From: Terriglobia bacterium
GTDB lineage: Bacteria > Acidobacteriota > Terriglobia > Acidiferrales > UBA7541
Assembly: GCA_020073485.1 (NCBI GenBank)
Contig: JAIQFB010000029.1
Span: 1 to 62,740, forward strand
Reading direction: 5' to 3'
DNA length: 62,740 bases
Shown here: positions 1 through 62,740 of the stretch, piece by piece
Position numbering within the stretch: position 1 is the first letter of the stretch
How the letters are laid out: each line of letters starts with the position of its first letter
The notes under the pieces: model-generated
What the model was told of the DNA's origin: nothing
The model's database searches: none
Seen by the model: the letters and a program-made list of their open reading frames with translations, nothing else
Position numbers and translations under genes: made by a program

Positions 1-117
1 GTACATCCAGGCGCGAAAATTGGTCCCGAGTTGAAAGGAAGGGAATCCGCGCAACGCCTTCGCGTAGGTTTCCTGCACCAGATCTTCCGCCTCGGCGGTG
101 TCTTTGAGTCCGCTGCG
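1..117 (-). pseudogene. ECF sigma factor fragment (region 2), runs off left edge
   Basis: Read on the minus strand, these bases encode a typical sigma-70 region 2 of an ECF sigma factor: residues AEAEDLVQETY followed by ALRGF, a short linker and NFRAWMY. That is the core-polymerase-binding and -10-recognition helix region. The frame stays open to base 1, so the rest of the gene lies outside the window. Upstream, at about 110-118, the similarity stops where the bshA-like gene begins in the opposite direction. The sigma factor therefore lacks its normal N-terminus, although ATG and GTG codons at about 153 and 132 could be used by chance. The motif is clear; whether the join is biological or an assembly error cannot be told here. 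Confidence 0.6.
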
Positions 118-1005
118 CTCGATTTGCTCCACGTGCACTACGCCATTCCTCATTCCGTCAGCGCGCTCCTGGCACGCTCCATGGCCGCGCCGCGCCGTCT
201 GCCGTTCGTCACCACCCTCCACGGCACCGACATCACCCTGGTCGGCACCGACCGCAGCTACCTCCCCATCACGCGCTTCTCCATCGAACAGAGCGATGGC
301 GTCACCGCCATCTCCCGCTACCTCAAGAACCGCACCCTCGAGGTGTTCGACATCAAGCGCCCCATCGAAGTCATCTCCAATTTCGTCAATTGCGATCTTT
401 ACTGTCGCTCGAAGAACCCCGCCGACCCCCTCCAGTGGGCCCCTCATGGCGAGCCCATCCTCATGCACCTCTCCAATTTCCGCCCGGTCAAGCGCGTCTC
501 CGACGTCGTCGAAATCTTCGCCCTGGTCCGAGAGAAAATGCCCGCCAAGCTGGTCTTCATCGGTGACGGCCCCGACCGCGGCTCCGCCGAGTACCTCGTG
601 CGCAAGAAGCGCCTCCAGAACGACGTCTTCTTCCTCGGCAAGCAGGACGCTGTGTATGAAAAGCTCGCCGCCGCCGACCTCTTCCTGCTTCCCTCGCAAC
701 TTGAGTCTTTCGGTCTGGCCGCTCTCGAGGCCATGGCCTGCGAAGTGCCCGTCATCGCCACGGACGTCGGCGGCCTTCCCGAAGTGGTCGAGGACGGTGT
801 GGATGGCTATCTGGTGGAACCCGGAGACGTGCGCGCCGCGGCCGAGCACGCCATTGAGATTCTTTCCCGCGCCGATCGCGGCCGCGAAATGGGCCAGCGC
901 GCCCGCATCAACGCCCGCAAAAAATACTGCGCCAACGACGTCATCCCCCATTACGAAGCCTACTACCGGCGCGTTCTCGAGGAATCCTCCGCCGCCCGCG
1001 CGTGA
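31..1005 (+). CDS. bshA: GT1 glycosyltransferase, BshA-like, N-terminally truncated
   Basis: This is a GT-B fold family 1 glycosyltransferase closest to BshA, which joins GlcNAc from UDP-GlcNAc to L-malate in the first step of bacillithiol synthesis. Recognisable parts are HVHYAIPHS, TTLHGTDIT and FSIEQSDGVTAIS, the hinge to the C-terminal Rossmann domain, and the donor-site block SFGLAALEAMACEVPVIAT. BshA is normally about 375-380 residues. Homology here starts only near base 118, so roughly 85 N-terminal residues are missing. The codons from 31 to 117 are antisense to a sigma-factor fragment and do not look like BshA. The enzyme is probably non-functional if the sequence is correct. The C-terminal two thirds are intact. 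Confidence 0.72.
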   Translation: MKGRESAQRLRVGFLHQIFRLGGVFESAALDLLHVHYAIPHSVSALLARSMAAPRRLPFVTTLHGTDITLVGTDRSYLPITRFSIEQSDGVTAISRYLKNRTLEVFDIKRPIEVISNFVNCDLYCRSKNPADPLQWAPHGEPILMHLSNFRPVKRVSDVVEIFALVREKMPAKLVFIGDGPDRGSAEYLVRKKRLQNDVFFLGKQDAVYEKLAAADLFLLPSQLESFGLAALEAMACEVPVIATDVGGLPEVVEDGVDGYLVEPGDVRAAAEHAIEILSRADRGREMGQRARINARKKYCANDVIPHYEAYYRRVLEESSAARA

Positions 1006-1137
1006 ACGTTCCTTGTCTGTCATTCCGACCGAAGGACCGACGGTTTGTGTTGGCCCGAAGCGGAGGAATCCTGGCTTGGTACCGTGAGTGACCCCGGCCA
1101 ATGTGATTCACCACCCACGCTCCGCCTGCTCCCGTAG

Positions 1138-1199
1138 CACAGGCTTTTAGCCTGTGTGCCTTGCGCCTTTTGCCTTTGTAGAGGCGGCTTTACGCCGCC
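1138..1199. repeat. Two short GC-rich intergenic hairpins
   Basis: CACAGGCT and AGCCTGTG (1138-1156) flank a TTT loop. A second hairpin, GGCGGC/GCCGCC, sits at 1183-1199. A related motif built on GGGCTTCAGCC occurs near 37.9 kb and 40.25 kb, so this looks like a dispersed intergenic repeat. The rest of the 1006-1268 gap shows no gene; it begins with a CATTCCGA-type stretch that also resembles a dispersed repeat. Confidence 0.5.
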
Positions 1200-1268
1200 A
1201 GCTTCCCTTTTCGGGCTTCGCTTCCCGCCCCCGCCGCAGCATGCCCTGCCCACTCCCGTCTGCGCCTC

Positions 1269-1667
1269 TCACGCGCCGTGGGGCTGGGCCGCGCACTTCC
1301 TCCCCTGCGCCACTCGCCGGTACACGGCTCGAATCACGGGCGGCACTCCCGGCACCTTGGCGATCCACGCCACCGGCCGCGCCCACCAGATCTCCCGCGC
1401 CAGCGCCACCACAGCATCTCCGCCGCCATAGTGACTCCCGTCGGCCAGCACAACGCGCATCTCGCGCAGCAACTCCTCCTCCGGCAAGCCCAGCAGCGCC
1501 GCCACCCGCGGGTCTTGCAGCGGAGCCACCGCCAGCCCTCGCTTCTCGAGACTCGGCGCCAGCCAACGCGCAAACTTCGTGCACAGCGCGCACTCCGCGT
1601 CGAAGAAAAGCCACCCTCGCGCGTCCCTGCCCTTGCTGTCCTTCCATTCCGGCATCGCTCGAATCAT
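1269..1667 (-). CDS. DCC-family (DUF393) thiol-disulfide oxidoreductase-like protein
   Basis: A small protein of 132 residues with the DUF393/DCC signature near the N-terminus: FFDAECALCTKFARWL, where the family usually has DGxCxxC. The two cysteines three residues apart suggest a redox-active or thioredoxin-like site; the biochemical role of the family is poorly defined. The start at 1667 gives MIRAMPEW; the second methionine at 1655 is equally plausible. It lies alone between the bshA fragment and the lytS-like gene and reads in the same direction as the latter. Confidence 0.72.
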   Translation of the reverse strand: MIRAMPEWKDSKGRDARGWLFFDAECALCTKFARWLAPSLEKRGLAVAPLQDPRVAALLGLPEEELLREMRVVLADGSHYGGGDAVVALAREIWWARPVAWIAKVPGVPPVIRAVYRRVAQGRKCAAQPHGA

Positions 1668-1843
1668 ACCGCGCGCAGCGCCCGCTCCGGACTTGCCCTT
1701 CCCTGCTTCCTAGCTTTGCCTGTCACCGCGAGTGGGGCCTCTGGGCACCCCTGTGGTCATCCTGCTTTTTCAGCGCCTCCGACGTCTCGACGTTCAAACG
1801 TTCCAGCCTTCAACTGCCTGCCCCGGCCACCGGACGCACCTCC

Positions 1844-3157
1844 TCAACTAACCGCCGTGCCGATCACTTCGGGGACCTCGATGCGGATCAGCGTACCTTC
1901 CCCTTCGCGGCTGCGAATCTCCAGGTGGAACTCGTTCCCGTACAACACCCGGAGCCGCTCGCGCACGTTGCTCAGGCCAATGCCCTCGACGTACACGTGC
2001 GGCATCTTCTCCTCCGAGATGCCCATGCCATTGTCTTCAATTTCGATCACCAGCATGCCGCGGCGCGACGCCGTGCGCAGCTCGATCCGTCCGCCCTCGA
2101 GCTTCGGGGCCAGCCCATGCTTCAAACAGTTTTCCACGATGGGCTGCAGCAGCATGCTGGGGATGAAGGTCTCCAGCGTTTCCTTCCCGATCTGCTTGAC
2201 GATCTCGAGGCTGTCCGTGCCGAAGCGCGCCACTTCAATGTCCAAGTAATCGTCAATGAATTCGATCTCCTCGCGCAGCGGCACGAAGGTTTCATGCTTC
2301 CGCAGCAGCAGCCGCAGAATCTTGCTCAGCTTCAACACCACTTTTCGGGCGCTGTCCGGATCGAAGCGGATCAGCGCCAGGACCGTGTTCAGCGTGTTGA
2401 ACAGGAAGTGTGGGTTGATCTGGCTCGACAGCGCGGCCATCCTGGCCTTCAGCAGCAATTGCTGGTGCTGCTCCAGGTTCATTTCGATGCGCGTGTTGTT
2501 CCAGATCTTGATGGGCACGGCCACGGCCATCACCGTCGCCAGCACCACCAGCGCCAGCGCCCAGTCGTTCCGCGCGTCAATCACGAAAAGCCAGGAAGGC
2601 CTCGTCGCCCGCACCAGCACCATGCGTCCGAGTTCCAGCGCCGCGCAACCCACCAGCGGCAGCATCTCCCAAGAGACTTCGCCGCGCCGCACCAGCCGCA
2701 CCATGCCCTTGGGGATGTTCAGAAACGTGAACGGTCCGAAATTCCAGAGGTCTTCCTTGTTGGGAATCACCTGCCGGATCAGTCCGCCGACGAGCCCCGC
2801 CGTCGCAGCCAGCGGCAGGGAAAGCCATTCGTGGTTCCAGAAGGCCGGCAGGCTCACGATGGAGCCGCCGATCGGCCCCACCACGCGCCCGCCCAACAAT
2901 CCCAGCAGGAACGCTCCTTCCAGCGTCAAATCGGCAAACCGATAGGGGAATCCCCCCAGCCGCAGAAACACCCCGACAAACAGCGGAGGAACCATGAACA
3001 GCATCAGCTTCAGTTTCTGGTCCGGGTCGCGCTCCTCGGTGAAGAGCACCTGGCGGAAGATCGTCCAGCGCGCCAGCAGCGCCGCAAACGACGACGCCAC
3101 GCCCAACTTCAGCAGCAGCATGAACAGCAAGTCTTTCCCGGCGGAGAGTATGTTCAT
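1844..3157 (-). CDS. LytS-type sensor histidine kinase (5TMR-LYT + His_kinase)
   Basis: The protein has 437 residues. About residues 1-215 form several hydrophobic helices that fit a 5TMR-LYT sensor region. They are followed by a short linker and the LytS/YehU-family catalytic core: SSQINPHFLFNTLNT, with the phosphoacceptor histidine near residue 250, then a CA domain with ENCLKHGL (N box) and EDNGMGI (G1). Members of this family signal to LytTR-type response regulators, but none is encoded nearby. A possible promoter, TTTACA-N17-TAGCGT, lies just upstream on the minus strand. The ligand cannot be inferred. Confidence 0.85.
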   Translation of the reverse strand: MNILSAGKDLLFMLLLKLGVASSFAALLARWTIFRQVLFTEERDPDQKLKLMLFMVPPLFVGVFLRLGGFPYRFADLTLEGAFLLGLLGGRVVGPIGGSIVSLPAFWNHEWLSLPLAATAGLVGGLIRQVIPNKEDLWNFGPFTFLNIPKGMVRLVRRGEVSWEMLPLVGCAALELGRMVLVRATRPSWLFVIDARNDWALALVVLATVMAVAVPIKIWNNTRIEMNLEQHQQLLLKARMAALSSQINPHFLFNTLNTVLALIRFDPDSARKVVLKLSKILRLLLRKHETFVPLREEIEFIDDYLDIEVARFGTDSLEIVKQIGKETLETFIPSMLLQPIVENCLKHGLAPKLEGGRIELRTASRRGMLVIEIEDNGMGISEEKMPHVYVEGIGLSNVRERLRVLYGNEFHLEIRSREGEGTLIRIEVPEVIGTAVS

Positions 3158-3255
3158 GGTCTTGCTCCGCTAACGCTAGCCAATCCCCCGCTCTATGTAA
3201 AGCGCCGCCGCTCCGCGCTTCCCCCGTCGCCGCGTGCGACTCCCGGCTTCCCTGT

Positions 3256-3261
3256 TATACT
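3256..3261 (+). promoter_or_regulatory. -10 element of ribA-like gene, near-leaderless
   Basis: TATACT ends nine bases before the ATG at 3270. A clear -35 box is not seen. The spacing predicts a transcript that starts almost at the start codon. No flavin riboswitch is visible in the short leader. Confidence 0.4.
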
Positions 3262-3269
3262 GGTTTGTT

Positions 3270-3896
3270 ATGCCTGCCAGGTCCAAGCCCTCTGCGAAGG
3301 CCGCGCTCCCGCGCATCGTGGCCCGCGCCGTTCTGCCCACGCGCTACGGCCGCTTCACCATCTACGGCCTGGAAGGCCGCGGCCACCAGGAAGAAGCCGT
3401 GGCCCTGGTCCGCGGCCGCGTCACCCCGAACTCCACCCCGCTCGTGCGCGTCCATTCCCAGTGCCTGACCGGCGACGTGCTCACTTCGCTGCGCTGCGAC
3501 TGCCGCGCCCAGCTCGAGCTGGCCCTGCGTCTCATCGGCCGCTCGAGCTGCGGCATCCTGCTGTATCTCCCGCAAGAAGGCCGCGGCATCGGACTCATGA
3601 ACAAGCTCCGCGCTTACGAACTCCAGGATGGCGGCATGGACACGGTCGAAGCCAACATGCGCCTGGGTTTTGCCGCCGACGCCCGCAATTACCGGTTTTC
3701 GGCGCAGGTACTGCACGCGCTCGGCGCGCGCCGCATTCGCCTGCTCTCCAACAATCCCGACAAGGTCGAGCAGCTGGAGCGCTTCGGCATCCGCGTGGCC
3801 GCGCGCGTCCCTTGCCAGCCCCGCGTGCCGCGCATCGCCAAATCCTATTTGAAAACCAAGAAGTCCAAGATGGGCCATCTCCTCGCCGGCCTCTGA
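3270..3896 (+). CDS. ribA: GTP cyclohydrolase II
   Basis: This enzyme converts GTP to 2,5-diamino-6-ribosylamino-pyrimidinone 5'-phosphate, formate and pyrophosphate, the first step of riboflavin synthesis. Diagnostic motifs are present: the zinc ligands in HSQCLTGDV and RCDCRAQ, the catalytic LLYLPQEGRGIGL, and the C-terminal LLSNNPDK that contacts GTP. At 208 residues it is a stand-alone RibA with no DHBP-synthase (RibB) domain fused in front, unlike many bacterial RibBA proteins. The ATG at 3270 follows a TATACT box. It is monocistronic and convergent with thiS. The C-terminus is short and basic. Confidence 0.9.
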   Translation: MPARSKPSAKAALPRIVARAVLPTRYGRFTIYGLEGRGHQEEAVALVRGRVTPNSTPLVRVHSQCLTGDVLTSLRCDCRAQLELALRLIGRSSCGILLYLPQEGRGIGLMNKLRAYELQDGGMDTVEANMRLGFAADARNYRFSAQVLHALGARRIRLLSNNPDKVEQLERFGIRVAARVPCQPRVPRIAKSYLKTKKSKMGHLLAGL

Positions 3897-4042
3897 TTTC
3901 TGCGCCCGCGGCGCGGCAGAGCGAACACACCCAGGCCGTCCTGAAGCCCTCACAACTCGAGAATGATTCCTGGATGGTCTCGGTGTATCCAAAGCCGGTG
4001 TGGAATTTTCACCGCGCGGCGCAACACAAGCCTATCGAGGAG

Positions 4043-4255
4043 TTATCCGCCGCCCACGAATTGCACGATCTCGAACCGGTCGCCCGCTTCCAGCTGCGTC
4101 TCCGGCCATCGCGCCCGCGGCAGGATTTCCAGGTTCCTTTCAATGGCCACGCGACCGGGCTCCAGCCCCATCTGTTCGAGGAGCCTCAGCACCGTCGTTC
4201 CCGGCGCCGTTTCCCGCGCCTCGCCGTTCACCACGACGTGCATCGCGCCGCTCAT
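4043..4255 (-). CDS. thiS: Sulfur carrier protein ThiS
   Basis: A beta-grasp, ubiquitin-like sulfur carrier of 70 residues. It begins with VVVNGEA and ends in the required Gly-Gly (VGGG), which is adenylylated by ThiF and thiocarboxylated to supply sulfur for the thiazole of thiamine. Its start overlaps the stop of the upstream gene at 4252-4255, so the two are translationally coupled. No other thi gene is visible nearby. MoaD-like proteins have the same tail, but the size and the central LEPGRVAIERN block fit ThiS better. Confidence 0.85.
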   Translation of the reverse strand: MSGAMHVVVNGEARETAPGTTVLRLLEQMGLEPGRVAIERNLEILPRARWPETQLEAGDRFEIVQFVGGG

Positions 4256-4914
4256 CGCGCGTCCGCGGGCGCCGGTGTTTGCGGCTTCGCCCGCAACAGG
4301 TAGCGCACCTCATCCTGCCCCTCGGCGCCGCTCGCGCGGATCACCAACGCCCCGCCCTCCGGCCCAAACCGGGGCATCGGAAACGAGAGTTCCGTCTGTC
4401 CGGCCGAATCGGTCACGCCTTTGTGCGACGTCGGCGTTATGGCTCCCTCGATGCGCGCTTCCACTTCCGCGCCTGCGATCGGCGTCTCACTATTCTTCGC
4501 CAGCACCTGCACCTTCAGCGTGGCGTTTCCGCCGGCCATCCAGGTGCCGGGGTTTTGCAGCTTCACGCGCAAGCCCTCCGCCAGCGCCGCGCTGGCCCCG
4601 GGGGCGCCGGCGTCCCCATGCTCCTGCCCCGGGCCCGCCCGCCAAGCCTCCTGCTCCGCCGAAAGGGCCAACGTCCCCGCGCGGATTTCTTCCACCACGC
4701 TGCGGTGCTGTTCCTCCACCAGCCGCTGGAGGAAAGTCTCCAGCCCCTCACCCATGCCCACGATGTCGTCGTAATTCGTCGAGCGCCGGTGCAGCACGCG
4801 CCCCTGGCAATACACGGTCGTGTCAATAAACGGGTGGTGAGTTCCGCGGTCCTCTGTCTGGATGTGATAGAGGATGCCGCCGGCCCGCACATTGGAATTG
4901 TGTCCGAAAGGCAT
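4252..4914 (-). CDS. Conserved protein of unknown function
   Basis: The 220-residue protein has two parts. The N-terminal block of about 70 residues (GHNSNVRAGG, HIQTEDRG, YDDIVG) recurs in proteins I recall from soil bacteria but for which I know no function. The C-terminal half (about 120-210), with VQVLAKNSETPIAGAEVEARI and a TDSAGQTELSF turn, resembles a beta-sandwich or Ig-like domain with a carboxypeptidase-regulatory flavour. No signal peptide is seen. It shares a transcript with thiS through a 4-base overlap and is divergent from nuoA. A thiamine role is possible from context only. Confidence 0.65.
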   Translation of the reverse strand: MPFGHNSNVRAGGILYHIQTEDRGTHHPFIDTTVYCQGRVLHRRSTNYDDIVGMGEGLETFLQRLVEEQHRSVVEEIRAGTLALSAEQEAWRAGPGQEHGDAGAPGASAALAEGLRVKLQNPGTWMAGGNATLKVQVLAKNSETPIAGAEVEARIEGAITPTSHKGVTDSAGQTELSFPMPRFGPEGGALVIRASGAEGQDEVRYLLRAKPQTPAPADAR

Positions 4915-4975
4915 ACGCGGCTACCAGGCCGCCTGCTGCGGCGCACCTCGCGCGTTCTGCAAGACCGCGACCGAT

Positions 4976-5004
4976 TTGACCGAGCGGCAGCCTGCCGCTA
5001 TTAT
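4976..5004 (+). promoter_or_regulatory. Sigma-70 promoter of the nuo operon
   Basis: TTGACC (4976-4981), a 17-base spacer and TATTAT (4999-5004). The expected start of transcription, near 5011, lies about four bases before the nuoA ATG at 5015, so the mRNA would be effectively leaderless. No Shine-Dalgarno sequence is present between them. Confidence 0.72.
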
Positions 5005-5014
5005 ACCCTACGCG

Positions 5015-5386
5015 ATGAGCGCGAATTCTCTCCAGTCCTATGCGCCCTTACTGATACACCTGATCGCCGCCATGCTGCTTTCCGGGGCGCTTCTTCTGGC
5101 CTCGGTGCTGGTCGGCTGGCGGCGGCCCAATCGCGCCAAGCAGGAGCCCTACGAGTGCGGAGTGCCTCCGAGCGGCGACGCCCGGGAGCCGTTTTCCGTC
5201 AAGTTCTATCTCGTGGCCATGGTTTTCATCCTGTTTGACGTGGAGGCCATTTTTCTGTATCCCTGGGCGTACATTTTCCGCGATTTGCGCTGGTTTGGGT
5301 TCGTGGAGATGATGATGTACATCGCCATTCTGCTCGTCGGTTACATCTATCTCTGGAAAAAGGGCGCCCTCGACTGGAATCGCTAG
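5015..5386 (+). CDS. nuoA: NADH-quinone oxidoreductase subunit A
   Basis: A membrane subunit of complex I with 123 residues and three transmembrane helices. It has the family signature KQEPYECGVPPSG between helices 1 and 2 and FDVEAIFLYPWA in helix 2. It belongs to the base of the membrane arm near the quinone tunnel. The ATG at 5015 is chosen because it follows a near-perfect promoter at leaderless distance; upstream in-frame codons would lie inside the promoter. It is the first gene of the operon. nuoC follows after 27 bases, with nuoB missing from its usual place. Confidence 0.93.
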   Translation: MSANSLQSYAPLLIHLIAAMLLSGALLLASVLVGWRRPNRAKQEPYECGVPPSGDAREPFSVKFYLVAMVFILFDVEAIFLYPWAYIFRDLRWFGFVEMMMYIAILLVGYIYLWKKGALDWNR

Positions 5387-5413
5387 CCGGCTCCCCCAGA
5401 ATTGCAGCGGGTG

Positions 5414-5890
5414 ATGGAGATCGCGGATCTGGAAAGACATCCGGCCGTTGAACGACTGCGCGCTTGGAATCCCCGCGCCGCGGAAGAAGTCTCCGAATCC
5501 CGCGGCGAGGTAGCCATCGGCGTTCCCCGCGAGCTGCTTCGCGGCGCCGCCGAGCGCCTCCGCGACGACCCGGCGCTGCTTTTTAATCTTCTCTCCGACA
5601 TCACCTGCGTGGACCGTTTCCCCGCCGAGCCGCGCTTCGAGCTCCACGTGCACCTGGTTTCGATCCCCCATCGGGCGCGCCTGCGGCTGCGCGTGCGCCT
5701 TTCCGGTGAAAATCCGGTGGTGGATTCACTTCTCCTGGTCTGGCCCGGCGCGAATTGGATGGAACGCGAAGTGTTCGACCTGTTCGGCATCCGTTTCGAA
5801 GGCCATCCGGACCTTCGCCGCATCGTTTTGCCGCAGGACTTTGAGGGGTATCCCCTTCGCCGGGACTACCCCGTGGAGGGCCCGCGCTGA
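5414..5890 (+). CDS. nuoC: NADH-quinone oxidoreductase subunit C
   Basis: The 30-kDa peripheral-arm subunit, here 158 residues. Recognisable features are LSDITCVD, LRVRL and the strongly conserved NWMEREVFDLFGIRFEGHPDLRRI, ending in DFEGYPLRRDYPVEG. It packs against NuoD near the quinone site. In-frame TTG (5402) and GTG (5411) codons lie just upstream; the ATG at 5414 is preferred. It is not fused to nuoD as in gammaproteobacteria; nuoD starts 27 bases downstream. Confidence 0.93.
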   Translation: MEIADLERHPAVERLRAWNPRAAEEVSESRGEVAIGVPRELLRGAAERLRDDPALLFNLLSDITCVDRFPAEPRFELHVHLVSIPHRARLRLRVRLSGENPVVDSLLLVWPGANWMEREVFDLFGIRFEGHPDLRRIVLPQDFEGYPLRRDYPVEGPR

Positions 5891-5917
5891 TCCTGGGATG
5901 ACGCGCGAGGACGCACC

Positions 5918-7114
5918 ATGACTACGGTCGAAACCGCCAGCGGGCCCGTCCAAACCATGGTTCTCAACATGGGCCCGCAGCACCCGTCCACGCACGGCGT
6001 CCTGCGCATTCTCCTCGAACTCGACGGCGAGACGGTGGTCAAGGCCGTCCCTGACGTCGGCTATCTGCACACCGGGATCGAGAAGAGCTGCGAGGCCAAG
6101 ACCTACTCCCAGGCCATCACGCTAACCGACCGCCTCGACTATCTCGCGCCGCTCTCGAACAACCTCTGTTACTGCCTGGCGGTCGAGAAACTCCTCGGGT
6201 TGGAAGTGCCCAAGCGCGCCCAGTACATCCGGGTGATGCTCACCGAGCTCACGCGCATTGCCTCGCACCTGGTCTGGCTGGGCAGCCACGCCATTGACCT
6301 CGGCGCCATGTCCGTTTTTCTATACTGCTTCCGCGAACGCGAAGAAATCCTGAATATTTTCGAGATGTTCTCCGGCCAGCGGATGATGACCAGCTACTTC
6401 CGCATTGGCGGCGTGGCTGTCGAGCCGCCTCCCGGCTGGCAGAAGGCCGTCGAGCGCATTCTGGATCTCATGCCCGGCCGCATCCAGGAATACGAAGACC
6501 TCCTCACGCAGAACCGCATCTGGATCGCGCGCACCAAGGGAGTGGGCACACTTCGCCCCGAAGACGCCATCGCCCTGAGCGTCACCGGCCCCATGCTTCG
6601 CGCCGCGGGCGTGGCCTACGACATCCGCAAGGTCTTCCCGTATTCGAGCTACGACGAATTCGCGTTCGACATCCCCACACGCACCGAATCGGATTGCTAC
6701 GCCCGGTACCTGGTGCGCGTCGCGGAGATGCGCGAGAGCCTCAAGATCGTCCGCCAAGCCATGGCCAAGATTCCTCCGGAGGGACCCATCAAGGCCGACG
6801 CGCCCGGAATCGTGCCGCCGCAACGCGAGAAGATGAAGACGGAGATGGAAGCCCTCATCTACCATTTCAAGATTTTCACCGAAGGTTTCGCGCCGCCCCC
6901 CGGCGAGGCCTATCAGACCGTCGAGTCGCCGCGCGGCGAACTGGGCGTTTTTGTCGCGAGCGACGGGACGCCCAAGCCGTTGCGCGTCCACGTTCGCGCG
7001 CCGTCCTTCGTGAATTTGCAGGCCCTGCCCCAGCTCGTCGTGGGCCGGTTGATTGCCGACGTGGTGGCCTGTATCGGAACGATTGACATCATTCTCGGAG
7101 AAGTGGATCGCTGA
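5918..7114 (+). CDS. nuoD: NADH-quinone oxidoreductase subunit D
   Basis: The 49-kDa subunit of the quinone-binding module, 398 residues, descended from the large subunit of NiFe hydrogenases. Diagnostic stretches are MGPQHPSTHGVLR near the N-terminus, with the quinone-headgroup histidine, then DVGYLHTGIEK and the C-terminal DIILGEVDR. All expected regions are present at normal length. In the assembled complex it binds NuoB, which carries cluster N2. NuoB is not encoded in this cluster and must come from elsewhere. Confidence 0.95.
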   Translation: MTTVETASGPVQTMVLNMGPQHPSTHGVLRILLELDGETVVKAVPDVGYLHTGIEKSCEAKTYSQAITLTDRLDYLAPLSNNLCYCLAVEKLLGLEVPKRAQYIRVMLTELTRIASHLVWLGSHAIDLGAMSVFLYCFREREEILNIFEMFSGQRMMTSYFRIGGVAVEPPPGWQKAVERILDLMPGRIQEYEDLLTQNRIWIARTKGVGTLRPEDAIALSVTGPMLRAAGVAYDIRKVFPYSSYDEFAFDIPTRTESDCYARYLVRVAEMRESLKIVRQAMAKIPPEGPIKADAPGIVPPQREKMKTEMEALIYHFKIFTEGFAPPPGEAYQTVESPRGELGVFVASDGTPKPLRVHVRAPSFVNLQALPQLVVGRLIADVVACIGTIDIILGEVDR

Positions 7115-7128
7115 GCGCCGGCGCACTC

Positions 7129-8943
7129 ATGGAACTCACGCCCAAACTCGCCGCCAAATTTGAAACGCTGGAGAACCGCTACCCGGTCAAGCGTTCCGCG
7201 CTGGTCCCCATGCTGCTGTACGCCCAGGACGAGTACGGCTTTGTCAGCGACAAAATGATCGAGGAGATCGCGCGCCGCCTCGGCCTCAACACCGTTCAAG
7301 TCATCGAGACCCTCGCCTATTACTCGATGCTCCGGCGCAAACCGGCCGGCAGGTTTCACGTACAGGTCTGCACCAATGTCTCCTGCATGCTGCGTGGCGG
7401 CCACCAGATTCTCGAACAGGCCAAGCGCCGCCTGGAAATCGGCCACAAGGAAGTCACCCGGGACGGAGTCTTCTCCCTCGAAGAAGTCGAGTGCCTGGGC
7501 GCGTGCACGGGCGCTCCCGCCATGCAGGTCAATTACGACTTCTACGAGGAGCTGAACCCATGCAAGTTCGATCGCATCATCGAGGAACTGGACGCGGGCC
7601 GCAAAGTGGCTCCCGTGGCCCGCATCTCGGGCGCCGTCCACGAGCGCCATGCCGCTGAAACCCCGCTCATCAGCAAGCGCTGGGGCCTTCCGAATTCGCA
7701 CACGCTCGAGGTCTACCGGAAAAACGAGGGTTACCTGGCGCTGGGAAAAGCCCTCACGCAGATGACGCCCGAATCCATCATCGAAGAGGTGAAGAAATCC
7801 AACCTCCGGGGACGCGGCGGCGCCGGCTTCTCCGCGGGCATGAAGTGGGGCTTCGTGCCCAAGGATTCGCTCAAGCCCAAGTACATCGTCTGCAACGCCG
7901 ACGAAAGCGAGCCCGGCACCTGCAAGGACCGCCCGCTCATGGAAATGGACCCGCACCAGCTTATCGAAGGCATGGCCATCGCGGGCCGCGCCATCGGCGC
8001 ACATCAGGGTTTCATCTACATCCGCGGGGAATACCGCTACGTGCAGGACATCCTGGACCGCGCGATCGAAGAAGCCTATGCCGGCGGCTATCTGGGCCGG
8101 AACATTCTCGGCACCGGTTTCGATTTCGACCTGTGCACGCATACCGGCGCGGGCGCCTACGAATGCGGCGAAGAATCCGCGCTCATGGAATCGCTGGAGG
8201 GCAAACGGGGCTACCCGCGCATCCGGCCTCCCTTCCCCGCGGTCGTGGGCCTCTACGGCTGCCCCACGATCATCAACAATGTCGAGACCCTCAGCTCGGT
8301 CCCGGTGATCATCCGCGAAGGCGGCGAAGCCTACGCCGGCCGTGGCACGCCCAAGAACGGCGGCACGCGCCTGGTCTGCGTCTCCGGCCACGTCAATCGT
8401 CCCGGCATCTACGAAGTTCCCCTGGGCTTCAGTATGAAGCGCTTTATCGAAGAGGTGGCCGGCGGCGTCCGCGGCGGCAAGAAGCTCAAGGCCGTCATTC
8501 CCGGCGGAAGCTCCTGCCCGCTCCTGCGCGCCGATGAGATAGACATTCCCATGGACTACGACTCGCTCGCCAAGGCGGGCTCCATGCTGGGCTCCGGCGG
8601 CATGATCGTGGTGGACGAGGAGACCTGCATGGTGGACCTCGCGCGCCGCATCATGCACTTCTACGCGCACGAGTCCTGCGGCTGGTGCATCCCCTGCCGT
8701 GAAGGCACCTCCTGGCTGCGCAAGATACTCGAGCGCTTCCATGCCGGCGCGGGCCGTCCTGAAGACATCCTGATGATCGGCGAACTCGCCAAGAACATGC
8801 TGGGCCGCACCTTCTGCCCGCTCGGCGACGCCGCGGCCATGCCCACGATCAGCATCGTCAACAAGTGGAAACACGAATTTGAGGAGCACCTCTCCGGCGG
8901 CTGCCCTTACAAGGCGGCTGAAGCGCTCTTGGGAGCGCGGTAG
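7129..8943 (+). CDS. nuoEF: Fused NADH-quinone oxidoreductase subunits E and F
   Basis: One 604-residue chain combines two subunits. Residues about 1-160 are NuoE, a thioredoxin-like 2Fe-2S domain with cysteines in CTNVSC and CLGACTG. Residues about 185-600 are NuoF, with the FMN/NADH motifs RGRGGAGFSAGMKW and GAYECGEESAL and the N3 cluster ligands in SCGWCIPC and TFCPLGD. The domain oxidises NADH and passes electrons through FMN to the iron-sulfur chain. E and F are usually separate genes. No stop or frameshift separates them here, and the linker (about 160-185) is continuous. It starts 14 bases after nuoD and is followed 6 bases later by nuoG. Confidence 0.95.
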   Translation: MELTPKLAAKFETLENRYPVKRSALVPMLLYAQDEYGFVSDKMIEEIARRLGLNTVQVIETLAYYSMLRRKPAGRFHVQVCTNVSCMLRGGHQILEQAKRRLEIGHKEVTRDGVFSLEEVECLGACTGAPAMQVNYDFYEELNPCKFDRIIEELDAGRKVAPVARISGAVHERHAAETPLISKRWGLPNSHTLEVYRKNEGYLALGKALTQMTPESIIEEVKKSNLRGRGGAGFSAGMKWGFVPKDSLKPKYIVCNADESEPGTCKDRPLMEMDPHQLIEGMAIAGRAIGAHQGFIYIRGEYRYVQDILDRAIEEAYAGGYLGRNILGTGFDFDLCTHTGAGAYECGEESALMESLEGKRGYPRIRPPFPAVVGLYGCPTIINNVETLSSVPVIIREGGEAYAGRGTPKNGGTRLVCVSGHVNRPGIYEVPLGFSMKRFIEEVAGGVRGGKKLKAVIPGGSSCPLLRADEIDIPMDYDSLAKAGSMLGSGGMIVVDEETCMVDLARRIMHFYAHESCGWCIPCREGTSWLRKILERFHAGAGRPEDILMIGELAKNMLGRTFCPLGDAAAMPTISIVNKWKHEFEEHLSGGCPYKAAEALLGAR

Positions 8944-8949
8944 GACGGA

Positions 8950-11217
8950 ATGGCAGACCAGAAGCTCGTCACCTTCAAGATCAACGGCCGCGAGATGGCG
9001 GCCGCGCCCGGCACGCTGGTTATCGAAGCGGCGCGCCGGGCGGGCATCGAGGTGCCGTCGTTCTGCTACTATCCCGGCCTGTCGCTGCAAGCCGCCTGCC
9101 GCATGTGCCTGGTCGAAGTGGAAAAGGCCCCCAAGCTGCAGACCGCGTGCACGCTGGTGGCCACCGACGGCATGGTCGTCCTCACCGACACCGAACAGGT
9201 TCGCGGCGCGCGCAAGGCCATGCTCGAGTTTCTCCTTACCAATCACCCGCTCGATTGCCCCGTCTGCGACAAGGGCGGCGAGTGCGAGCTTCAAGACATG
9301 GTTTTCCGCTACGGCGCCGACTCCAGCCGCTTCGTCGAGGAAAAGATCCATCGCCCGGAAGAGAAATGGTCCGAACTGGTCTATTACGACGCGCCGCGCT
9401 GCATCCTCTGCTTCCGGTGCGTGCGGGTTTGCGACGAGGGCATGGACGTGAAAGCGCTGGGCGTCGGCGAGCGCGGCGCTCTCTCCGTCATCATCCCCAA
9501 CCGCGAAGATCACCTCGAATGCGAAGAGTGCGGCATGTGCATTGACATCTGCCCGGTGGGCGCGCTCACCAGCGGCACCTACCGCTACCAGACCCGCCCG
9601 TGGGAAATGAGCTACGTGCCCACCATCTGCTCCCACTGCTCGAACGGCTGCAAGGCCACGCTCAGCGTCCGCAACCACGAAATCCTGCGCGCCAATAACC
9701 GCGACCTCTCCGGCATCAACGGCGAATTCCTTTGCGTGAAAGGCCGCTTCGGCTTCGATTTCGCGCGCCACCCCGAGCGGCTGCGGCAGCCGCTGGTGCG
9801 CCGCGACGGCCGGCTCGCCCCTGCCTCCTGGGAAGAGGCCACCAACCTGGTGGCTTCGCGGCTGAAGGAAGTCCACGACGCGCACGGCGCCGACGCCATC
9901 GGCTTCATCGGTTCAAATCGCACCAGCAATGAAGAGAATTATCTATTGCAGAAGCTCGCTCGCGCCACGTTGGGCACGAACAATATTGACCACCACCGCA
10001 CCGCCGACTTCGCCGGGCTTTTCACGGAGCTCGCCTCCCTCGGTGATCGCGCCGCCGATGCCCTCGCCACCATGGGCCAGCTCGGCGAGGCCCAATCGGT
10101 TCTGCTCATCGGCGATGACCCCACCCAGCAGAACCCCCTGGTGGCCTGGCAGATTCGCGCCGCCATTCGCTTGCATGGCTCGCGCCTCCACATTTTGAAC
10201 GCGCGCGATATCCGGCTTCGCCGCAAGGCCTCGCAATTCGTTCCGTTGCAGCCCGGCCAGGAAGCCGCGGCGTTGCGCTGGCTCGCTCGCGGAGAAGAAA
10301 ACCTCGAGCCCGGTCTGATCAGTGCGTTGACCGCGCTCAAGGCCGCGCTCGAGGCGGAACCCGAGGTTGTCATCATTTTCGGCGCGGAGATTACCGGCGC
10401 AGCCGTGCACGAACTGGTTTCCTTCGCCTCGAGGCTTCCCGGCACGGTGCGGTACATGGCCCTCAGCGATTACGCCAATTCGCGCGGCGCCGCCGATATG
10501 GGCTTGCTTCCGGGCTTTTTGCCCGGCTACGTCAGCGTGCATGACGATGCGCGCCGCAAGCAGCTCGAGAAACTTTGGGGCGCGCCGCTTTCCGCCTGCC
10601 CCGGCCTCTCCGCTCGCGACATGCTCGCCGCCGCACGGCAGGGCGCGCTCCCGGCGCTCTATGTGATCGGCGCAAATCCCGTCAAGACCTTCGGCGCCCC
10701 GGGCGAACGCGGCCAGCTCGGCTTCCTCGTCGTGCACGAGATGTTTCTCAGCGAAACCGCCCAACTCGCCGACGTGGTCCTCCCTGCCGCCTGCGCTTAT
10801 GAAAAGGACGGCACCTTCACCAACACGGCGGGCGAGGTCCAGCTTCTCCGCAAAGCCGGTGAGGAAATGGGGGCGCGCAGCGATTTCGACATCTTGCGCA
10901 TTCTCTCCCATCAGCTCGAAAAGCTCGGCTTGGGCAAGGCCTTCCACTTCCGCTCACCCGAAGCGGTCTTCGACGAAATCCGCCGGGCCGTCCCCGGATA
11001 CGATGTTTCGCAGGCGACGCTTCTTACCGGGGGCGCCGAGCCCGCGCGGCCGCAGGTGCAGCGCAAGGGTCATGCGGCCTACGACGTTCCCGCCGGCCTA
11101 ATCTTCTCCTCGCGCGACACGCTTTTCACGAGCGGCACCCTGGGCCGCTATTGCCGAATGGTGGAGGCCCTCTCCGAGAGCAAGACCCCGGCAGATGGGG
11201 GCGAGGTCGAGCCGTGA
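8950..11217 (+). CDS. nuoG: NADH-quinone oxidoreductase subunit G
   Basis: The 75-kDa iron-sulfur subunit, 755 residues. The N-terminal 2Fe-2S domain has PSFCYYPGL and CRMCLVE. It is followed by the N5 site HPLDCPVCDKGGECE and two 4Fe-4S motifs, CILCFRCVRVC and CEECGMCIDICPVGA. A molybdopterin-oxidoreductase-like domain fills residues about 215-700 and starts with another CxxC region (TICSHCSNGCKA). It lies between nuoEF and nuoH and overlaps the nuoH start codon, so translation is coupled. Confidence 0.94.
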   Translation: MADQKLVTFKINGREMAAAPGTLVIEAARRAGIEVPSFCYYPGLSLQAACRMCLVEVEKAPKLQTACTLVATDGMVVLTDTEQVRGARKAMLEFLLTNHPLDCPVCDKGGECELQDMVFRYGADSSRFVEEKIHRPEEKWSELVYYDAPRCILCFRCVRVCDEGMDVKALGVGERGALSVIIPNREDHLECEECGMCIDICPVGALTSGTYRYQTRPWEMSYVPTICSHCSNGCKATLSVRNHEILRANNRDLSGINGEFLCVKGRFGFDFARHPERLRQPLVRRDGRLAPASWEEATNLVASRLKEVHDAHGADAIGFIGSNRTSNEENYLLQKLARATLGTNNIDHHRTADFAGLFTELASLGDRAADALATMGQLGEAQSVLLIGDDPTQQNPLVAWQIRAAIRLHGSRLHILNARDIRLRRKASQFVPLQPGQEAAALRWLARGEENLEPGLISALTALKAALEAEPEVVIIFGAEITGAAVHELVSFASRLPGTVRYMALSDYANSRGAADMGLLPGFLPGYVSVHDDARRKQLEKLWGAPLSACPGLSARDMLAAARQGALPALYVIGANPVKTFGAPGERGQLGFLVVHEMFLSETAQLADVVLPAACAYEKDGTFTNTAGEVQLLRKAGEEMGARSDFDILRILSHQLEKLGLGKAFHFRSPEAVFDEIRRAVPGYDVSQATLLTGGAEPARPQVQRKGHAAYDVPAGLIFSSRDTLFTSGTLGRYCRMVEALSESKTPADGGEVEP

Positions 11218-12443
11218 ACGCCGTCGTCGCCCAGTTCCCGCTGCTCATCGTCTCGATCATCAAGATTGTCGTACTGCTTGTGATCGTGCTCACCGCGCTC
11301 GCTTATCTCTCCTGGTTCGAGCGCAAGGTCATCGCGCGCATCCAGACGCGCTGGGGACCCTACCGCGTCGGGCCGCACGGCCTATTGCAGCCGCTCGCCG
11401 ACGGCCTCAAGTTTTTGTTCAAGGAAGACCCGGCGCCGCTGGGCGCGGAGCGCTTCGTCTATTACCTGGCACCGTTCCTGGCCATGTCGCTGGCGCTGAC
11501 GACCTTCGCCGTCATCCCCTTCGGGCCCCAGGAGATCCGCATCTTCGGCCAGCGCACGCCGCTGGGCATCGCCGACGTGAACATCGGACTGCTGGTCCTC
11601 TTTGCCATTACGTCTCTGGGCGTCTACGGGGTGGCGCTGGCCGGCTGGTCTTCCAACAGCAAGTATCCGCTGCTCGGGGGCCTGCGCAGCTCGGCGCAGA
11701 TGATGAGCTACGAACTGGCGCTGACCATGTCGGTTGTCGGCGTGCTCCTGATGGCCGGCTCGTTCAGCCTCCGGGAAATCATCGCCGCGCAGCAGGGGCG
11801 CACCTGGGGATTTCTCCCCCGCTGGAACATCATCGCCGGCCCGTTCCCCCAGATCATCGGTTTCTTCTGCTACATCGTCGCCGCCGTCGCCGAAACGAAC
11901 CGCGCGCCCTTCGATCTTCCCGAAGCCGAGTCCGAGTTGGTGGCCGGCTTCCACACAGAATACGCCAGCTTCAAATTCGCCATGTTCTTTATGGGCGAAT
12001 ACGCGAATATGATCACGGTCTCCTGTTTGGCCACGATCATGTTCTTTGGCGGCTGGATCTCGCCGTTTCCCGCGACGCCTCTCTGGGCGTGGACCCTTTT
12101 CCTTCCCACCGTGCTCTTCGCCGCGCTGGGCTTCTATCTGATCTTCGACGGCCTGCGCTATGAGACCATCCTGGGCCGCATCCTTCTTCCTGTCCTGGGC
12201 ATCGCGCTCTGCGCCCTCGCCGCCCTCTTCGTTGTTTTTCCCGGCGTCAACGGGTTCGTTCAGGGGCCATTTTGGTTCCTGCTCAAGATTCTCGTCTTCC
12301 TGTTCATCTACGTGTGGGCGCGCGGCACGCTCCCGCGCTTGCGCTACGACCAGCTTATGTCCATCGGCTGGAAGCTTCTCCTGCCGCTGTCGCTCGCCAA
12401 TGTACTCCTCACCAGCCTGGCGCTGGTCCTGAGGCAGAAATGA
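11214..12443 (+). CDS. nuoH: NADH-quinone oxidoreductase subunit H
   Basis: The membrane subunit that, with NuoA, forms the entry to the quinone chamber. It has 409 residues and eight or nine hydrophobic helices. Signature stretches are ERKVIARIQTRWGPYRVGP in the first loop, QMMSYELA, and ETNRAPFDLPEAESELVAG. The start is a GTG at 11214 whose last two bases overlap the nuoG TGA, with GGGGCGAGG upstream as ribosome site. The normal successor nuoI is absent; the next start codon, 19 bases on, belongs to a truncated nuoJ. Confidence 0.94.
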   Translation: MNAVVAQFPLLIVSIIKIVVLLVIVLTALAYLSWFERKVIARIQTRWGPYRVGPHGLLQPLADGLKFLFKEDPAPLGAERFVYYLAPFLAMSLALTTFAVIPFGPQEIRIFGQRTPLGIADVNIGLLVLFAITSLGVYGVALAGWSSNSKYPLLGGLRSSAQMMSYELALTMSVVGVLLMAGSFSLREIIAAQQGRTWGFLPRWNIIAGPFPQIIGFFCYIVAAVAETNRAPFDLPEAESELVAGFHTEYASFKFAMFFMGEYANMITVSCLATIMFFGGWISPFPATPLWAWTLFLPTVLFAALGFYLIFDGLRYETILGRILLPVLGIALCALAALFVVFPGVNGFVQGPFWFLLKILVFLFIYVWARGTLPRLRYDQLMSIGWKLLLPLSLANVLLTSLALVLRQK

Positions 12444-12462
12444 GGCCGCGCCGCCGATCGCC

Positions 12463-12534
12463 ATGACCATCGAGCTCATCCTCTTCTTCGTTCTCGCCGC
12501 GCTGGCCTTGGCCGATGAGGAATTCGAGCGATAA
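12463..12534 (+). pseudogene. nuoJ: Truncated nuoJ (first ~17 codons only)
   Basis: A 23-codon frame starts 19 bases after nuoH. Its first 17 residues, MTIELILFFVLAALALA, read like the N-terminal helix of complex I subunit NuoJ. After that the sequence changes to DEEFER and stops. NuoJ normally has about 165 residues with five helices. This marks an abrupt loss of the operon near base 12515, after which MerR/XRE regulators follow. The fragment is too short for a homology score but its position supports the call. Confidence 0.6.
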
Positions 12535-12570
12535 TCGTGGCCATAGAAATTTTCCTGTGGAGCGCCGCGC

Positions 12571-13476
12571 TTGGACCATCGATACACGCGAAGCGAAGTC
12601 GAACGCATGATGGGAATCAGCCAGCGGGAGTTGAATTATTGGACGCGCCTCCGCCTGGTGATTCCCCGCGCGCGATGGGGCGAACGGTTTTTCAATTTCT
12701 CCGATCTGGTGGCGCTGGAAACCATCAAGCGCCTTGCCGCCCGCAGGGTTCCGGCGCGGCGCATTCGCCAGGCGGTGAACGCACTCGAAGCCGAACTGGG
12801 ATCGACGCAAACTCCTCTCTCCAAGCTGCGAATTTCCACCAACGGAAAACAAGTGGTCGTGTATCCGCCGCTGAATCAGGCGCGGCCGTATGAGCCGCTG
12901 ACCGGCCAGTTCGTGCTGAATTTCGAGGTTGCCGAACTCGAAAAAAAAATCCATGCCATGGCCTCGCGTTCGGCGGAGGAATGGTTCGAGGTGGGGATGG
13001 CGTGCGATTCCAATTCCGAATCTCTGGACCAGGCCGCAGAGGCCTATCGAAAGGCCGTGGAAGCCGCGCCCGGATGGGTCGAAGCACGCATCAACCTGGG
13101 CACCACTTATTACCAGCTGGGACGAATGGAGGAAGCGCTGGAGCAGTTTAGAAAGGCCGTTGAACTCGAGCCGAAAAACGCCCTCGCGAAATTCAATCTC
13201 GGATGTGTCCATCAGCAACTTGGCGACATGAAGGGGGCCATTGAGCATCTGGCCAATTCCGTCGAACTTATGCCAGCCCTGGCTGACGCGCATTTAAACC
13301 TGGCGCTGGCCTATGAAAAGACCGGCCGGCAGCAAAACGCGATTCGCCATCTGTCGCTTTATGTGCAATATGAGCCAAACGGGCCTTGGGCGGATTTCGC
13401 CCGCTCGCGGATCGCCAAGCACAAGACTCCAGCCCGGCCCTCCGGGAAGCTCACACCCTTCCGCCGCACGCAGTAG
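12571..13476 (+). CDS. MerR-type HTH regulator with C-terminal TPR repeats
   Basis: Residues 1-75 form a MerR-like winged helix: YTRSEVERMMGISQRELNYWTR, then FNFSDLVALETIKRL. A linker of about 60 residues follows. Residues about 135-285 contain at least three tetratricopeptide repeats, such as AAEAYRKAVEAAPGWVEARI and ALEQFRKAVELEPKNALAKF. The start is TTG at 12571, with GGAG ten bases upstream. The combination suggests DNA binding controlled by protein-protein contacts. No ligand-binding cysteines or aromatic pocket typical of classical MerR effectors are seen. It begins just after the truncated nuoJ. Confidence 0.8.
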   Translation: MDHRYTRSEVERMMGISQRELNYWTRLRLVIPRARWGERFFNFSDLVALETIKRLAARRVPARRIRQAVNALEAELGSTQTPLSKLRISTNGKQVVVYPPLNQARPYEPLTGQFVLNFEVAELEKKIHAMASRSAEEWFEVGMACDSNSESLDQAAEAYRKAVEAAPGWVEARINLGTTYYQLGRMEEALEQFRKAVELEPKNALAKFNLGCVHQQLGDMKGAIEHLANSVELMPALADAHLNLALAYEKTGRQQNAIRHLSLYVQYEPNGPWADFARSRIAKHKTPARPSGKLTPFRRTQ

Positions 13477-13504
13477 CAGTGTCGAAATCCCCCCTCCCCT
13501 TGAT

Positions 13505-13520
13505 TGTGACGTGGATCACA
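13505..13520. promoter_or_regulatory. Perfect CRP/FNR-family palindrome
   Basis: TGTGACGTGGATCACA matches the textbook CRP pattern TGTGA-N6-TCACA in all ten fixed positions. It lies 29 bases after the MerR-TPR stop and about 160 bases upstream of the XRE-family start at 13683, so it may control the latter. Which CRP/FNR-type protein of this organism would bind is unknown. Confidence 0.55.
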
Positions 13521-13575
13521 GGACCCGGTGACGCTGAGCACAGCCAGTTCTGTTTCCGGATGGCTAATATTCATC

Positions 13576-13606
13576 TGAGGAGTTGTTGATCGGAGTCAAC
13601 TCCTCA
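13576..13606 (+). promoter_or_regulatory. Leader hairpin upstream of the XRE regulator
   Basis: TGAGGAGTTG (13576-13585) pairs perfectly with CAACTCCTCA (13597-13606) around an 11-base loop. The left arm contains GGAG, which could serve as a ribosome site if exposed. No U-run follows, so this is not a plain terminator. A regulatory role is inferred. Confidence 0.4.
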
Positions 13607-13682
13607 ATGTCAATGCCGAGTGGAAACACTAACCAACAACTCGCAGGTCAAACGAATCGACCTCGAAAGGACGAACCATCCA

Positions 13683-14081
13683 ATGATCATCGGAGACCGT
13701 TTGCGACAGCTGCGCGAGGAAAAGAATCTCTCGCAAGGCGAAATTGAAAAACGCTCAGGGCTTCTGCGCTGCTATATCTCCCGCGTGGAGAATGGCCATA
13801 CCGTGCCTGCTTTTGAAACCATTGAAAAATTCGCACGCGCGCTCGAGGTTCCCCTCTATCAACTTTTTTATGACGGCGATGAACCGCCCCCAATGCCGCG
13901 CGTCTACAAACGCAAATCCGCCGGCGAACTGGCCTGGGGGAGTTCCGGAAAGGAAGCGCGTCTGCTGGAAAAATTTCGCCAGCTCCTGAGCCGCACCAAC
14001 GAGAGCGACATGAAATTGCTGCTCTTCATGGCGCAAAAAATGGCTCGCGGAAAAACGCACGCGGCAGCCTCGGGAGATTAA
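13683..14081 (+). CDS. XRE-family transcriptional regulator
   Basis: The N-terminal 65 residues form a Cro/C1-type HTH: GDRLRQLREEKNLSQGEIEK, then YISRVENGHTVPAFETIEKFARAL. The rest (PLYQLFYDGDEPP, AWGSSGKEARLLEKF, KLLLFMAQKMA) is a charged helical tail. I recall similar proteins as a frequent small-regulator type in Acidobacteriota. The ATG at 13683 is preferred; an in-frame GTG at 13620 would add 21 residues unlike the family. The upstream region holds a CRP-type site and a hairpin, and a strong terminator follows. Confidence 0.85.
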   Translation: MIIGDRLRQLREEKNLSQGEIEKRSGLLRCYISRVENGHTVPAFETIEKFARALEVPLYQLFYDGDEPPPMPRVYKRKSAGELAWGSSGKEARLLEKFRQLLSRTNESDMKLLLFMAQKMARGKTHAAASGD

Positions 14082-14101
14082 TCAGGCAGGTCGGAGGAAG
14101 A

Positions 14102-14149
14102 AACGGGCATTTCGCCGAGAACGGATTTCGGCGAAATGCCCGTTTTTTA
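14102..14149 (+). terminator. Rho-independent terminator
   Basis: A 17-base inverted repeat runs from AACGGGCATTTCGCCGA (14102-14118) to its complement at 14128-14144, with a 9-base loop and a T-run. It sits between the convergent XRE and MFS genes and ends the XRE transcript. Confidence 0.92.
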
Positions 14150-14169
14150 TTGTACTGGAAGCCGGGTCT

Positions 14170-15387
14170 TCACGCGCGGGGTTGAGGTTCCTCCCGGTCG
14201 ATCAACGGAATCACTGCACACGCCAGAAGTACGAAGCCGCCCAGGAACGCGAAGCTTGCCCGGAAAGTGCCGGTCAAATCCGCCAAATGTCCTACAAAGG
14301 GTGCCCCGCCCAGGAGCATCAGGATCCCCAGCATGTTGACCAGGCCCATGGCCGCTCCCGCCCGGCCTGGGAATAACGCACCTGCTCGCGAAAACATCGC
14401 CGCATAGGGGATGCCGACTCCCATGCCGATCAGCACGACGGCCGTCAGGGCCGTAGCCAGGGTGATCGAGGACGCCATGAAAGCGAAGCACCCCAGCGCG
14501 ATCATGAGCAGGCTTACGAGCAGCAGCGGCCGGATCCCCACATGGTGCCGCAGATAGCCTCCCAGAGGCCGCGAAACAATGCCGAGCAGCAGTACCAGCG
14601 ATCCGATCAGCCCCGCCCGGGTCGCAGGAACTTTCATGATCTTCGTCAAGAAGACGACCACCCAGGACCCGATGATCACGGAGAGGCTAAAGGTAGCCAT
14701 CTGCAAGATACCGAGAAGCCAGAGCTGGGGCGCCAGCAGCATTTCGTGTAGCCGGCCCGGCGGCGATGGGGCAAAGGTCACGTCCGGCGCGGCCGAAAAC
14801 CAGATGAGAGCCGCGGTCAAGGCCATGCCGGCGGACGCCAGAAACGTCATCCTCCATCCCGCGATCCGGTTGAGTTGCGGAACCGCCAGAATCACAAATC
14901 CCGCGCCGAGTTGAATGGAGCCGCCAAAAAGCCCTTGCGCCACATTGAGCCGCCGCCCTGCCGCAGCAGCATGAATGTAGCGCGCTCCGCCCACGAAGCA
15001 GACTCCGGTTCCCATCCCGGTAAAAATTTTGAAAAACAGCAGCTGCCAGTATGCCTCGGCCGACGCCATCCCCAGGTTGCCGATGGCCACAATGCCTAGA
15101 GCAAACAAGAGGACGCGCTTGGCTCCGAAGCGGTCCACGATATGTCCGCCCGGAACCTGCGTCGCGGCATGCGTGGCAAATATTCCAGTGGTCAGAAATC
15201 CGGCCAGGGCTTGGTTGAAACCGAACTGATGCATCAGAGCGGGCGCCAGCGGGGCGTGGTTGGTGTAATTGGCGGAGTAGGCAAACGCCACGATGCATCC
15301 GCAAATCGTGGCCACCCACTGCGCGCTGTCCGACAGCGCTGAGTGTTTGGCCGCACTGGTGGCGGAAGTGGTCTGCACTACGCTCAT
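14170..15387 (-). CDS. Major facilitator superfamily transporter
   Basis: The 405-residue protein has about twelve hydrophobic segments in two halves. The MFS loop motif follows helix 2 (GGHIVDRFGAKRVLL), and helix 5 has a glycine-rich GGSIQLGAGFVI. The arrangement resembles nitrate/nitrite and oxalate/formate type carriers, but the substrate cannot be assigned. The ATG at 15387 gives a short soluble N-terminus before helix 1. The gene converges on the XRE regulator across a strong hairpin and lies between it and the tRNA-His attachment site. Confidence 0.85.
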   Translation of the reverse strand: MSVVQTTSATSAAKHSALSDSAQWVATICGCIVAFAYSANYTNHAPLAPALMHQFGFNQALAGFLTTGIFATHAATQVPGGHIVDRFGAKRVLLFALGIVAIGNLGMASAEAYWQLLFFKIFTGMGTGVCFVGGARYIHAAAAGRRLNVAQGLFGGSIQLGAGFVILAVPQLNRIAGWRMTFLASAGMALTAALIWFSAAPDVTFAPSPPGRLHEMLLAPQLWLLGILQMATFSLSVIIGSWVVVFLTKIMKVPATRAGLIGSLVLLLGIVSRPLGGYLRHHVGIRPLLLVSLLMIALGCFAFMASSITLATALTAVVLIGMGVGIPYAAMFSRAGALFPGRAGAAMGLVNMLGILMLLGGAPFVGHLADLTGTFRASFAFLGGFVLLACAVIPLIDREEPQPRA

Positions 15388-15707
15388 TGGCCGCCCCGTC
15401 GCACCAGGATGTTCTGCATGAATGTCGCCATACTTTTAGAAATAGCCTTTCCGACTTGTGCGCACGTTTGTGATGCCAACAAAGCGCACCGGATACTACA
15501 CCGGCGAGGGCGGGTTTCTCAAACATGTTTGCTGCCGGGATGAACCTGGCCGCACGTCAGGAACAGTCCCCATTCATCCACACCCGCATAGGGTGTACCC
15601 TCACCCGTTCATTTCCAATGGAAATCCGGCACGAAGTTTGTAGCACATTTGGACTGCCAGCAGATACATCGGAAACACGAACCGGCGTGTACAGTGAAAG
15701 GCCCCAC

Positions 15708-15736
15708 TTTACTGCGGACGCATTGTGGCCTAAACT
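15708..15736 (+). promoter_or_regulatory. Original tRNA-His promoter, now driving only the 5' half
   Basis: TTTACT (15708-15713), a 17-base spacer and TAAACT (15731-15736) lie 17 bases before the tRNA half at 15754. This spacing suits a tRNA promoter. Integration has separated it from the intact tRNA at 31204. The remainder of the 15388-15707 gap shows no gene. Confidence 0.55.
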
Positions 15737-15752
15737 AGGTGTACTTCATCCG

Positions 15753-15792
15753 TGGTGAGCGTAGCTCAGCTGGTAGAGCATCGGTCTGTGGC
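15753..15792 (+). repeat. attL: 5' half of tRNA-His (40 bp direct repeat)
   Basis: These 40 bases are identical to 31203-31242. They cover G-1, the acceptor 5' strand, the D arm and the anticodon arm up to the last anticodon-loop base. After base 15792 the sequences diverge, and no 3' half follows, so this copy cannot fold as a tRNA. Confidence 0.9.
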
Positions 15793-15886
15793 TGCGAGCG
15801 CCATAATTCTCGTCCTTTCTTTTCAATCGGTTACAGTTCTGTCATTCGGGTGAATTCGGGTTTTTTGGTGGGTTTTGGAAGAGTTT

Positions 15887-15903
15887 GGGTACGGATTGGG
15901 TAC
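15887..15903 (+). repeat. Paired GGGTAC repeats near attL (candidate arm sites)
   Basis: GGGTAC occurs at 15887-15892 and 15898-15903, an 11-base period, about 95 bases inside attL. A matching pair lies near the right end at 31140-31157. About one helical turn between copies suits arm-type integrase binding sites. The rest of 15793-16067 holds no gene. Confidence 0.4.
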
Positions 15904-16067
15904 GAATGCAGCTGCTGATCGTGGCCTACGGCGGGATCGCTTTCGATTTTGCTCGATCCCCAGTGCATCTCTGACCGCGTCGTCAAAATTCATGCGGACA
16001 GCGTCAGCCAGACGCAGCGAGATGGATATCTATTTTCTCTGGTTATGTCCGATTCGGCAAGAATCAC

Positions 16068-18158
16068 TCAATCGAGAGAAATATCATCAGAGAGCCCCAA
16101 CTCACGCAGCGCCACTTTGATTTCATCAATCTTCTGATTTGATACGCCACCGTCTGGTGCGATCTCGACTTTCAGCGCAACCTTCAAGCCCGTCTGGGTA
16201 GCATATTTTGCGAGTACCTTTGTATAGAAGTTCATCCATTTTTGCGGAGGTACGTCGCCTTGCCACGTCACGCGCCCGGCATTTCCAGTAGGGATGTTGA
16301 AGTTCGTTGCACCTGAGCCCGTTGACGCAGGTGCCGGGGGTGGAAGCGAAATAGTCCCAGTCGTCGGGGGCTGGGACGGCTGAATGGTTTGGGACGGAGT
16401 CGATCTTCCTGCGACATACGATTCTGCTGTCTCACGCTGGATAATGTACATATCCTCGGATAACTCAACGTCCATTGGCGTGAGCGTGGATTTCCAGTTG
16501 AACGGAGCATAAGTGCCATCTGGCTTCTTGCCAATGTAGGCAAGCATGCCATTCTCAACACCTCGGACGACCGTTTCCTTTAGGCTCTCCGCATTCAGTA
16601 AACGTGGAAACTGAGGAGACGCAAAGAACGAATCACGAACCGCCTTGGTGCTCCATTCTTTGAACGCTGGTGGCCAGTTTCTCGCGAGGAAATTAGGGCT
16701 GACCGCATCCTCAATATCGCCTTCCTGCCGAAGACGGTTTAGCACCAACTCCACGATGGACTTCGCCGCGCTCGAATGTACTAACCCGAGATCGAGCGTC
16801 TTCCATGTGTTGTCTTTTCCTAGCAGGATTAGATTTTTGTAGGTACGCCATACGCTTTCTTTGACATCGCGCTGAGCCTTATCGACGTTTACGTTAAGCT
16901 GCTTCTTTTGCGCTTCATCCAAACGCAACTCATCCGATTCGTCGGCGATGTCTTCCCAAGCAAGCACCTTGCGCGCTTCGTCTCTCAAGGCATCTGGCGA
17001 ATCCGGCACGGCCCAAACCAATCCGCTTTTATATGTTCTTCCTGAATTGCCGCTTTCTTTGGTTGCACTTTCGATGAAGTCACGGGTCGCTTTGTCTGAA
17101 ACAGATTGCTCCGGTGCAACCACGACCAACGTCAGAACCGGACGATCCGAAATCTGTCCACTCTTTTCGGGAAAGAAGACCCGTTCTACTCCGCCTCCAG
17201 CAGTAAACACCTTTTGGACTTCAGCACGCAGCCTCTCCTCGATCTTTTTCGGCTGCACACTCGCACGCCGATCTGCGAGCAGTTTGTTCAGATTCGGAGA
17301 TAGGCTGAATCGATAGCGATTCTTTTCCGATGAGAGGAAATAACAAGTCGTCGAAAGCGTTTCGAGAACAGTCTCGATATTCCCGATCTCGATCTCTGGC
17401 TCCGCGACGGCCAATCTAATTTCGGGAAGAGTGGCTTCGGTCTTGGACTGTCCGCCGTTGGACTCAAAGAAGATGGATGTCGCGACCTTTTGGTGCAAGC
17501 GAGCCTTTTTGATTGTGTCAACCGCCTCTTTATCCAATCGCACGGCGTGAGAGTCCTTCTTGCCGCAGATGTCCGTCGTAACAGCGCCCTCAAGCTTTGC
17601 GCCACCTAATTGCTCGAATGCGGCGGATCGAAACATCGGATCATCGAGGGGCGCGGTGCCCATGACGATTAGTGCGTCCTTGTGCGCCCCTTTGAATCCA
17701 GCCTGATATGCATGGGACACCCAGAGCGCCAGTAGCCTCAGGATTCCACGAGTCTGTTGGAATCGCGGCAATGCTTGCCACTTGCGTTCAAACACCGAAA
17801 GCAGCGTGGGATGGAACGGGTAGCTCGCCGCGAATGCATCCTTCGCAGTGTCAGCCGGGAACCAGTTCGGAAATTGGGTCCGGTTATCGAGGACAAATTC
17901 CCCATACTCTTGCGCTGCCCTCCTTCCGTCTTCGGGAAGTCCACCCCATTCAAATAGACGACGACGTATGATCTCGGATGTTTCGGTTTCCGCAGACATG
18001 ATCATCGCCTTCCCCAATCGATCTAATAGCTTCTGAAAGCGGTCGAAATCGCTTTCATCTTCAGGCGTCATCTCATCGAGCATCGATGGTACGGTTTGGC
18101 GCAGAGATTCATCCAGTGAGGCAAATCGGCGATTCAGGTAGTCCCTGAACTCAAGCAC
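16068..18158 (-). pseudogene. DUF499-family defence-associated ATPase, N-terminal ATPase part missing
   Basis: The 696-residue frame matches the C-terminal two thirds of DUF499 proteins: SEIIRRRLFEW, ASYPFHPTLLSVFERKWQALP, FQQTRGILRLLALWVSHAYQ, and the LEGAVTTDICGKKDSHAVR block. Full-length members have about 1000 residues and an N-terminal P-loop domain. No Walker A or B motif is present here, and the minus frame is closed by a TAG at 18204-18206. In genomes such proteins usually sit beside DUF1156 DNA methyltransferases in phage-defence islands; no partner is present. The proline-rich stretch near 565-600 is a linker. It is likely a remnant, although the remaining frame is uninterrupted. 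Confidence 0.7.
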
Positions 18159-18455
18159 ATGATACGAATGTTCGACGGAAGTCTGCAGATCACGAATGAA
18201 GAACTAACGCCCGGCTTTCTCTGCCTTGGATACATCACAGGATTTATTGACGGATACAACATTGGCATGGAAACTGACAAGTCCCAAACGGGTTCATCGC
18301 ACCCGTCTTTCTGCCTTCCCCCTAAAGAACCTATTTCTGGAAACCAAGGTCTCCGCATCGTCGTGAAATGGCTGAATGAACACCCGGAACGTCTGCAACA
18401 GCCAAAGCAAGTGTTAATCACGTTGGCATTCAAAGACGCTTTCCCTTGTAAATGA
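18159..18455 (+). CDS. Rap1a/Tai-like immunity-domain protein, probably 5'-truncated
   Basis: A 98-residue protein matching the Rap1a/Tai domain: CLGYITGFIDGY, FCLPP, GLRIVVKWLNEHPERLQQP and the C-terminal FKDAFPCK. Rap1a and Tai neutralise type VI amidase effectors in the periplasm and usually have a signal peptide and an extra N-terminal segment. Both are missing here: the frame starts only about ten residues before the domain. Its start abuts the start of the divergent truncated DUF499 gene, so both seem cut by one rearrangement. Many bacteria carry this domain without a T6SS, so immunity is not assured. Confidence 0.6.
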   Translation: MIRMFDGSLQITNEELTPGFLCLGYITGFIDGYNIGMETDKSQTGSSHPSFCLPPKEPISGNQGLRIVVKWLNEHPERLQQPKQVLITLAFKDAFPCK

Positions 18456-18463
18456 CGCGAGTG

Positions 18464-18703
18464 TCACTGGACGCGAACCTTGGCGGTATGCGTGCTCATG
18501 ACGAAGACACGCTGTCCCCTTTGATATGTTTGCGCTTCGCCAACCTTTAACCAGATTTGCGCGTTGTTTTCACAACCCCGTCTGCCACAGATGACACCGC
18601 TGGACGGATAACCAACTGGAAGATACGGCTGGTTGGAGTAGCCGGGTGGCTTCACCTTTTTTCCGCTCGGTTTCCCACATTTCTCGCAGCGGGCGATTGC
18701 CAT
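18464..18703 (-). CDS. Small zinc-ribbon-like protein
   Basis: 79 residues. The start at 18703 is chosen because GGGAGGGGAC lies directly upstream; the longer frame to 18811 has no ribosome site. CEKCGK near the N-terminus and CGRRGCENNAQIW in the middle give two cysteine pairs that could bind zinc. The rest is basic and proline-rich. No function is known to me. It is convergent with the Rap1a-like gene, separated by eight bases. Confidence 0.55.
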   Translation of the reverse strand: MAIARCEKCGKPSGKKVKPPGYSNQPYLPVGYPSSGVICGRRGCENNAQIWLKVGEAQTYQRGQRVFVMSTHTAKVRVQ

Positions 18704-18906
18704 TGTCCCCTCCCGTGGGGCGGATTCTACCCCGGTTTGGCGCAGTGGCATAATGCGGAAGAAATAAAGCGGACCCGCAAAGCGTTCGTGTTGTATAATT
18801 GTTTCTAGCATCCAGAGTGGGCGACGTTACACCGCCCCACCAACCGAGGGGTTCTTCCCCAGAATCTCCACGGTGGTAGAAAAGATGCGGCACTGAATGG
18901 TGCAAA

Positions 18907-19140
18907 ATGGCAACCAATTCAATACCCGCTGTCCCGTCTGAACGAACCAGCGATATCACCTTCGAGAATCATGGCTCTATCGTTTTGATCCGCGGATTGT
19001 CCGCAGCAGGGCAAACATGGCTAGATGAAAATGTCGGCGACGACGAGACCCAATACTTCGGAGGCGCGATTGCCGCTGAACCTCGGTACGTCGAGGCCAT
19101 CGCGCAGGGCGCAATCGAAAACGGATTGGAGATCGCATGA
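18907..19140 (+). CDS. Small conserved hypothetical protein
   Basis: 77 residues, acidic. The core HGSIVLIRGLSAAGQTWLDENV plus YFGGAIAAEPRYVEAIAQGA resembles short proteins I recall from phages and plasmids that have no assigned role. The stop overlaps the start of the next gene by four bases (ATGA), so the pair is coupled. It reads in the plus direction, against the large operon to its right. Confidence 0.65.
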   Translation: MATNSIPAVPSERTSDITFENHGSIVLIRGLSAAGQTWLDENVGDDETQYFGGAIAAEPRYVEAIAQGAIENGLEIA

Positions 19141-19466
19141 ACACGAAGTTCACAAAAGGCGACCACAAATTTCTTCGCGCCTGCGGCATTGCTGCGGAGC
19201 CGGAGCGTGATGACGCGATCTGCAACTCGCCGTCCGCCGGGTGGTGCGACGAGCCCAGTTATGAACCTGTTCGTCTGCCGCGCTGCACTATGTGCGGACG
19301 ATCAACTCGTTCCCGTCAGCGTGTGATTTGCAAATCCTGCGAGGCGTTGTGTTGTGACTGTGGCTCGGGCATGGAAGCACGAATCCGTGGACGCTGTGCC
19401 GAATGTGCGACCGCCGACCAGATGAATTATTTTTTGTATGTGCGCGGGCTTCGTCCGACGCCATGA
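19137..19466 (+). CDS. Cysteine-rich small protein
   Basis: 109 residues with at least ten cysteines: CTMCGR, CKSCEALCCDCG and CAECAT in the second half, a spacing that suggests two zinc ribbons or rubredoxin-like knuckles. It may bind nucleic acid or protein, but no family is recognised. It overlaps the preceding gene by four bases and ends 20 bases before the converging gene at 19487. Confidence 0.55.
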   Translation: MNTKFTKGDHKFLRACGIAAEPERDDAICNSPSAGWCDEPSYEPVRLPRCTMCGRSTRSRQRVICKSCEALCCDCGSGMEARIRGRCAECATADQMNYFLYVRGLRPTP

Positions 19467-19486
19467 TTGCATCGGCGAGAAATATC

Positions 19487-20239
19487 CTACCAACGCTTCC
19501 AGTCGTCGCTCCGAAGCGAAGCCAACTGCTCCGGTGTTGGTCGCCACTCTGCGTCTGCTGGCGGCTCAGGCTCGGGGATCACGATCCTCACTGGTTCGCG
19601 CCGGATCGGCTCGGCTGTCGGTGTTGGCCGAAGCCATACATCACTCCACGCATAAAGTGCTGCAGCCTTTGCTTCATCCGAGGACATGTCCCAATCAAAC
19701 TGCGAATTTGCCACGGGCCGCTGGGCCACTGGCGGTGCCGAGAGTGCTGGGTTCTGCGGCGGTCGGCATAGATCGGCGATCTCTCGGTCACTCGTCGGAA
19801 ATTCGATGAACTGCTTGCGATATTCTTCCCGGGCGAATGGATCGTTCACACGAAATCGGTGTTGAGCGGTGGCTAGCACTCCAGCATTCGTGACGCGAAA
19901 ACGGGGTCTTGCCCACTTGTCAATCGCAATCGCGGCCACTATGCGCACATTCGTAGCAAAATCTGCACTCAATGGTGCCGCTCGGGCCATCTCGGCGGAC
20001 AATGGAATCTCCGTGGTTGCCGTCAATGTTGGCAAGGCACGCGAGATGACAAATTCGCAACGACGTGCAGTTGAGAATGGGTAAAAATACTTGTAGTCTG
20101 CGTACCATCCGTTTGGCAGGCCAACGACCGGATGGTCGAAGCTGCGCACGATCTGAGCATTGAACGCACCGATAACCACCATAAAATCGACGGTAGTCGG
20201 CGTCACGTTGTGGACGATCAAATCTGGCGGCGTTTCCAC
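19487..20239 (-). CDS. Hypothetical protein, last gene of the element operon
   Basis: 250 residues, not recognised. The N-terminal half (about 1-130) is rich in alternating hydrophobic residues and looks like beta structure. The C-terminal half is proline-rich (IPEPEPPADAEW) and ends in RSDDWKRW. There is no signal peptide and no membrane helix. It follows the upstream gene by 12 bases and is the distal member of a ten-gene run that begins at 24308. A structural or packaging role is possible only by context. Confidence 0.55.
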   Translation of the reverse strand: METPPDLIVHNVTPTTVDFMVVIGAFNAQIVRSFDHPVVGLPNGWYADYKYFYPFSTARRCEFVISRALPTLTATTEIPLSAEMARAAPLSADFATNVRIVAAIAIDKWARPRFRVTNAGVLATAQHRFRVNDPFAREEYRKQFIEFPTSDREIADLCRPPQNPALSAPPVAQRPVANSQFDWDMSSDEAKAAALYAWSDVWLRPTPTAEPIRREPVRIVIPEPEPPADAEWRPTPEQLASLRSDDWKRW

Positions 20240-20251
20240 GGTCTACCTTCC

Positions 20252-21124
20252 TCACTGTTTGTCAAAAAATCTTCCGCCCTGAAACGACTGGATGAAATTT
20301 TGATTTGCAGCCTCTGGGTCGCCTTGTTTTTCTTTCCATGCTTGTAAAATTTCTTGAGGAGTGGCGTTATCCGTCATCGCGATAGCTTGCTCAGGTGACA
20401 CATCGGATTGAAACAAGAGCCCTTTCTTTTTCATGCTCTCGTAGGCTGCCGCGAGCGCGGCGACTTTGTCCTGCGCGTCCGTGAGACCGAGCGAAATTAA
20501 TTCGAGGCCCAGAACTTCGCGGTTTTTGACACCACCGGGCCAAGACGCCCCTGCTTCGCTCTGTAAAAATGTCTCGGTCGCTTGCGCCCACCCGGCCTGT
20601 GATTGAGCATTGGCGGCGGCCTCCACGTCGAAGCCCTGCTCGGCCAGATAATCACCGATGGCGTTTGTACGTTCGAGATATTCCTGAGTCGTCAACTGCC
20701 CGCTTCGAAAAGCGATATCGAGTTGAGCCTTGTCGTATGCATCGCGCTCCCGGTCGGCTTGCGTCTTGGCGTATGCCGGACGTACTGATCGCGGCGTGAT
20801 GGGCTCATCAGGCGTCAATGCTTCGGCCACCTTGTGATCCGAGGCGATCTGCGCATCGACATCAGCTTCGGTGCCCGTGAAGTCCATGTTGCGTCCGCCG
20901 ATCACGGCGGTCTTGGTGACTTGCTTTGGCGCGTCTGACTCCGCAGCCTGCTGCGCTGGAGTCAGCGGGTCCCGGCGCACGAACTGCCCCGTCTGGGGGT
21001 CCCTCTCCCCGATGTTGCTCCGCGTCAGGGCATTTTCAAGCACGGCTCTGATCTCGTCCGACGTTTGACACTTCTCAAGGTCCCGTGTTAGGGATTTATC
21101 AGCTTTCATGAATGAATCAGACAT
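20252..21124 (-). CDS. Hypothetical protein with long helical region
   Basis: 290 residues, acidic and mostly predicted helical. Residues 40-55 read ERDPQTGQFVRRDPLTP, a type of stretch common in phage-related scaffolding or minor head proteins, but this is weak. The C-terminal part has SLGLTDAQDKVAALAAAYESM and NATPQEILQAWKEKQG. It overlaps the upstream gene by eight bases and precedes the next by 12. No enzymatic motif is visible. Confidence 0.55.
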   Translation of the reverse strand: MSDSFMKADKSLTRDLEKCQTSDEIRAVLENALTRSNIGERDPQTGQFVRRDPLTPAQQAAESDAPKQVTKTAVIGGRNMDFTGTEADVDAQIASDHKVAEALTPDEPITPRSVRPAYAKTQADRERDAYDKAQLDIAFRSGQLTTQEYLERTNAIGDYLAEQGFDVEAAANAQSQAGWAQATETFLQSEAGASWPGGVKNREVLGLELISLGLTDAQDKVAALAAAYESMKKKGLLFQSDVSPEQAIAMTDNATPQEILQAWKEKQGDPEAANQNFIQSFQGGRFFDKQ

Positions 21125-21419
21125 TTTCGATCTCCTGTGATGCTTCCGAGTTCGATTTCAAATTTCTCTTGCGTTCCTGTTCTTCGACCAATTTTGCAAG
21201 CGCGTCTTCATCTCCAACCCACTCGTATGGTTGCGGATCAGGTGATAGCGGCTTCGCTCCGCGTACTCCCGGCCACGATCCATTCTTCTTACAGTGCCGC
21301 CTGAAAATGTCATAGCATCGGTGACAGTAGCCGCGAGCCTCTTCTGCAAAAGCACTACAACGCACACCGTTGTCGCCGACGCCGACACATCGTTGCGGCT
21401 TTTTTCTTGAGCGACCCAT
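21117..21419 (-). CDS. Small zinc-finger-like protein
   Basis: 100 residues. The N-terminal half has CVGVGDNGVRC, then YCHRCYDIFRRHC, a Cys/His arrangement that could hold a zinc ion. The C-terminal half is a charged helix (DEDALAKLVEEQERKRN). It starts four bases after the stop of the upstream gene and overlaps the following gene by eight. No function known. Confidence 0.55.
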   Translation of the reverse strand: MGRSRKKPQRCVGVGDNGVRCSAFAEEARGYCHRCYDIFRRHCKKNGSWPGVRGAKPLSPDPQPYEWVGDEDALAKLVEEQERKRNLKSNSEASQEIENV

Positions 21420-21422
21420 GCG

Positions 21423-21614
21423 TCACTCCTCAGTTTTCTTCGCCATGCCCGTCAGCATACGCAGGACTTCAGGATGGGCCTCGGCCCGGTTTAATACGTT
21501 TTTGTCCAACGTCGCCAACCGATGGATCGCAGTGACCGCGCGGTCAAGCTGTGTCAGCGGCAGGTCCGATATGTTCTTCGCGTCGAACAACGCAGCCTTG
21601 ATTTCGTCGGGCAT
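21423..21614 (-). CDS. Small hypothetical protein, start uncertain
   Basis: 63 residues from the only ATG. The frame stays open upstream to about 21835 and reads like protein (HANNILQAAPLEDG, KSLAWDHFHDAKSSAELA), so the true product is probably about 110 residues. No ATG, GTG or TTG exists there; a GAGGAG followed by GTA at 21761 coincides with the preceding stop, so a rare start may be used. The translated part is helical and acidic. It lies within the coupled operon. Confidence 0.5.
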   Translation of the reverse strand: MPDEIKAALFDAKNISDLPLTQLDRAVTAIHRLATLDKNVLNRAEAHPEVLRMLTGMAKKTEE

Positions 21615-21757
21615 GGGAACAGCCGCGAGTCTGGTCGCCAGTTCCGCCGAGGATTTTGCGTCGTGAAAATGATCCCACGCCAGAGACTTTACTCCGTCCT
21701 CCAGTGGCGCGGCCTGCAGAATGTTATTCGCGTGGTCGACGATGCGCGGGTCGAGAC

Positions 21758-22030
21758 TTACTGCGGCTGCTCCTCGGCAAACAACTCGGCGAACTTGGCC
21801 ACCGGGACCACGTAGTGAAGATTTAGAACGGCGTCATGCACTAGCGTGTCCCCAACGGCGGGATTTACGCCGTCGCGTTCGAGAATCCAGTTGTGCCGGG
21901 TGCCATTGTCGAGGATCAGCACGAGGCCCGCCGATGGCGACATCATTGCGCCGTGAGCCACAAGAGGGTGAACTGTTACGACGCGCGCCACTTCTACGGT
22001 ATGGGCTTTGACTCGAAATATTTTTGCCAT
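21758..22030 (-). CDS. Small hypothetical protein
   Basis: 90 residues, apparently beta-rich: VKAHTVEVARVVTVHPLVAH, LVLILDNGTRHNWILERDG, and DTLVHDAVLNLHYVVP. It resembles a small barrel or head-completion-type fold by pattern only. It starts six bases after the upstream stop. No known family recognised. Confidence 0.55.
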   Translation of the reverse strand: MAKIFRVKAHTVEVARVVTVHPLVAHGAMMSPSAGLVLILDNGTRHNWILERDGVNPAVGDTLVHDAVLNLHYVVPVAKFAELFAEEQPQ

Positions 22031-22036
22031 GGTGGT

Positions 22037-22609
22037 TTACCCCTTCGACGCCAAAATTTCCGACGCCATCTTGTACTGAGGGTGTTCGGGTGCAATGAAC
22101 GGCACACCGCGAGGGTTCTCAGCGTCCGGGGCTCCGATGCGCCATTCACGCGGCGTGATCCAGATCGCGCACGACGCGCAGGTGAATCGCGGCTGACGGT
22201 CGGGGAAGTTACGGACGACGTTGATGGACAATTGCCCCGTCGGGTATTTGTGAGGGCAGGCGGCCTGATTTTCTTTCTTGCGCCGCTCATTCTCTTCAAA
22301 TTCAACTTGGGTCATTTTGCGCTCGCGAAGTTCGCGGGCAACTGCCGCCGGATCGGGGGCACGCCGGAGTTTTTCGGCTTCGGCCATTTTCTCGGGCGTC
22401 AATGCGATTGATTGAAGCAGCGGTCCAAGTTGCGCAAACACGCCCTTGATCGCTTCAGAGACTACGGCATTCGTGTATGCCTGCGCCTCCGGGTTCAACA
22501 GCGATGTTGGGACTTTCGGCGAGGGCTCCGGCGCAGATTGCGCAGGGGCCGGAGATTCAAGAGATTTCAATTGATCCGCTACTGGTGATTCGTGTTTGTT
22601 CGACGACAT
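22037..22609 (-). CDS. Hypothetical protein with C-terminal Cys/His cluster
   Basis: 190 residues. Residues 1-45 are proline-rich and disordered. Residues 45-130 are helical and charged (KMTQVEFEENERRKKENQ). Then ACPHKYPTG and FTCASCAIWITP provide C-x-H and C-x-x-C pairs that may bind zinc. The end (PRGVPFIAPEHPQYK) is conserved-looking. No function is recognised; it stands in the middle of the coupled operon. Confidence 0.55.
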   Translation of the reverse strand: MSSNKHESPVADQLKSLESPAPAQSAPEPSPKVPTSLLNPEAQAYTNAVVSEAIKGVFAQLGPLLQSIALTPEKMAEAEKLRRAPDPAAVARELRERKMTQVEFEENERRKKENQAACPHKYPTGQLSINVVRNFPDRQPRFTCASCAIWITPREWRIGAPDAENPRGVPFIAPEHPQYKMASEILASKG

Positions 22610-22670
22610 TTTATTTCCCTTTTCTGCGGCACAGTGGCCGCGACAAACTCATACTGAAAAAAGTGCTCGA

Positions 22671-22919
22671 TCAGAAACTGCCGCGATCAATCGTTGGCAC
22701 GCCTGACTTCCAATCCTCAAGTGCTTTTGCCAGTTCTGCTGCGACACCCTCGGATATGAGACAAACGGCTTCGGCGAGTTGGGCCTCGGTCAGAGTTGAA
22801 ATATCGACAGCCTTTTCAAATCGTGCGATGGCATCCTGAATTGTCTGAGCCGTGACTGTAGTCACGAGGCCGATCTGTTCAGGATTTAGGGCCGATGACC
22901 TGTTCCACTTGGTGCTCAT
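22671..22919 (-). CDS. Small helical hypothetical protein
   Basis: 82 residues. The start at 22919 is chosen because it follows the stop of the terminase-like gene by two bases and has AAAGGGAAAT upstream; the longer frame to 23081 is antisense-like. The sequence LVTTVTAQTIQDAIARFEKAV, then TEAQLAEAVCLISEGVAAEL suggests a two-helix protein. Not recognised. Confidence 0.5.
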   Translation of the reverse strand: MSTKWNRSSALNPEQIGLVTTVTAQTIQDAIARFEKAVDISTLTEAQLAEAVCLISEGVAAELAKALEDWKSGVPTIDRGSF

Positions 22920-22921
22920 TT

Positions 22922-23311
22922 TTATTTCCCTTTCGGCTTCACGCCAATTAATTTCGCTTCGATCTCGCGCAACTTCGCGCGTGCTGGACTCCCCGGCCTG
23001 CTCGCTTCGATGTCCACTCGCACATCGTTGAGAAGAATGTCGCGCTTTGATTTTCCGAAATTGTTGAATACCCGCAGGCATGCTTGAACGTTTTTATTTC
23101 TCAGCAACTGAAATGACATCGTCCGTGCGTTTTCCCGTGCGTTTTTGCCCGCGTTTCCGAAAGCCGCCTGCGTGGCGAAAACAGGATCGGCTGCACCGAA
23201 ATCAACAATGGATTGGCAATATGTCTGGGTCCACAATTGTTGCTGCACCGTCAGCGCACGAAATTCAACGGTCCTTGAAAGTGTGTCGAGTGACATGTAC
23301 TTGCGTGCCAT
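22922..23311 (-). CDS. Terminase-small-subunit-like protein (copy 2)
   Basis: 129 residues from the ATG at 23311 (MARKYMSLDTL). The middle (LTVQQQLWTQTYCQS, AAFGNAGKNARENARTMSFQLLRNKNVQACL) follows the pattern of terminase small subunits: an LTxQQ start, an AAxxAG helix-turn-helix, then LLxNxxVxAxL. In phages that protein recognises the pac/cos site and feeds DNA to the large terminase. It is similar in layout to the 175-residue protein at 23781-24308. No large terminase is encoded in the element. The assignment rests on pattern only; a general DNA-binding role is the main alternative. Confidence 0.45.
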   Translation of the reverse strand: MARKYMSLDTLSRTVEFRALTVQQQLWTQTYCQSIVDFGAADPVFATQAAFGNAGKNARENARTMSFQLLRNKNVQACLRVFNNFGKSKRDILLNDVRVDIEASRPGSPARAKLREIEAKLIGVKPKGK

Positions 23312-23535
23312 CGCTATCCCCGTGTTGCTCTCGGCTGAATGCTCCCGAAATAAGAGGCTCGAAGGCCCCATACTATAGGAGGATTAGTCAGAAACTTGTG
23401 AGTAGTTGGTGAGTGGATGCGTTTTTCGCGAGGATTGTGAGAGGTATGCCAATCAACTGATATTGTCAGTTGGTATCCTGTTTGCCTTATCCGCTGGAGC
23501 CGTCTGCGCGTTCAAAAATTCTATCTCCCACCATG

Positions 23536-23784
23536 TCATGTCTGGCAAAGACCGTTGCTCTCCACGCGCGACGGCGCAAATCGCTTGGTATCGCGGCTCC
23601 CATCCTCGGGCTCTTCGCGCACAGTCCGAGGCCGACCGGGTCCGCGCTTTGGCACCGATGATGTCGCGGGTTTTTGCGGGATTTTCCGCCGTTCCCCGGG
23701 TCCCTCAACCGCGACCAAATCTGCAGGCGCGGGCTCCGCAGGCGTCAATGATTGCGCCCAGTCAGGAATGTTGGGATCGCTCAC
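23536..23784 (-). CDS. Small proline-rich protein with AT-hook-like motif
   Basis: 82 residues, low-complexity and charged. PKRGPGRPRTV contains the GRP core of an AT-hook, which binds the minor groove of AT-rich DNA. Its start overlaps the stop of the upstream terminase-like gene by four bases (ATGA). The gap to the next gene downstream (23312-23535) holds TATAGT on the minus strand but no convincing full promoter. Confidence 0.45.
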   Translation of the reverse strand: MSDPNIPDWAQSLTPAEPAPADLVAVEGPGERRKIPQKPATSSVPKRGPGRPRTVREEPEDGSRDTKRFAPSRVESNGLCQT

Positions 23785-24308
23785 CGCGTCACCTCGACAT
23801 TCGCCAGTTGCACGTACTGCCCGTCAGCGGTGCGATATCCGCGCACGACACCACTGCTATCAACCAGCGGCATTGCACCTGTCGGGATGCGACTGTCGGT
23901 GGCGGGCCGGGGCGTTTCAACTTCGTCGTCGTCCTTGGCCGGAGCCAGTCCGAGAAGCAGCCGTTCCTTCTGCGCCAGAAAGCGTGAAGCGGCAACCGAT
24001 CCGGGCTCTGCATGTTTGAGGTTGGAGACCACCTCTTCGTAGAGCACGTCGAGCGGCGACTTGCCGAGGTAGACGTTCAACGCAGCCTTGACACTCGCCA
24101 CCTCGCGCACGGCGTAGCTGAAAATCTGAGCCTGCCGGGCATTCTTGCTGCCGTAGGCTGCCAGCACCGCCTTCGTAAAATCCTGAGTCTCGATCAGCGC
24201 GAGCAGGAAGGCTTGCTGCTTCGCGGTGCAGGCGGCAAACTCCGGGGACAGCTTCCACTGATTGAGCGGTATGAGTCCTTTGCTGCCCGGTTTGAGTACA
24301 TGTGCCAT
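23781..24308 (-). CDS. Terminase-small-subunit-like protein (copy 1), first gene of operon
   Basis: 175 residues. TAKQQAFLLALIETQDFTKAV, AAYGSKNARQAQIFSY and VREVASVKAALNVYLG follow the helix-turn-helix layout of small terminases, and SRFLAQKERLLLGL fits the following helices. Residues 45-75 align with the protein at 22922-23311, so the two look paralogous. The C-terminal 50 residues (PATDSRIPTGAMPLVD, VRGYRTADGQYV) are a separate small module. GAGAGGGG lies upstream of the ATG. This gene leads the ten-gene minus-strand operon. Confidence in the terminase name is modest. Confidence 0.45.
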   Translation of the reverse strand: MAHVLKPGSKGLIPLNQWKLSPEFAACTAKQQAFLLALIETQDFTKAVLAAYGSKNARQAQIFSYAVREVASVKAALNVYLGKSPLDVLYEEVVSNLKHAEPGSVAASRFLAQKERLLLGLAPAKDDDEVETPRPATDSRIPTGAMPLVDSSGVVRGYRTADGQYVQLANVEVTR

Positions 24309-24949
24309 CGAAAAATCACCCCTCTCTTTAGAGGCGATAGTCCGATTTGTTCATCCGCGATTCATCGAAGGATTCATTTTCGGCTCACGAAGGGGCTGGT
24401 CGGGCAGAGAAAACCGGACGCGGGCTGTCACCGACTGTGCCAGCTTTGTAACAGCCATTCATGACGACGTGTGTGCGGCGTTGCAGCGGCGTCACCGTGG
24501 TGTAACGGCGCAGGCCGGGGAGTCTCGGGGTTTCTGGGCCATGGTGGTGGATCGCCCGGGGCACCGGGGGACCGGGACTCGGGGTTCCGGCATTCTGTGG
24601 CGGGCTGGGACGGTAGGTACGCTTGGGTTTCTACTGCCTGCCGGGAATATGGGGAGGGAAAATTAACATCGCGTGAACAGAGGTGTGTGAGGGTAGGGAC
24701 TAAGCCTTGCGCCGCTGGCGACCCGTCGGGGATTTTTCAGTCCAAAATCGAATTCCAATGGGACCCCTAAATCCTGCGTTGCCAGCACTTTACATACTAA
24801 GCACATCGCGTCGCGGTCGAGAAATGAAGTTGGCCCTCGGGATCGCGCGCCGGGTGCGTGGGCGTATGGTGGGTGCGAAATTAGAGCGAAATTGGTACTT
24901 TACTATGTAACATTACTAATGTAAAGTGGTGTGCCTGGAGGCAAGTCCG
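24309..24949. other. Non-coding stretch between operon and recombinase, with palindrome
   Basis: No convincing gene in 640 bases. It separates the divergent minus-strand operon and the plus-strand recombinase. Near its right end, CTTTAC...GTAAAG (24898-24926) encloses ACATTACTAATGT (24910-24922), two nested inverted repeats just upstream of the recombinase ribosome site. They may form an operator. Confidence 0.4.
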
Positions 24950-25591
24950 ATGACGCCATCAATCGCCCGAAACGTGGTCACAATCCCGAAAGCCCGAGCG
25001 AAGCGAGTTCGCACGCGCATCAGCTACATGAGCGATGAACAACTCGAACGCTTTCTGCAGGCTGCGAAGGAATTTGGCCCGCGCGAGCACGCCATGTTTC
25101 TCTTCGCGGTGGCGCATGGCGCAAGGATCAGCGAGGTGTGCAACCTTCGAATATCCGATATCGATTTCAAAAACGAGCAGGTTCACATCGCGCGGTTGAA
25201 AGGCTCATTAGCTTCCACCCAATCGATGCTTCGCGTTAAAGGCAATGCATTGTTCAATGAGGTGGCCGCGTTCAAAGCATGGCTTGCCGTTCGCGAGCCG
25301 GACGCCGATAGCTACGTCTTCAATTCGCAGAAATCCACCCGGCTCGACCGTGTGTCCGCTTACAGGCTGTTCAAAAAGATCGCCAAGGCCGCCGGGCTGC
25401 CGGAGACTCTACAGAATCCGCACACCCTCAAACATACCAGCGCAATGCGCCTCGTCCACGGTGGTGCCAATGCGTTCTTGATCCGGCAGGCACTCGGGCA
25501 CAGGTCGTTCAATTCGACGCTGGCCTACGTCAACCCGTCCGATGCCGATGCCTCAGCTGCCATCCAAAAGGCTTTCTCGCAAGCCTTCTAA
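24950..25591 (+). CDS. Short tyrosine recombinase (catalytic domain)
   Basis: 213 residues from the ATG at 24950, which has TGGAGGC upstream. It contains only a short SAM-like lead and the catalytic domain: the first arginine in GARISEVCNLRISDID, HTLKHTSAMRL, ALGHRSFNSTLAYVN with the nucleophilic tyrosine. The second box reads H-x-x-K where most family members have H-x-x-R. Some phage-type recombinases share this change. No N-terminal arm-binding domain is present, so it may resolve or invert DNA with short sites. It lies in the middle of the element, away from either end. Confidence 0.8.
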   Translation: MTPSIARNVVTIPKARAKRVRTRISYMSDEQLERFLQAAKEFGPREHAMFLFAVAHGARISEVCNLRISDIDFKNEQVHIARLKGSLASTQSMLRVKGNALFNEVAAFKAWLAVREPDADSYVFNSQKSTRLDRVSAYRLFKKIAKAAGLPETLQNPHTLKHTSAMRLVHGGANAFLIRQALGHRSFNSTLAYVNPSDADASAAIQKAFSQAF

Positions 25592-25620
25592 CGTACAATA
25601 CAGTCGTATTGTTACATTCT

Positions 25621-25655
25621 GGCTCTTTTGACGGTTCCAACCCGTTGAAAGAGCC
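25621..25655 (+). terminator. Long hairpin after the recombinase
   Basis: GGCTCTTTTGACGG pairs with CCGTTGAAAGAGCC through 14 base pairs, counting two G-T pairs, around a 7-base loop. It starts 29 bases after the recombinase stop. Only a weak T-rich run follows, so termination may be partial. Confidence 0.5.
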
Positions 25656-26658
25656 GGAGTTGTTTTCAGCCCCAGAAATGCATCATTACTTTTCGGGGCG
25701 AATTCGACCCCGCGCACCCCATGCTTTTGTCTTTGGACTCGCGCTGACCGCGTTCGGTACTCTTGACCCCGCTTCCAAACGACCCGCCAACGCTGACCAC
25801 TGCCGTCTCGTACCGTCAGTATCTATAGCCCAGCATGCTCCATTCCTCCAACGGACAGGGAACACTCACCAGAATGCCTGTTCTTGCCGTGTAGCAGCCA
25901 ATATGAGCGTTCTTGCAGGTCGGGATATGTTTTTTCACAAGGCGAAACAAACTCGAACGGACTCTTGTGCTTTTGATGGGGGGACGCGCCGAGCACCTAA
26001 TCCACCTGCTGCTGCCAGCGAACCAAAGCGGCTCCGCGCCAAGCGCGTGCTACCCCATCAGTCGCTGGCAGTCATCCCAAGCGCATCATGCGCACCAAGT
26101 ACTGACCGACACACGCCTGAAATCATCGCTACCACGAAAGGTACACGCAACCCCAGCAGGCCCGGCAGTAGCCTTATCATCCGGCAGCACAGTCTTAACG
26201 ATCACTCAGACATTCAGTCGTCTCAACTCTGCCTCTACCAAGTGTCTCCTGACGGGTAGTAGTCTCACAGCTTGACCAACCTACCGGGCGTGGTGGGATT
26301 TCGCTTCGGAGCGCGGCCGCGAAAGGCTACTGAGGCCCCCTGCGCCCATGCATGTTCGCTGCGCGCAGTCCCGACCGCGTGTCGCAATGGCCAAATTCCC
26401 ACATTCCGAGGAGACCGGTGGTTTCAATGGGTCGATGCAACACTTGCTCAAAGGCTTCTCATAAACGTTGCCTATTCGTTCTGATTCTAATCACCCTCGC
26501 AGACCACATGGCTGGCCAAAGTAACACTGGCTAATTAAGTTCTCACTGACACATAACGTAGATATCCATACTTTAATAGAAGTTGTATGGTATCTTTTGT
26601 TCGGCTTGTTTCGGTCCCTCACTTTTGCGAGATAGATGTCAACTAAACGGAGACCAAT
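25656..26658. other. 1 kb stretch without a convincing gene
   Basis: Open frames occur on the plus strand (one of 216 codons from 25609), but their composition is serine/proline/histidine-rich, they have no ribosome site, and they overlap the recombinase hairpin. I see no recognisable domain, tRNA or repeat. It may be decayed sequence. Confidence 0.4.
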
Positions 26659-28038
26659 ATGACGGATACTAGCTCGATCCGAACATATGATATCGACGTT
26701 GTTGAGAAAGAAAGACGCTTCAAAGTGTTGAACTCTTTTCGGATTGCCTGTCTCTGCATTTTATTTTTAGCCATTACAAGCAGCGCACACGCACAATTGT
26801 CACGAGTCCGGGTCCCTGCTCCATCTCCTGCCGCGCCGTCAGCCTTTCCGACACCTCCTGCCGGGTCGAAGTGTGACGCGACTCCCGAAAGTGCGGCTCC
26901 CTCAAATCTGATAGTCACATACATCGGGTCCTCCCAGATCGGCCTTGCCTGGGCCGCTCCAGCAGCCACGCCAAGCGGCTGCACACTCGACCACTATGAG
27001 ATTAAATGTACACATCTCACAGCCGATCGAGGCACGCCTGATTGCACTCCCAGCCTGCCGTTGAAATTCACAACTACGAGCTATAACGATACTGGATTGG
27101 AGTCCCAGAATTGGTACACCTATTCGGTTGTCGCGGTTTATATCGACTCAAATAAAGCACCTTTTCCGTCTTCGCCCTCGCAAAAAGTGTTCATAGAGAC
27201 TGCCCACTTCACCTGCTTACTTATCCCGCTGAGGCCAGCGTGCATGAATTTCGGATCGGGCAAAGACACGAATATAAATGCATTCTGGCAAACAAACGGT
27301 TCATTTACGTTTTTGGGTCAAGTCAAGTCCATTTACAATGGTGCTTCCGGTTCCACGACCGTCTCAGCTGATCTGGGGACTCTCAATTTTGGCAACGGAA
27401 TGCAGGTGACGGTTACGACGAATGCACAAGCAGGACCGTCGGGAGTTAACCTGGTCAGTACGGGCACGGTTCCAACTTTGTCCTCGAATGGCGCCGGGCA
27501 AGCGACCCAAAACATGCTATTCGGAGGAACGTTTCTGATTTCTCAGCTCTATCCCCTACTTGCCGTCGGAGCAAGCAAACTGAACACCGCCGGGGGGCTC
27601 GGCTTTTCTGCGGATTTGATAGCGAAGGAGGGAGTTGATATACAGAACTTCGCATCCGGGACCAATACCAATGTTACTTCTCCCCCGTTTCATGGCAGTG
27701 GTCAACTCACAGCTTTCCTGCAGTACAACTCCATCAATTTGGCTCCTAACTCACAAGGTTTTGCTGGTTCGCTCTTCGCCGGAGGCAGCTATGGTTATAG
27801 TTATACGTCTCCTGCTTACCTGAGGAATTATGGTTTCGCAAGCAAACAAAATAACGGTATCGGACAAATTGCAGTCGGTATTGTGATAAATACTGTGGCC
27901 AGGATTTCATTTTCCCGTGGGTTGGGTCCGTCGCAAAGCTATGTTGATAGCACAACTATGGTCAAAACGAGTGTAAACAACTTCAAAGCCTGGTCGATTG
28001 GCATAACCTATCAAAGTCCTACGTCAGCAAGTAAGTAA
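26659..28038 (+). CDS. Exported Fn3-domain protein, beta-rich C-terminus
   Basis: 459 residues. A long n-region precedes the hydrophobic core IACLCILFLAITSSAHA, a signal peptide cut near residue 45. A proline-rich linker follows (about 48-70). Residues about 80-180 form a fibronectin type III-like domain (APSNLIVTYIGSSQIGLAW). The rest (about 200-459) is glycine/serine/asparagine-rich with alternating residues and an aromatic-ended last strand (AWSIGITYQS), which hints at a beta-barrel or surface domain. Its base composition is lower in GC than chromosomal neighbours. No role is known; a cell-surface product on a mobile element could act in adhesion or exclusion. Confidence 0.65.
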   Translation: MTDTSSIRTYDIDVVEKERRFKVLNSFRIACLCILFLAITSSAHAQLSRVRVPAPSPAAPSAFPTPPAGSKCDATPESAAPSNLIVTYIGSSQIGLAWAAPAATPSGCTLDHYEIKCTHLTADRGTPDCTPSLPLKFTTTSYNDTGLESQNWYTYSVVAVYIDSNKAPFPSSPSQKVFIETAHFTCLLIPLRPACMNFGSGKDTNINAFWQTNGSFTFLGQVKSIYNGASGSTTVSADLGTLNFGNGMQVTVTTNAQAGPSGVNLVSTGTVPTLSSNGAGQATQNMLFGGTFLISQLYPLLAVGASKLNTAGGLGFSADLIAKEGVDIQNFASGTNTNVTSPPFHGSGQLTAFLQYNSINLAPNSQGFAGSLFAGGSYGYSYTSPAYLRNYGFASKQNNGIGQIAVGIVINTVARISFSRGLGPSQSYVDSTTMVKTSVNNFKAWSIGITYQSPTSASK

Positions 28039-28189
28039 TAAAGGTACGCCCAAGCCCATGAATCTCCTTTGCAGTAGCAGCCATCCCGCCATGCTTCACT
28101 GCGCGCGGAAGCCACTCGGCAATGATCCGACGCACTAGCACCACGGGCTCGGCTCCATCTTCACACTCAATCTCGCCGAATCCCGCCAT
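28019..28189 (-). CDS. Possible small protein overlapping the cold-shock gene end
   Basis: 56 residues from an ATG at 28189 with GAGGGG nine bases upstream. It overlaps the 3' ends of both neighbours. The sequence VVLVRRIIAEWLPRAVKHGG looks helical. Protein-like, but the length and overlaps make it uncertain. Confidence 0.3.
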   Translation of the reverse strand: MAGFGEIECEDGAEPVVLVRRIIAEWLPRAVKHGGMAATAKEIHGLGRTFITYLLT

Positions 28190-28382
28190 CGTTGCGACGC
28201 CCCTCATTCGACTCCGTTTCAAACTGCACCCACATGCCGGGCATCAGAAATCGACGCCGCCATGCGGGAGTGTGCTCGATATCGGAAAAATGGACAAAGC
28301 AATCGGGCAGTGTTGGATCGTCGGTCGGCAGGATGAAGCCGAATCCGCGTGCTCTGTCAAATTTTATGCAGGTGCCTCTCAT
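28167..28382 (-). CDS. Cold-shock-domain-like protein
   Basis: 71 residues starting at 28382, where GGAGAGGGG precedes the ATG; the longer frame to 28496 lacks this. MRGTCIKFDRARGFGFILP is the first strand pair with an RNP1-like motif, and DCFVHFSDIE matches RNP2 of cold-shock domains (usual form VFVHFSAI). It would be a single-stranded nucleic-acid chaperone of phage or plasmid type. The C-terminus (ESNEGRRNDGG) is short of a full fifth strand. It clusters with two small minus-strand genes between the Fn3 gene and the excisionase. Confidence 0.65.
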   Translation of the reverse strand: MRGTCIKFDRARGFGFILPTDDPTLPDCFVHFSDIEHTPAWRRRFLMPGMWVQFETESNEGRRNDGGIRRD

Positions 28383-28456
28383 GGGCCACCCCTCTCCCAA
28401 AACTGCATCCGACTGCACGAAACTGGGTGGCGGATGCCCACCTGTGCTGCCACTTC

Positions 28457-28654
28457 TCAATAGTCTTCGACGCGGTATCCATGCAGCCACAGCCACCGCC
28501 CGGCGGCCAGTTGCTCGGCCTGTGTTGCCATCGGGTGCCGCAAAATAAATTTCATCTTGTCCTCACCGTCACGCCACAACGTCAGCCGCTGTAGATATTT
28601 TTGCCGGGCAGTCAAAGGCCGGAGGCGCGGGCCGGGTTGTTTCGTCGCGGTCAT
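28457..28654 (-). CDS. Small hypothetical protein
   Basis: 65 residues, basic N-terminus (RLRPLTARQKYLQRL) then WRDGEDKMKFILRHPMATQAEQ and WLWLHGYRVEDY. The pattern is protein-like and the gene lies 74 bases upstream of the cold-shock gene in the same direction. No function known. Confidence 0.45.
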   Translation of the reverse strand: MTATKQPGPRLRPLTARQKYLQRLTLWRDGEDKMKFILRHPMATQAEQLAAGRWLWLHGYRVEDY

Positions 28655-28734
28655 GACCCATCCAAATGCTCACAGAGCGCTCACATATATAGGACGAATA
28701 GTCTTAAACTTCAGGCCGCGCGGATGGTAGCGGC

Positions 28735-29181
28735 TTACAACTTCTCAACAGTGTGTGAATCGGACAAAACCACAAGAACTTCCTGTTCGTTCCGTTGTTC
28801 GACATACGCGAATACCTCCGACCGCTTTATTTGGGCCCTATAAACGCGGCCATCAGGCATACCAGATAAGTGTCCGAATTTCGTAAACCTCTCGGCGACT
28901 TCATACGATAGAGTCCACGCAATGTTTCTTATCGCCCGCGCTTGGGCTTGCTCGTTTCCCCAAGCCTCCACCTCTGACCGAAGAAACCGAAGATACTTGC
29001 CAACCTTGCGGTGCGGGATGGGTGTGCGCTGCGTGCCCCGGAATCTGGTCCATTCGTAGATTGAACTGGCGGGCACTTTCAAAAGAGCCGCCGTATCCGC
29101 GACGGTTAGAACCTCAGTTACGCCTGAGGCAGGCAGGGTGAGTTTCGTATCGGTTGTCGTGCTGGGCATCTTGCGTTGCAT
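28735..29181 (-). CDS. Excisionase-like HTH_17 protein with extra C-terminal domain
   Basis: 148 residues. Residues 22-80 form a MerR-like/excisionase HTH: LTVADTAALLKVPASSIYEW, then RKVGKYLRFLRSEVEAW. Such proteins act as recombination directionality factors that bend attachment DNA so the integrase can excise. A second segment (about 90-148, IAWTLSYEVAERFTKFGHL, VFAYVEQRNEQEVLVVL) is not usual for simple Xis proteins. AGGAGAAGAAC precedes the ATG. The gene is divergent from the zinc-finger gene at 29273, less than 800 bases from the integrase. Confidence 0.75.
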   Translation of the reverse strand: MQRKMPSTTTDTKLTLPASGVTEVLTVADTAALLKVPASSIYEWTRFRGTQRTPIPHRKVGKYLRFLRSEVEAWGNEQAQARAIRNIAWTLSYEVAERFTKFGHLSGMPDGRVYRAQIKRSEVFAYVEQRNEQEVLVVLSDSHTVEKL

Positions 29182-29224
29182 GTTCTTCTCCTAATATTGT
29201 CGAATCATGTCGAGATAATACGAG

Positions 29225-29253
29225 TTGACTGTGTCGCATGCACTTGATATATT
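29225..29253 (+). promoter_or_regulatory. Sigma-70 promoter for the integrase-side genes
   Basis: TTGACT (29225-29230), a 17-base spacer and TATATT (29248-29253). Transcription would start near 29260, just before the ATG at 29273, giving a short leader without a Shine-Dalgarno site. It lies in the 91-base region between the divergent excisionase-like gene and the zinc-finger gene, well placed for control by the HTH protein. Confidence 0.7.
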
Positions 29254-29272
29254 CCATTTGTACGCGACAAAC

Positions 29273-29911
29273 ATGCGGCACTCTGACACAAGTTGGGATG
29301 AACGGCAGAAACGCCTCGCAGAGGCCAAGACCTTGGCGGATTTCGCTAATTTGGAGCCCAGCGATGTCGGAGCCTTCCGCAAGGACCATCCAGATTTTTT
29401 CCCAGCCGCGTGGTGGGACTATCGACCGACGACTCTAACCAAAAGACCGACTCTCGAAAAACCGACTCCCAAAATGCAGTGGGAGATCGTGCAGCAGATG
29501 GTGCGGGACACTTGGCTGAGGCAATTCCGACTTCCCCCTTTTTGGTCCACATGGTTGCTGACATCTGTGTTTGACCCTGAAGAGATGGGATGGGATGAAG
29601 AACATCGCCCACCTTTCGTGACTGGGCTGCATGTTCTTGATATTGATTCTTACCCGTACCATGAAGCCGTTCAGTGGTTGGTCGGGCAGAGTTGGCGAGT
29701 AAAACAGTGCGAGCAGTGCGGCAAATGTTTCATCGCTGAAGCGTCACAGCGACGGTTCTGCAGCAATGATGGAGACACGTCATGTTTTTGGGCACATAGG
29801 AAGGCGGGCAGGAAAAACAACGCGGACGAAGTGAATAAAGACCGACGCAATAATTACGACCCAAAAGCACGACGGCGTAGGTATCTCCGCGATAAGAGGC
29901 GCAAGGCATAG
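29273..29911 (+). CDS. Hypothetical protein with C-terminal zinc finger
   Basis: 212 residues from the ATG at 29273. The upstream TTG at 29225 falls inside the -35 box, so it is rejected as a start. The N-terminal 130 residues are acidic and tryptophan-rich with no known domain. The C-terminal part has CEQCGKCFIAEASQRRFC and a further cysteine, a CGNR/treble-clef-like finger, then a very basic tail (KARRRRYLRDKRRK). It is likely a nucleic-acid-binding protein. The integrase gene starts 35 bases downstream and probably shares its transcript. Confidence 0.6.
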   Translation: MRHSDTSWDERQKRLAEAKTLADFANLEPSDVGAFRKDHPDFFPAAWWDYRPTTLTKRPTLEKPTPKMQWEIVQQMVRDTWLRQFRLPPFWSTWLLTSVFDPEEMGWDEEHRPPFVTGLHVLDIDSYPYHEAVQWLVGQSWRVKQCEQCGKCFIAEASQRRFCSNDGDTSCFWAHRKAGRKNNADEVNKDRRNNYDPKARRRRYLRDKRRKA

Positions 29912-29946
29912 ACGGCGTATCAATTGTTTTTTTGGAGGGCGAGCCA

Positions 29947-31191
29947 ATGGCCAATCCCAATCAGAAAGAAAACCAATACACTCTGAAAGCGGGCGTCTAC
30001 ATTTATCTTCGCGGTAATTTTTGGATGCTTCGGTATCGCATCCCAGTCGAAGAGAATGGGCAGCGCAAACTCAAGGACCAGTACAAGAAACTGGCGCGGC
30101 GCGAGGAATACAATTCGCCGCGCTCGGTCGCACATCTGGCAAAGCCTTATCTCAATTCCCTGCCCGACAAGCTCACGACTGCTACTACGCAATCCGTTTC
30201 CAACTTTATCGAGCACACCTACTTCCTTTACGCTGAACAAAAATCCGCACTCGCGCCTAGCACGATTTTTGGATATAGGCACATCTTCTCGAAGCACCTG
30301 AAGCACCGTCTGGAAGCAACTAGGCTCTGCGACCTCCGAACGGCCACCGGGCAGCAACTGTTGAATCGGATCGCTGAGGAAACGGGCCTGTCGCACACTT
30401 CACTGAAGCACATCAAATGGTTTCTCGTGGGTGCGCTCAATTACGCCAAGCAAGTGGACGCGCTGCAGTGTGATGGAAATCCAATGGAGTACACGGAAGT
30501 TCCCGAGGGAGCCGCGACCGGACAGACGAAAGCATATTCACTCAAAGAGATTAGCGCCATGATCGCGGCGCTAGAAGATGACCCAATTGCGAGCGCGGTC
30601 ATAGCAACGGCGGCGTTCACGGGCCTTCGTCGGTCAGAGTTACGAGGGTTGCGTTGGTCTGACTTCCGCGATGGTCAGTTTTTCATTACGCACACTGTTT
30701 GGAATACGAGCGCGCGGGACAAAACGAAAACACCGGATGCAAAGGCTCCTGTGCCTGTCCTGAAATCACTGGCAAAGATACTCGAAGCGCATCGGGGTGA
30801 CGCGAACGAAGCCGGATACATTTTCGCAGGCTCGAAAAACGGACGGCCCCTCAATCTCGCCAACCTTGCCCGTCGCGTCATAGTTCCCAAACTAAATGCA
30901 GCTGGTGTACAATGTTGGGCAGGTTGGCATGGGTTTCGTCGTGGTTTGGCTACAAATCTTTTCGAACTTGGTGAAGATGAAGCGACGATCCAAGCTATCC
31001 TGCGGCATGCTGACGTAAAGACCACCCGACGCCACTACATCAAGAAAAACGTGGTGTCAAAGGAATCAAAGCAGGCAATGAACCGGCTCGCACAAGTCTT
31101 CAAAAAGATGCAAAAGCCTTCGCGTCGCCGTTCAGCTTTGGGTACAAACGTGGGTACGCCGAGAAATAGAAAGCCTCAGAAAAGCCAATAA
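29947..31191 (+). CDS. Site-specific tyrosine integrase
   Basis: 414 residues from the ATG at 29947 with GGAGGG ten bases upstream. An N-terminal arm/SAM-like core-binding region (about 60-180) precedes the catalytic domain: TAAFTGLRRSELRGLRW (Arg I), HGFRRGLATN (H-x-x-R), LRHADVKTTRRHYIKK (His and Tyr nucleophile). All catalytic residues are present, so it should be active. The gene reads toward attR and stops 12 bases before the intact tRNA-His. Its last codons overlap the paired GGGTAC repeats. It should catalyse integration into the anticodon-loop region of tRNA-His. Confidence 0.92.
   Translation: MANPNQKENQYTLKAGVYIYLRGNFWMLRYRIPVEENGQRKLKDQYKKLARREEYNSPRSVAHLAKPYLNSLPDKLTTATTQSVSNFIEHTYFLYAEQKSALAPSTIFGYRHIFSKHLKHRLEATRLCDLRTATGQQLLNRIAEETGLSHTSLKHIKWFLVGALNYAKQVDALQCDGNPMEYTEVPEGAATGQTKAYSLKEISAMIAALEDDPIASAVIATAAFTGLRRSELRGLRWSDFRDGQFFITHTVWNTSARDKTKTPDAKAPVPVLKSLAKILEAHRGDANEAGYIFAGSKNGRPLNLANLARRVIVPKLNAAGVQCWAGWHGFRRGLATNLFELGEDEATIQAILRHADVKTTRRHYIKKNVVSKESKQAMNRLAQVFKKMQKPSRRRSALGTNVGTPRNRKPQKSQ
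31140..31157 (+). repeat. Paired GGGTAC repeats near attR (candidate arm sites)
   Basis: GGGTAC at 31140-31145 and 31152-31157, period 12, inside the 3' end of the integrase gene and about 50 bases from attR. They match the pair near attL. A small GCCAAT/ATTGGC hairpin (31184-31200) follows around the integrase stop codon. Confidence 0.4.
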
Positions 31192-31203
31192 AAAATTGGC
31201 GAT

Positions 31204-31280
31204 GGTGAGCGTAGCTCAGCTGGTAGAGCATCGGTCTGTGGCACCGAGGGTCGCGGGTTCAAACCCCGTCGCTCACCCCA
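31204..31280 (+). tRNA. tRNA-His(GTG)
   Basis: A full cloverleaf of 77 bases with encoded CCA. G-1 pairs with C73, the hallmark of tRNA-His. Acceptor GTGAGCG/CGCTCAC, D stem GCTC/GAGC, anticodon stem TCGGT/ACCGA with loop CTGTGGC (anticodon GTG), and T arm GCGGG-TTCAAAC-CCCGT. The first 39 bases come from the mobile element and the last 38 from the sequence to the right. No convincing promoter is seen between the integrase stop and the tRNA. Confidence 0.96.
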
Positions 31281-31294
31281 AATTTTCCTAGCAC

Positions 31295-31545
31295 TTAGAT
31301 TGGCTTTGCTTCCCTGTCAGTTGCACGGGGGTTGCACAACGTTTCGAGCAGTTTCATGGCTTGGAGCATGCTTTCTGGCGCGTCTTTGATGCAGTGGCGT
31401 TCTGTAGTGCGCACGCTCGAATGGCGCAATAACCCTTTGGCTGCAAGGGAGTTCGAGAGGTCTGCAACCACTGTCCCAACCCCCCGCCTCGGCGCATACC
31501 AGCCATGCCATTTCCAGACCGCCACGACGCGTACGACTACTTCCC
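31295..31545 (-). pseudogene. Remnant of a second tyrosine integrase (C-terminal end)
   Basis: The minus strand just downstream of the tRNA encodes HGWYAPRRGVGTVVADL, then GLLRHSSVRTTERHCIKDAPE, the last part of a tyrosine-integrase catalytic domain with H-x-x-R and the second His box. The nucleophilic tyrosine, expected in RHYIK, is a cysteine here. The upstream part of the gene is missing or garbled beyond about 31545. Two GTTGCAC copies with an 11-base period (31320-31337) overlap its 3' end, like the paired repeats in the intact integrase. It is a relic of an earlier insertion at the same tRNA. The rest of the gap up to 31960 holds nothing recognised. Confidence 0.8.
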
Positions 31546-31960
31546 TAAGCGAACCGTAGCTAGGGCGAGCGCCTGTTGCGTGGTGTTGCATGGGAATAGA
31601 TGCCGGAAATAGGGATTTGCAAAGGCCAAGAACGAATATTCCACAATAATTTTTCTGCGACCAACATTGTGGCGCATCTGCTGTAAGCATACCTTCGAAA
31701 TACCTTATTTCACGGCCTTGCACACTAATTTCGTAAACAAATTCTATCTTTCCTAATGGAGCTATTACGCTCCTGGTCGGGTACTGACAGATAGTTGATT
31801 ATGAAGCCCACGGGAAGGGATACTCTGAGGTTTATCATGAACCTCGCAAACTAACGCAATTCCCAGCAATGGTTATGGTATACTTTGGACAATCTATACC
31901 CTTTAAATTCCTTCGGCCAGCGGTACGCTCCGACTCCTGGAGATAACGACGAAGGTTCTT

Positions 31961-32275
31961 ATGTCTGTCCCGATATCTGAAAAAAAGCGTCTCTTGAAAC
32001 GACACCGAGCACACGTACCACGCAAGGTGACAAAGTCCTCGTTTGTAGACCCTCCACAAGATTTGGCATCTCTTGTTAGGGGAATGTATGGACGAGTGGC
32101 TCGTAACCTTCATCTCGATCCCTCGTATGTCAGCCGCGTCGCGCGAGGAGAACGTCAATCCGAGTTAGTTGATGCCTCACTGAGGCGTGAGCTAAATAAG
32201 ATCGTACGGCATGCCATCAAACAGCATGACGGCACTGCTCGGACCTCAGGCCGCGTAAAAGCCCGTAAGGGATAG
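31961..32275 (+). CDS. Small HTH DNA-binding protein
   Basis: 104 residues. The centre, MYGRVARNLHLDPSYVSRVARGERQS, is an XRE-like helix-turn-helix followed by a short amphipathic helix. The N- and C-termini are strongly basic (KKRLLKRHR, KARKG). I recall similar short regulators in Acidobacteriota, but no target is known. The start follows a purine-rich stretch. It stands alone between the integrase remnant and the two-component pair. Confidence 0.65.
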   Translation: MSVPISEKKRLLKRHRAHVPRKVTKSSFVDPPQDLASLVRGMYGRVARNLHLDPSYVSRVARGERQSELVDASLRRELNKIVRHAIKQHDGTARTSGRVKARKG

Positions 32276-32362
32276 CCCTTACGTAATCTGCGGTATTGTT
32301 AGATGGCTGCCCTTCCAATACGATTTCCGTTATCTTCTATTCTCGTTATTTTGGAATTACAT

Positions 32363-32512
32363 ATGAGCAAACGCGAGAATCATTTCCGCAGCAAGAAGAC
32401 CCCAATTGAGCAAATGTTCCGCGAAATCGTCAGGCGCGAAATGACACCAAATGAGCGGCATGTTCTTTTACCGAAGCGGAAGAAAAGAAAAAAGATTCGA
32501 AAACCCATGTAA
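32363..32512 (+). CDS. Possible small basic protein
   Basis: 49 residues from an ATG at 32363; a longer frame starts at 32303. KTPIEQMFREIVRREMTPNER is a plausible helix and the tail is lysine/arginine-rich. It lies 87 bases after the HTH gene in the same direction. Low confidence because of its size and lack of a clear ribosome site. Confidence 0.3.
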   Translation: MSKRENHFRSKKTPIEQMFREIVRREMTPNERHVLLPKRKKRKKIRKPM

Positions 32513-32589
32513 TTCGTCGGTGATCGCGGTATGCCCCAACGGTTCGCATGACTTGCGATGCCGCGGGATTGGAATTGTATCGCCGGCCT

Positions 32590-33255
32590 TCAGCTTCCTT
32601 GTGTCGTGGCTATTCCGTGACGCAGTGAATAGTGAATGATCTCCGCCACGGAATGGAGGCCAAGCTTGTGCATGATATTGGATCGGTGTGTCTCGACAGT
32701 CCTGATCGTGATTTCCAATTGCGCAGCGATCTCTTTATTCGTCCTCCCCTCGCTCAGAAGGCGGATGATTTCAATTTCGCGAGGCCCAACTTGAGCCTCT
32801 GCCCGGTGTCCTTCTTGATGCTTGCTACTCGAATTGAGAAATCCCTCTAGCACGATTTCGGATACTTTCGGGGTCAGGAAACGCTTACCGCCCGCAACGG
32901 CCCTGACGGCCTTCGGGAGACAGTCCGTAAGATCGGATTTCAAAACGTATCCTCGTGCTCCGGCTTCCAGTGCACGGCGCACCATCTGGTCCGACTCGTC
33001 CATCGTGAGCACAAGAACTTTGATATCCGGAGCGGCCTCGCGGATTCGGCGCGTGACTTCGATTCCATCCAAGCTGGGAATGCCAATATCGACGATGGCT
33101 ATATCCGGTTTTAGCCTTACTGCCTTTTTTACCGCCTCAAGGCCATTCGCCGCCTCGCCGACAACCCTCCAACCGCGTTGTGAGTTGAGGACTTCCCGTG
33201 CTCCTCGCCGCACCAACGCATGATCGTCAACAATCAGAATACCCAGTTTTCTCAT
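32590..33255 (-). CDS. NarL/FixJ-family response regulator
   Basis: 221 residues from the ATG at 33255, chosen because the receiver domain begins at once (MRKLGILIVDDHALVRRG) and GAGGCGCGGAC lies upstream. The phosphoacceptor Asp is in DIAIVDIGIPSLDG, the switch Thr in VLVLTMDE, and the Lys in YVLKSD. The C-terminal LuxR-type HTH has GPREIEIIRLLSEGRTNKEIA and TVETHRSNIMHKLGLHS. It is divergent from the HisKA_3-type histidine kinase at 33974, the class that pairs with NarL-type regulators, so the two are probably cognate. Confidence 0.93.
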   Translation of the reverse strand: MRKLGILIVDDHALVRRGAREVLNSQRGWRVVGEAANGLEAVKKAVRLKPDIAIVDIGIPSLDGIEVTRRIREAAPDIKVLVLTMDESDQMVRRALEAGARGYVLKSDLTDCLPKAVRAVAGGKRFLTPKVSEIVLEGFLNSSSKHQEGHRAEAQVGPREIEIIRLLSEGRTNKEIAAQLEITIRTVETHRSNIMHKLGLHSVAEIIHYSLRHGIATTQGS

Positions 33256-33973
33256 GTCCGCGCCTCTTCGAGAGTTATTGTCACGGGCACCCTCTTGCCT
33301 TGACTTAAAGCTCAGGATCAAGCCACCCACCAATCAGCCCAGCTGCACTGAGGACGGAGAGGACGACGAGGCGATAGTTGCAAAAAGCAACACAGTGTAG
33401 ACCGACCACGCTCATCGCAGCCCCAACAGACTGTGACCATACGGGACTCAGGTGGACGGTAATTTATCCGATATCGTACCCTTGAAAAGAGAGAAATAGA
33501 GATTCAAATCAACCTTTCTTATGCACAGAGCCACATACATTGTTATATGGATGAATCGAGCTGGCTGATTGGCAACACGGGGCGAGAAGCCCCTTCCGGG
33601 CAAGATGGGTTGAAAATAGTGTCACTTTGCATGTCATCTGGTTGAGCGCTCCTGTCTTGACCAAATATGTTGCAAATATACTATATATCTATGTAAGAAT
33701 GCGTATTGAATTATGCTTCCTGACCAGGAAGCACTTAAAACAACTCACGGATTGAGACGCACCCGTAAGGGGCGGCAACGTGACTTCAGATTTTCAACCA
33801 CCGAGGCTGACAGGCCCACTATTTCAAGGCGAAACACCGTTCTTTCATAGCAAGCGAAACTTAGTCTTCCTTCACGCCAAAAGTGTCAACCAGGCAATTT
33901 GTCTAACCTGGCGGGTCGACCCCCATGGATTCTTTCTGAGCACTTGGAGAAGCAACCCTTTAGGAGGAGCGCG
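33256..33973. promoter_or_regulatory. 718-base divergent control region with perfect palindrome
   Basis: No gene is seen between the divergent regulator and kinase genes. The region is AT-richer than the flanks, with a TATACTATATATC stretch near 33678. TGCTTCCTGACCAGGAAGCA (33714-33733) is a perfect inverted repeat with a 2-base centre. Its position suits an operator for the NarL-type regulator, but NarL-family sites are diverse, so this is inference. Confidence 0.5.
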
Positions 33974-36562
33974 ATGACCATGCTCAGTGGATGGCTGTTT
34001 CCCAACGGACTGATGCCCCATGGATTCTGCTATCAGTGGAAGCCAGCTCTCATTTGGCTGCACGCCATCTCCGACACGTTGATTGCTCTTGCTTATTTTT
34101 CGATTCCGATTGCGCTGATCTACTTTGTTCGAAAAAGGCGAGGTATTCCATTTGGTTGGATGTTCGTCTGTTTTGGCGTGTTCATCACCGCATGCGGCGC
34201 CACACATTTAATGGATGTTTGGACTCTATGGATTCCCTCCTATTGGTTGTCAGCCGGGGTCAAGGTAATTACGGTCATGGCTTCAGTACCCACGGCGATA
34301 TTTCTCGTCCGGATTGTACCGGCGGCATTGAGCCTACCCAGTCCCGATGATATGAGAAAAACAATCGAACAGCTGAAACAGCAACAGGCCACTTTGAAAA
34401 ATAGCGAGGAGCGCTTTCGGCAAATGGCCGAAAACATCAAAGAGATATTCTGGACGATGGACCCGGAAACGAAAGCCGCTACGTATGCAAGTCCGGCGTT
34501 TGAAAAAATCTGTGAACTCCCCCTGAATTCGCTCTATTCAAATCCAACCTCTTACTTCGAGTTAATACATCCGGAAGACCGGCAACGTGTCATAGAGGGA
34601 CTTGGAAAACTGATTAGGACGAATTGCTTTGATGAGGAATTTCGCATTGTCTGCCCAAGTGGGACCATTAAGTGGTTAAGAAGTATCGGATCTGTTGCTG
34701 AAGATTCGATGGGCAAAGTCCTAACACTTATGGGAACGGCTCAGGAGATTACCGCTCGTAAAAAAATGGAAATTCAATTGCGAGAAAATGAGGACCGGTA
34801 TCGCGACCTGGTTGAGAATTCCACGGATCTGATCTGCACTTACAATTTACAGGGTCGTCTTCTCTCTCTGAACGAGCTGCCAGCCAAACTTCTCGGATAT
34901 TCTCGGGAGGAACTTTTGAAAATCCCTATGCGGAACATTCTTCTGCCAGAGGCACGCGCTCAGTTTGATGAGTCTCTCCTGGCCATCCAAAGAGATGGTT
35001 TCGTGAAGGGTTCAATGGTCGTTGTCACAAAGACTGGAGAACAGAGAATCTGGGAATACCACAATACACTTCGAACGGAGGGTGTGACCGTCCCTGTTGT
35101 CCGGGGCATGGCGCATGACGTCACCGACCGAAAGCTTCTTGAGAGGGCGCTCAGACTTTCGGAAGAAAAATTTGCGAAGGCATTTCACTCGTCACCCGTC
35201 GAGATCGTTATTTCCACGCTTCAGGAAGATCAGCTTTTGGATGTCAACGCTGCTTTTGAGCGAAACAGTGGCTTCACTCGGGATGAGGTCGTCGGTCATT
35301 CGTCCATAGAGCTTGGGAGGTGGAACAATCCCGATGATAGAGCGCTGTTAGTTGAGGACATTGGGAAGAACGGCAGAGTGCAAAACCGGGAGATCAGCTT
35401 TCGAACCAAGTCTGGCAAAACAAGAGTCACACTCTACTCAGCGGAGCAAATCAAGATAGGCGACAAGCAATGTCTCCTCGCTGTCTGCGAAGACATAACT
35501 CAGCGGAAGCAGATTGAAGAGGCGCTTCGGATCTCGGAGGAAACATTCTCGAAAGCGTTCCGCAGCAGCCCCAGCATCATTTCGATCTGCACACTTGAAG
35601 AAGGAATATTCGTGGAAGTCAATGAGAGCTTCGAGAGACAGACTGGTTATGCACGGCATGAGCTTCTTGGTCGTACCGCACTGGAGGCGGGACTCTGGAT
35701 TGATCCGCGGGAGGCGGAGACACTTGCAATTGAGATAGAGAAACAGGGATATGTGCGGAACCAAGAAGTCCACTTTCGATCCAAGTCCGGCCAAATCGCG
35801 ATAATGCAGCTTTCCGTCGAATTGGTTGAACTCCGTGGAGAGAAATGTCTGCTAACTGTCGGCCTGGACATTACCGAGCGAAAAAGAGCTGAAGAGGACC
35901 TGCGACGTATTTCGGCGCAGCTTCTTCGCTCGCAGGACGATGAGCGGAGGAGAATCGCGCAGGACTTGCACGACTCCACGGGGCAAAACCTCGTCGCACT
36001 GGCAACGATGGTTGGTCAACTCAATCGTTTGGGTCACTTGGATGGACGCAAATCGCGGAGGCTTCTCTCCGAATGTAAGGCACTGGCGGACCGGTGTATC
36101 CATGAGGTTCGCACTCTTTCCTACACGTTATATCCAGCTGTGTTGGACGGAATCGGTCTAGTGGGGGCAATTCGAGACTATGTGAAGGGGTTCAGTAAAC
36201 GAAGTGGAATCCAAGTGAATTTGGAAATGTCATCGAGTCTCGGACGGATGGCACGAGATATCGAGCTGGCCTTATTCAGAGTAGTTCAAGAGGGCCTCAC
36301 TAACATCCAGCGCCATTCGGGAAGTCAGATAGCCAAGATAAGGATTGAGCGCGACTCGTTTCTCGCAATGGAAATTAGCGACTTTGGCCACGGTATCGTT
36401 GCAAACCAAGGAGACAAAACCGCCCCTGGTTTCAAATTTGGCGTGGGCATTTCCAGCATGCAGGAACGAGTGAAACTGATTGGCGGCCGGCTCGGGATTG
36501 ATTCCAACAGTCACGGTACAAAGATACTCGTGACGATACCTCTGGGAGAGGCGCGAACATAG
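33974..36562 (+). CDS. Ethylene-receptor-like multi-PAS sensor histidine kinase
   Basis: 862 residues from the ATG at 33974 with AGGAGGAGCGCG directly upstream. Residues about 24-125 form three membrane helices that resemble the ethylene-binding domain of plant ETR1: ISDTLIALAYFSIP and ACGATHLMDVWT. Asp34, Tyr41, Ile44, Pro45, Cys74 and His78 sit at a constant offset of nine from ETR1 Asp25, Tyr32, Ile35, Pro36, Cys65 and His69; the last two bind Cu(I). The ETR1 N-terminal dimer cysteines are absent. Four PAS domains follow (about 145-255, 270-390, 395-510, 515-635), then a HisKA_3 dimerisation region (RRRIAQDLHDSTGQN) and an ATPase domain (ISDFGHGIV, GVGISSMQERV). It is divergent from a NarL-type regulator. 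A general redox or copper sensor is the alternative to ethylene. Confidence 0.88.
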   Translation: MTMLSGWLFPNGLMPHGFCYQWKPALIWLHAISDTLIALAYFSIPIALIYFVRKRRGIPFGWMFVCFGVFITACGATHLMDVWTLWIPSYWLSAGVKVITVMASVPTAIFLVRIVPAALSLPSPDDMRKTIEQLKQQQATLKNSEERFRQMAENIKEIFWTMDPETKAATYASPAFEKICELPLNSLYSNPTSYFELIHPEDRQRVIEGLGKLIRTNCFDEEFRIVCPSGTIKWLRSIGSVAEDSMGKVLTLMGTAQEITARKKMEIQLRENEDRYRDLVENSTDLICTYNLQGRLLSLNELPAKLLGYSREELLKIPMRNILLPEARAQFDESLLAIQRDGFVKGSMVVVTKTGEQRIWEYHNTLRTEGVTVPVVRGMAHDVTDRKLLERALRLSEEKFAKAFHSSPVEIVISTLQEDQLLDVNAAFERNSGFTRDEVVGHSSIELGRWNNPDDRALLVEDIGKNGRVQNREISFRTKSGKTRVTLYSAEQIKIGDKQCLLAVCEDITQRKQIEEALRISEETFSKAFRSSPSIISICTLEEGIFVEVNESFERQTGYARHELLGRTALEAGLWIDPREAETLAIEIEKQGYVRNQEVHFRSKSGQIAIMQLSVELVELRGEKCLLTVGLDITERKRAEEDLRRISAQLLRSQDDERRRIAQDLHDSTGQNLVALATMVGQLNRLGHLDGRKSRRLLSECKALADRCIHEVRTLSYTLYPAVLDGIGLVGAIRDYVKGFSKRSGIQVNLEMSSSLGRMARDIELALFRVVQEGLTNIQRHSGSQIAKIRIERDSFLAMEISDFGHGIVANQGDKTAPGFKFGVGISSMQERVKLIGGRLGIDSNSHGTKILVTIPLGEART

Positions 36563-36710
36563 AAATACGTCGCGCCCTGAAAGCTGGCAGGCCGAGCTTT
36601 GGTCGATGCTAAACGTAGGAGCGCATTAGTGCGGGCAGTTTTTCCGCCAGCGGGCGGCGAGTCGAACGACTCGGCGGACATGGCTTCGGCCAGTTATGAA
36701 ACACCGGATT

Positions 36711-36750
36711 CCCAACGCTCAAGTTTTTTAGCGTTGGGCTTTTTTATTTT
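36711..36750 (+). terminator. Rho-independent terminator after the kinase
   Basis: CCCAACGCT (36711-36719) pairs with AGCGTTGGG (36730-36738 region) and is followed by a long T-rich run to 36750. It lies about 150 bases after the kinase stop. A separate palindrome GAGTCGAACGACTC is at about 36660. Confidence 0.85.
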
Positions 36751-36816
36751 GTTTCAAACCAAAAGGGATTTCATTAAACGGCTGAAAACAGTCAATCCGA
36801 CGCCAGACAGCCCAGT

Positions 36817-36865
36817 TGTGGCACGGAGGGCCGCGGGTTCAAACTCCGCCGCTCCATCCAAATTT
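36817..36865 (+). repeat. Diverged 3' half of tRNA-His (old attR-like remnant)
   Basis: 42 of 49 bases match 31237-31285, from T33 in the anticodon loop through the T arm, acceptor, CCA and the first downstream AATTT. The T arm still folds (GCGGG-TTCAAAC-TCCGC), but the acceptor strand reads CGCTCCAT. No 5' half precedes it, so it is not a tRNA. It most likely marks the far end of an earlier insertion. Confidence 0.75.
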
Positions 36866-36978
36866 CTCAACTCCGCCCCAATACACCCGGCAGCAGCGCT
36901 CCAACAACTTCGCGTTCGCTCCCGCGGCGAACTGGTCTATGATACGAAGCACGCATTTAATTCATTCGGAGGAACGCA

Positions 36979-37899
36979 ATGACCAAGTTTCGTGTACTCA
37001 TTGTGGCCGTATTGTTGGCCATGCCGGCGTTGGCTGCGGCGCAGGAAGCAAAGCAGGCGAATTTGGAAAACACGCTTTGGGATGTGGAACAGCATTGGCT
37101 GTGTACCGGGCCGTATGAAAAACCGTACCCGGAATGCGTAAAATCCAGGGCCGAGTACTGGGTGCCTGGATTTTACGAGGTCCAGTCCGCGGGGACGATT
37201 CGGAATAAGGAAGAAATGGTGGCCTCGCAGTCGGCCATGGATCCGGTGCATGCCGTGCACCCGTTTCCCGCCGATTTCCGGCTGATTGCCGTTTACGGGG
37301 AGGTCGCGCTCGGGACCGATCACACCGATTTTCAGTCTCCTGTGGCCGGTGGAAAGATGGCGTTCACCTCAGGCAGCCATTGCCTGCGCGTGTTCGTCAA
37401 GCAAAACGGAGAGTGGCGTCCTGCTGCGGCAGCTCTGGTGCCGATCATCCCGCCCACCGAAGCCAGTGCCAAGACCAGCGGCGCCCGCAGCACAAAAAGT
37501 CCCGACGAGAAATTGGAAAAGGAACTCGCGGAGATCGATCAAAAGTGGATGGACGCGGTGCGGACCACGAAGATCGATTATTTGAAACAGATGTACGCCG
37601 AGAAGTGGTTTGAGATCCTCGGATGGAACCCGACCGTGGTCCTGACCAAACCGGCGGCGCTGGAACGCGTCGCAAAGCTCAATTTCAAGCCGGGCGAAGG
37701 AGTTTTCGCGGACCAGTTCAAGTTAATGTCCGTATACGGGGACGTCGCTCTGGCGGCGGATCGCAGAATCCGGAAGGTGATGGATGCCAGCGGCGAGCTT
37801 GAGAGCACGCCGCACCGCGGCTTGCTGGTGTTCGTGAAACAGAATGGCCAATGGAGAGTGGCCGCGGACGCGGTCGTTCCCACGATGGTCACGGAATAG
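36979..37899 (+). CDS. Exported protein with tandem SnoaL-like (DUF4440) domains
   Basis: 306 residues. A signal peptide (VLIVAVLLAMPALAAA) is cut near residue 22. Two similar cone-shaped SnoaL/NTF2-like domains follow: residues about 27-155 with an insert, and 175-300. They share the pattern LIAVYGEVALGTDHTDF versus LMSVYGDVALAADRRI and the ending VFVKQNGEWRPAA versus VFVKQNGQWRVAADA. Single-domain DUF4440 proteins are common; the internal duplication is notable. CGGAGGAACGC precedes the ATG. It is the first chromosomal gene after the old island. Substrate unknown. Confidence 0.75.
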   Translation: MTKFRVLIVAVLLAMPALAAAQEAKQANLENTLWDVEQHWLCTGPYEKPYPECVKSRAEYWVPGFYEVQSAGTIRNKEEMVASQSAMDPVHAVHPFPADFRLIAVYGEVALGTDHTDFQSPVAGGKMAFTSGSHCLRVFVKQNGEWRPAAAALVPIIPPTEASAKTSGARSTKSPDEKLEKELAEIDQKWMDAVRTTKIDYLKQMYAEKWFEILGWNPTVVLTKPAALERVAKLNFKPGEGVFADQFKLMSVYGDVALAADRRIRKVMDASGELESTPHRGLLVFVKQNGQWRVAADAVVPTMVTE

Positions 37900-37907
37900 G
37901 TTACATT

Positions 37908-37980
37908 GGCACGGGCTTCAGCCTGTGCGGTTTTAATTTTTGCGGCACCAAACGACCGCACGGGCTGAAGAGATCATGCC
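37908..37980. repeat. Inverted intergenic repeat pair (GGGCTTCAGCC type)
   Basis: GCACGGGCTTCAGCCTGTGC (37909-37928) is itself a hairpin. A second copy in inverted orientation (ACCGCACGGGCTGAAG and on) lies at about 37955-37980, so the two can also pair with each other. The same core recurs near 40.26 kb. Confidence 0.6.
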
Positions 37981-38025
37981 ACTACCTGGTGTGAGCACAA
38001 GGCGCGCAAAAAGGAGTCCTGAACG

Positions 38026-39285
38026 ATGAGGAACGCCATCTGGCTGCGATGGAGCTGCGCGGTCTTGGGAATAATTTCCTTTGTCGTCGCCGCAATTCCC
38101 TGCTGCGCTCAAGTGGCTGCGGACGACTCGCTGGTCTTCCTCCACGCAAACACGATCGACGGCATTTCCGATGCGCCCACGATGGATGCCACCGTGGTTG
38201 TGGTGAACGGGCGCATTCAGAGCATCGGACATGGCCCGGCGCCATTGGGCCAAGGCCCGGTCATTGATCTTACGGGCCACTGGCTCCTCCCCGGATTCGT
38301 CGATGCACATGTGCACGTCGGAAATCTGGCGGACGCCAGAAGGGCGCTGCACTCCGGTGCGACCACCATCGGAGAAGCCGGTGTCAACCACTTTGCCGAC
38401 GTTGGCATGCGCGAGATGAATCATAAAGGCGCGCCAGACGTGCCGGACGTGGTCGCGGCCGGATATCACATCCGGACGCATCCCGCGGACGACTACTTTA
38501 CCGATTTCCCGCAAGACATCGACTTGATGCGCGGCGTGCACGGCGCCGAAGCCGTGCGGCGAATGGTGCGCGAGATGGTCAGCCGCGGCGTGAACCGCAT
38601 CAAGGTCATGGCCACCGAACGGGCGGGAACCCCGGACACCGATCCTCGGATCCGCGTCTTCAACGATGAAGAATTGACCGCGATTGTCGATGAAGCGAAC
38701 AAGACGGGGTTGTGGGTGGTGGCGCACGCGCACGGCGACGAAGGCGCTGCGGCAGCGGTGCGCGCGGGCGTGCATTGCATCGAACATGGCACGTACCTGA
38801 GCGACGCCACGCTGCGACTCATGAAGGAAAAGGGCGTCTACCTTGATCCCACGATCACGGCGACCGTAGATATGAGCGATCCCGAAGGCGAGTACGACAA
38901 TCCCATCCTGCAGATGCGCGGCCGCGCCATGCTGCCGACAGGCCGCGAAATGGCGGCGAAAGCCTGGAAAATGGGCATCAAGATCGTGGCGGGGACTGAT
39001 ACTTCCTACTTTGATAAAAATAATCGCACGCTGACCGACGAAATGATCGAGTTGGCGGGCATTGGAATGTCGCCGATGGACGCGATCAAGGCGGGAACGT
39101 CCCTCTCGGCGGAGGAATTGGGCGTCGATAAACGCACCGGCTCGATTCGTGTGGGTTATGAAGCGGATTTCGTGGTCATCGACCGCAGTCCTCTGGAAAA
39201 CATCCGGCACATCGGCGACGTGATCATGGTGGTCAATAACGGCAGGGTGGTTCTGAACCGGATGAATGTCGCCCCGCGTCCGTAG
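38026..39285 (+). CDS. Exported amidohydrolase (imidazolonepropionase/prolidase-like)
   Basis: 419 residues. A signal peptide ends near residue 29 (VAAIPCCAQ). A metal-dependent TIM-barrel hydrolase follows with the full ligand set: GFVDAHVHVG, a candidate bridging lysine in NRIKVMATE, His in VVAHAHGD, His in CIEHGTYL and Asp in VAGTDTS. The C-terminal ADFVVIDRSPLENI returns to the small beta domain typical of the superfamily. AAGGAG lies nine bases before the ATG. The family acts on cyclic amides or dipeptides; the substrate is not predictable. It is followed by a VOC protein 98 bases on, probably in one transcript. Confidence 0.85.
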   Translation: MRNAIWLRWSCAVLGIISFVVAAIPCCAQVAADDSLVFLHANTIDGISDAPTMDATVVVVNGRIQSIGHGPAPLGQGPVIDLTGHWLLPGFVDAHVHVGNLADARRALHSGATTIGEAGVNHFADVGMREMNHKGAPDVPDVVAAGYHIRTHPADDYFTDFPQDIDLMRGVHGAEAVRRMVREMVSRGVNRIKVMATERAGTPDTDPRIRVFNDEELTAIVDEANKTGLWVVAHAHGDEGAAAAVRAGVHCIEHGTYLSDATLRLMKEKGVYLDPTITATVDMSDPEGEYDNPILQMRGRAMLPTGREMAAKAWKMGIKIVAGTDTSYFDKNNRTLTDEMIELAGIGMSPMDAIKAGTSLSAEELGVDKRTGSIRVGYEADFVVIDRSPLENIRHIGDVIMVVNNGRVVLNRMNVAPRP

Positions 39286-39383
39286 GGAAGTATCTTTTGA
39301 TTAAGCTGCGGGCAGGAGAATTGCTTTCCGCTGCGGTTCGATGTATGTTGCGGGCCATCCTGGACCGCGAAGAGAAAATCCAT

Positions 39384-40214
39384 ATGAAAAATGCCGCGAT
39401 GAAAAATTGTTTCTTGCTGGTCTTGATTGCCGCCATGTTTGCGGTTTTGCCGGCATGCGCACAACTCGCGCCGCCGAACGACGCGGGCGTCACCATGGGC
39501 CACATCCACCTGTTCGTGAAAGACGTCGAGGCGCAGAAGCAGTTCTGGACCGCGACGATGGGCGGAACGGTCGTGCAGAACGGACCGCTGATGCTGATCC
39601 GGTTTCCCGGCGTGTACATCATGCTGCGCAAGGCCGATCCCACGGCTCCCCCGGCGGGCTCGATCGTGGATCACTTCGGCTTTGCGTGGAAAGATCTGCC
39701 GGCGACGCTTGCGAAATGGAAAGCGGACAAAGTCGAGATCGAACAGACCGGAAATCCGAATCAGGGATACGTGCACGGTCCCGACGGCATTCGCGTGGAA
39801 TTTTTTGGCGATCCGTCGCTGGCCACCCCGGTGGCCATGAATCATATCCATTTCTATCCGGTGGATATTCCCGGGATGCAGGCCTGGTACGCGAAGGTAT
39901 TTGGTGGCATTCCGGGGCAGCGGCAGCGCCAGTCTTCGCCGGGGCTGATCGATTGCGACGATATTCCGGGGACGAATCTGTCTTTTTCGCCGGGCAAGAC
40001 AGCGCTGGCGCCCACCAAAGGGCGCTCGCTCGATCACATTGGCTTCGACGTGAAAGATCTGGACGCGTTCGCGAAGAAACTGGAAGCGCAAGGGATCATG
40101 CTCGACGAGGCCATTCGCACGATTCCCAATGCGACGACCAAGGTGGCTTACCTGACCGATCCCTGGGGCACGCGGATTGAGCTTACCCAGGGCCTGGCGC
40201 CTGCCGGAAATTGA
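39384..40214 (+). CDS. Exported VOC-family (glyoxalase/dioxygenase fold) protein
   Basis: 276 residues from the ATG at 39384, which gives a clean signal peptide (LLVLIAAMFAVLPACAQ). The longer frame from 39297 adds unrelated residues. Two VOC modules follow: GHIHLFVKDVEAQKQFW and NHIHFYPVDIPGMQAWYAKVFGG, with LDHIGFDVKDLDAFAKKL near the end. The histidines at module starts are potential metal ligands. VOC proteins catalyse isomerisation, ring cleavage or thiol transfer. A secreted VOC protein is unusual. It converges on the LVIVD gene across a hairpin. Confidence 0.8.
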   Translation: MKNAAMKNCFLLVLIAAMFAVLPACAQLAPPNDAGVTMGHIHLFVKDVEAQKQFWTATMGGTVVQNGPLMLIRFPGVYIMLRKADPTAPPAGSIVDHFGFAWKDLPATLAKWKADKVEIEQTGNPNQGYVHGPDGIRVEFFGDPSLATPVAMNHIHFYPVDIPGMQAWYAKVFGGIPGQRQRQSSPGLIDCDDIPGTNLSFSPGKTALAPTKGRSLDHIGFDVKDLDAFAKKLEAQGIMLDEAIRTIPNATTKVAYLTDPWGTRIELTQGLAPAGN

Positions 40215-40248
40215 TGTCTGTTCCGTTGAGCTGACGTTCGGCGGCGTG

Positions 40249-40276
40249 AGTAGGACGGGCTTCAGCATGTCCTACT
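40249..40276. terminator. Hairpin between convergent genes
   Basis: AGTAGGAC (40249-40256) pairs with GTCCTACT (40269-40276); the loop is the GGGCTTCAGC core of the intergenic repeat family. It lies between the stops of the VOC and LVIVD genes and could stop transcription from both sides, although no long T-run is present. Confidence 0.5.
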
Positions 40277-40281
40277 TAACA

Positions 40282-41637
40282 CTACTTCGCGGTCGGCGCC
40301 GGCTCTCCAGGGCCTGTATACTTTAGAATAAACAATCCCCATTGTTTATTGGTGATGTAGATGTTCCCGCGCGTGTCCACCAGCACGTCCTCGGTCTGGC
40401 TCACCAGCTTGTCATAAGGCGCAGGCATACGCCGCACCGTAGGCGTGGGCGGAATAAACCAGCCGACCTCTTTCGGCAAGCGCGCGTCCTTAATGTCATA
40501 GATGCGCAGGCCCGCGTTGAAGTAGGTGAGGTAAATCAGGTCGCCCTGCTTTTCCACGTCCGGATTGTGCTGCAGGATGTTTGTATTGTGCGGCCCGAAT
40601 CGCCCTCCCTTGTCGCAGAAATCGGTGTACGGCGCATCTGCGGGAGGAACGGGAATGGGAAGCGTGGAGACGAGTTTCGGCTTGGTTGGATCCTTGATGT
40701 CGATCAACCCGGACAAGAACAACGCGCCCGTGCAGGCCGCCGCGCCGGTCGGCGAGTCGCCTCCTCCGGTGCCCTCGGCGTGCGCGAACAGCAAATTTCT
40801 GCCCGGGATCGGCATGACGTCATGCACGGGAATATTCGTCCCGAAGGGCGGGCTGACGGTAAGCTGGCCGATCAATTTTGGTTTGGAAACGTCACTGATA
40901 TCGAGGATGACCACCGCGGGGCTGTACCCCAAGTAAGCGGTGTCGCCGTCAATCACGGCCGGGCCGTGGAATCCGTAGATGGGCGCCGGCAGCGGTGGCT
41001 CGCCCTCTTTCTGCCCCGTCATCCACCAGCGCCCAGCTTCCTTCGGATGCGCCGGATCGCTGACGTCGAGGATCACTAGAATTTGTCCCTTGTAGCCGGG
41101 CATGCCCGCGGAGAGGTACGCATATTTTCCGCCGGGATAGCCGTCGCGATGCGTGCCGGTGGCGCCCGTCTTCCACCACGCCACTTGCTCGGGATTCGTA
41201 GGGTCGCTGATGTCCCAGAGCAGCAGTCCTTCATTGACCTTCTTGTTCGGGTCGCCTCCGTATCCGGCACGATCCTGAAGAGGTGTGATCATCAGGTTGC
41301 CATGAAGATCGATCTGGCCCGCGGAAGTCGGCATGGGGCCAGGGAGAAACTTGACTACCTTTGGATTCGTGGGATCGGTCACATCGACAACGCTCCAGCC
41401 GCCAGCCACAAAATGGCCCATGTAGAGATACCAGCGGTCGCCGACATGCTTGATGGCCATCTTGAACGCCTCGTGGCCGTCCAGATCGCTGTAGCCGATC
41501 GGCCTCATGTTGCTGGCTTCCCAGCCGGACGGAATCTGGTCCGCGAAGGCGCGCTGCGGGAGCGCGTACAAAATGCCTGCAAGGAGGACGGCATAAGTCA
41601 ACATTTGCCGGTGAAGTTTGGTAGTGGTCGATTTCAT
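40282..41637 (-). CDS. Exported LVIVD-repeat beta-propeller protein
   Basis: 451 residues from the ATG at 41637 with GGGAGACAAA upstream. The signal peptide is AVLLAGILYALPQRAFA. The body is made of LVIVD repeats, for example GWSVVDVTDPTNPKVV, GLLLWDISDPTNPEQV, ILVILDVSDPAHPKEAG and AVVILDISDVSKPKLIG. They fold as a beta-propeller used for binding rather than catalysis. The C-terminus has an additional strand set (RGNIYITNKQWGLFILKYTG). The gene is convergent with the VOC gene and reads the same way as the dehydrogenase at 41729, which lies 91 bases upstream of it. Confidence 0.85.
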   Translation of the reverse strand: MKSTTTKLHRQMLTYAVLLAGILYALPQRAFADQIPSGWEASNMRPIGYSDLDGHEAFKMAIKHVGDRWYLYMGHFVAGGWSVVDVTDPTNPKVVKFLPGPMPTSAGQIDLHGNLMITPLQDRAGYGGDPNKKVNEGLLLWDISDPTNPEQVAWWKTGATGTHRDGYPGGKYAYLSAGMPGYKGQILVILDVSDPAHPKEAGRWWMTGQKEGEPPLPAPIYGFHGPAVIDGDTAYLGYSPAVVILDISDVSKPKLIGQLTVSPPFGTNIPVHDVMPIPGRNLLFAHAEGTGGGDSPTGAAACTGALFLSGLIDIKDPTKPKLVSTLPIPVPPADAPYTDFCDKGGRFGPHNTNILQHNPDVEKQGDLIYLTYFNAGLRIYDIKDARLPKEVGWFIPPTPTVRRMPAPYDKLVSQTEDVLVDTRGNIYITNKQWGLFILKYTGPGEPAPTAK

Positions 41638-41728
41638 TTTGTCTCCCGGGAACAAATCGAGTTTTTACTGTCGGTCGAATATCACGGGGCCTGAGGGATG
41701 TAAAGCGATTCGATGCCGTCCGCGAATT

Positions 41729-42697
41729 TCAGTCCCCCTGAGCGGCTGGACGCCTTCCAGAGGCTTGAGTGATTCGGGCGAACGCGTTCCGTAGGACGTC
41801 GGCGCTTTGCCGAAACCCTTGCCGTTCCTGCTCGGACATTTCCGGCTCAAGGATTTGGCTCACACCATGGCGGCCAAGCACACTTGGAAGAGAAATGGTG
41901 ACATCGTATTTCGGATTGTACGAGCCAATGGGAATTACGACGTGCTCGTCGCGCAAGATCGCCTCGGCGATGCGCGCCGTGACCATGCCAATTCCAAGTT
42001 GGCTTGCTCCAGTTCCTTCGATGATTGTGATATTTGCGAAGCGCACGTCCTGCTCCACATCCCGGCGAAAAGTGCCCATAGTCTGGCCGCTCTGCTCCAA
42101 CAAATTGGATATGGGAGTTCCCCCAACGCGCGCCGAAGACCACAAGAATACCTGGGACGTCCCGTGCTCTCCGACGACTTGCGCCTCGACGTACATGGGG
42201 TTCACGTTTAGGCGGCGGGCGAGATGTAAACGGAAGCGCAGCGAGTCCAGAAAAGTGCCGGTGCTTAACACGCGGTCATGGCCAGCGAGTTGCCGCGCGA
42301 GATCGGCGAGGGGATCGGGGGGATCGGTGACGACGACGATCACCGCCTGCGGCGCGACTTCTACGACATGAGGAATAATATCCCGGTAGACTCCGGCATT
42401 TACGTCAAGAAGCTTGAGCCTTCCGGCGGGATCGCTGCGGTCCGTGGCTCCGCCAGTTTTCTCATTGATACCCGCGGTGACAATCACCAGCACTGCATCG
42501 GCAAGGTCTTGATAGCCCCCGGCGCGAAGCTCGACTGTCGGAGAGAGCGTTGCGCCGTATTGAAGGTCGGCGACGACGCCCTTCGCGCGCTCCTGATTCT
42601 TGTCCAGGACAATGACCTGGCACGCAACTCCTCGCATGACGAGAGACAGAAGGCAGGCAGAACCCACGCCGCCCGCTCCAACGATGCCGACTTTCAT
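41729..42697 (-). CDS. L-lactate/malate dehydrogenase family protein
   Basis: 322 residues from the ATG at 42697, which has AGGAGG six bases upstream; the longer frame to 43084 is non-coding. The Rossmann motif is VGIVGAGGVGSA. The substrate arginine lies in LDSLRFR and the catalytic histidine in VGEHGTSQ. LDH-type rather than MDH-type features prevail around FLDSLRFR. The mobile substrate loop after VTAGIN is longer than usual by about nine residues (EKTGGATDRSDPAGR), so the choice between lactate, malate or another 2-keto acid cannot be made. Cytoplasmic, unlike its neighbours. Confidence 0.85.
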   Translation of the reverse strand: MKVGIVGAGGVGSACLLSLVMRGVACQVIVLDKNQERAKGVVADLQYGATLSPTVELRAGGYQDLADAVLVIVTAGINEKTGGATDRSDPAGRLKLLDVNAGVYRDIIPHVVEVAPQAVIVVVTDPPDPLADLARQLAGHDRVLSTGTFLDSLRFRLHLARRLNVNPMYVEAQVVGEHGTSQVFLWSSARVGGTPISNLLEQSGQTMGTFRRDVEQDVRFANITIIEGTGASQLGIGMVTARIAEAILRDEHVVIPIGSYNPKYDVTISLPSVLGRHGVSQILEPEMSEQERQGFRQSADVLRNAFARITQASGRRPAAQGD

Positions 42698-42883
42698 GAA
42701 GGGCCTCCTTGGTTGAAAATGAGGCGAAATCTCGCTTCGCCTCACGGGAGTAGGGCAGTATACCTCCAGCTCGTGAACTTGGCGGGCGGCCCCCCTCTTA
42801 TCCGCGTGGAAAATGGCCGCGCGTGAAGTAAGATGTGCGCGAATCGCGGAACGTTTCTCAAAATTCAAATTCGCGGGGCCGCC

Positions 42884-43954
42884 ATGTCGCAGAGGCACCG
42901 AATCCACTTCGCCACAGGAATTGTCGTGTCCGTGGTTGCCGGACTTTTTGGCGCGAACGGACGCGCACAGACCGATCCTCCTAGGAGCGGGCTGCAAGTA
43001 CAGCCCGCACCCGATTCCGCCCCCAACCCCTACCGCACCGTCGAGAACTGGGCGAAGCTGCCCGCTGGCAGAACCTGGGGGCAAGTGATCAGCGTGAGAA
43101 TCGACCGCGACGGCAAAAGCATATGGGTAGCCGAACGTTGCGGCGGAACTTCCTGCGCCAAATCCGACCTAGCGCCGATATTGAAATTCGACTCCTCCGG
43201 CAACCTGGTGAAAAGCATCGCGGCGGGAATGATTGTGCGCCCCCACGGCCTTTTCATCGATAAGAAGGGAAACGTTTGGGCGACCGACGGCGACGGCGAA
43301 GCCGGAAAGGGCCACCAGGTTTTTGAGTTCAGCCCAGATGGAAAAGTGCTCATGACGCTGGGCAAGGCGGGTGTGGCCGGAGACGGCCCGGACACGTTTA
43401 ACCGTCCAAGCAATGTGCTGGTCGCGCCCGACGGCGACATTTTTGTCGCGGACGGACACGGCCCGGGCTCAAACGCGCGCATCGTGAAATTTTCGGCGGA
43501 CGGCAAATTCATCAAGGCCTGGGGAAAGCAAGGAAGCGAGCCGGGCGAGTTCAATAATCCCCATTCGCTCGCCATGGATTCCAAAGGGCGGCTGTACGTC
43601 GCCGATCGCGGAAACAACCGTGTGCAAATCTTCGATCAGGACGGAAATTTCCTCGACCAGTGGCGGCAATTCGGCCGGCCGAGCGGAGTGTTCATCGATA
43701 AGCACGACATTCTCTATGTCGCCGATTCCGAATCGAACAATTCGCGCAATCCGGGCTTCCATCGCGGCATCCGCATCGGAAGCGTCAAGAACGGCAAAGT
43801 GACGGCCTTTATTCCTGACCCGGTGCTGGTGCCGGGCGAGGGACTGGACCCGACGAACGGAACCGCGGCCGAAGGCGTCGCGGCGGATGACGCGGGCAAT
43901 GTCTACGGAGCCGAGGTCGGCCCGCGGAATCTGAAAAAATACGTAAAAAAGTGA
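42884..43954 (+). CDS. Exported NHL-repeat beta-propeller protein
   Basis: 356 residues from an ATG at 42884 (an upstream ATG at 42833 adds 17 residues before the signal peptide). Signal: IVVSVVAGLFGANGRAQ. At least five NHL repeats follow, for example RPHGLFIDKKGNVWATDGDG, RPSNVLVAPDGDIFVADGHG and NPHSLAMDSKGRLYVADRGN. The fold resembles peptidyl-alpha-hydroxyglycine alpha-amidating lyase and related propellers. Catalysis is not assured. It is followed 76 bases later by an amidohydrolase in the same direction. Confidence 0.82.
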   Translation: MSQRHRIHFATGIVVSVVAGLFGANGRAQTDPPRSGLQVQPAPDSAPNPYRTVENWAKLPAGRTWGQVISVRIDRDGKSIWVAERCGGTSCAKSDLAPILKFDSSGNLVKSIAAGMIVRPHGLFIDKKGNVWATDGDGEAGKGHQVFEFSPDGKVLMTLGKAGVAGDGPDTFNRPSNVLVAPDGDIFVADGHGPGSNARIVKFSADGKFIKAWGKQGSEPGEFNNPHSLAMDSKGRLYVADRGNNRVQIFDQDGNFLDQWRQFGRPSGVFIDKHDILYVADSESNNSRNPGFHRGIRIGSVKNGKVTAFIPDPVLVPGEGLDPTNGTAAEGVAADDAGNVYGAEVGPRNLKKYVKK

Positions 43955-44030
43955 ATGCAATAGTGAATCTTACAGGGCCTTTCATGAGGATCATTCCTTG
44001 ACGCGGGCGTACCGCGGGCGTAGCGTCTAA

Positions 44031-45398
44031 ATGAAAAACAAAATTGAAAATCGGAACGATTTTTCAAATCCAACGCGGAGAGTTTCCCTTCCCATGCTGA
44101 CACGCCGCAAGTTTTCTCAATTACTCCTCGGATCGCCCCTGCTGACCTCGAGCAGCCTCGCGCGGGCTGGCACTTCTCCTTCCGCACCCGCTCAGGACAT
44201 GGGCCGGGCCCTGACGCAAAGCCGCGACCTGCTGATCAAAGGCGGCACGGTCATTGATCCCAGCCAGAAACTGCACGCGCTGCTCGACGTGACGGTGAAA
44301 GACGGCAAAATTTCGCAGATCGCGCCGGATATTCCCGAGGATGGATCGCGGAGCGTGATTTCCGCCAAGGGAAAAATCGTCACGCCGGGGCTGATCGATG
44401 TCCACGTGCATGTTTTTGAAGGAGTGGGACCCACGGGACTCAACGCCGATCAATATTGCCTGGGCCGTGGCGTGACCACCGCCGTGGATGCCGGCTCGAC
44501 GGGCTACTTCGCGATTGCCGGATTCCGGCAGTACGTGATCAAGCCTTCGGCAACCAGAATTTATGCGATGGTGGACATCGGCGCTCGCGGCACGCTGATG
44601 GGCCTAGCCGGAAATTACTCAAATCTCGACTGGGTGAATCCGCAATTGACCGCGCGGGCGGCGGAAGCGAACAAACCCGATGTCGTCGCGATCAAGACCC
44701 GGCTTTCCAAAGAAATCGCCGGATCAAACGATCTTGAAGTCTTGAAGAGAGCGCTGGAAGCCGCCGAGCTTTCTCATCTGCCCCTGATGGTGCACGTTGG
44801 GGATACCTTTTCTCCTCTGCCGGAGATCCTTCGCCAATTGCGAAAGGGCGACATCCTGACGCACTGCTATACCGGGCGGCCGCACGGACCGCTCGACGCC
44901 AATGGAAAAATTCTTCCCGAGATGCTCGATTGCCGCGCACGCGGCGTCCTGTTCGACATCGGCGACGGCGGGCCGCATCTGAGCCTGGACGTGGCGGAAA
45001 AGTGCATCCAGCAGAATTTTTTGCCTGATACGATCGGCACGGACCTGGGAGGATTGAGTTACAACGGGCCGGTGTACGACCTGGTCACGGAAGTGTCGAA
45101 GTTCCTGCTGCTGGGGCTGAGCCTGGATCAGGTCATCGAACGCGTCACGCTGAGGCCCACGCGGATGTTTGATTTTGGCATCGAACTCGGCACGCTGCGG
45201 CCGGGGACAGTGGCGGATGTAACTATTCTCGATGTCCGGGAAGGAAATTTTACGTTTACCGACAGTAGCGGAAAGAAGCGCGCGGGCCGGCAGAAACTCC
45301 AATCCACGGCGACGATTCGCGCCGGAAAAACGTATGTCAATCGAAGCGATGATGCGGCCGCACCCATCGGGTCAAGAGCGGAAGAAAGTCGAGGATAG
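44031..45398 (+). CDS. Tat-exported amidohydrolase/deacetylase
   Basis: 455 residues. The N-terminus has a twin-arginine signal (LTRRKFSQLLLGSPLLTSS). The internal ATG at 44094 would give a shorter, equally sound Tat signal. The metallohydrolase fold has GLIDVHVHVFEG, a candidate carbamylated lysine in VVAIKTRLSKE, His in LMVHVGDTF, His in ILTHCYTGRP and Asp in TIGTDLGG. It resembles the 'amidohydrolase/deacetylase family metallohydrolase' group, related to dihydroorotase and D-aminoacylase. Tat export implies a folded, metal-loaded enzyme is moved out. The substrate is unknown. Confidence 0.85.
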   Translation: MKNKIENRNDFSNPTRRVSLPMLTRRKFSQLLLGSPLLTSSSLARAGTSPSAPAQDMGRALTQSRDLLIKGGTVIDPSQKLHALLDVTVKDGKISQIAPDIPEDGSRSVISAKGKIVTPGLIDVHVHVFEGVGPTGLNADQYCLGRGVTTAVDAGSTGYFAIAGFRQYVIKPSATRIYAMVDIGARGTLMGLAGNYSNLDWVNPQLTARAAEANKPDVVAIKTRLSKEIAGSNDLEVLKRALEAAELSHLPLMVHVGDTFSPLPEILRQLRKGDILTHCYTGRPHGPLDANGKILPEMLDCRARGVLFDIGDGGPHLSLDVAEKCIQQNFLPDTIGTDLGGLSYNGPVYDLVTEVSKFLLLGLSLDQVIERVTLRPTRMFDFGIELGTLRPGTVADVTILDVREGNFTFTDSSGKKRAGRQKLQSTATIRAGKTYVNRSDDAAAPIGSRAEESRG

Positions 45399-45552
45399 CA
45401 CGGAGAAATCCCCTTATTTAAGGACGATTTGTTCAGGCTGCGCTCTTGCGATTGGAGCATGCCGCCGGCGCTATTGCGCGGTGCGGACAGTTGCCGCAAA
45501 AAAGTATTTGAGAAGCCGGGACCGGACGGAAGGCGCCCCTCACTTGGCGATG

Positions 45553-47214
45553 CTACTTTTGGGGAAGCCCAAAAACGGTGACCGTGGGATTTCCCCCCTT
45601 GATTTCGGGATAAGTCTTACTACCGATGACGTTGCCATCCCCGGAGGTGACTCCGACGTATTGCTTGTTGTGCGCCGAATAGGTAATGACGCCGCCCTGT
45701 ATCGAATCCCCAAGATCGTAGTGAAGCAGAACTTTGCCCGATTGGGCGTCCAGCGCGTCAAAATAGCCCCCGACTTCGCCGGTAAAAATTAGATCGGAAG
45801 CCGTAATGGCAACGCCGGCGACCAGCGGCGTAGGCGCCTCATATCGCCAGCGCTCTTTCCCGGTTGCCGCGTCGAATCCCGTTAGGCGGCCGCGCGACCC
45901 GGAATAGGCGCCATGATCGATCGGGCCGCCAAAGTAGCTTTTTTCGCTGGCATTCGCCTTCTCCACGCTGGGAGGCTCCTTGTCCTTCATGTTCATGGTG
46001 CACCACTGGTCGTTGGCAGGCACGACGAGCAGGCTCAGTTTAGGGCTGAACGCCCCGCTGTTCCACTCATTGCCCCCCAATATCCCAGGACACACTTTGA
46101 GCGGAGTGGTGGTGCTGAGCGGGACCTCCGTGTTCAGACGAGTCGCGAAAGGGACGCTATACACAATCTGATGCGAATCGCCATCAACCACGCGCAGCAA
46201 GCCATCTTTGCCGGTCGAGGCGATCATGGTGCGGGAGTTCACTTTGAAGATCGGATTGACGTGGGTGATGTCGTAGTCGTCCACGTCATGGGGAATGAAT
46301 TGCTTGTACCAGAGCAGATGGCCCGTCTTCCCGTCGAGAGCGATGATGGAATTCGTGTACAGGTTGATGCCAGGCCTGGCATCGTCATAAAAATCGGGGG
46401 CCGGATTGCCGCCTGCAACGTACAGGACTCCTTTGTCGCTATCGTAGGACTGCGGAGTCCAAAGTGCGCCTCCCGCGTGCTTCCGCGCGTCCGGATTTGG
46501 CCCCCAGGTATCGGCTCCGGGTTCGCCATCCTGCGGAATAATGTTGAACTTCCAGACCTGCTCGCCATCGCTTAGCCGGAACGCGCCAATCCACCCGCTG
46601 GCTGCCCTTTCCGAACCCGCGGGTCCTACGTAAATCATGTCCCCGGTCACAAGCGCGGGCATGGCGATGAAATAGCCTTCCTTGGGATTTGCGATTTGCT
46701 TGGCCCAGAGAAGCTTTCCAGTTTCGGCGTCCAGTGCGATCAGATAACCGTCCCCGGTACCCCGGATAATTTTTCCGTTGGCGATCGCCGGACCGCGATG
46801 GGGATGAACGGGAGCGTGGTCCCGCGGGATCCATTGATACGACCACAAAACGCGACAGTCCGCTGCGTCGAGAGCGACGGTATAATGGTCGCTCGTCGCG
46901 TAAAGAACCCCCGCGGAAACGATGGGCGCCGATTCGGAAGGCACCTTTTCGGGGAAGGTATAGGAGCAAACCTTGGCGAGTTGCTTCACATTGCCAGGCG
47001 TAATCTGATTCAACGCGCTGTAACGCGTGCCGTTGAAATCGCGATCCGCATAAGTCCAATCCCCACTGTCCGCCTGAGCGGGGCTCGCGGCAAGAGTTCG
47101 TCCGCCAAAACCGCAAATCGAGGCGAATAGGATTGCTGGCACCGCGATTGAAAAAGAAAACAATTTGACCCGCGGGACAGCTCCTGCTTGAGCATGGAAA
47201 GCGCCCCTCGTCAT
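45553..47214 (-). CDS. Exported PQQ-dependent dehydrogenase-like protein
   Basis: 553 residues from the ATG at 47214. Signal peptide IAVPAILFASICGFGG. An eight-bladed quinoprotein propeller follows with tryptophan-docking repeats such as IALDAETGKLLWAKQIA and IALDGKTGHLLWYKQFI. The active-site region has HDVDDYDITHVNP, which matches the catalytic Asp area of alcohol dehydrogenases. No CxxCH heme motif is present, so electrons must leave through a separate cytochrome. No PQQ synthesis gene lies in the window. Related families oxidise alcohols or sugars in the periplasm. It is convergent with the amidohydrolase at 44031. Confidence 0.85.
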   Translation of the reverse strand: MTRGAFHAQAGAVPRVKLFSFSIAVPAILFASICGFGGRTLAASPAQADSGDWTYADRDFNGTRYSALNQITPGNVKQLAKVCSYTFPEKVPSESAPIVSAGVLYATSDHYTVALDAADCRVLWSYQWIPRDHAPVHPHRGPAIANGKIIRGTGDGYLIALDAETGKLLWAKQIANPKEGYFIAMPALVTGDMIYVGPAGSERAASGWIGAFRLSDGEQVWKFNIIPQDGEPGADTWGPNPDARKHAGGALWTPQSYDSDKGVLYVAGGNPAPDFYDDARPGINLYTNSIIALDGKTGHLLWYKQFIPHDVDDYDITHVNPIFKVNSRTMIASTGKDGLLRVVDGDSHQIVYSVPFATRLNTEVPLSTTTPLKVCPGILGGNEWNSGAFSPKLSLLVVPANDQWCTMNMKDKEPPSVEKANASEKSYFGGPIDHGAYSGSRGRLTGFDAATGKERWRYEAPTPLVAGVAITASDLIFTGEVGGYFDALDAQSGKVLLHYDLGDSIQGGVITYSAHNKQYVGVTSGDGNVIGSKTYPEIKGGNPTVTVFGLPQK

Positions 47215-47518
47215 ACTCTTTGCCCTCGATCGGAAGTCGGAATCGTCTTTGGTTCCGCTGTTGCCACTCTTATTCGATTGCGTCCGTTTGTCAAGCGCAC
47301 CAGCGACGGAACCCTGTATGCACACCATCGTCCATACACTGCCCGGATCAGCAACATCCCCGCGTATCTAAAGAGTGCGCAGCCCCATTCCACGCCGGAG
47401 AGACGCCACAGGTGCGACACCAATTTGAAATTTGGAATTTGCCGCATATAATGCCCGTGGAACCCGGGAAGCAAGCAATCCTCCGCTCCAGAGCGCTGAC
47501 TCGAAAAAGGTGACCATC

Positions 47519-48226
47519 GTGGAAAAACAGGACGAACAACCGAACTCGAACGCGAAAACGCTGGTGGACCGCCGCGACCTTCTGGTAGCCGGAGCCGCGA
47601 CTCTTGCGGGATCTTCCCTTTTAGGTTTTGGCGCGCCCGCCGAAGCCGCGGCGGCCGAAATGGCGCAGGACCGCATGCCGCCGATCCCGGCCGATAAGAT
47701 GACGGACGCGCAAAAAGAAGCGGCCGCGGAAATCATGTCCGGGCCTCGCAAGGCCGTCGTCGGCCCGTTCATTCCGTTGATGCGCAGCCCCGACTTGATG
47801 AACCGCCTGCAAAAGGTAGGCGAGTACCTGCGCTACAACACCAAACTCGGACCGAACATCAGCGAATTCATCATTCTGCAAATGGCGCGGCACATGACGC
47901 AGCAGTTCGAGTGGGACTCGCATGTGGATCTGGCGCGCAAAGCGGGCGTGAAAGAGGAAACGATCACCGCGATCGCCCAAGGACGCCGGCCCACGGGGAT
48001 GACCGCCGATGAAGAGATGGTCTACGAGTTCGTCTCCGAAATCCGGCAGCACCAGAGTGTGTGCGATGCCACCTACGCGCCCATCGTAAAGCGGTTTGGC
48101 GAGCAAGGCGTGATCGATATCGCGGCCTTGTGCGGGTATTACACCACGCTTGGTTACGTCATGAATGTGGCAAGGACTCCGCTGCCCCCGGGAAGACCGG
48201 TCGGGCTGGAACTTTTCCCGCACTGA
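47519..48226 (+). CDS. Tat-exported carboxymuconolactone-decarboxylase-like protein
   Basis: 235 residues from a GTG at 47519 with AAAGGTG upstream; alternatives are GTG 47510 and ATG 47432. The signal is Tat-like: DRRDLLVAGAATLAGSSLLGF. The mature part is an AhpD/CMD-like all-helical domain with LGPNISEFIILQMARHMTQQFEWDSH, but the usual CxxC of AhpD is absent, as in true CMD proteins. An exported CMD-like protein is uncommon. It stands alone between the PQQ gene (divergent) and the S9 peptidase. Substrate unknown. Confidence 0.78.
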   Translation: MEKQDEQPNSNAKTLVDRRDLLVAGAATLAGSSLLGFGAPAEAAAAEMAQDRMPPIPADKMTDAQKEAAAEIMSGPRKAVVGPFIPLMRSPDLMNRLQKVGEYLRYNTKLGPNISEFIILQMARHMTQQFEWDSHVDLARKAGVKEETITAIAQGRRPTGMTADEEMVYEFVSEIRQHQSVCDATYAPIVKRFGEQGVIDIAALCGYYTTLGYVMNVARTPLPPGRPVGLELFPH

Positions 48227-48312
48227 TTCAGCCTGCATCCAGGTCTGGATTTCAAATAGGTGAGTTAGATTCCAATCATGCTCTCTGCGTCTCGAAAGGC
48301 CCGGGACGCGGA

Positions 48313-48361
48313 GGCCGCTACAAACCCTATCCAAGCAGGCGAAGTTGATTTTGTAGCGGCC
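48313..48361. terminator. 12-bp inverted repeat after the CMD-like gene
   Basis: GGCCGCTACAAA (48313-48324) pairs with TTTGTAGCGGCC (48350-48361) around a 25-base loop. It lies about 90 bases after the CMD-like stop and has no T-run. The rest of the 48227-48577 gap shows no gene. Confidence 0.45.
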
Positions 48362-48577
48362 GTTCACAACGAACGTTCACGGTGAACCGCTCGCATTTTG
48401 AGCGGGCAGCTTTCTTCTGCTTCATTGACGAAGCCAACCTTGCAACCCTCCCCTATGGCAACTTGGAAAAATACCGGGATAATGTAATGATCCGGCGGGA
48501 ACCGGTCGCTCGCAGTCGCCCGTCGAGGAAATATTCTCGAACGGACACGCGGGCATCGGGCCGCGGAAAGGTTTTCG

Positions 48578-50632
48578 ATGATTTTCAGACCCGGACTGCG
48601 CCACTTTGCATACGTCCTGGCTCTATGCGCAATTCCGCTGCGCGCGCAATCGCCGCCGAAGCACGCCATGCGGTTCGAGGATTTGATGGCCATGCAACGC
48701 GTTGGCGAGCCGCAGATTTCTCCCGACGGGCGCTTTGTGGCCTACTCGATGGGCACGACGGAAATGGATACCAACCGCATCGCGCGCAATATCTGGGTAG
48801 TCTCGACGTCGCCGGGAAGCCAGCCGCGCCAGTTAACGCAGACCGGACACGACACGCGCCCGCGATGGTCGCCCGACGGGAAAAAAATCGCATTTCTTTC
48901 CTCGCGGGACGGCACGCCGCAGATTTACGTAATGCCCGCCCAGGGAGGGAACGCCGCTAGGCTCACTTCCCTTTCGACCGGCACGGATAACGAAAAGTGG
49001 TCGCCCGACGGCAAGTCGCTCGCCTTCACCTCCAGCGTTTTTCCGGATTGCTCCGACGACGCCTGCAATCGCTCGCGCGACGATGCCGCCGAAAAGAGCA
49101 AGGTCAAGGCGCGCGTCTACGACCATTTGCTCTACCGCCATTGGACCCACTGGAGCGACGGCAAGCGCAGCCATCTTTTCCTGCTGCCGGCCGGCGGCGG
49201 CGCGCCGCGCGATTTGACCCCCGGCGCCGACTACGATGTGCCTCCCGATGAACGCGGCGACCCCAACGACTTCGCTTTTTCTCCGGACAGCAAAGAGCTA
49301 TGCTTCACCGCGGTGACCGACCGGCCCGAAGCTATCAGCACGAACGGCGATTTGTTCGTTGTCCCCGCCGCCGGCGGCGAACCCAAACGGATCACGGAAA
49401 ATCCGGGCTTTGACGGCCACCCCGCGTATTCTCCCGACGGCCGCACCATCGCCTACCATTCGCAAAAAACTCCCCAATACGAAAGCGACCGGTGGCGCCT
49501 GATGCTGTTCGACCGCGCCAGCGGCAAACAGGCCGAGCTGAGCGATTCCTTCGACCGCAACGTGGACGAAATCGTCTGGTCCCCGGACAGCAAGCGAATT
49601 TATTTCACGGCCGCCGACGAGGTGGAGCAGCCGGTGTATGAAATCGCCGCCGAGGGCGGCGCGCCCGCGCAGATTCTGAAAGGCACGTTTAACGAGAGCA
49701 TTTCAATTTCCGCCGATGGCGCTGCGCTTGCTTTCCTGCGCTCCAGCCTGACGTCACCCGCCGAAGTGTTCACCGCGCGAACAGACGGCAGCGCTTCGCA
49801 GCAGCTTTCGCGCCACAACGCCGCGCGCCTCGACGCCGTCGAAATGAATCCTCCGGAAATTTTCTGGTATGAAGGCGCGGGCGGCACGCGCATCCAGGGA
49901 ATGCTGATTCGCCCGCCGCATTTCGATGCGACCAGGAAGTATCCGCTGCTCTTCCTGATTCATGGCGGCCCGCAAAGCTCGTGGACCGATTCCTGGGGCT
50001 ACCGCTGGGATGAAGAATTGTTCGCCGCGCCCGGATACGTCGCCGTGATGATCAATCCGCGCGGGTCCACCGGATATGGGCAGCAATTCACCGACGAAAT
50101 CACGGACGATTGGGGCGGCCGCGCCTACGAAGACCTGATGAAAGGCGTCGACTACGTCCTCGCGCAATATCCGTTCATCGACGGAACTCGCATGGCGGCA
50201 GCGGGCGGCTCCTACGGCGGCTACATGGTGGACTGGATGGCCACGCATACCGGGCGGTTCAAAGCGCTGATCAGCCACGCGGGCGTCTACGATAAGATTG
50301 GGATGTACGGCGCAACCGAGGAACTTTGGCTCGACGAGCATGACATGCGCGGAACGCCGTGGACCAACGTGGAGAGCTACCAGAAGTGGTCGCCTAGCAC
50401 GTTCGCCGAGGCCATTGGAAAATTCAGGACGCCGACGCTGGTGATTTGTGGCGAGCAGGACTACCGCGTGCCGTACACACAGAGCCTTTCGTTTTTCACC
50501 GCGTTGCAGCGGCAAAACGTACCGTCCAAACTTGTGGTCTTTCCCGACGAGGGACACTGGATTTTGAAACCTCTGAACAGCCAGCTCTGGTACAAGACCT
50601 TTTTCGATTGGCTGGATTTATACCTGAAGTAA
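48578..50632 (+). CDS. Exported S9-family prolyl oligopeptidase-like peptidase
   Basis: 684 residues. Signal peptide (FAYVLALCAIPLRAQ). Residues about 40-400 form a TolB/WD40-like propeller (PQISPDGRFVAYSMG, KWSPDGKSLAFTS). Residues about 420-684 are the alpha/beta hydrolase domain with the serine in GGSYGGYM, the aspartate in CGEQDYRVPY and the histidine in DEGHWI. This fits acylaminoacyl- or dipeptidyl-peptidase relatives that trim short peptides in the periplasm. GGAAAGG lies upstream of the ATG. An amidohydrolase follows after 17 bases, so the two may form an operon. Confidence 0.93.
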   Translation: MIFRPGLRHFAYVLALCAIPLRAQSPPKHAMRFEDLMAMQRVGEPQISPDGRFVAYSMGTTEMDTNRIARNIWVVSTSPGSQPRQLTQTGHDTRPRWSPDGKKIAFLSSRDGTPQIYVMPAQGGNAARLTSLSTGTDNEKWSPDGKSLAFTSSVFPDCSDDACNRSRDDAAEKSKVKARVYDHLLYRHWTHWSDGKRSHLFLLPAGGGAPRDLTPGADYDVPPDERGDPNDFAFSPDSKELCFTAVTDRPEAISTNGDLFVVPAAGGEPKRITENPGFDGHPAYSPDGRTIAYHSQKTPQYESDRWRLMLFDRASGKQAELSDSFDRNVDEIVWSPDSKRIYFTAADEVEQPVYEIAAEGGAPAQILKGTFNESISISADGAALAFLRSSLTSPAEVFTARTDGSASQQLSRHNAARLDAVEMNPPEIFWYEGAGGTRIQGMLIRPPHFDATRKYPLLFLIHGGPQSSWTDSWGYRWDEELFAAPGYVAVMINPRGSTGYGQQFTDEITDDWGGRAYEDLMKGVDYVLAQYPFIDGTRMAAAGGSYGGYMVDWMATHTGRFKALISHAGVYDKIGMYGATEELWLDEHDMRGTPWTNVESYQKWSPSTFAEAIGKFRTPTLVICGEQDYRVPYTQSLSFFTALQRQNVPSKLVVFPDEGHWILKPLNSQLWYKTFFDWLDLYLK

Positions 50633-50649
50633 TTCCCTGGAGACGTGCA

Positions 50650-51975
50650 ATGAAATGGATTGGCGTGGTTTTCATACTGCTGGGCGCGGCGTCCCTCGGG
50701 CGGGCGCAATCCCCCGATCCTGCGTTGATGACGCAAATCCTGAAAATTCGCGCGATCGACAACCACTCCCATCCCCCGCGCGTGGTTGGCGCGGGCGAGA
50801 GCGATGACGAATACGACGCCCTTCCCTGCGATCCTCTGGAACCGACCGCGCCCAACACCATGACGCGCCCCGAGAATCCTCAATATCTGAGCGCCTGGCA
50901 GGCCCTCTGGGGATATTCCTACAACGACCGCAGCGACGAGCACGTCCGCGAACTCCTGGCGACCAAACAACACGTGCGACAGGAGCAGGGCGACCATTTT
51001 CCCGCCTGGGTGCTCGATAAACTGAATATCGAAACCGAATTCGCGAACCGCGTGGCCATGGGCCGCGGCCTCGATGCACCACGATTTCGCTGGGTTCCGT
51101 TCGATGACGCCCTTCTATTCCCTCTGAACAACGAAGCGCTGGCCGCCGAAACTCCCGACCGGAAATTCTTCTTCGGCCGGGAAAACACGCTGCTCACGCG
51201 CTACCGGAAAGAAACTGGCGCCGCCGAGTTGCCGCCAACACTCGCCGAATATACGGCGCGCGTGGTCACCCCCGAACTGGAACGCCAAAAACAAACGGGC
51301 GCCGTGGCCATCAAGTTCGAGGCGGCCTATCTGCGTTCGCTCGATTTCCTGCCGGCAACCGAGCCGGAAGCCGCCGCGATTTACGCCAGGTCCATTCGTG
51401 GCGGCGCGCCTCCCAAGGAAAGTTACACGCGCCTGCAGGATTATTTGTTCCGGTATATCGCCGCGGAGGCCGGGCGGCTCGGATTGCCGGTGCATATCCA
51501 CACGGGCGCGGGGTGCGGTGGATACTTCTTTATGGGAGGCTCGAATCCGTTGCTGCTGGAATCCGTGCTCAATGACGCGCGCCTGCGGAAGACCACGTTC
51601 GTTTTGCTGCACGGAGGTGCTGGAGCTTTCACGCGCGAGGTTGCCTTCCTGCTGATGAAGCCGAATGTGTACGCCGACCTCTCCGAACAAACCTGGCTGG
51701 AATCGTCGCACCGCCTGGCCGAAGTCCTGCGCGACTGGATCGAGTGGTATCCGGAAAAAATATTGTACGGGACGGATTTATATCCCGGCAGCGGCGCCTA
51801 TGACTGGGAAGAGATCGGCTGGCAGACCAATCAAACCGCGCGGGAAGCGCTGGGCATCGCGCTGACGGAACTGATTCACGACGGCCAAATCAATTTGCCG
51901 CGCGCGAACGAAATCGCGCAAATGGTGCTTCGCGGAAATGCCGTGAAGCTCTACCACATGGCGGATCATCCTTGA
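50650..51975 (+). CDS. Exported amidohydrolase-2 family protein
   Basis: 441 residues from the ATG at 50650 with GGAGACG upstream. A short signal peptide (VVFILLGAASLGRAQ) is followed by an amidohydrolase-like barrel: RAIDNHSHPPR (first metal pair), VAIKFEAAYLRSLDF, PVHIHTGAGCGG, VLLHGGAG and ILYGTDLYPGSG (last aspartate). The architecture resembles ACMSD/uronate-isomerase-type decarboxylases or hydrolases. It sits 17 bases after the S9 peptidase and may process its products, but this is only suggested by location. Confidence 0.82.
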   Translation: MKWIGVVFILLGAASLGRAQSPDPALMTQILKIRAIDNHSHPPRVVGAGESDDEYDALPCDPLEPTAPNTMTRPENPQYLSAWQALWGYSYNDRSDEHVRELLATKQHVRQEQGDHFPAWVLDKLNIETEFANRVAMGRGLDAPRFRWVPFDDALLFPLNNEALAAETPDRKFFFGRENTLLTRYRKETGAAELPPTLAEYTARVVTPELERQKQTGAVAIKFEAAYLRSLDFLPATEPEAAAIYARSIRGGAPPKESYTRLQDYLFRYIAAEAGRLGLPVHIHTGAGCGGYFFMGGSNPLLLESVLNDARLRKTTFVLLHGGAGAFTREVAFLLMKPNVYADLSEQTWLESSHRLAEVLRDWIEWYPEKILYGTDLYPGSGAYDWEEIGWQTNQTAREALGIALTELIHDGQINLPRANEIAQMVLRGNAVKLYHMADHP

Positions 51976-52104
51976 AATAGCACGGCCCCACCAGCAGGTC
52001 GCGCGGGTGCCCCCGGTGACCACAGCAGGACACCCGCGCGCGCTGCTTCTGTGCGCCGCATGACGCCGGAATTCAGCGGCGCCCGTTTAGCCGTCCGCTT
52101 CGCT

Positions 52105-52449
52105 TCAGGACCCGAACGTAATTGCCTCCATCTTTCCGGCCACATCGATCTGGGTCAAACGATTGTGATCGGTTTGGAAATCGTCCTCTTGCGCTTTTTG
52201 GGAAAGCGTTTTCAACGTGCACGGCACCTGAGCCACGATCTTGCCGTCCCGTTCAAACTTCGCTTCATTTCCTTCGGCTATCACTTTGTATTTGCCGGGC
52301 TGGAGTTGCTTGTTTCGGATGCGCGTCGGGGACGCAAGGTCAATGGTCGTGCTCAAGTAATTTTTTGAATTGGACTTGCTCCAGGATGGAATCGAGATCA
52401 CGGTTACAGCGGCCAGGTTGGATAGGATCAAAAGCATTGCTCGAGACAT
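52105..52449 (-). CDS. Small exported protein
   Basis: 114 residues from the ATG at 52449; AAGGGAG lies upstream, and the longer frame is not coding. Signal: LILSNLAAVTVISIPSWS. The mature part is a small beta protein (TRIRNKQLQPGKYKVIAEGNEAKF, RDGKIVAQVPCTLK). I recall proteins of this type as abundant exported small proteins in Acidobacteriota, without known function. The single cysteine has no partner. Confidence 0.7.
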   Translation of the reverse strand: MSRAMLLILSNLAAVTVISIPSWSKSNSKNYLSTTIDLASPTRIRNKQLQPGKYKVIAEGNEAKFERDGKIVAQVPCTLKTLSQKAQEDDFQTDHNRLTQIDVAGKMEAITFGS

Positions 52450-52649
52450 ATGGGAAAATTCTCCCTTCAGAAATAAGAATTGGGCCCGCGAGGAAACAAT
52501 CGAAGACCGGGGGAGGAAGATACGCGGATACCGGAGGAGTCCTCGAAGCCCTACCCCCTGAAAGACGCGCATAAATCGAAAATGTTTTGTTTTTCTTTTA
52601 GAAATTTTTACGAAAGAATCAGGGGAGTTGGCGCGGTGCGGCAGGCAGA

Positions 52650-53129
52650 CTAGCCATTCTTCCACGCGCCCAGCAGCCGTCGAACTACGACGACCTGTCC
52701 CAGGTGATACGCGTTGTGGTCGGCCACCAGGAGGGCCTCGCGAAGAATCGTTTGCCCGGTGCCGTGCGGAATCCGCGCGAACAGGTCCGTGCGCGGATTT
52801 GCAACCAGTTTCTTCATGGCCGCCATATCGCGCGCGAACGACTTCATGCTGGCGTCCCACGCCTTCGCCGTTCCCGGCCCCTCCGTTTTCGGCCAGTAAC
52901 CGGCGGGCCAATCCGGCGACACGTGTTTCGCATCGCGGGAAAATTCGAGGATGTCCCATTGCGCGATGCGCATGTGCTCGAGCAATTCCCAGATCGAGTA
53001 GGCCGCGCCGGGCGGACGGACTCCGCGCAGTTTCGGGGGGATGCCGGCAAATGCGGATTTGAAATCCACATGGGCGTGGCCCCCCGTTAGCAGCTCGCCC
53101 AGATGATCTCGCAACGGTTTGTCTTTCAC
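52650..53129 (-). CDS. DinB-like four-helix-bundle protein
   Basis: 159 residues from a GTG at 53129 with TAAGGAG upstream; the long frame to 53690 crosses into the neighbour in another frame. The DinB/YfiT pattern is visible: [16 protein letters not shown] (first His), [18 protein letters not shown] (second His region), and [15 protein letters not shown] (HxxxH, third and fourth). Together they form the metal site of a putative thiol transferase. In bacillithiol-producing bacteria some DinB proteins are bacillithiol S-transferases, which would fit the bshA-like gene at the left end. Confidence 0.85.
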
Positions 53130-53158
53130 GGGACGCTCCTTAACGCTCGATTTGCAAA

Positions 53159-54292
53159 TTAATTTGTGTTCCGGTTCCCCTCGAATGGCCGCTCTGGCAG
53201 ATGGATCTTGCAAGCCGACAGCTGCGCCAAGCCTCCCCAAGCTTGAAACAATTTTTCCGCTTCGGCGTTGATTTCCTCGATCGTGTGGGGACCCCCGTCG
53301 CCGGAACCCGGAAAGACCAGATAGAGAATGCCTCCGCGCGTTCCGCCGTTGCGCGCATTGGAGCGAATTCCCAGATTTTCCGCCAGCGCCACAGAGCCTT
53401 CGCCAATCCGGTCGGATGGGCCAATGTCGCCAAAAATCGCGTAGGAAATACTGGCGTTTCGCTGGTTCACAACGACGGCGAAATCTCCGGGCCTTGCGCC
53501 CAATTGCCGTGCCATCCTGCCGGGCAAAACGATGTAAGGAATCTTCGAGGCGTCCACGTACCGCAGGGGATCGTTTACCGGCCGTGTCCGATCCGCAAGC
53601 GCCGTGGCCGAAACATAGTAGCCGGGAAAAGGATCGTCCGCGCCCTGCACAAACGGATCGCCGTAACGATTCTTGGCCAAGCCCTCCCAATTTCCGGGGC
53701 CGCCCGCGTTGGTCAAATCGTCGAGGCCCGTGTTGTCAGGATGATAGGCATTGGGCGCCCCATCGGCATCGATGGTCATGCCCGCCTCATAAAAAAAAGC
53801 CGAGGCTCCAGGCAGGTACTGGATGGGGACCTCGCGCGCAGGTTCTCCTTCGCGGGCCATTTGAAATTCCACAATTCTTTCGCCGGAGCAGGCCGCCTCG
53901 GGAATAAGCACGTCGACCGGCGTACGGCTTGGGCTGGCGCAACGGTTCAGAGCCTCTTTTCTCTGCTGCAGAACCATTAGATCCTGGCGCAGGTCGCTTG
54001 GAAAGGGCCCCGCACTTAGCGTCGCGGACCCAACGCCCGGATTCGTCGCTGCTTCAAGTTGCTGGCGGTCTCTTTCTACGGCTTCATTGGCCGTACGAGC
54101 GGCATCAAGAAGCCGACTACACTCCGCAGGATCGTTCTGTGCTTCACTCTGCGAATTATCTTGGGCAGGCGCGTGATCCAAATCCGGGACAGGAGGGACG
54201 GAGGAAACCTGCTGGCCCCAGGCAACCGATGCGGAGAATAGAAAAGCAGATGACAATAATCCCGCCAGAAACAATCCTGAAATTCGCCGCAT
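53159..54292 (-). CDS. Exported GH75-like chitosanase
   Basis: 377 residues. Signal peptide [20 protein letters not shown]. About residues 55-115 form a coiled-coil-like helix ([20 protein letters not shown]). The C-terminal half resembles glycoside hydrolase family 75: an acidic [54 protein letters not shown] and LVFPGSG. The first Asp and the Glu in GEGS are the likely catalytic pair. The family cleaves chitosan. The call rests on motif recall. It reads with dinB, 29 bases upstream of it. Confidence 0.62.
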
Positions 54293-54437
54293 GACGCGCC
54301 ACCTCGACTAACGACCGTGCCCGGCACGGAACGTGGAACGGCCATCGATTATCTCACCTAGATTGTAGACGCCTCTGAGGCAAAAAGTGTTTCCCGGTCC
54401 TGGGGTCGCGAGGCACGTGTTCCAACATGGTGCGCGC

Positions 54438-55935
54438 TCAGCTAAGTGCGTGATCCTGAAGTTTTGTGAGTACGTCGGCGGCGGTGTAGGTCAGCCCGCC
54501 GCCAGTTGGCAGGAATCGCTCGAGTTTCATCAACTCGTTGCCGGAAGTCACAAGCCCCTTTTCCGTGAATTTCGCGTTGCGCGTTTGAGGGTGGTCGATC
54601 GTGGCCATCAGAGCGTTGCAGAGACATCGCTTGCCCGTGGTATTCTCCGCCTTCCCTCCCTTGGATACATAAACGGTCACGGGTTCGGCGGAACACCGGT
54701 AATCGACGGCGCCATCGTCCGTTCGGTACGCCTCGCGCAGAAAGCCAAGATCGCAGATGCGATGCCGCGCCAAGTACTCTGCTTCTTCGGAAAGGGTGCC
54801 CTCGAGTTGCACGACTTTAAAAGGGAAATTCGTGGGAGAGGCGGTCGCATTGGTCGCCACGCGCGCTTCGCCGGAGACCACCTTTTGCAGAATGGCCTGT
54901 TTGTAATCGCTTCGCAGCCCGGATTCCTCGCAATACGCAAATGCGGTCCCCACCTGAATGCCCGCGGCGCCGGCCGCCAAAGCCTCGCGCAATTTTTCCG
55001 GAGATCCGTATCCTCCCGCAAGCCAGAACGGCAGCCCCAACTCACGAATCTTTTCCAGATCGACGCGGTCGCGTTCGCCGTAGATCGCGTCTCCGGCCTC
55101 ATCCAGCTGCAGTTTCCCGCGTGGCGGCGCGTTGTGGCCCCCAGCCGTGGGCCCCTCGATCACAAATCCATCCACCGTGCCGTTCGCTCTCTTCAGGATC
55201 GTTGCGGCCAAGACATTGGAGGCAATGATGGCCAGGAATTTGGGGCGCGCGAGCTTTGGAAGATCGCGTTCCATGAATTCCGACGGCACGAATGTCATCG
55301 TCGGATCCTCACCGTCGAGCGCGCCGGTGACGTGCAAGGGGTAAGTCGCGCGCTGATGTTCGGCCAGGCAATCGAGCACGCCCGGAATCTTCAGCGGAAT
55401 GCCCGCGCCCACCAGGACATAACCAACGCCTGCCAATATCGCTCCGTACAAGGAAGGCAAATGGGGAAGCTGAATTTTTTCCAGATAATTGATGCCCACC
55501 GGATTGCTGTGTCCTTCGCGCGCCAGATCCACTTCCACGAAATTCGCGACGATGCACAGCTCCTGCAATTCTCGCGGGCTGGCCTGCGCGTGCTGCGGCA
55601 TGGTCTTGTACGATTCTCTCTCCCGCTTTCCGCCGGGGATGTAATAGGTGCGCCAGATGCGTTCCGCCATTTGCGGAAACGGAAAATGATCCAGCGCGCG
55701 CCGCATATGTCCGCCGGGATCGCCGTCCTGCAGGCGCCGAGCCAGAATCTGATCGAGAGCCGTGCCTGAAACCACGCCGAGTTGGCCGCATCGGGATACC
55801 GCGCCCGCCAGCCGCCAGTTCGACACTCCTGCACCCATTCCGCCTTGAATGATCGTTGGAAGATTGCCCATGGAAACTTTTATCTCATGCGCGCGGGATT
55901 CCGATTGTAAGAGTTTTGTATTATCCTGAGGCATG
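54438..55935 (-). CDS. Nitronate-monooxygenase/FabK-like flavoprotein
   Basis: 498 residues from the ATG at 55935; a second ATG at 55871 (MGNLPTIIQGGMG) is the alternative. The FMN-binding TIM barrel begins with IIQGGMGAGVSNWRLAGAVS and includes VDGFVIEGPTAGGHN, LPFWLAGGYGSPEKL and GAAGIQVGTAFAYCEESG, the phosphate-binding region. Nitronate monooxygenases and enoyl-ACP reductase FabK share this fold. At about 500 residues it is longer than either (usually 320-380), with a large insert between 90 and 200 and a C-terminal extension containing KRCLCNAL. The reaction is not certain. Confidence 0.78.
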
Positions 55936-56313
55936 GCGGCGGAATAGCCAGCGCAGGAGGCGCGATTCCCTTTCCGTGCCAAAGACACAATCGCTTCGAA
56001 AACAAATCGTGAGGAAATCAGCGAATTTCTTGTTCGAAACGGCAGGACGCGGAGTCCATTTGCAGAGATGTAATCCTGCCATTGACGGATGGTGGGCAAT
56101 CCACAAGCCTTTCGCTTCGCGAAACGCCTCTCCAGCAGACTTTATGCCGCTGCCCCCCCTGAAGCCGGGTTTCCGTTCAACTCGTCGCGGCCTTGCCCTG
56201 TCTTGAAAAAGCGTTCCCTTCAGCCTGCCTCTGTCGCCGCAGCATCTCCACGGCCATCACCGACGCGCCTTCGCTCGTCGTATATTCGGCCGCCAACTGC
56301 GGCCCAATCCGAA

Positions 56314-58650
56314 CTAAGTTGTCGGATAGGGTTTTCGCGCGCGAAAGCCAACCGGCCTCGCATCCAGCGCATCGGCTTGCGGCGCAAATTTCTCGAGCCG
56401 GCTCTGCGCGCCGAGCGCCCACCACGAGGCCAGGTACAGCAAGCCGGCAATGATCAGTAGCGACCGGATTCCCGTCCACATCGAAAGCGATTCCAGCATT
56501 CCACCGGTCAATGCCCCTAGAAGGTTCGACCCAAGTGCCTCACTGCGGAATCCTTCCTGCGCGAAACTCCGGATGAACACGATCCCCGCAAAAAACACGG
56601 GAAGGCAAAGCACGGCGGTCGCCAGTAGTGCCTTCACCCATATCGATTGAAAAAAGAGCCGTTCGAGAGGGATAAAGTATCCCGCCGCGATCGTACACAT
56701 AATGCCGGTATAGCCGACCATCGTCGGAATCTTTGGCATCCATTGGACGACAAAGTTTGAAGCAACAATCAGCACCAATAGGCCGGCGATGACAATCGAA
56801 TTCACCAACCAGGTCGTCCCGAACAGTAGCGCCATCTTGCTGATGATTTGTGCCTCGAGCAATAGGAAGCCCGCGCCCAGAAAAAAGAAATGCCAGCGAA
56901 TGGAGCTCACGACCGCGCCGGTTTGGCGCATGAAGAACCAGCACAGAAGAATGAGCACCACCGAAAGAATAATCACCGATCCCGGCAATCCGGGCTCATG
57001 CTGATAAAAATACGGCCAATCGTCGGTTGTGAGCGAGGCCTTTGCCATCGGGAACCCCTGATGCGTTTGCACGAAAGAGGAAAGGGTCGGTTCCGCCATA
57101 GCTCGATCGATGCGTGCCTGCGATCCGGTAATGAAAAATCGCCCGGAGGAGGTAAACATGGAATCTTCCGTTTGCACTTCCAACGGCGCGTGGCCAAACA
57201 CGGTCTGGAGCAAACTATTCAGCCGGCCGGCGATCCACGGGGTCGGCACCTGAAACTTGACGACCATGATGCCGTCGGGCTTGAGCAATCGCTTGGTGGA
57301 TTGCAGCGCTTCGACCGTATAGACGTAGTTGTCGATTCGGATGTTGGAGTAATACGAGCTGTTGGTATGAGAATCCAGCAGCGAGAACACCACCATGTCG
57401 AATCGGTCGTCCGTGGTTTCCACATAGCTGCGTGCGTCATTCAGCACGGCCTTCACTCGCGGCGACCCGTACGGCTTCTCGAAATGGAGCGTCTGGCCCA
57501 ATTTCAGAATCAGCGGGTCGATTTCCACGGCGGTGACGTGTCCGGCGCCGTTGCGAAGCGCGCCGGCAACATCATTCCCTGTCCCCGCGCCCAATACCAA
57601 AACAGAGGGCGGGTTCTGGTAGAAATGATAGGGCAGGTTATACGGGTTCCATTCCACGGGTTCCTGCTTGAAGTACTTCTCGTGCGCGTCCACGAAGGCA
57701 GGCGACAAATTGAGCATTTGTTGATACCAGCTGCCGTTGGTCGTAAGCTGGTAGCTGATCAGTTCACCATCCTGGTATACCGGCGTGATGGTCAATTTCT
57801 GATACGGTGACCAGTAAACCCTGCCTCCACCGCCTGGACCGATCATCGTTAAGGCCACGCAAAACGTCATCACGATAATAGAGCCCCAGCGCAAGCGGGC
57901 TAGCGGCCATACGAACCACACCAGCATTGCGCCAGCCAGCAGGAACCAAACCGACGGCGGTTGGAACCAGAAACAAAGCAGCGTGTACAGCCCGATTCCC
58001 ACCAGGCTGCATACAATATTGACCGTGTACCCAAAGATCCCGTTGGGAGCGTTTTCCAGGTACCAGCCCACGAGTTGGCCGATGGGAATAAATGTGAATG
58101 CAATCAATGCAAAAATTGGCACGACCACAAGCGTCGCATCGGCCAGAAGGGCCAATGAATGGGAACTCATCGGGACATACGGAACGCCCCAGACGTTGAC
58201 CTCCGAAGTTGCGCCAATGTAGCCGGGCAGATCGGTGATGAGCTGGCGCAGGATGTGCCAGGGGAGCTTAACGATGATGGCAATAGTTGCCAGCGGCGCC
58301 AGCAGGGACAACAAATTGATTCGGCGGCGTACCAGGTAGCATCCCAGCCCGAATCCCAGAAAGCAGGCAATCAAAACAAAATTCTTGAAGTAGGCAAAGA
58401 TCCGGATCTCGGAAGAAACCCAGCGGATCATCAGTAGTTCGAGGAATAACCCGAGCACGCTCGCCAACGCCAATTTCCCGAGACTGAAACCGCCAAGCTC
58501 TTGCGCTGAAAATTCCCATTGTGCGACGTGGCGGCGCATGGCCGTGGAGGGGGAGTTCCGAGACTCGACGCGGTAGAACTCAAACAGCCAGAGACTTACT
58601 AAACCGCACAAGCTCACAACAAAAATAAAGGCGATCCCCAAATTTCCCAT
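56314..58650 (-). CDS. Polytopic membrane protein with spermidine-synthase-like domain
   Basis: 778 residues from the ATG at 58650 with GGGAAGTCAA upstream. The N-terminal part has about six to seven hydrophobic helices. A Rossmann methyltransferase-like domain follows (about 345-560): VLVLGAGTGNDVAGALRNG (SAM loop), VTAVEIDPLILKLG, VLNDARSYVETTDDRFDMVV. Then five or six further helices close the protein. The domain is similar to spermidine synthases, but in such membrane fusions the substrate is unknown. The N-terminal region starts MGNLGIAFIFVVSL. It stands between the flavoprotein and a divergent M23 peptidase. Confidence 0.82.
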   Translation of the reverse strand: MGNLGIAFIFVVSLCGLVSLWLFEFYRVESRNSPSTAMRRHVAQWEFSAQELGGFSLGKLALASVLGLFLELLMIRWVSSEIRIFAYFKNFVLIACFLGFGLGCYLVRRRINLLSLLAPLATIAIIVKLPWHILRQLITDLPGYIGATSEVNVWGVPYVPMSSHSLALLADATLVVVPIFALIAFTFIPIGQLVGWYLENAPNGIFGYTVNIVCSLVGIGLYTLLCFWFQPPSVWFLLAGAMLVWFVWPLARLRWGSIIVMTFCVALTMIGPGGGGRVYWSPYQKLTITPVYQDGELISYQLTTNGSWYQQMLNLSPAFVDAHEKYFKQEPVEWNPYNLPYHFYQNPPSVLVLGAGTGNDVAGALRNGAGHVTAVEIDPLILKLGQTLHFEKPYGSPRVKAVLNDARSYVETTDDRFDMVVFSLLDSHTNSSYYSNIRIDNYVYTVEALQSTKRLLKPDGIMVVKFQVPTPWIAGRLNSLLQTVFGHAPLEVQTEDSMFTSSGRFFITGSQARIDRAMAEPTLSSFVQTHQGFPMAKASLTTDDWPYFYQHEPGLPGSVIILSVVLILLCWFFMRQTGAVVSSIRWHFFFLGAGFLLLEAQIISKMALLFGTTWLVNSIVIAGLLVLIVASNFVVQWMPKIPTMVGYTGIMCTIAAGYFIPLERLFFQSIWVKALLATAVLCLPVFFAGIVFIRSFAQEGFRSEALGSNLLGALTGGMLESLSMWTGIRSLLIIAGLLYLASWWALGAQSRLEKFAPQADALDARPVGFRARKPYPTT

Positions 58651-59029
58651 TTGACTTCCCTCTCCCGATGGCAAAGTGGGACGCGAAATCTATCCTTCGC
58701 GGCAAGCAACAGAATCGGCCCGTATTCACCTCGTACAAGGGTTCCCTGGCATTTTTTACACCAATCAAACAAACATCTCTCGCACTTCTAGCACCACTAC
58801 CTCAGGTAAATAAGCTATTTTGATTCAGTTATTTACTGGATTCTGTAAGAAGTGATGGCCTTCCGCAGTCCACAATTGGTTGCAGTAAGCATGATGAGGA
58901 ATTGCTTTCAGTGGACAGGGTGAGAGCCTATTTTGCACCAACAAAGACAAAGCCAATATCGCTGGATGAGTTCTCATCCCCTACCTTTACATTGGGAATG
59001 CGCTCCGGCAATATCACTTTGGAATATTT
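58651..59029. other. Divergent intergenic region
   Basis: 379 bases between the membrane protein and the M23 peptidase genes. It is AT-richer than its flanks around 58780-58850. No gene, tRNA or clear hairpin was recognised. Confidence 0.4.
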
Positions 59030-60019
59030 ATGAAGACCTGCACGCTCATCCTCACTCTTATCCTGGCCACTCCGGTATTCGCTCAGACAAGAATAGACTT
59101 CCTGCAGGTGGGCAGGAGCTATACAAATCTTTTCTACAATGGCAAATCAACCGATATCTGGCTGAACCTATCCCCCGAAATGAAAAAAGTTTTCGGCGAT
59201 CCCGACGGAATCCTTGGAATGCACCTGCAGATGAAAAAACAATTCGGTGATGAGGCCGAGGTAATCGACGAACAAGTGATTCTTCAAGGTGAGTTCGTCC
59301 AATACCAGCGATTGGTGAGGTTCGAAAAGGATCCTTCGGCCATGATGGTGCAATGGAGCTTTGATCACAATGGGGTTATTGTCGGATTCTATGTACGACC
59401 GGCGGCCGCTGTGGAGAGTCAATTCCTCGACTATAAAGACAAAGTGGCGCTTCGCCTGCCGTTTAACGGCAACTGGCTGGTTCTGGCCGGTGGTCGCAGC
59501 GTGTCCGAAAATCAACATGCTGGTACCGTAGACCAACGCTTTGCGTATGACATTACGGCCATAAAGCATGGCCGGATTTTTTCTGGCGATGGCACTCGTC
59601 CCGAGCAATACTTTTGCTTCGGACGGGCCATCCTTGCTCCAGGCGCCGGCACGGTGGTTGAGGTAAATGACGGCATCCCCGATAACCCCATTAATGCGCC
59701 TTTTGACAGCCCTCCGGCGGGCAACCTCGTGGTGATTGATTATGGTTACTCAGAGTACTCCTTCCTGGCTCATCTGAAACTGGGCAGCATCAAGGTAAAG
59801 GTGGGCGACCAGGTTCGCCAAGGACAGCAGATTGGAAAATGCGGCAACAGTGGAGATGCTACGACGCCTCACCTTCACATTCATCTACAAAATACGCCCG
59901 TCCTATTCAAGGGGGAAGGTTTGCCAATGCAGTTTCAGAGTTACATCGCTGATAAAAGGTTCGTGGGCACCGGCGAACCCGTTCGTGGACAGATCGTTCG
60001 CAATAAAAATCATAAGTGA
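59030..60019 (+). CDS. Exported M23-family (LytM-like) metallopeptidase
   Basis: 329 residues. Signal peptide (CTLILTLILATPVFAQ). An N-terminal DUF3887-like region (about 20-125) precedes the M23 domain, with the zinc ligands in NQHAGTVDQRFAYD (His and Asp) and TPHLHIHLQ (HxH), and GNLVVIDYG and SFLAHLKLGSIKVKVGDQV between them. The Gly-rich turn QQIGKCGNSGDA is standard. These enzymes cut peptidoglycan cross-links or act as cell-wall regulators. All catalytic residues are present, so it should be active in the periplasm. It reads toward a convergent membrane protein gene. Confidence 0.9.
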   Translation: MKTCTLILTLILATPVFAQTRIDFLQVGRSYTNLFYNGKSTDIWLNLSPEMKKVFGDPDGILGMHLQMKKQFGDEAEVIDEQVILQGEFVQYQRLVRFEKDPSAMMVQWSFDHNGVIVGFYVRPAAAVESQFLDYKDKVALRLPFNGNWLVLAGGRSVSENQHAGTVDQRFAYDITAIKHGRIFSGDGTRPEQYFCFGRAILAPGAGTVVEVNDGIPDNPINAPFDSPPAGNLVVIDYGYSEYSFLAHLKLGSIKVKVGDQVRQGQQIGKCGNSGDATTPHLHIHLQNTPVLFKGEGLPMQFQSYIADKRFVGTGEPVRGQIVRNKNHK

Positions 60020-60146
60020 ATCCGCGGCTGAATCGGCCAGCGGAAAAAGCGTTTCTTGCCCTGGCCAAGTTCTATCCTGTCGAGTCCATTGATTCGTAAC
60101 CCGATGCCGCCGAGGACGCAAGCAGAGCGTCGTTGACGCTGGAAAA

Positions 60147-61865
60147 TTACCGGGAAGTTTCGTCGAAGTATTGACGCGGGACAGGTGTATCATCCCCAGC
60201 GTTGACAAGCCAGACGCGTCGCCCGCTAAAGTACTCCACAAGCTCACGATTTTTTTCAGCTCCCATGTCCCACGCCCAGACGATCCTGGAGTGATCAATG
60301 TCGGCGCCGTTGTGAACCCACCCCATCCAGTGTTCACTGCCCGAAGGATACTGAACGATGACCAAATGTTGACCCGGCGTTTGCTCCAAACGAGCTTCGA
60401 CGGAGTAACTTGGAATATTTTCTCGGCTGGCATCATAGAACGTGGGAAGGACTCTCCGCCCCATCGGAATATGCAGGGGAACAGCAGCCACCCGGAGAAT
60501 CAGCATGAGAAGACATACCGCCGGAATTGAGCGCGTGAGGAATAAGCCGAACGGATTTCTGCGATATTGTTGTGCGCGAAGGTGGCGCATCGCCAGCAGG
60601 ACGAGCGCAATTATGAGGCATGTGATCGGCGACGCGTAGTGCGGGTAGGAGAAAAGTTCCACGGCAAGCCCGGCGGCAACCGTGGCGGCACTGAGAAAGA
60701 GGAAACGCGTGTTTGCATCCCACTGCTTCCAGGTAAATCCATAAGGCGCAGTCGCAATCGCACCGAACAAAGGGAGGGAAAGAATGGGCCCAAGATAAAA
60801 AGCCCAGTCCTGGCCCGCCCTGATTGCCCACTCCTTCAGCAAGCCAGTGAACGTGCGCGTGGAGGCATAGGTTGCATATTCCCAAACGTAATAAAACTCT
60901 TTCAGCGCCTCGTTGCGAAGAGTGGCCGTCTGTCTGGGCCTCAGCGATTGCCACACAAACTTGGGCATCATGCCATAGGTTTCCCAATTCACCTGATACG
61001 GTGTGCGCAGAGGATTTCCTGTGATACGCCAGAAGTAATACCCGGTCGCCACTCCCCCAATCGTGACAACGACGAGCAGCGGAACGGCAAGATGCGTCAG
61101 CGCGCTGCGTAGGGTCTCGCTTCGTTGTTGAATTAGCCAGCGCAAAAGCGCCACGCCGACTAGAAGGCTCAAGACGAATCCTTCGTACGGCCGGCTGTTG
61201 GCTAACACCGAGAAGCCTAGGCCCAGGATTACGGCATCGCGGGCTCGAAAATCGCGCTTGATTCGCGGAAGCGCGCCCAAAGCCAGCGCCCCGCCAATTG
61301 CCGCCGGCGCTCCGCCCATGTAGCTGCCGGCCCAGTAGCCGAACACTGCGAATCGCATGACGGCGAGCAGGCCCCCCAGCAGGGCCCACTCGCCAGGCAT
61401 CCAGCCCTGCAGCATCCAGCAAATCGCTCCGCACATCACTGCCACGCTCAACATTACGCCGACAAAAGGCTGTCCCGTGAGGAACCTCCCGGTCGCCAGA
61501 AAGATTCCTTGCATCGGCGGGTACACCGATGCGTATGTTGGCTGCATGTTTACTTCGAGGGTTTCGAAATGCACCCACATCGGAGGAGTGGAATTGGCCA
61601 ATCTCCCGTGAAGCAGCGTATCGGCCAGCAATAAATGGCTGAATTCATCGTCCACTTGCGGCACGGGCACCGGCTGGACCGGCAACACAACCGCTCGCGC
61701 CGCCAGCGCTGAAATCCCCACGATCAGAACCGAAAGTGTTCGCCTTCGCCCCACATTGCGGAAACCGCTCTCGACGTGCTCGAACCATCGCGAGCCGAGA
61801 TTAGCGGAAGTGAGGCTCACCACGATGGCCACCACGATCAGCGCCGTCTCTATCAGCATGAGCAT
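60147..61865 (-). CDS. Membrane GT-C-like glycosyltransferase (GT39-type)
   Basis: 572 residues with about ten hydrophobic helices. The first loop after helix 2 has the acidic pair expected of GT-C enzymes (VPQVDDEFSHLLLADTLLHG), and the soluble C-terminal part (about 480-572) carries ENIPSYSVEARL and VWLVNAGDDTPV. GT39 relatives transfer sugars from polyprenyl phosphates on the outer face of the membrane. The next gene upstream (62140, divergent) is a GT2 family enzyme of the kind that makes polyprenyl-phosphate sugars, which fits a functional pair. Assignment to GT-C is by topology and motif, not strong identity. Confidence 0.68.
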   Translation of the reverse strand: MLMLIETALIVVAIVVSLTSANLGSRWFEHVESGFRNVGRRRTLSVLIVGISALAARAVVLPVQPVPVPQVDDEFSHLLLADTLLHGRLANSTPPMWVHFETLEVNMQPTYASVYPPMQGIFLATGRFLTGQPFVGVMLSVAVMCGAICWMLQGWMPGEWALLGGLLAVMRFAVFGYWAGSYMGGAPAAIGGALALGALPRIKRDFRARDAVILGLGFSVLANSRPYEGFVLSLLVGVALLRWLIQQRSETLRSALTHLAVPLLVVVTIGGVATGYYFWRITGNPLRTPYQVNWETYGMMPKFVWQSLRPRQTATLRNEALKEFYYVWEYATYASTRTFTGLLKEWAIRAGQDWAFYLGPILSLPLFGAIATAPYGFTWKQWDANTRFLFLSAATVAAGLAVELFSYPHYASPITCLIIALVLLAMRHLRAQQYRRNPFGLFLTRSIPAVCLLMLILRVAAVPLHIPMGRRVLPTFYDASRENIPSYSVEARLEQTPGQHLVIVQYPSGSEHWMGWVHNGADIDHSRIVWAWDMGAEKNRELVEYFSGRRVWLVNAGDDTPVPRQYFDETSR

Positions 61866-62139
61866 AAAAGATAGATTACCTCAAGTCGCCCGCCGGTATC
61901 ATTTGGCTCTGGCGACTGTCACCGAATGTGCATGCAAGGTTCGTGCCGCTGGGACACCCTCTCACAAGGTCCTTAGAATAAACAACGTGCGACTTGCAAT
62001 CATAGGCCGTTCAAATGCATTAGGCATACGGGCATTGGCCTATCTCTCCTCTCATTGGAGCTCGGGCCATGCACGTCGCCGCGCGTACGCTGCACTTCAG
62101 GCTGTCGCTAACCACAACCGCGGTTCGAGGGAGCTTTGT

Positions 62140-62740
62140 ATGCACAGTGATGCTGGGAAAAACACGCTCGATCCGCCGCGCGCGGTAAGCGTGTATCCGG
62201 GCCACCGCGTTCTCGCAATGTTTCCATTCTTTAACGAAGAAGGAAAGCTTTCGCGGTTGGCTGCACGGATGTCCCCCAGGCATGCAGACGAATTCCTCGG
62301 CGTGAATGACGGTTCTTCGGACAATGGCCCGGCAGAGTTGAGTGCGCGAAGCATAAACTTTATCAGTCAGGCGCGCCAGGGTGTCGGTTCCTGTATCAAG
62401 GCCGCCATCCAGTACGCCCGGGAGCATGGATTCGATATTTTGGTGGTGATGGCCGGAAACGGCAAAGACGATCCAGCTCAAATTCCCGACCTTTTGCGCC
62501 CGATTTTGGAAGGTCGCGCCGACTACGTTCAGGGGAGCCGATATCTTCCGGGCGGTTCTAGCCCCAACCTCCCGTTGTTTCGCGATCTCGCAATCAGGGC
62601 TCTCAGCATCTTCTTTCGTCTATATACGGGAGAAAAGTGTACCGATCTAACGAACGGATTTCGCGCGTATCGACTGGCCGTTCTGGACGACCCTCGGATC
62701 GATATCAATCAATCGTGGCTCGATGGATATGAATTCGAAT
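62140..62740 (+). CDS. GT2 glycosyltransferase, 3' end outside the window
   Basis: The frame from the ATG at 62140 (GAGGGAGC upstream) is open to the last base, giving 200 residues. It is a GT2 enzyme of the dolichol/polyprenyl-phosphate-mannosyltransferase kind: VLAMFPFFNEEGKLSRL, FLGVNDGSSDNG, a K-containing helix, and VVMAGNGKDDPAQIPDLL carrying the acidic donor-site pair, then YVQGSRYLPGG and DLTNGFRAYR. It would transfer a sugar from a nucleotide donor, probably to a polyprenyl phosphate. It is divergent from the GT-C-like gene. Confidence 0.88.
   Translation, partial: MHSDAGKNTLDPPRAVSVYPGHRVLAMFPFFNEEGKLSRLAARMSPRHADEFLGVNDGSSDNGPAELSARSINFISQARQGVGSCIKAAIQYAREHGFDILVVMAGNGKDDPAQIPDLLRPILEGRADYVQGSRYLPGGSSPNLPLFRDLAIRALSIFFRLYTGEKCTDLTNGFRAYRLAVLDDPRIDINQSWLDGYEFE

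Follow-up and report, generated by a model that had tools for sequence, protein, structure and literature searches.

Ethylene is a gas of plants and soil, and to our knowledge few bacterial ethylene receptors have been tested so far. Such receptors are already known in bacteria; what is unusual about the kinase described here is its wiring and its setting. AzoEtr1 of Azospirillum brasilense is presented in PMC11819568 as a plasmid-borne protein of 525 aa with one PAS domain, whose residues 1-130 bind ethylene and whose gene, located on ABSP7_p1, overlaps that of AzoRR-etr1, a bare 135-aa receiver. SynEtr1 (slr1212) of Synechocystis likewise has an ethylene-binding domain on a histidine kinase that signals to a transcription regulator (slr1213), and it contains a light-sensing GAF domain (PMC7700396 and PMC11819568). 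Plant receptors are described as signalling mainly independently of their kinase activity to a Ser/Thr kinase (PMC11819568). Seven residues are reported to be required for ethylene binding (PMC11819568, PMC6682694), and Asp25, Cys65 and His69 to form the copper site of ETR1 (PMC12643061). Putative ethylene receptors with varied outputs have been described in proteobacteria and cyanobacteria (PMC7700396). In the open-access literature we found no report of bacterial ethylene receptors in Acidobacteria, nor of an ETR1_N domain combined with a HisKA_3/NarL architecture or of a tRNA-island setting.

We analyzed a stretch of 62,740 nucleotides from a Terriglobia bacterium, referred to as the window, which encodes a sensor histidine kinase with an ETR1_N domain next to a NarL-type regulator (Table 1). 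The four PAS stretches and the HisKA_3 transmitter that a first-pass annotation of this DNA had assigned to the kinase were recovered by Pfam, with both HisKA_3 and HATPase_c over their cut-offs, and an AGGAGG lies six bases upstream of the ATG at 33974. The histidine-kinase output with a partner regulator, a trait of the characterized bacterial receptors, is thus represented by the domains themselves and by the lineage of the adjacent regulator. The window kinase has in common with AzoEtr1 an ETR1_N domain with the seven ligand residues and an adjacent regulator gene, but it carries four PAS domains and a HisKA_3 transmitter and sits on a tRNA-integrated segment, and its regulator is, unlike AzoRR-etr1, a DNA-binding protein of the NarL type encoded divergently. 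In contrast to SynEtr1, Pfam gave no GAF match in the window kinase. The three-helix domain of Arabidopsis ETR1 bears the same ligand residues, nine positions earlier than in the window kinase, but ETR1 has neither the PAS array nor the NarL output.

Table 1. Positions of the features of the kinase locus and of the inserted segments within the window.
Feature	Position	Strand	Basis or remark
Displaced tRNA-His 5' half, left end of neighbouring segment	15753..15798	+	96% over 46 nt
Tyrosine integrase of left segment, open frame	29932..31191	+	
Intact tRNA-His(GTG), junction of two inserted segments	31205..31280	+	
Inserted segment, ~5.5 kb, holds regulator and kinase	31281..36816		GC ~0.50 over 31.5-36 kb
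Frame with tyrosine-integrase remnant	31295..31723	-	44% over 43 aa to intact integrase
NarL/LuxR-type response regulator, REC + GerE, probable partner	32590..33255	-	Pfam; ATG at 33255
Divergent intergenic region, 718 bp	33256..33973		
Perfect inverted repeat, 9-bp arms, candidate operator	33714-33733		
Sensor histidine kinase, 862 aa	33974..36562	+	ORF + Pfam: ETR1_N, four PAS, HisKA_3, HATPase_c
ETR1_N domain, probably three-helix, residues 26-121	34049..34336	+	D34, Y41, I44, P45, I71, C74, H78, K97
Transmitter, HisKA_3 + HATPase_c, from ~residue 644	35903..36559	+	
Displaced tRNA-His 3' half, right end of kinase-bearing segment	36817..36865	+	86% over 49 nt

The closest homologue of the window ETR1_N domain was found at locus L096 of the Acidobacteria gp2 isolate AA87 (G074, of the window's family); L015, with identical matches for kinase and regulator, is a duplicate of this locus and was dropped. 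It shares the ETR1_N domain (71% identical), PAS domains, a HisKA_3 transmitter and an adjacent NarL-type regulator (60%), but has one extra PAS (by eye), and its transmitter is only 50% identical to that of the window. Its kinase and regulator genes run in one direction and overlap, whereas the window pair is divergent; its neighbours are ffh- and rplS-like (by eye), and no tRNA was found in the 17.8-kb stretch.

The first-pass annotation had aligned the N-terminus to plant ETR1, and the match of the window kinase to the ETR1_N profile PF25487 (E 1.3e-37; 128 bits, cut-off 27) puts the domain inside the ethylene-binding family. The offset of nine that had been noted between D34, Y41, I44, P45, C74 and H78 and ETR1 D25, Y32, I35, P36, C65 and H69 was reproduced against a reference that we take to be the ETR1 sequence. 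The seventh ligand residue, I62 of ETR1, is also there as I71 of the window kinase, completing the set of seven ethylene-binding residues, of which Y32, I35, P36 and I62 are presumably the four required in addition to the copper site. The alignment, claimed to be free of gaps, is so through helix 2, but the loop before helix 3 is shorter by three residues, after which ETR1 K91 corresponds to K97 at an offset of six. Judged by its sequence the kinase is a true bacterial member of the ethylene-receptor family, and since its membrane domain matches ETR1 at all seven important residues it probably senses ethylene. Loss of the Cys/His pair in all close orthologues, which would speak against this assignment, was not seen: the closest homologue, L096, keeps both and its ligand residue set is complete. 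The window domain also aligns without gaps to the ETR1_N domain of the Azospirillum plasmid ABSP7_p1 (50% over 110 residues). This plasmid of A. brasilense Sp7 has a single ETR1_N place, with a frame of 511 residues from the start of the match; as the plasmid is the same and the frame fits the 525 residues of AzoEtr1, we take the match to be AzoEtr1.

Across 45 ETR1_N rows the joint conservation of the seven ligand columns exceeded that of randomly drawn seven-column sets (p ~0.0007), with the P45 column alone not above random (47%, rank 56 of 94). A model of the sensor obtained with AF2 from two sequences showed long helices at residues 16-56, 62-84 and 90-118 at a poor pLDDT of 55.5. When searched against solved structures the whole kinase matched 24 chains, each only from residue 138 on and none of them a relative of the sensor; the sensor alone gave two unrelated chains with E values of 0.36-0.38.

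The ligand site is by no means constant in the family. In a residue table of 48 ETR1_N rows, three of them fragments, all seven residues were present in 18 rows including the window, and at least one was missing in the other 30, which include the three fragments. The Cys persists in 40 of the 48 rows and the His in 36, so that the family includes members without the site; as only 18 rows keep all seven residues, the ETR1_N fold alone is no proof of ethylene sensing. Among the 48 ETR1_N reading frames, some of them fragmentary or truncated at the end of a contig, the outputs were HisKA in 27, GGDEF in 10 and HisKA_3 in two, the latter being the window and L096/L015. Several of the ETR1_N-GGDEF fusions (L088, L089, L110, L111, L114, L116, L119 and others; L044, a duplicate of L119, was omitted) have changed ligand residues, which suggests other ligands or lost sensing. 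At L090 (G011:C184) the ETR1_N domain extends across two overlapping frames, one match containing a TAG, which reflects either a broken gene or a sequencing frameshift.

With the window's own genome included in each count, ETR1_N was found in 11 of 61 genomes in the first search for relatives (11 of 37 in the window's family, 0 of 24 outside), in 22 of 89 genomes of this family and in 18 of 396 genomes sampled across the phylum, 17 of them over the cut-off. L048 is a match below the cut-off that our own profile did not recover. ETR1_N was further detected on 19 of 72,556 plasmids, seven of which are from Azospirillum; 50,697 phage records gave no match. A second ETR1_N kinase is encoded in the source genome (L001/L080, G000:C45:224381), with PAS and a HisKA transmitter and all seven residues; by eye, it is preceded by a receiver-GGDEF protein. 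In a sensor tree without the three fragments, whose bootstrap had not settled, the domain of this second kinase groups with those of the same-genus genomes G005 and G002 (with L086 at 100/93, with both at 89/66), and the window domain groups with L096 (97/97). Five other assemblies of the genus (71-97% complete) gave only partial matches to the full-length window kinase, one of them none at E 1e-40.

The NarL-type regulator had been proposed as the partner of the kinase. At E 1e-30, 87 of the 89 family genomes carry a NarL-type relative of it, and identity to the twelve closest is 60-76%. At the 13 closest regulator loci, twelve of which were fetched and the thirteenth of which is L096, a relative of the kinase core lies directly beside the regulator in ten cases; no transmitter relative was found beside the regulator at L141, L142 and L146. 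Because the regulator and transmitter lineages are adjacent in 10 of 13 loci, it is probable that kinase and regulator form a signalling pair, as proposed. The window genes are divergent and 718 bases apart, while the pairs of the relatives form one operon. A search for a shared regulator-binding motif performed no better than one shuffled control. We also scanned the surroundings of the ETR1_N genes (40 stretches of at most 13 kb plus 8 of ~3 kb, some shortened by the edge of a contig) and found a whole-length relative of the regulator only in the window and at L096/L015; at L081, L094, L107 and L118 the match was confined to receiver domains.

Transmitter and regulator differ from the sensor in their closest relatives. 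Seven transmitters, 58-71% identical to that of the window and with adjacent regulators of 61-76% identity, belong to kinases whose inputs are PAS only (L135, L139, L143, L144), MHYT (L136, L138) or MEDS (L140), and none of the seven has a Pfam match to ETR1_N. The transmitters of L096 and L145 are more distant (50% and 48% identical, respectively); that of L137 is split across two frames and was therefore left out of the transmitter tree. In the regulator tree the window sequence falls into a group that contains neither L096 nor L145 (99/99), and in the transmitter tree it is placed next to L136 (94/91, not starred). Holding the window together with L096 and L145 was rejected by AU tests (p-AU 0.003 for the regulator and 0.006 for the transmitter), in which the group was named only after the trees had been seen. 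Since transmitter and regulator group with MHYT, MEDS or PAS-only kinases and the sensor with L096, sensor and transmitter have different nearest kin in these trees and the modules have been reshuffled. Two histories would produce this pattern: ETR1_N and PAS may have been fused to the transmitter lineage seen here, or they may be old and have been replaced several times in the relatives. The identities between window and L096 (PAS 61%, transmitter 50%) were considered as evidence for a recent swap-in of sensor and PAS, an argument dismissed because 4 of 8 other pairs likewise show higher identity in PAS than in the transmitter, so that identity alone does not give the direction of exchange. 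In the HisKA_3 kinase L145 (G072:C424, 3566-4726), inspection by eye shows an ETR1_N-like start of roughly 30 residues that leads straight into PAS; Pfam gave no ETR1_N match here, with PAS, transmitter and regulator kept, and the ETR1_N region seems to have been shortened, either by a genuine deletion or through an error in the assembly.

The tRNA-derived repeats reported around the kinase are real: an intact tRNA-His is accompanied by displaced 5' and 3' halves. In the same-genus genome G005 (G005:C134, L120) the flanks of the window (left up to position 15798, right from 36817 on) are joined at a single intact tRNA-His without any insert. Given this uninterrupted site, the kinase-bearing segment was acquired by insertion, and the simplest reading is that two segments flank one restored tRNA-His gene. 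The description of the locus as a mobile island is therefore borne out for its acquisition but not for its present transferability, as only a short remnant of an integrase, and no intact one, was found in the insert; Pfam gave no match in the remnant's frame. The integrase frame of the left segment ends 13 bases before the tRNA-His, and in G001 its end is kept beside the tRNA-His of that genome (91% over 458 bases), beyond which lie different genes. GC content is 0.59-0.66 left of 15 kb, 0.50 over 31.5-36 kb and 0.57-0.61 at 37.5-57 kb; since a stretch at 58.5-60 kb also has 0.50, low GC alone is no proof of insertion. Beyond the kinase/regulator pair and small ORFs we saw no likely target genes in the insert.

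We consider it likely that the kinase senses ethylene in a Cu(I)-dependent manner and acts via the NarL-type regulator. According to this model the three-helix domain would, as a dimer, hold Cu(I) via Cys74 and His78 (with Asp34) and bind ethylene; the signal would pass through the four PAS domains, which may carry other signals, to the HisKA_3 transmitter, which would phosphorylate the regulator encoded alongside. Ethylene would be expected to lower kinase activity, in analogy to SynEtr1, for which the AzoEtr1 paper points to indirect evidence of such an effect, and to AzoEtr1 itself, for which that paper predicts it (PMC11819568). The pair arrived on the segment integrated at tRNA-His, and its transmitter and regulator are of the lineage with MHYT, MEDS or PAS-only inputs in related genomes. 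A copper-ATPase scored over the cut-off in the source genome, which says little as 13 of 14 control genomes have one too. No ACC deaminase over the cut-off was found in the source genome, the one weak match below it having its counterpart in 6 of the 14 controls.

The domain could also bind Cu(I) and yet respond to copper itself or to another small ligand, such as CO or other olefins, with ethylene being incidental. This would agree with the MHYT domains on the closest transmitter relative, L136, and on L138, given that an MHYT regulator responding to CO has been reported (PMC11347149), and with the many family members in which ligand residues are changed (the fragments being counted among the 30 of 48 rows). 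The window kinase itself, however, has the full seven-residue set on a domain half identical to that of a reported ethylene binder, and we regard a different ligand as rather unlikely. More improbable still is that the ETR1_N domain merely anchors the protein, being kept for dimerization and membrane placement, with the input coming from the PAS domains. Four PAS stretches do lie between sensor and transmitter, and L145 has kept PAS, transmitter and regulator with only ~30 residues of the ETR1_N region (by eye), but ligand residues that are jointly conserved above random columns and complete in the closest homologue speak against a mere anchor.

The remnant state of the insert's integrase and the drift of the displaced tRNA half to 86% would be expected if the kinase were a decaying passenger on an old island, unexpressed or functionless. 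All 862 codons are open, however, behind a strong ribosome-binding site, the HisKA_3 and HATPase_c domains score over their cut-offs and the frame of the regulator is likewise uninterrupted, which makes such decay very improbable indeed.

As an ethylene sensor the kinase would offer a direct test case for ethylene sensing in Acidobacteria, and the DNA-binding nature of its regulator would allow the targets to be mapped. The exchange of input domains suggests how ethylene sensing could attach to an existing regulon. A broader proposal, which we put forward tentatively and hold to be somewhat doubtful, is that within this family of Acidobacteria one HisKA_3-NarL module is passed among genomes, sometimes at tRNA sites, with interchangeable gas or metal inputs (ETR1_N for ethylene, MHYT, MEDS). 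If this were true, ethylene sensing could join an existing regulon as a plug-in by one insertion.

Further observations were made at tRNA genes and in the surroundings of the locus. At L136 (G104:C41, 6024-6711) the MHYT-HisKA_3/NarL pair also has a tRNA (Gly) nearby and a duplicated half of a tRNA (98% over 43 nt); by eye, a fragment resembling an integrase lies in between, and a second MHYT-like frame starts at 12529. In the window, the left segment (15799-31204, ~15.4 kb) contains a second ORF of the phage-integrase family (24926-25591), a DUF499-like ORF (16068-18158) and an fn3 protein (26659-28038). A short dispersed element at ~37898-37970 has many similar copies among the matches listed, both in the source genome and in genomes of the same genus.
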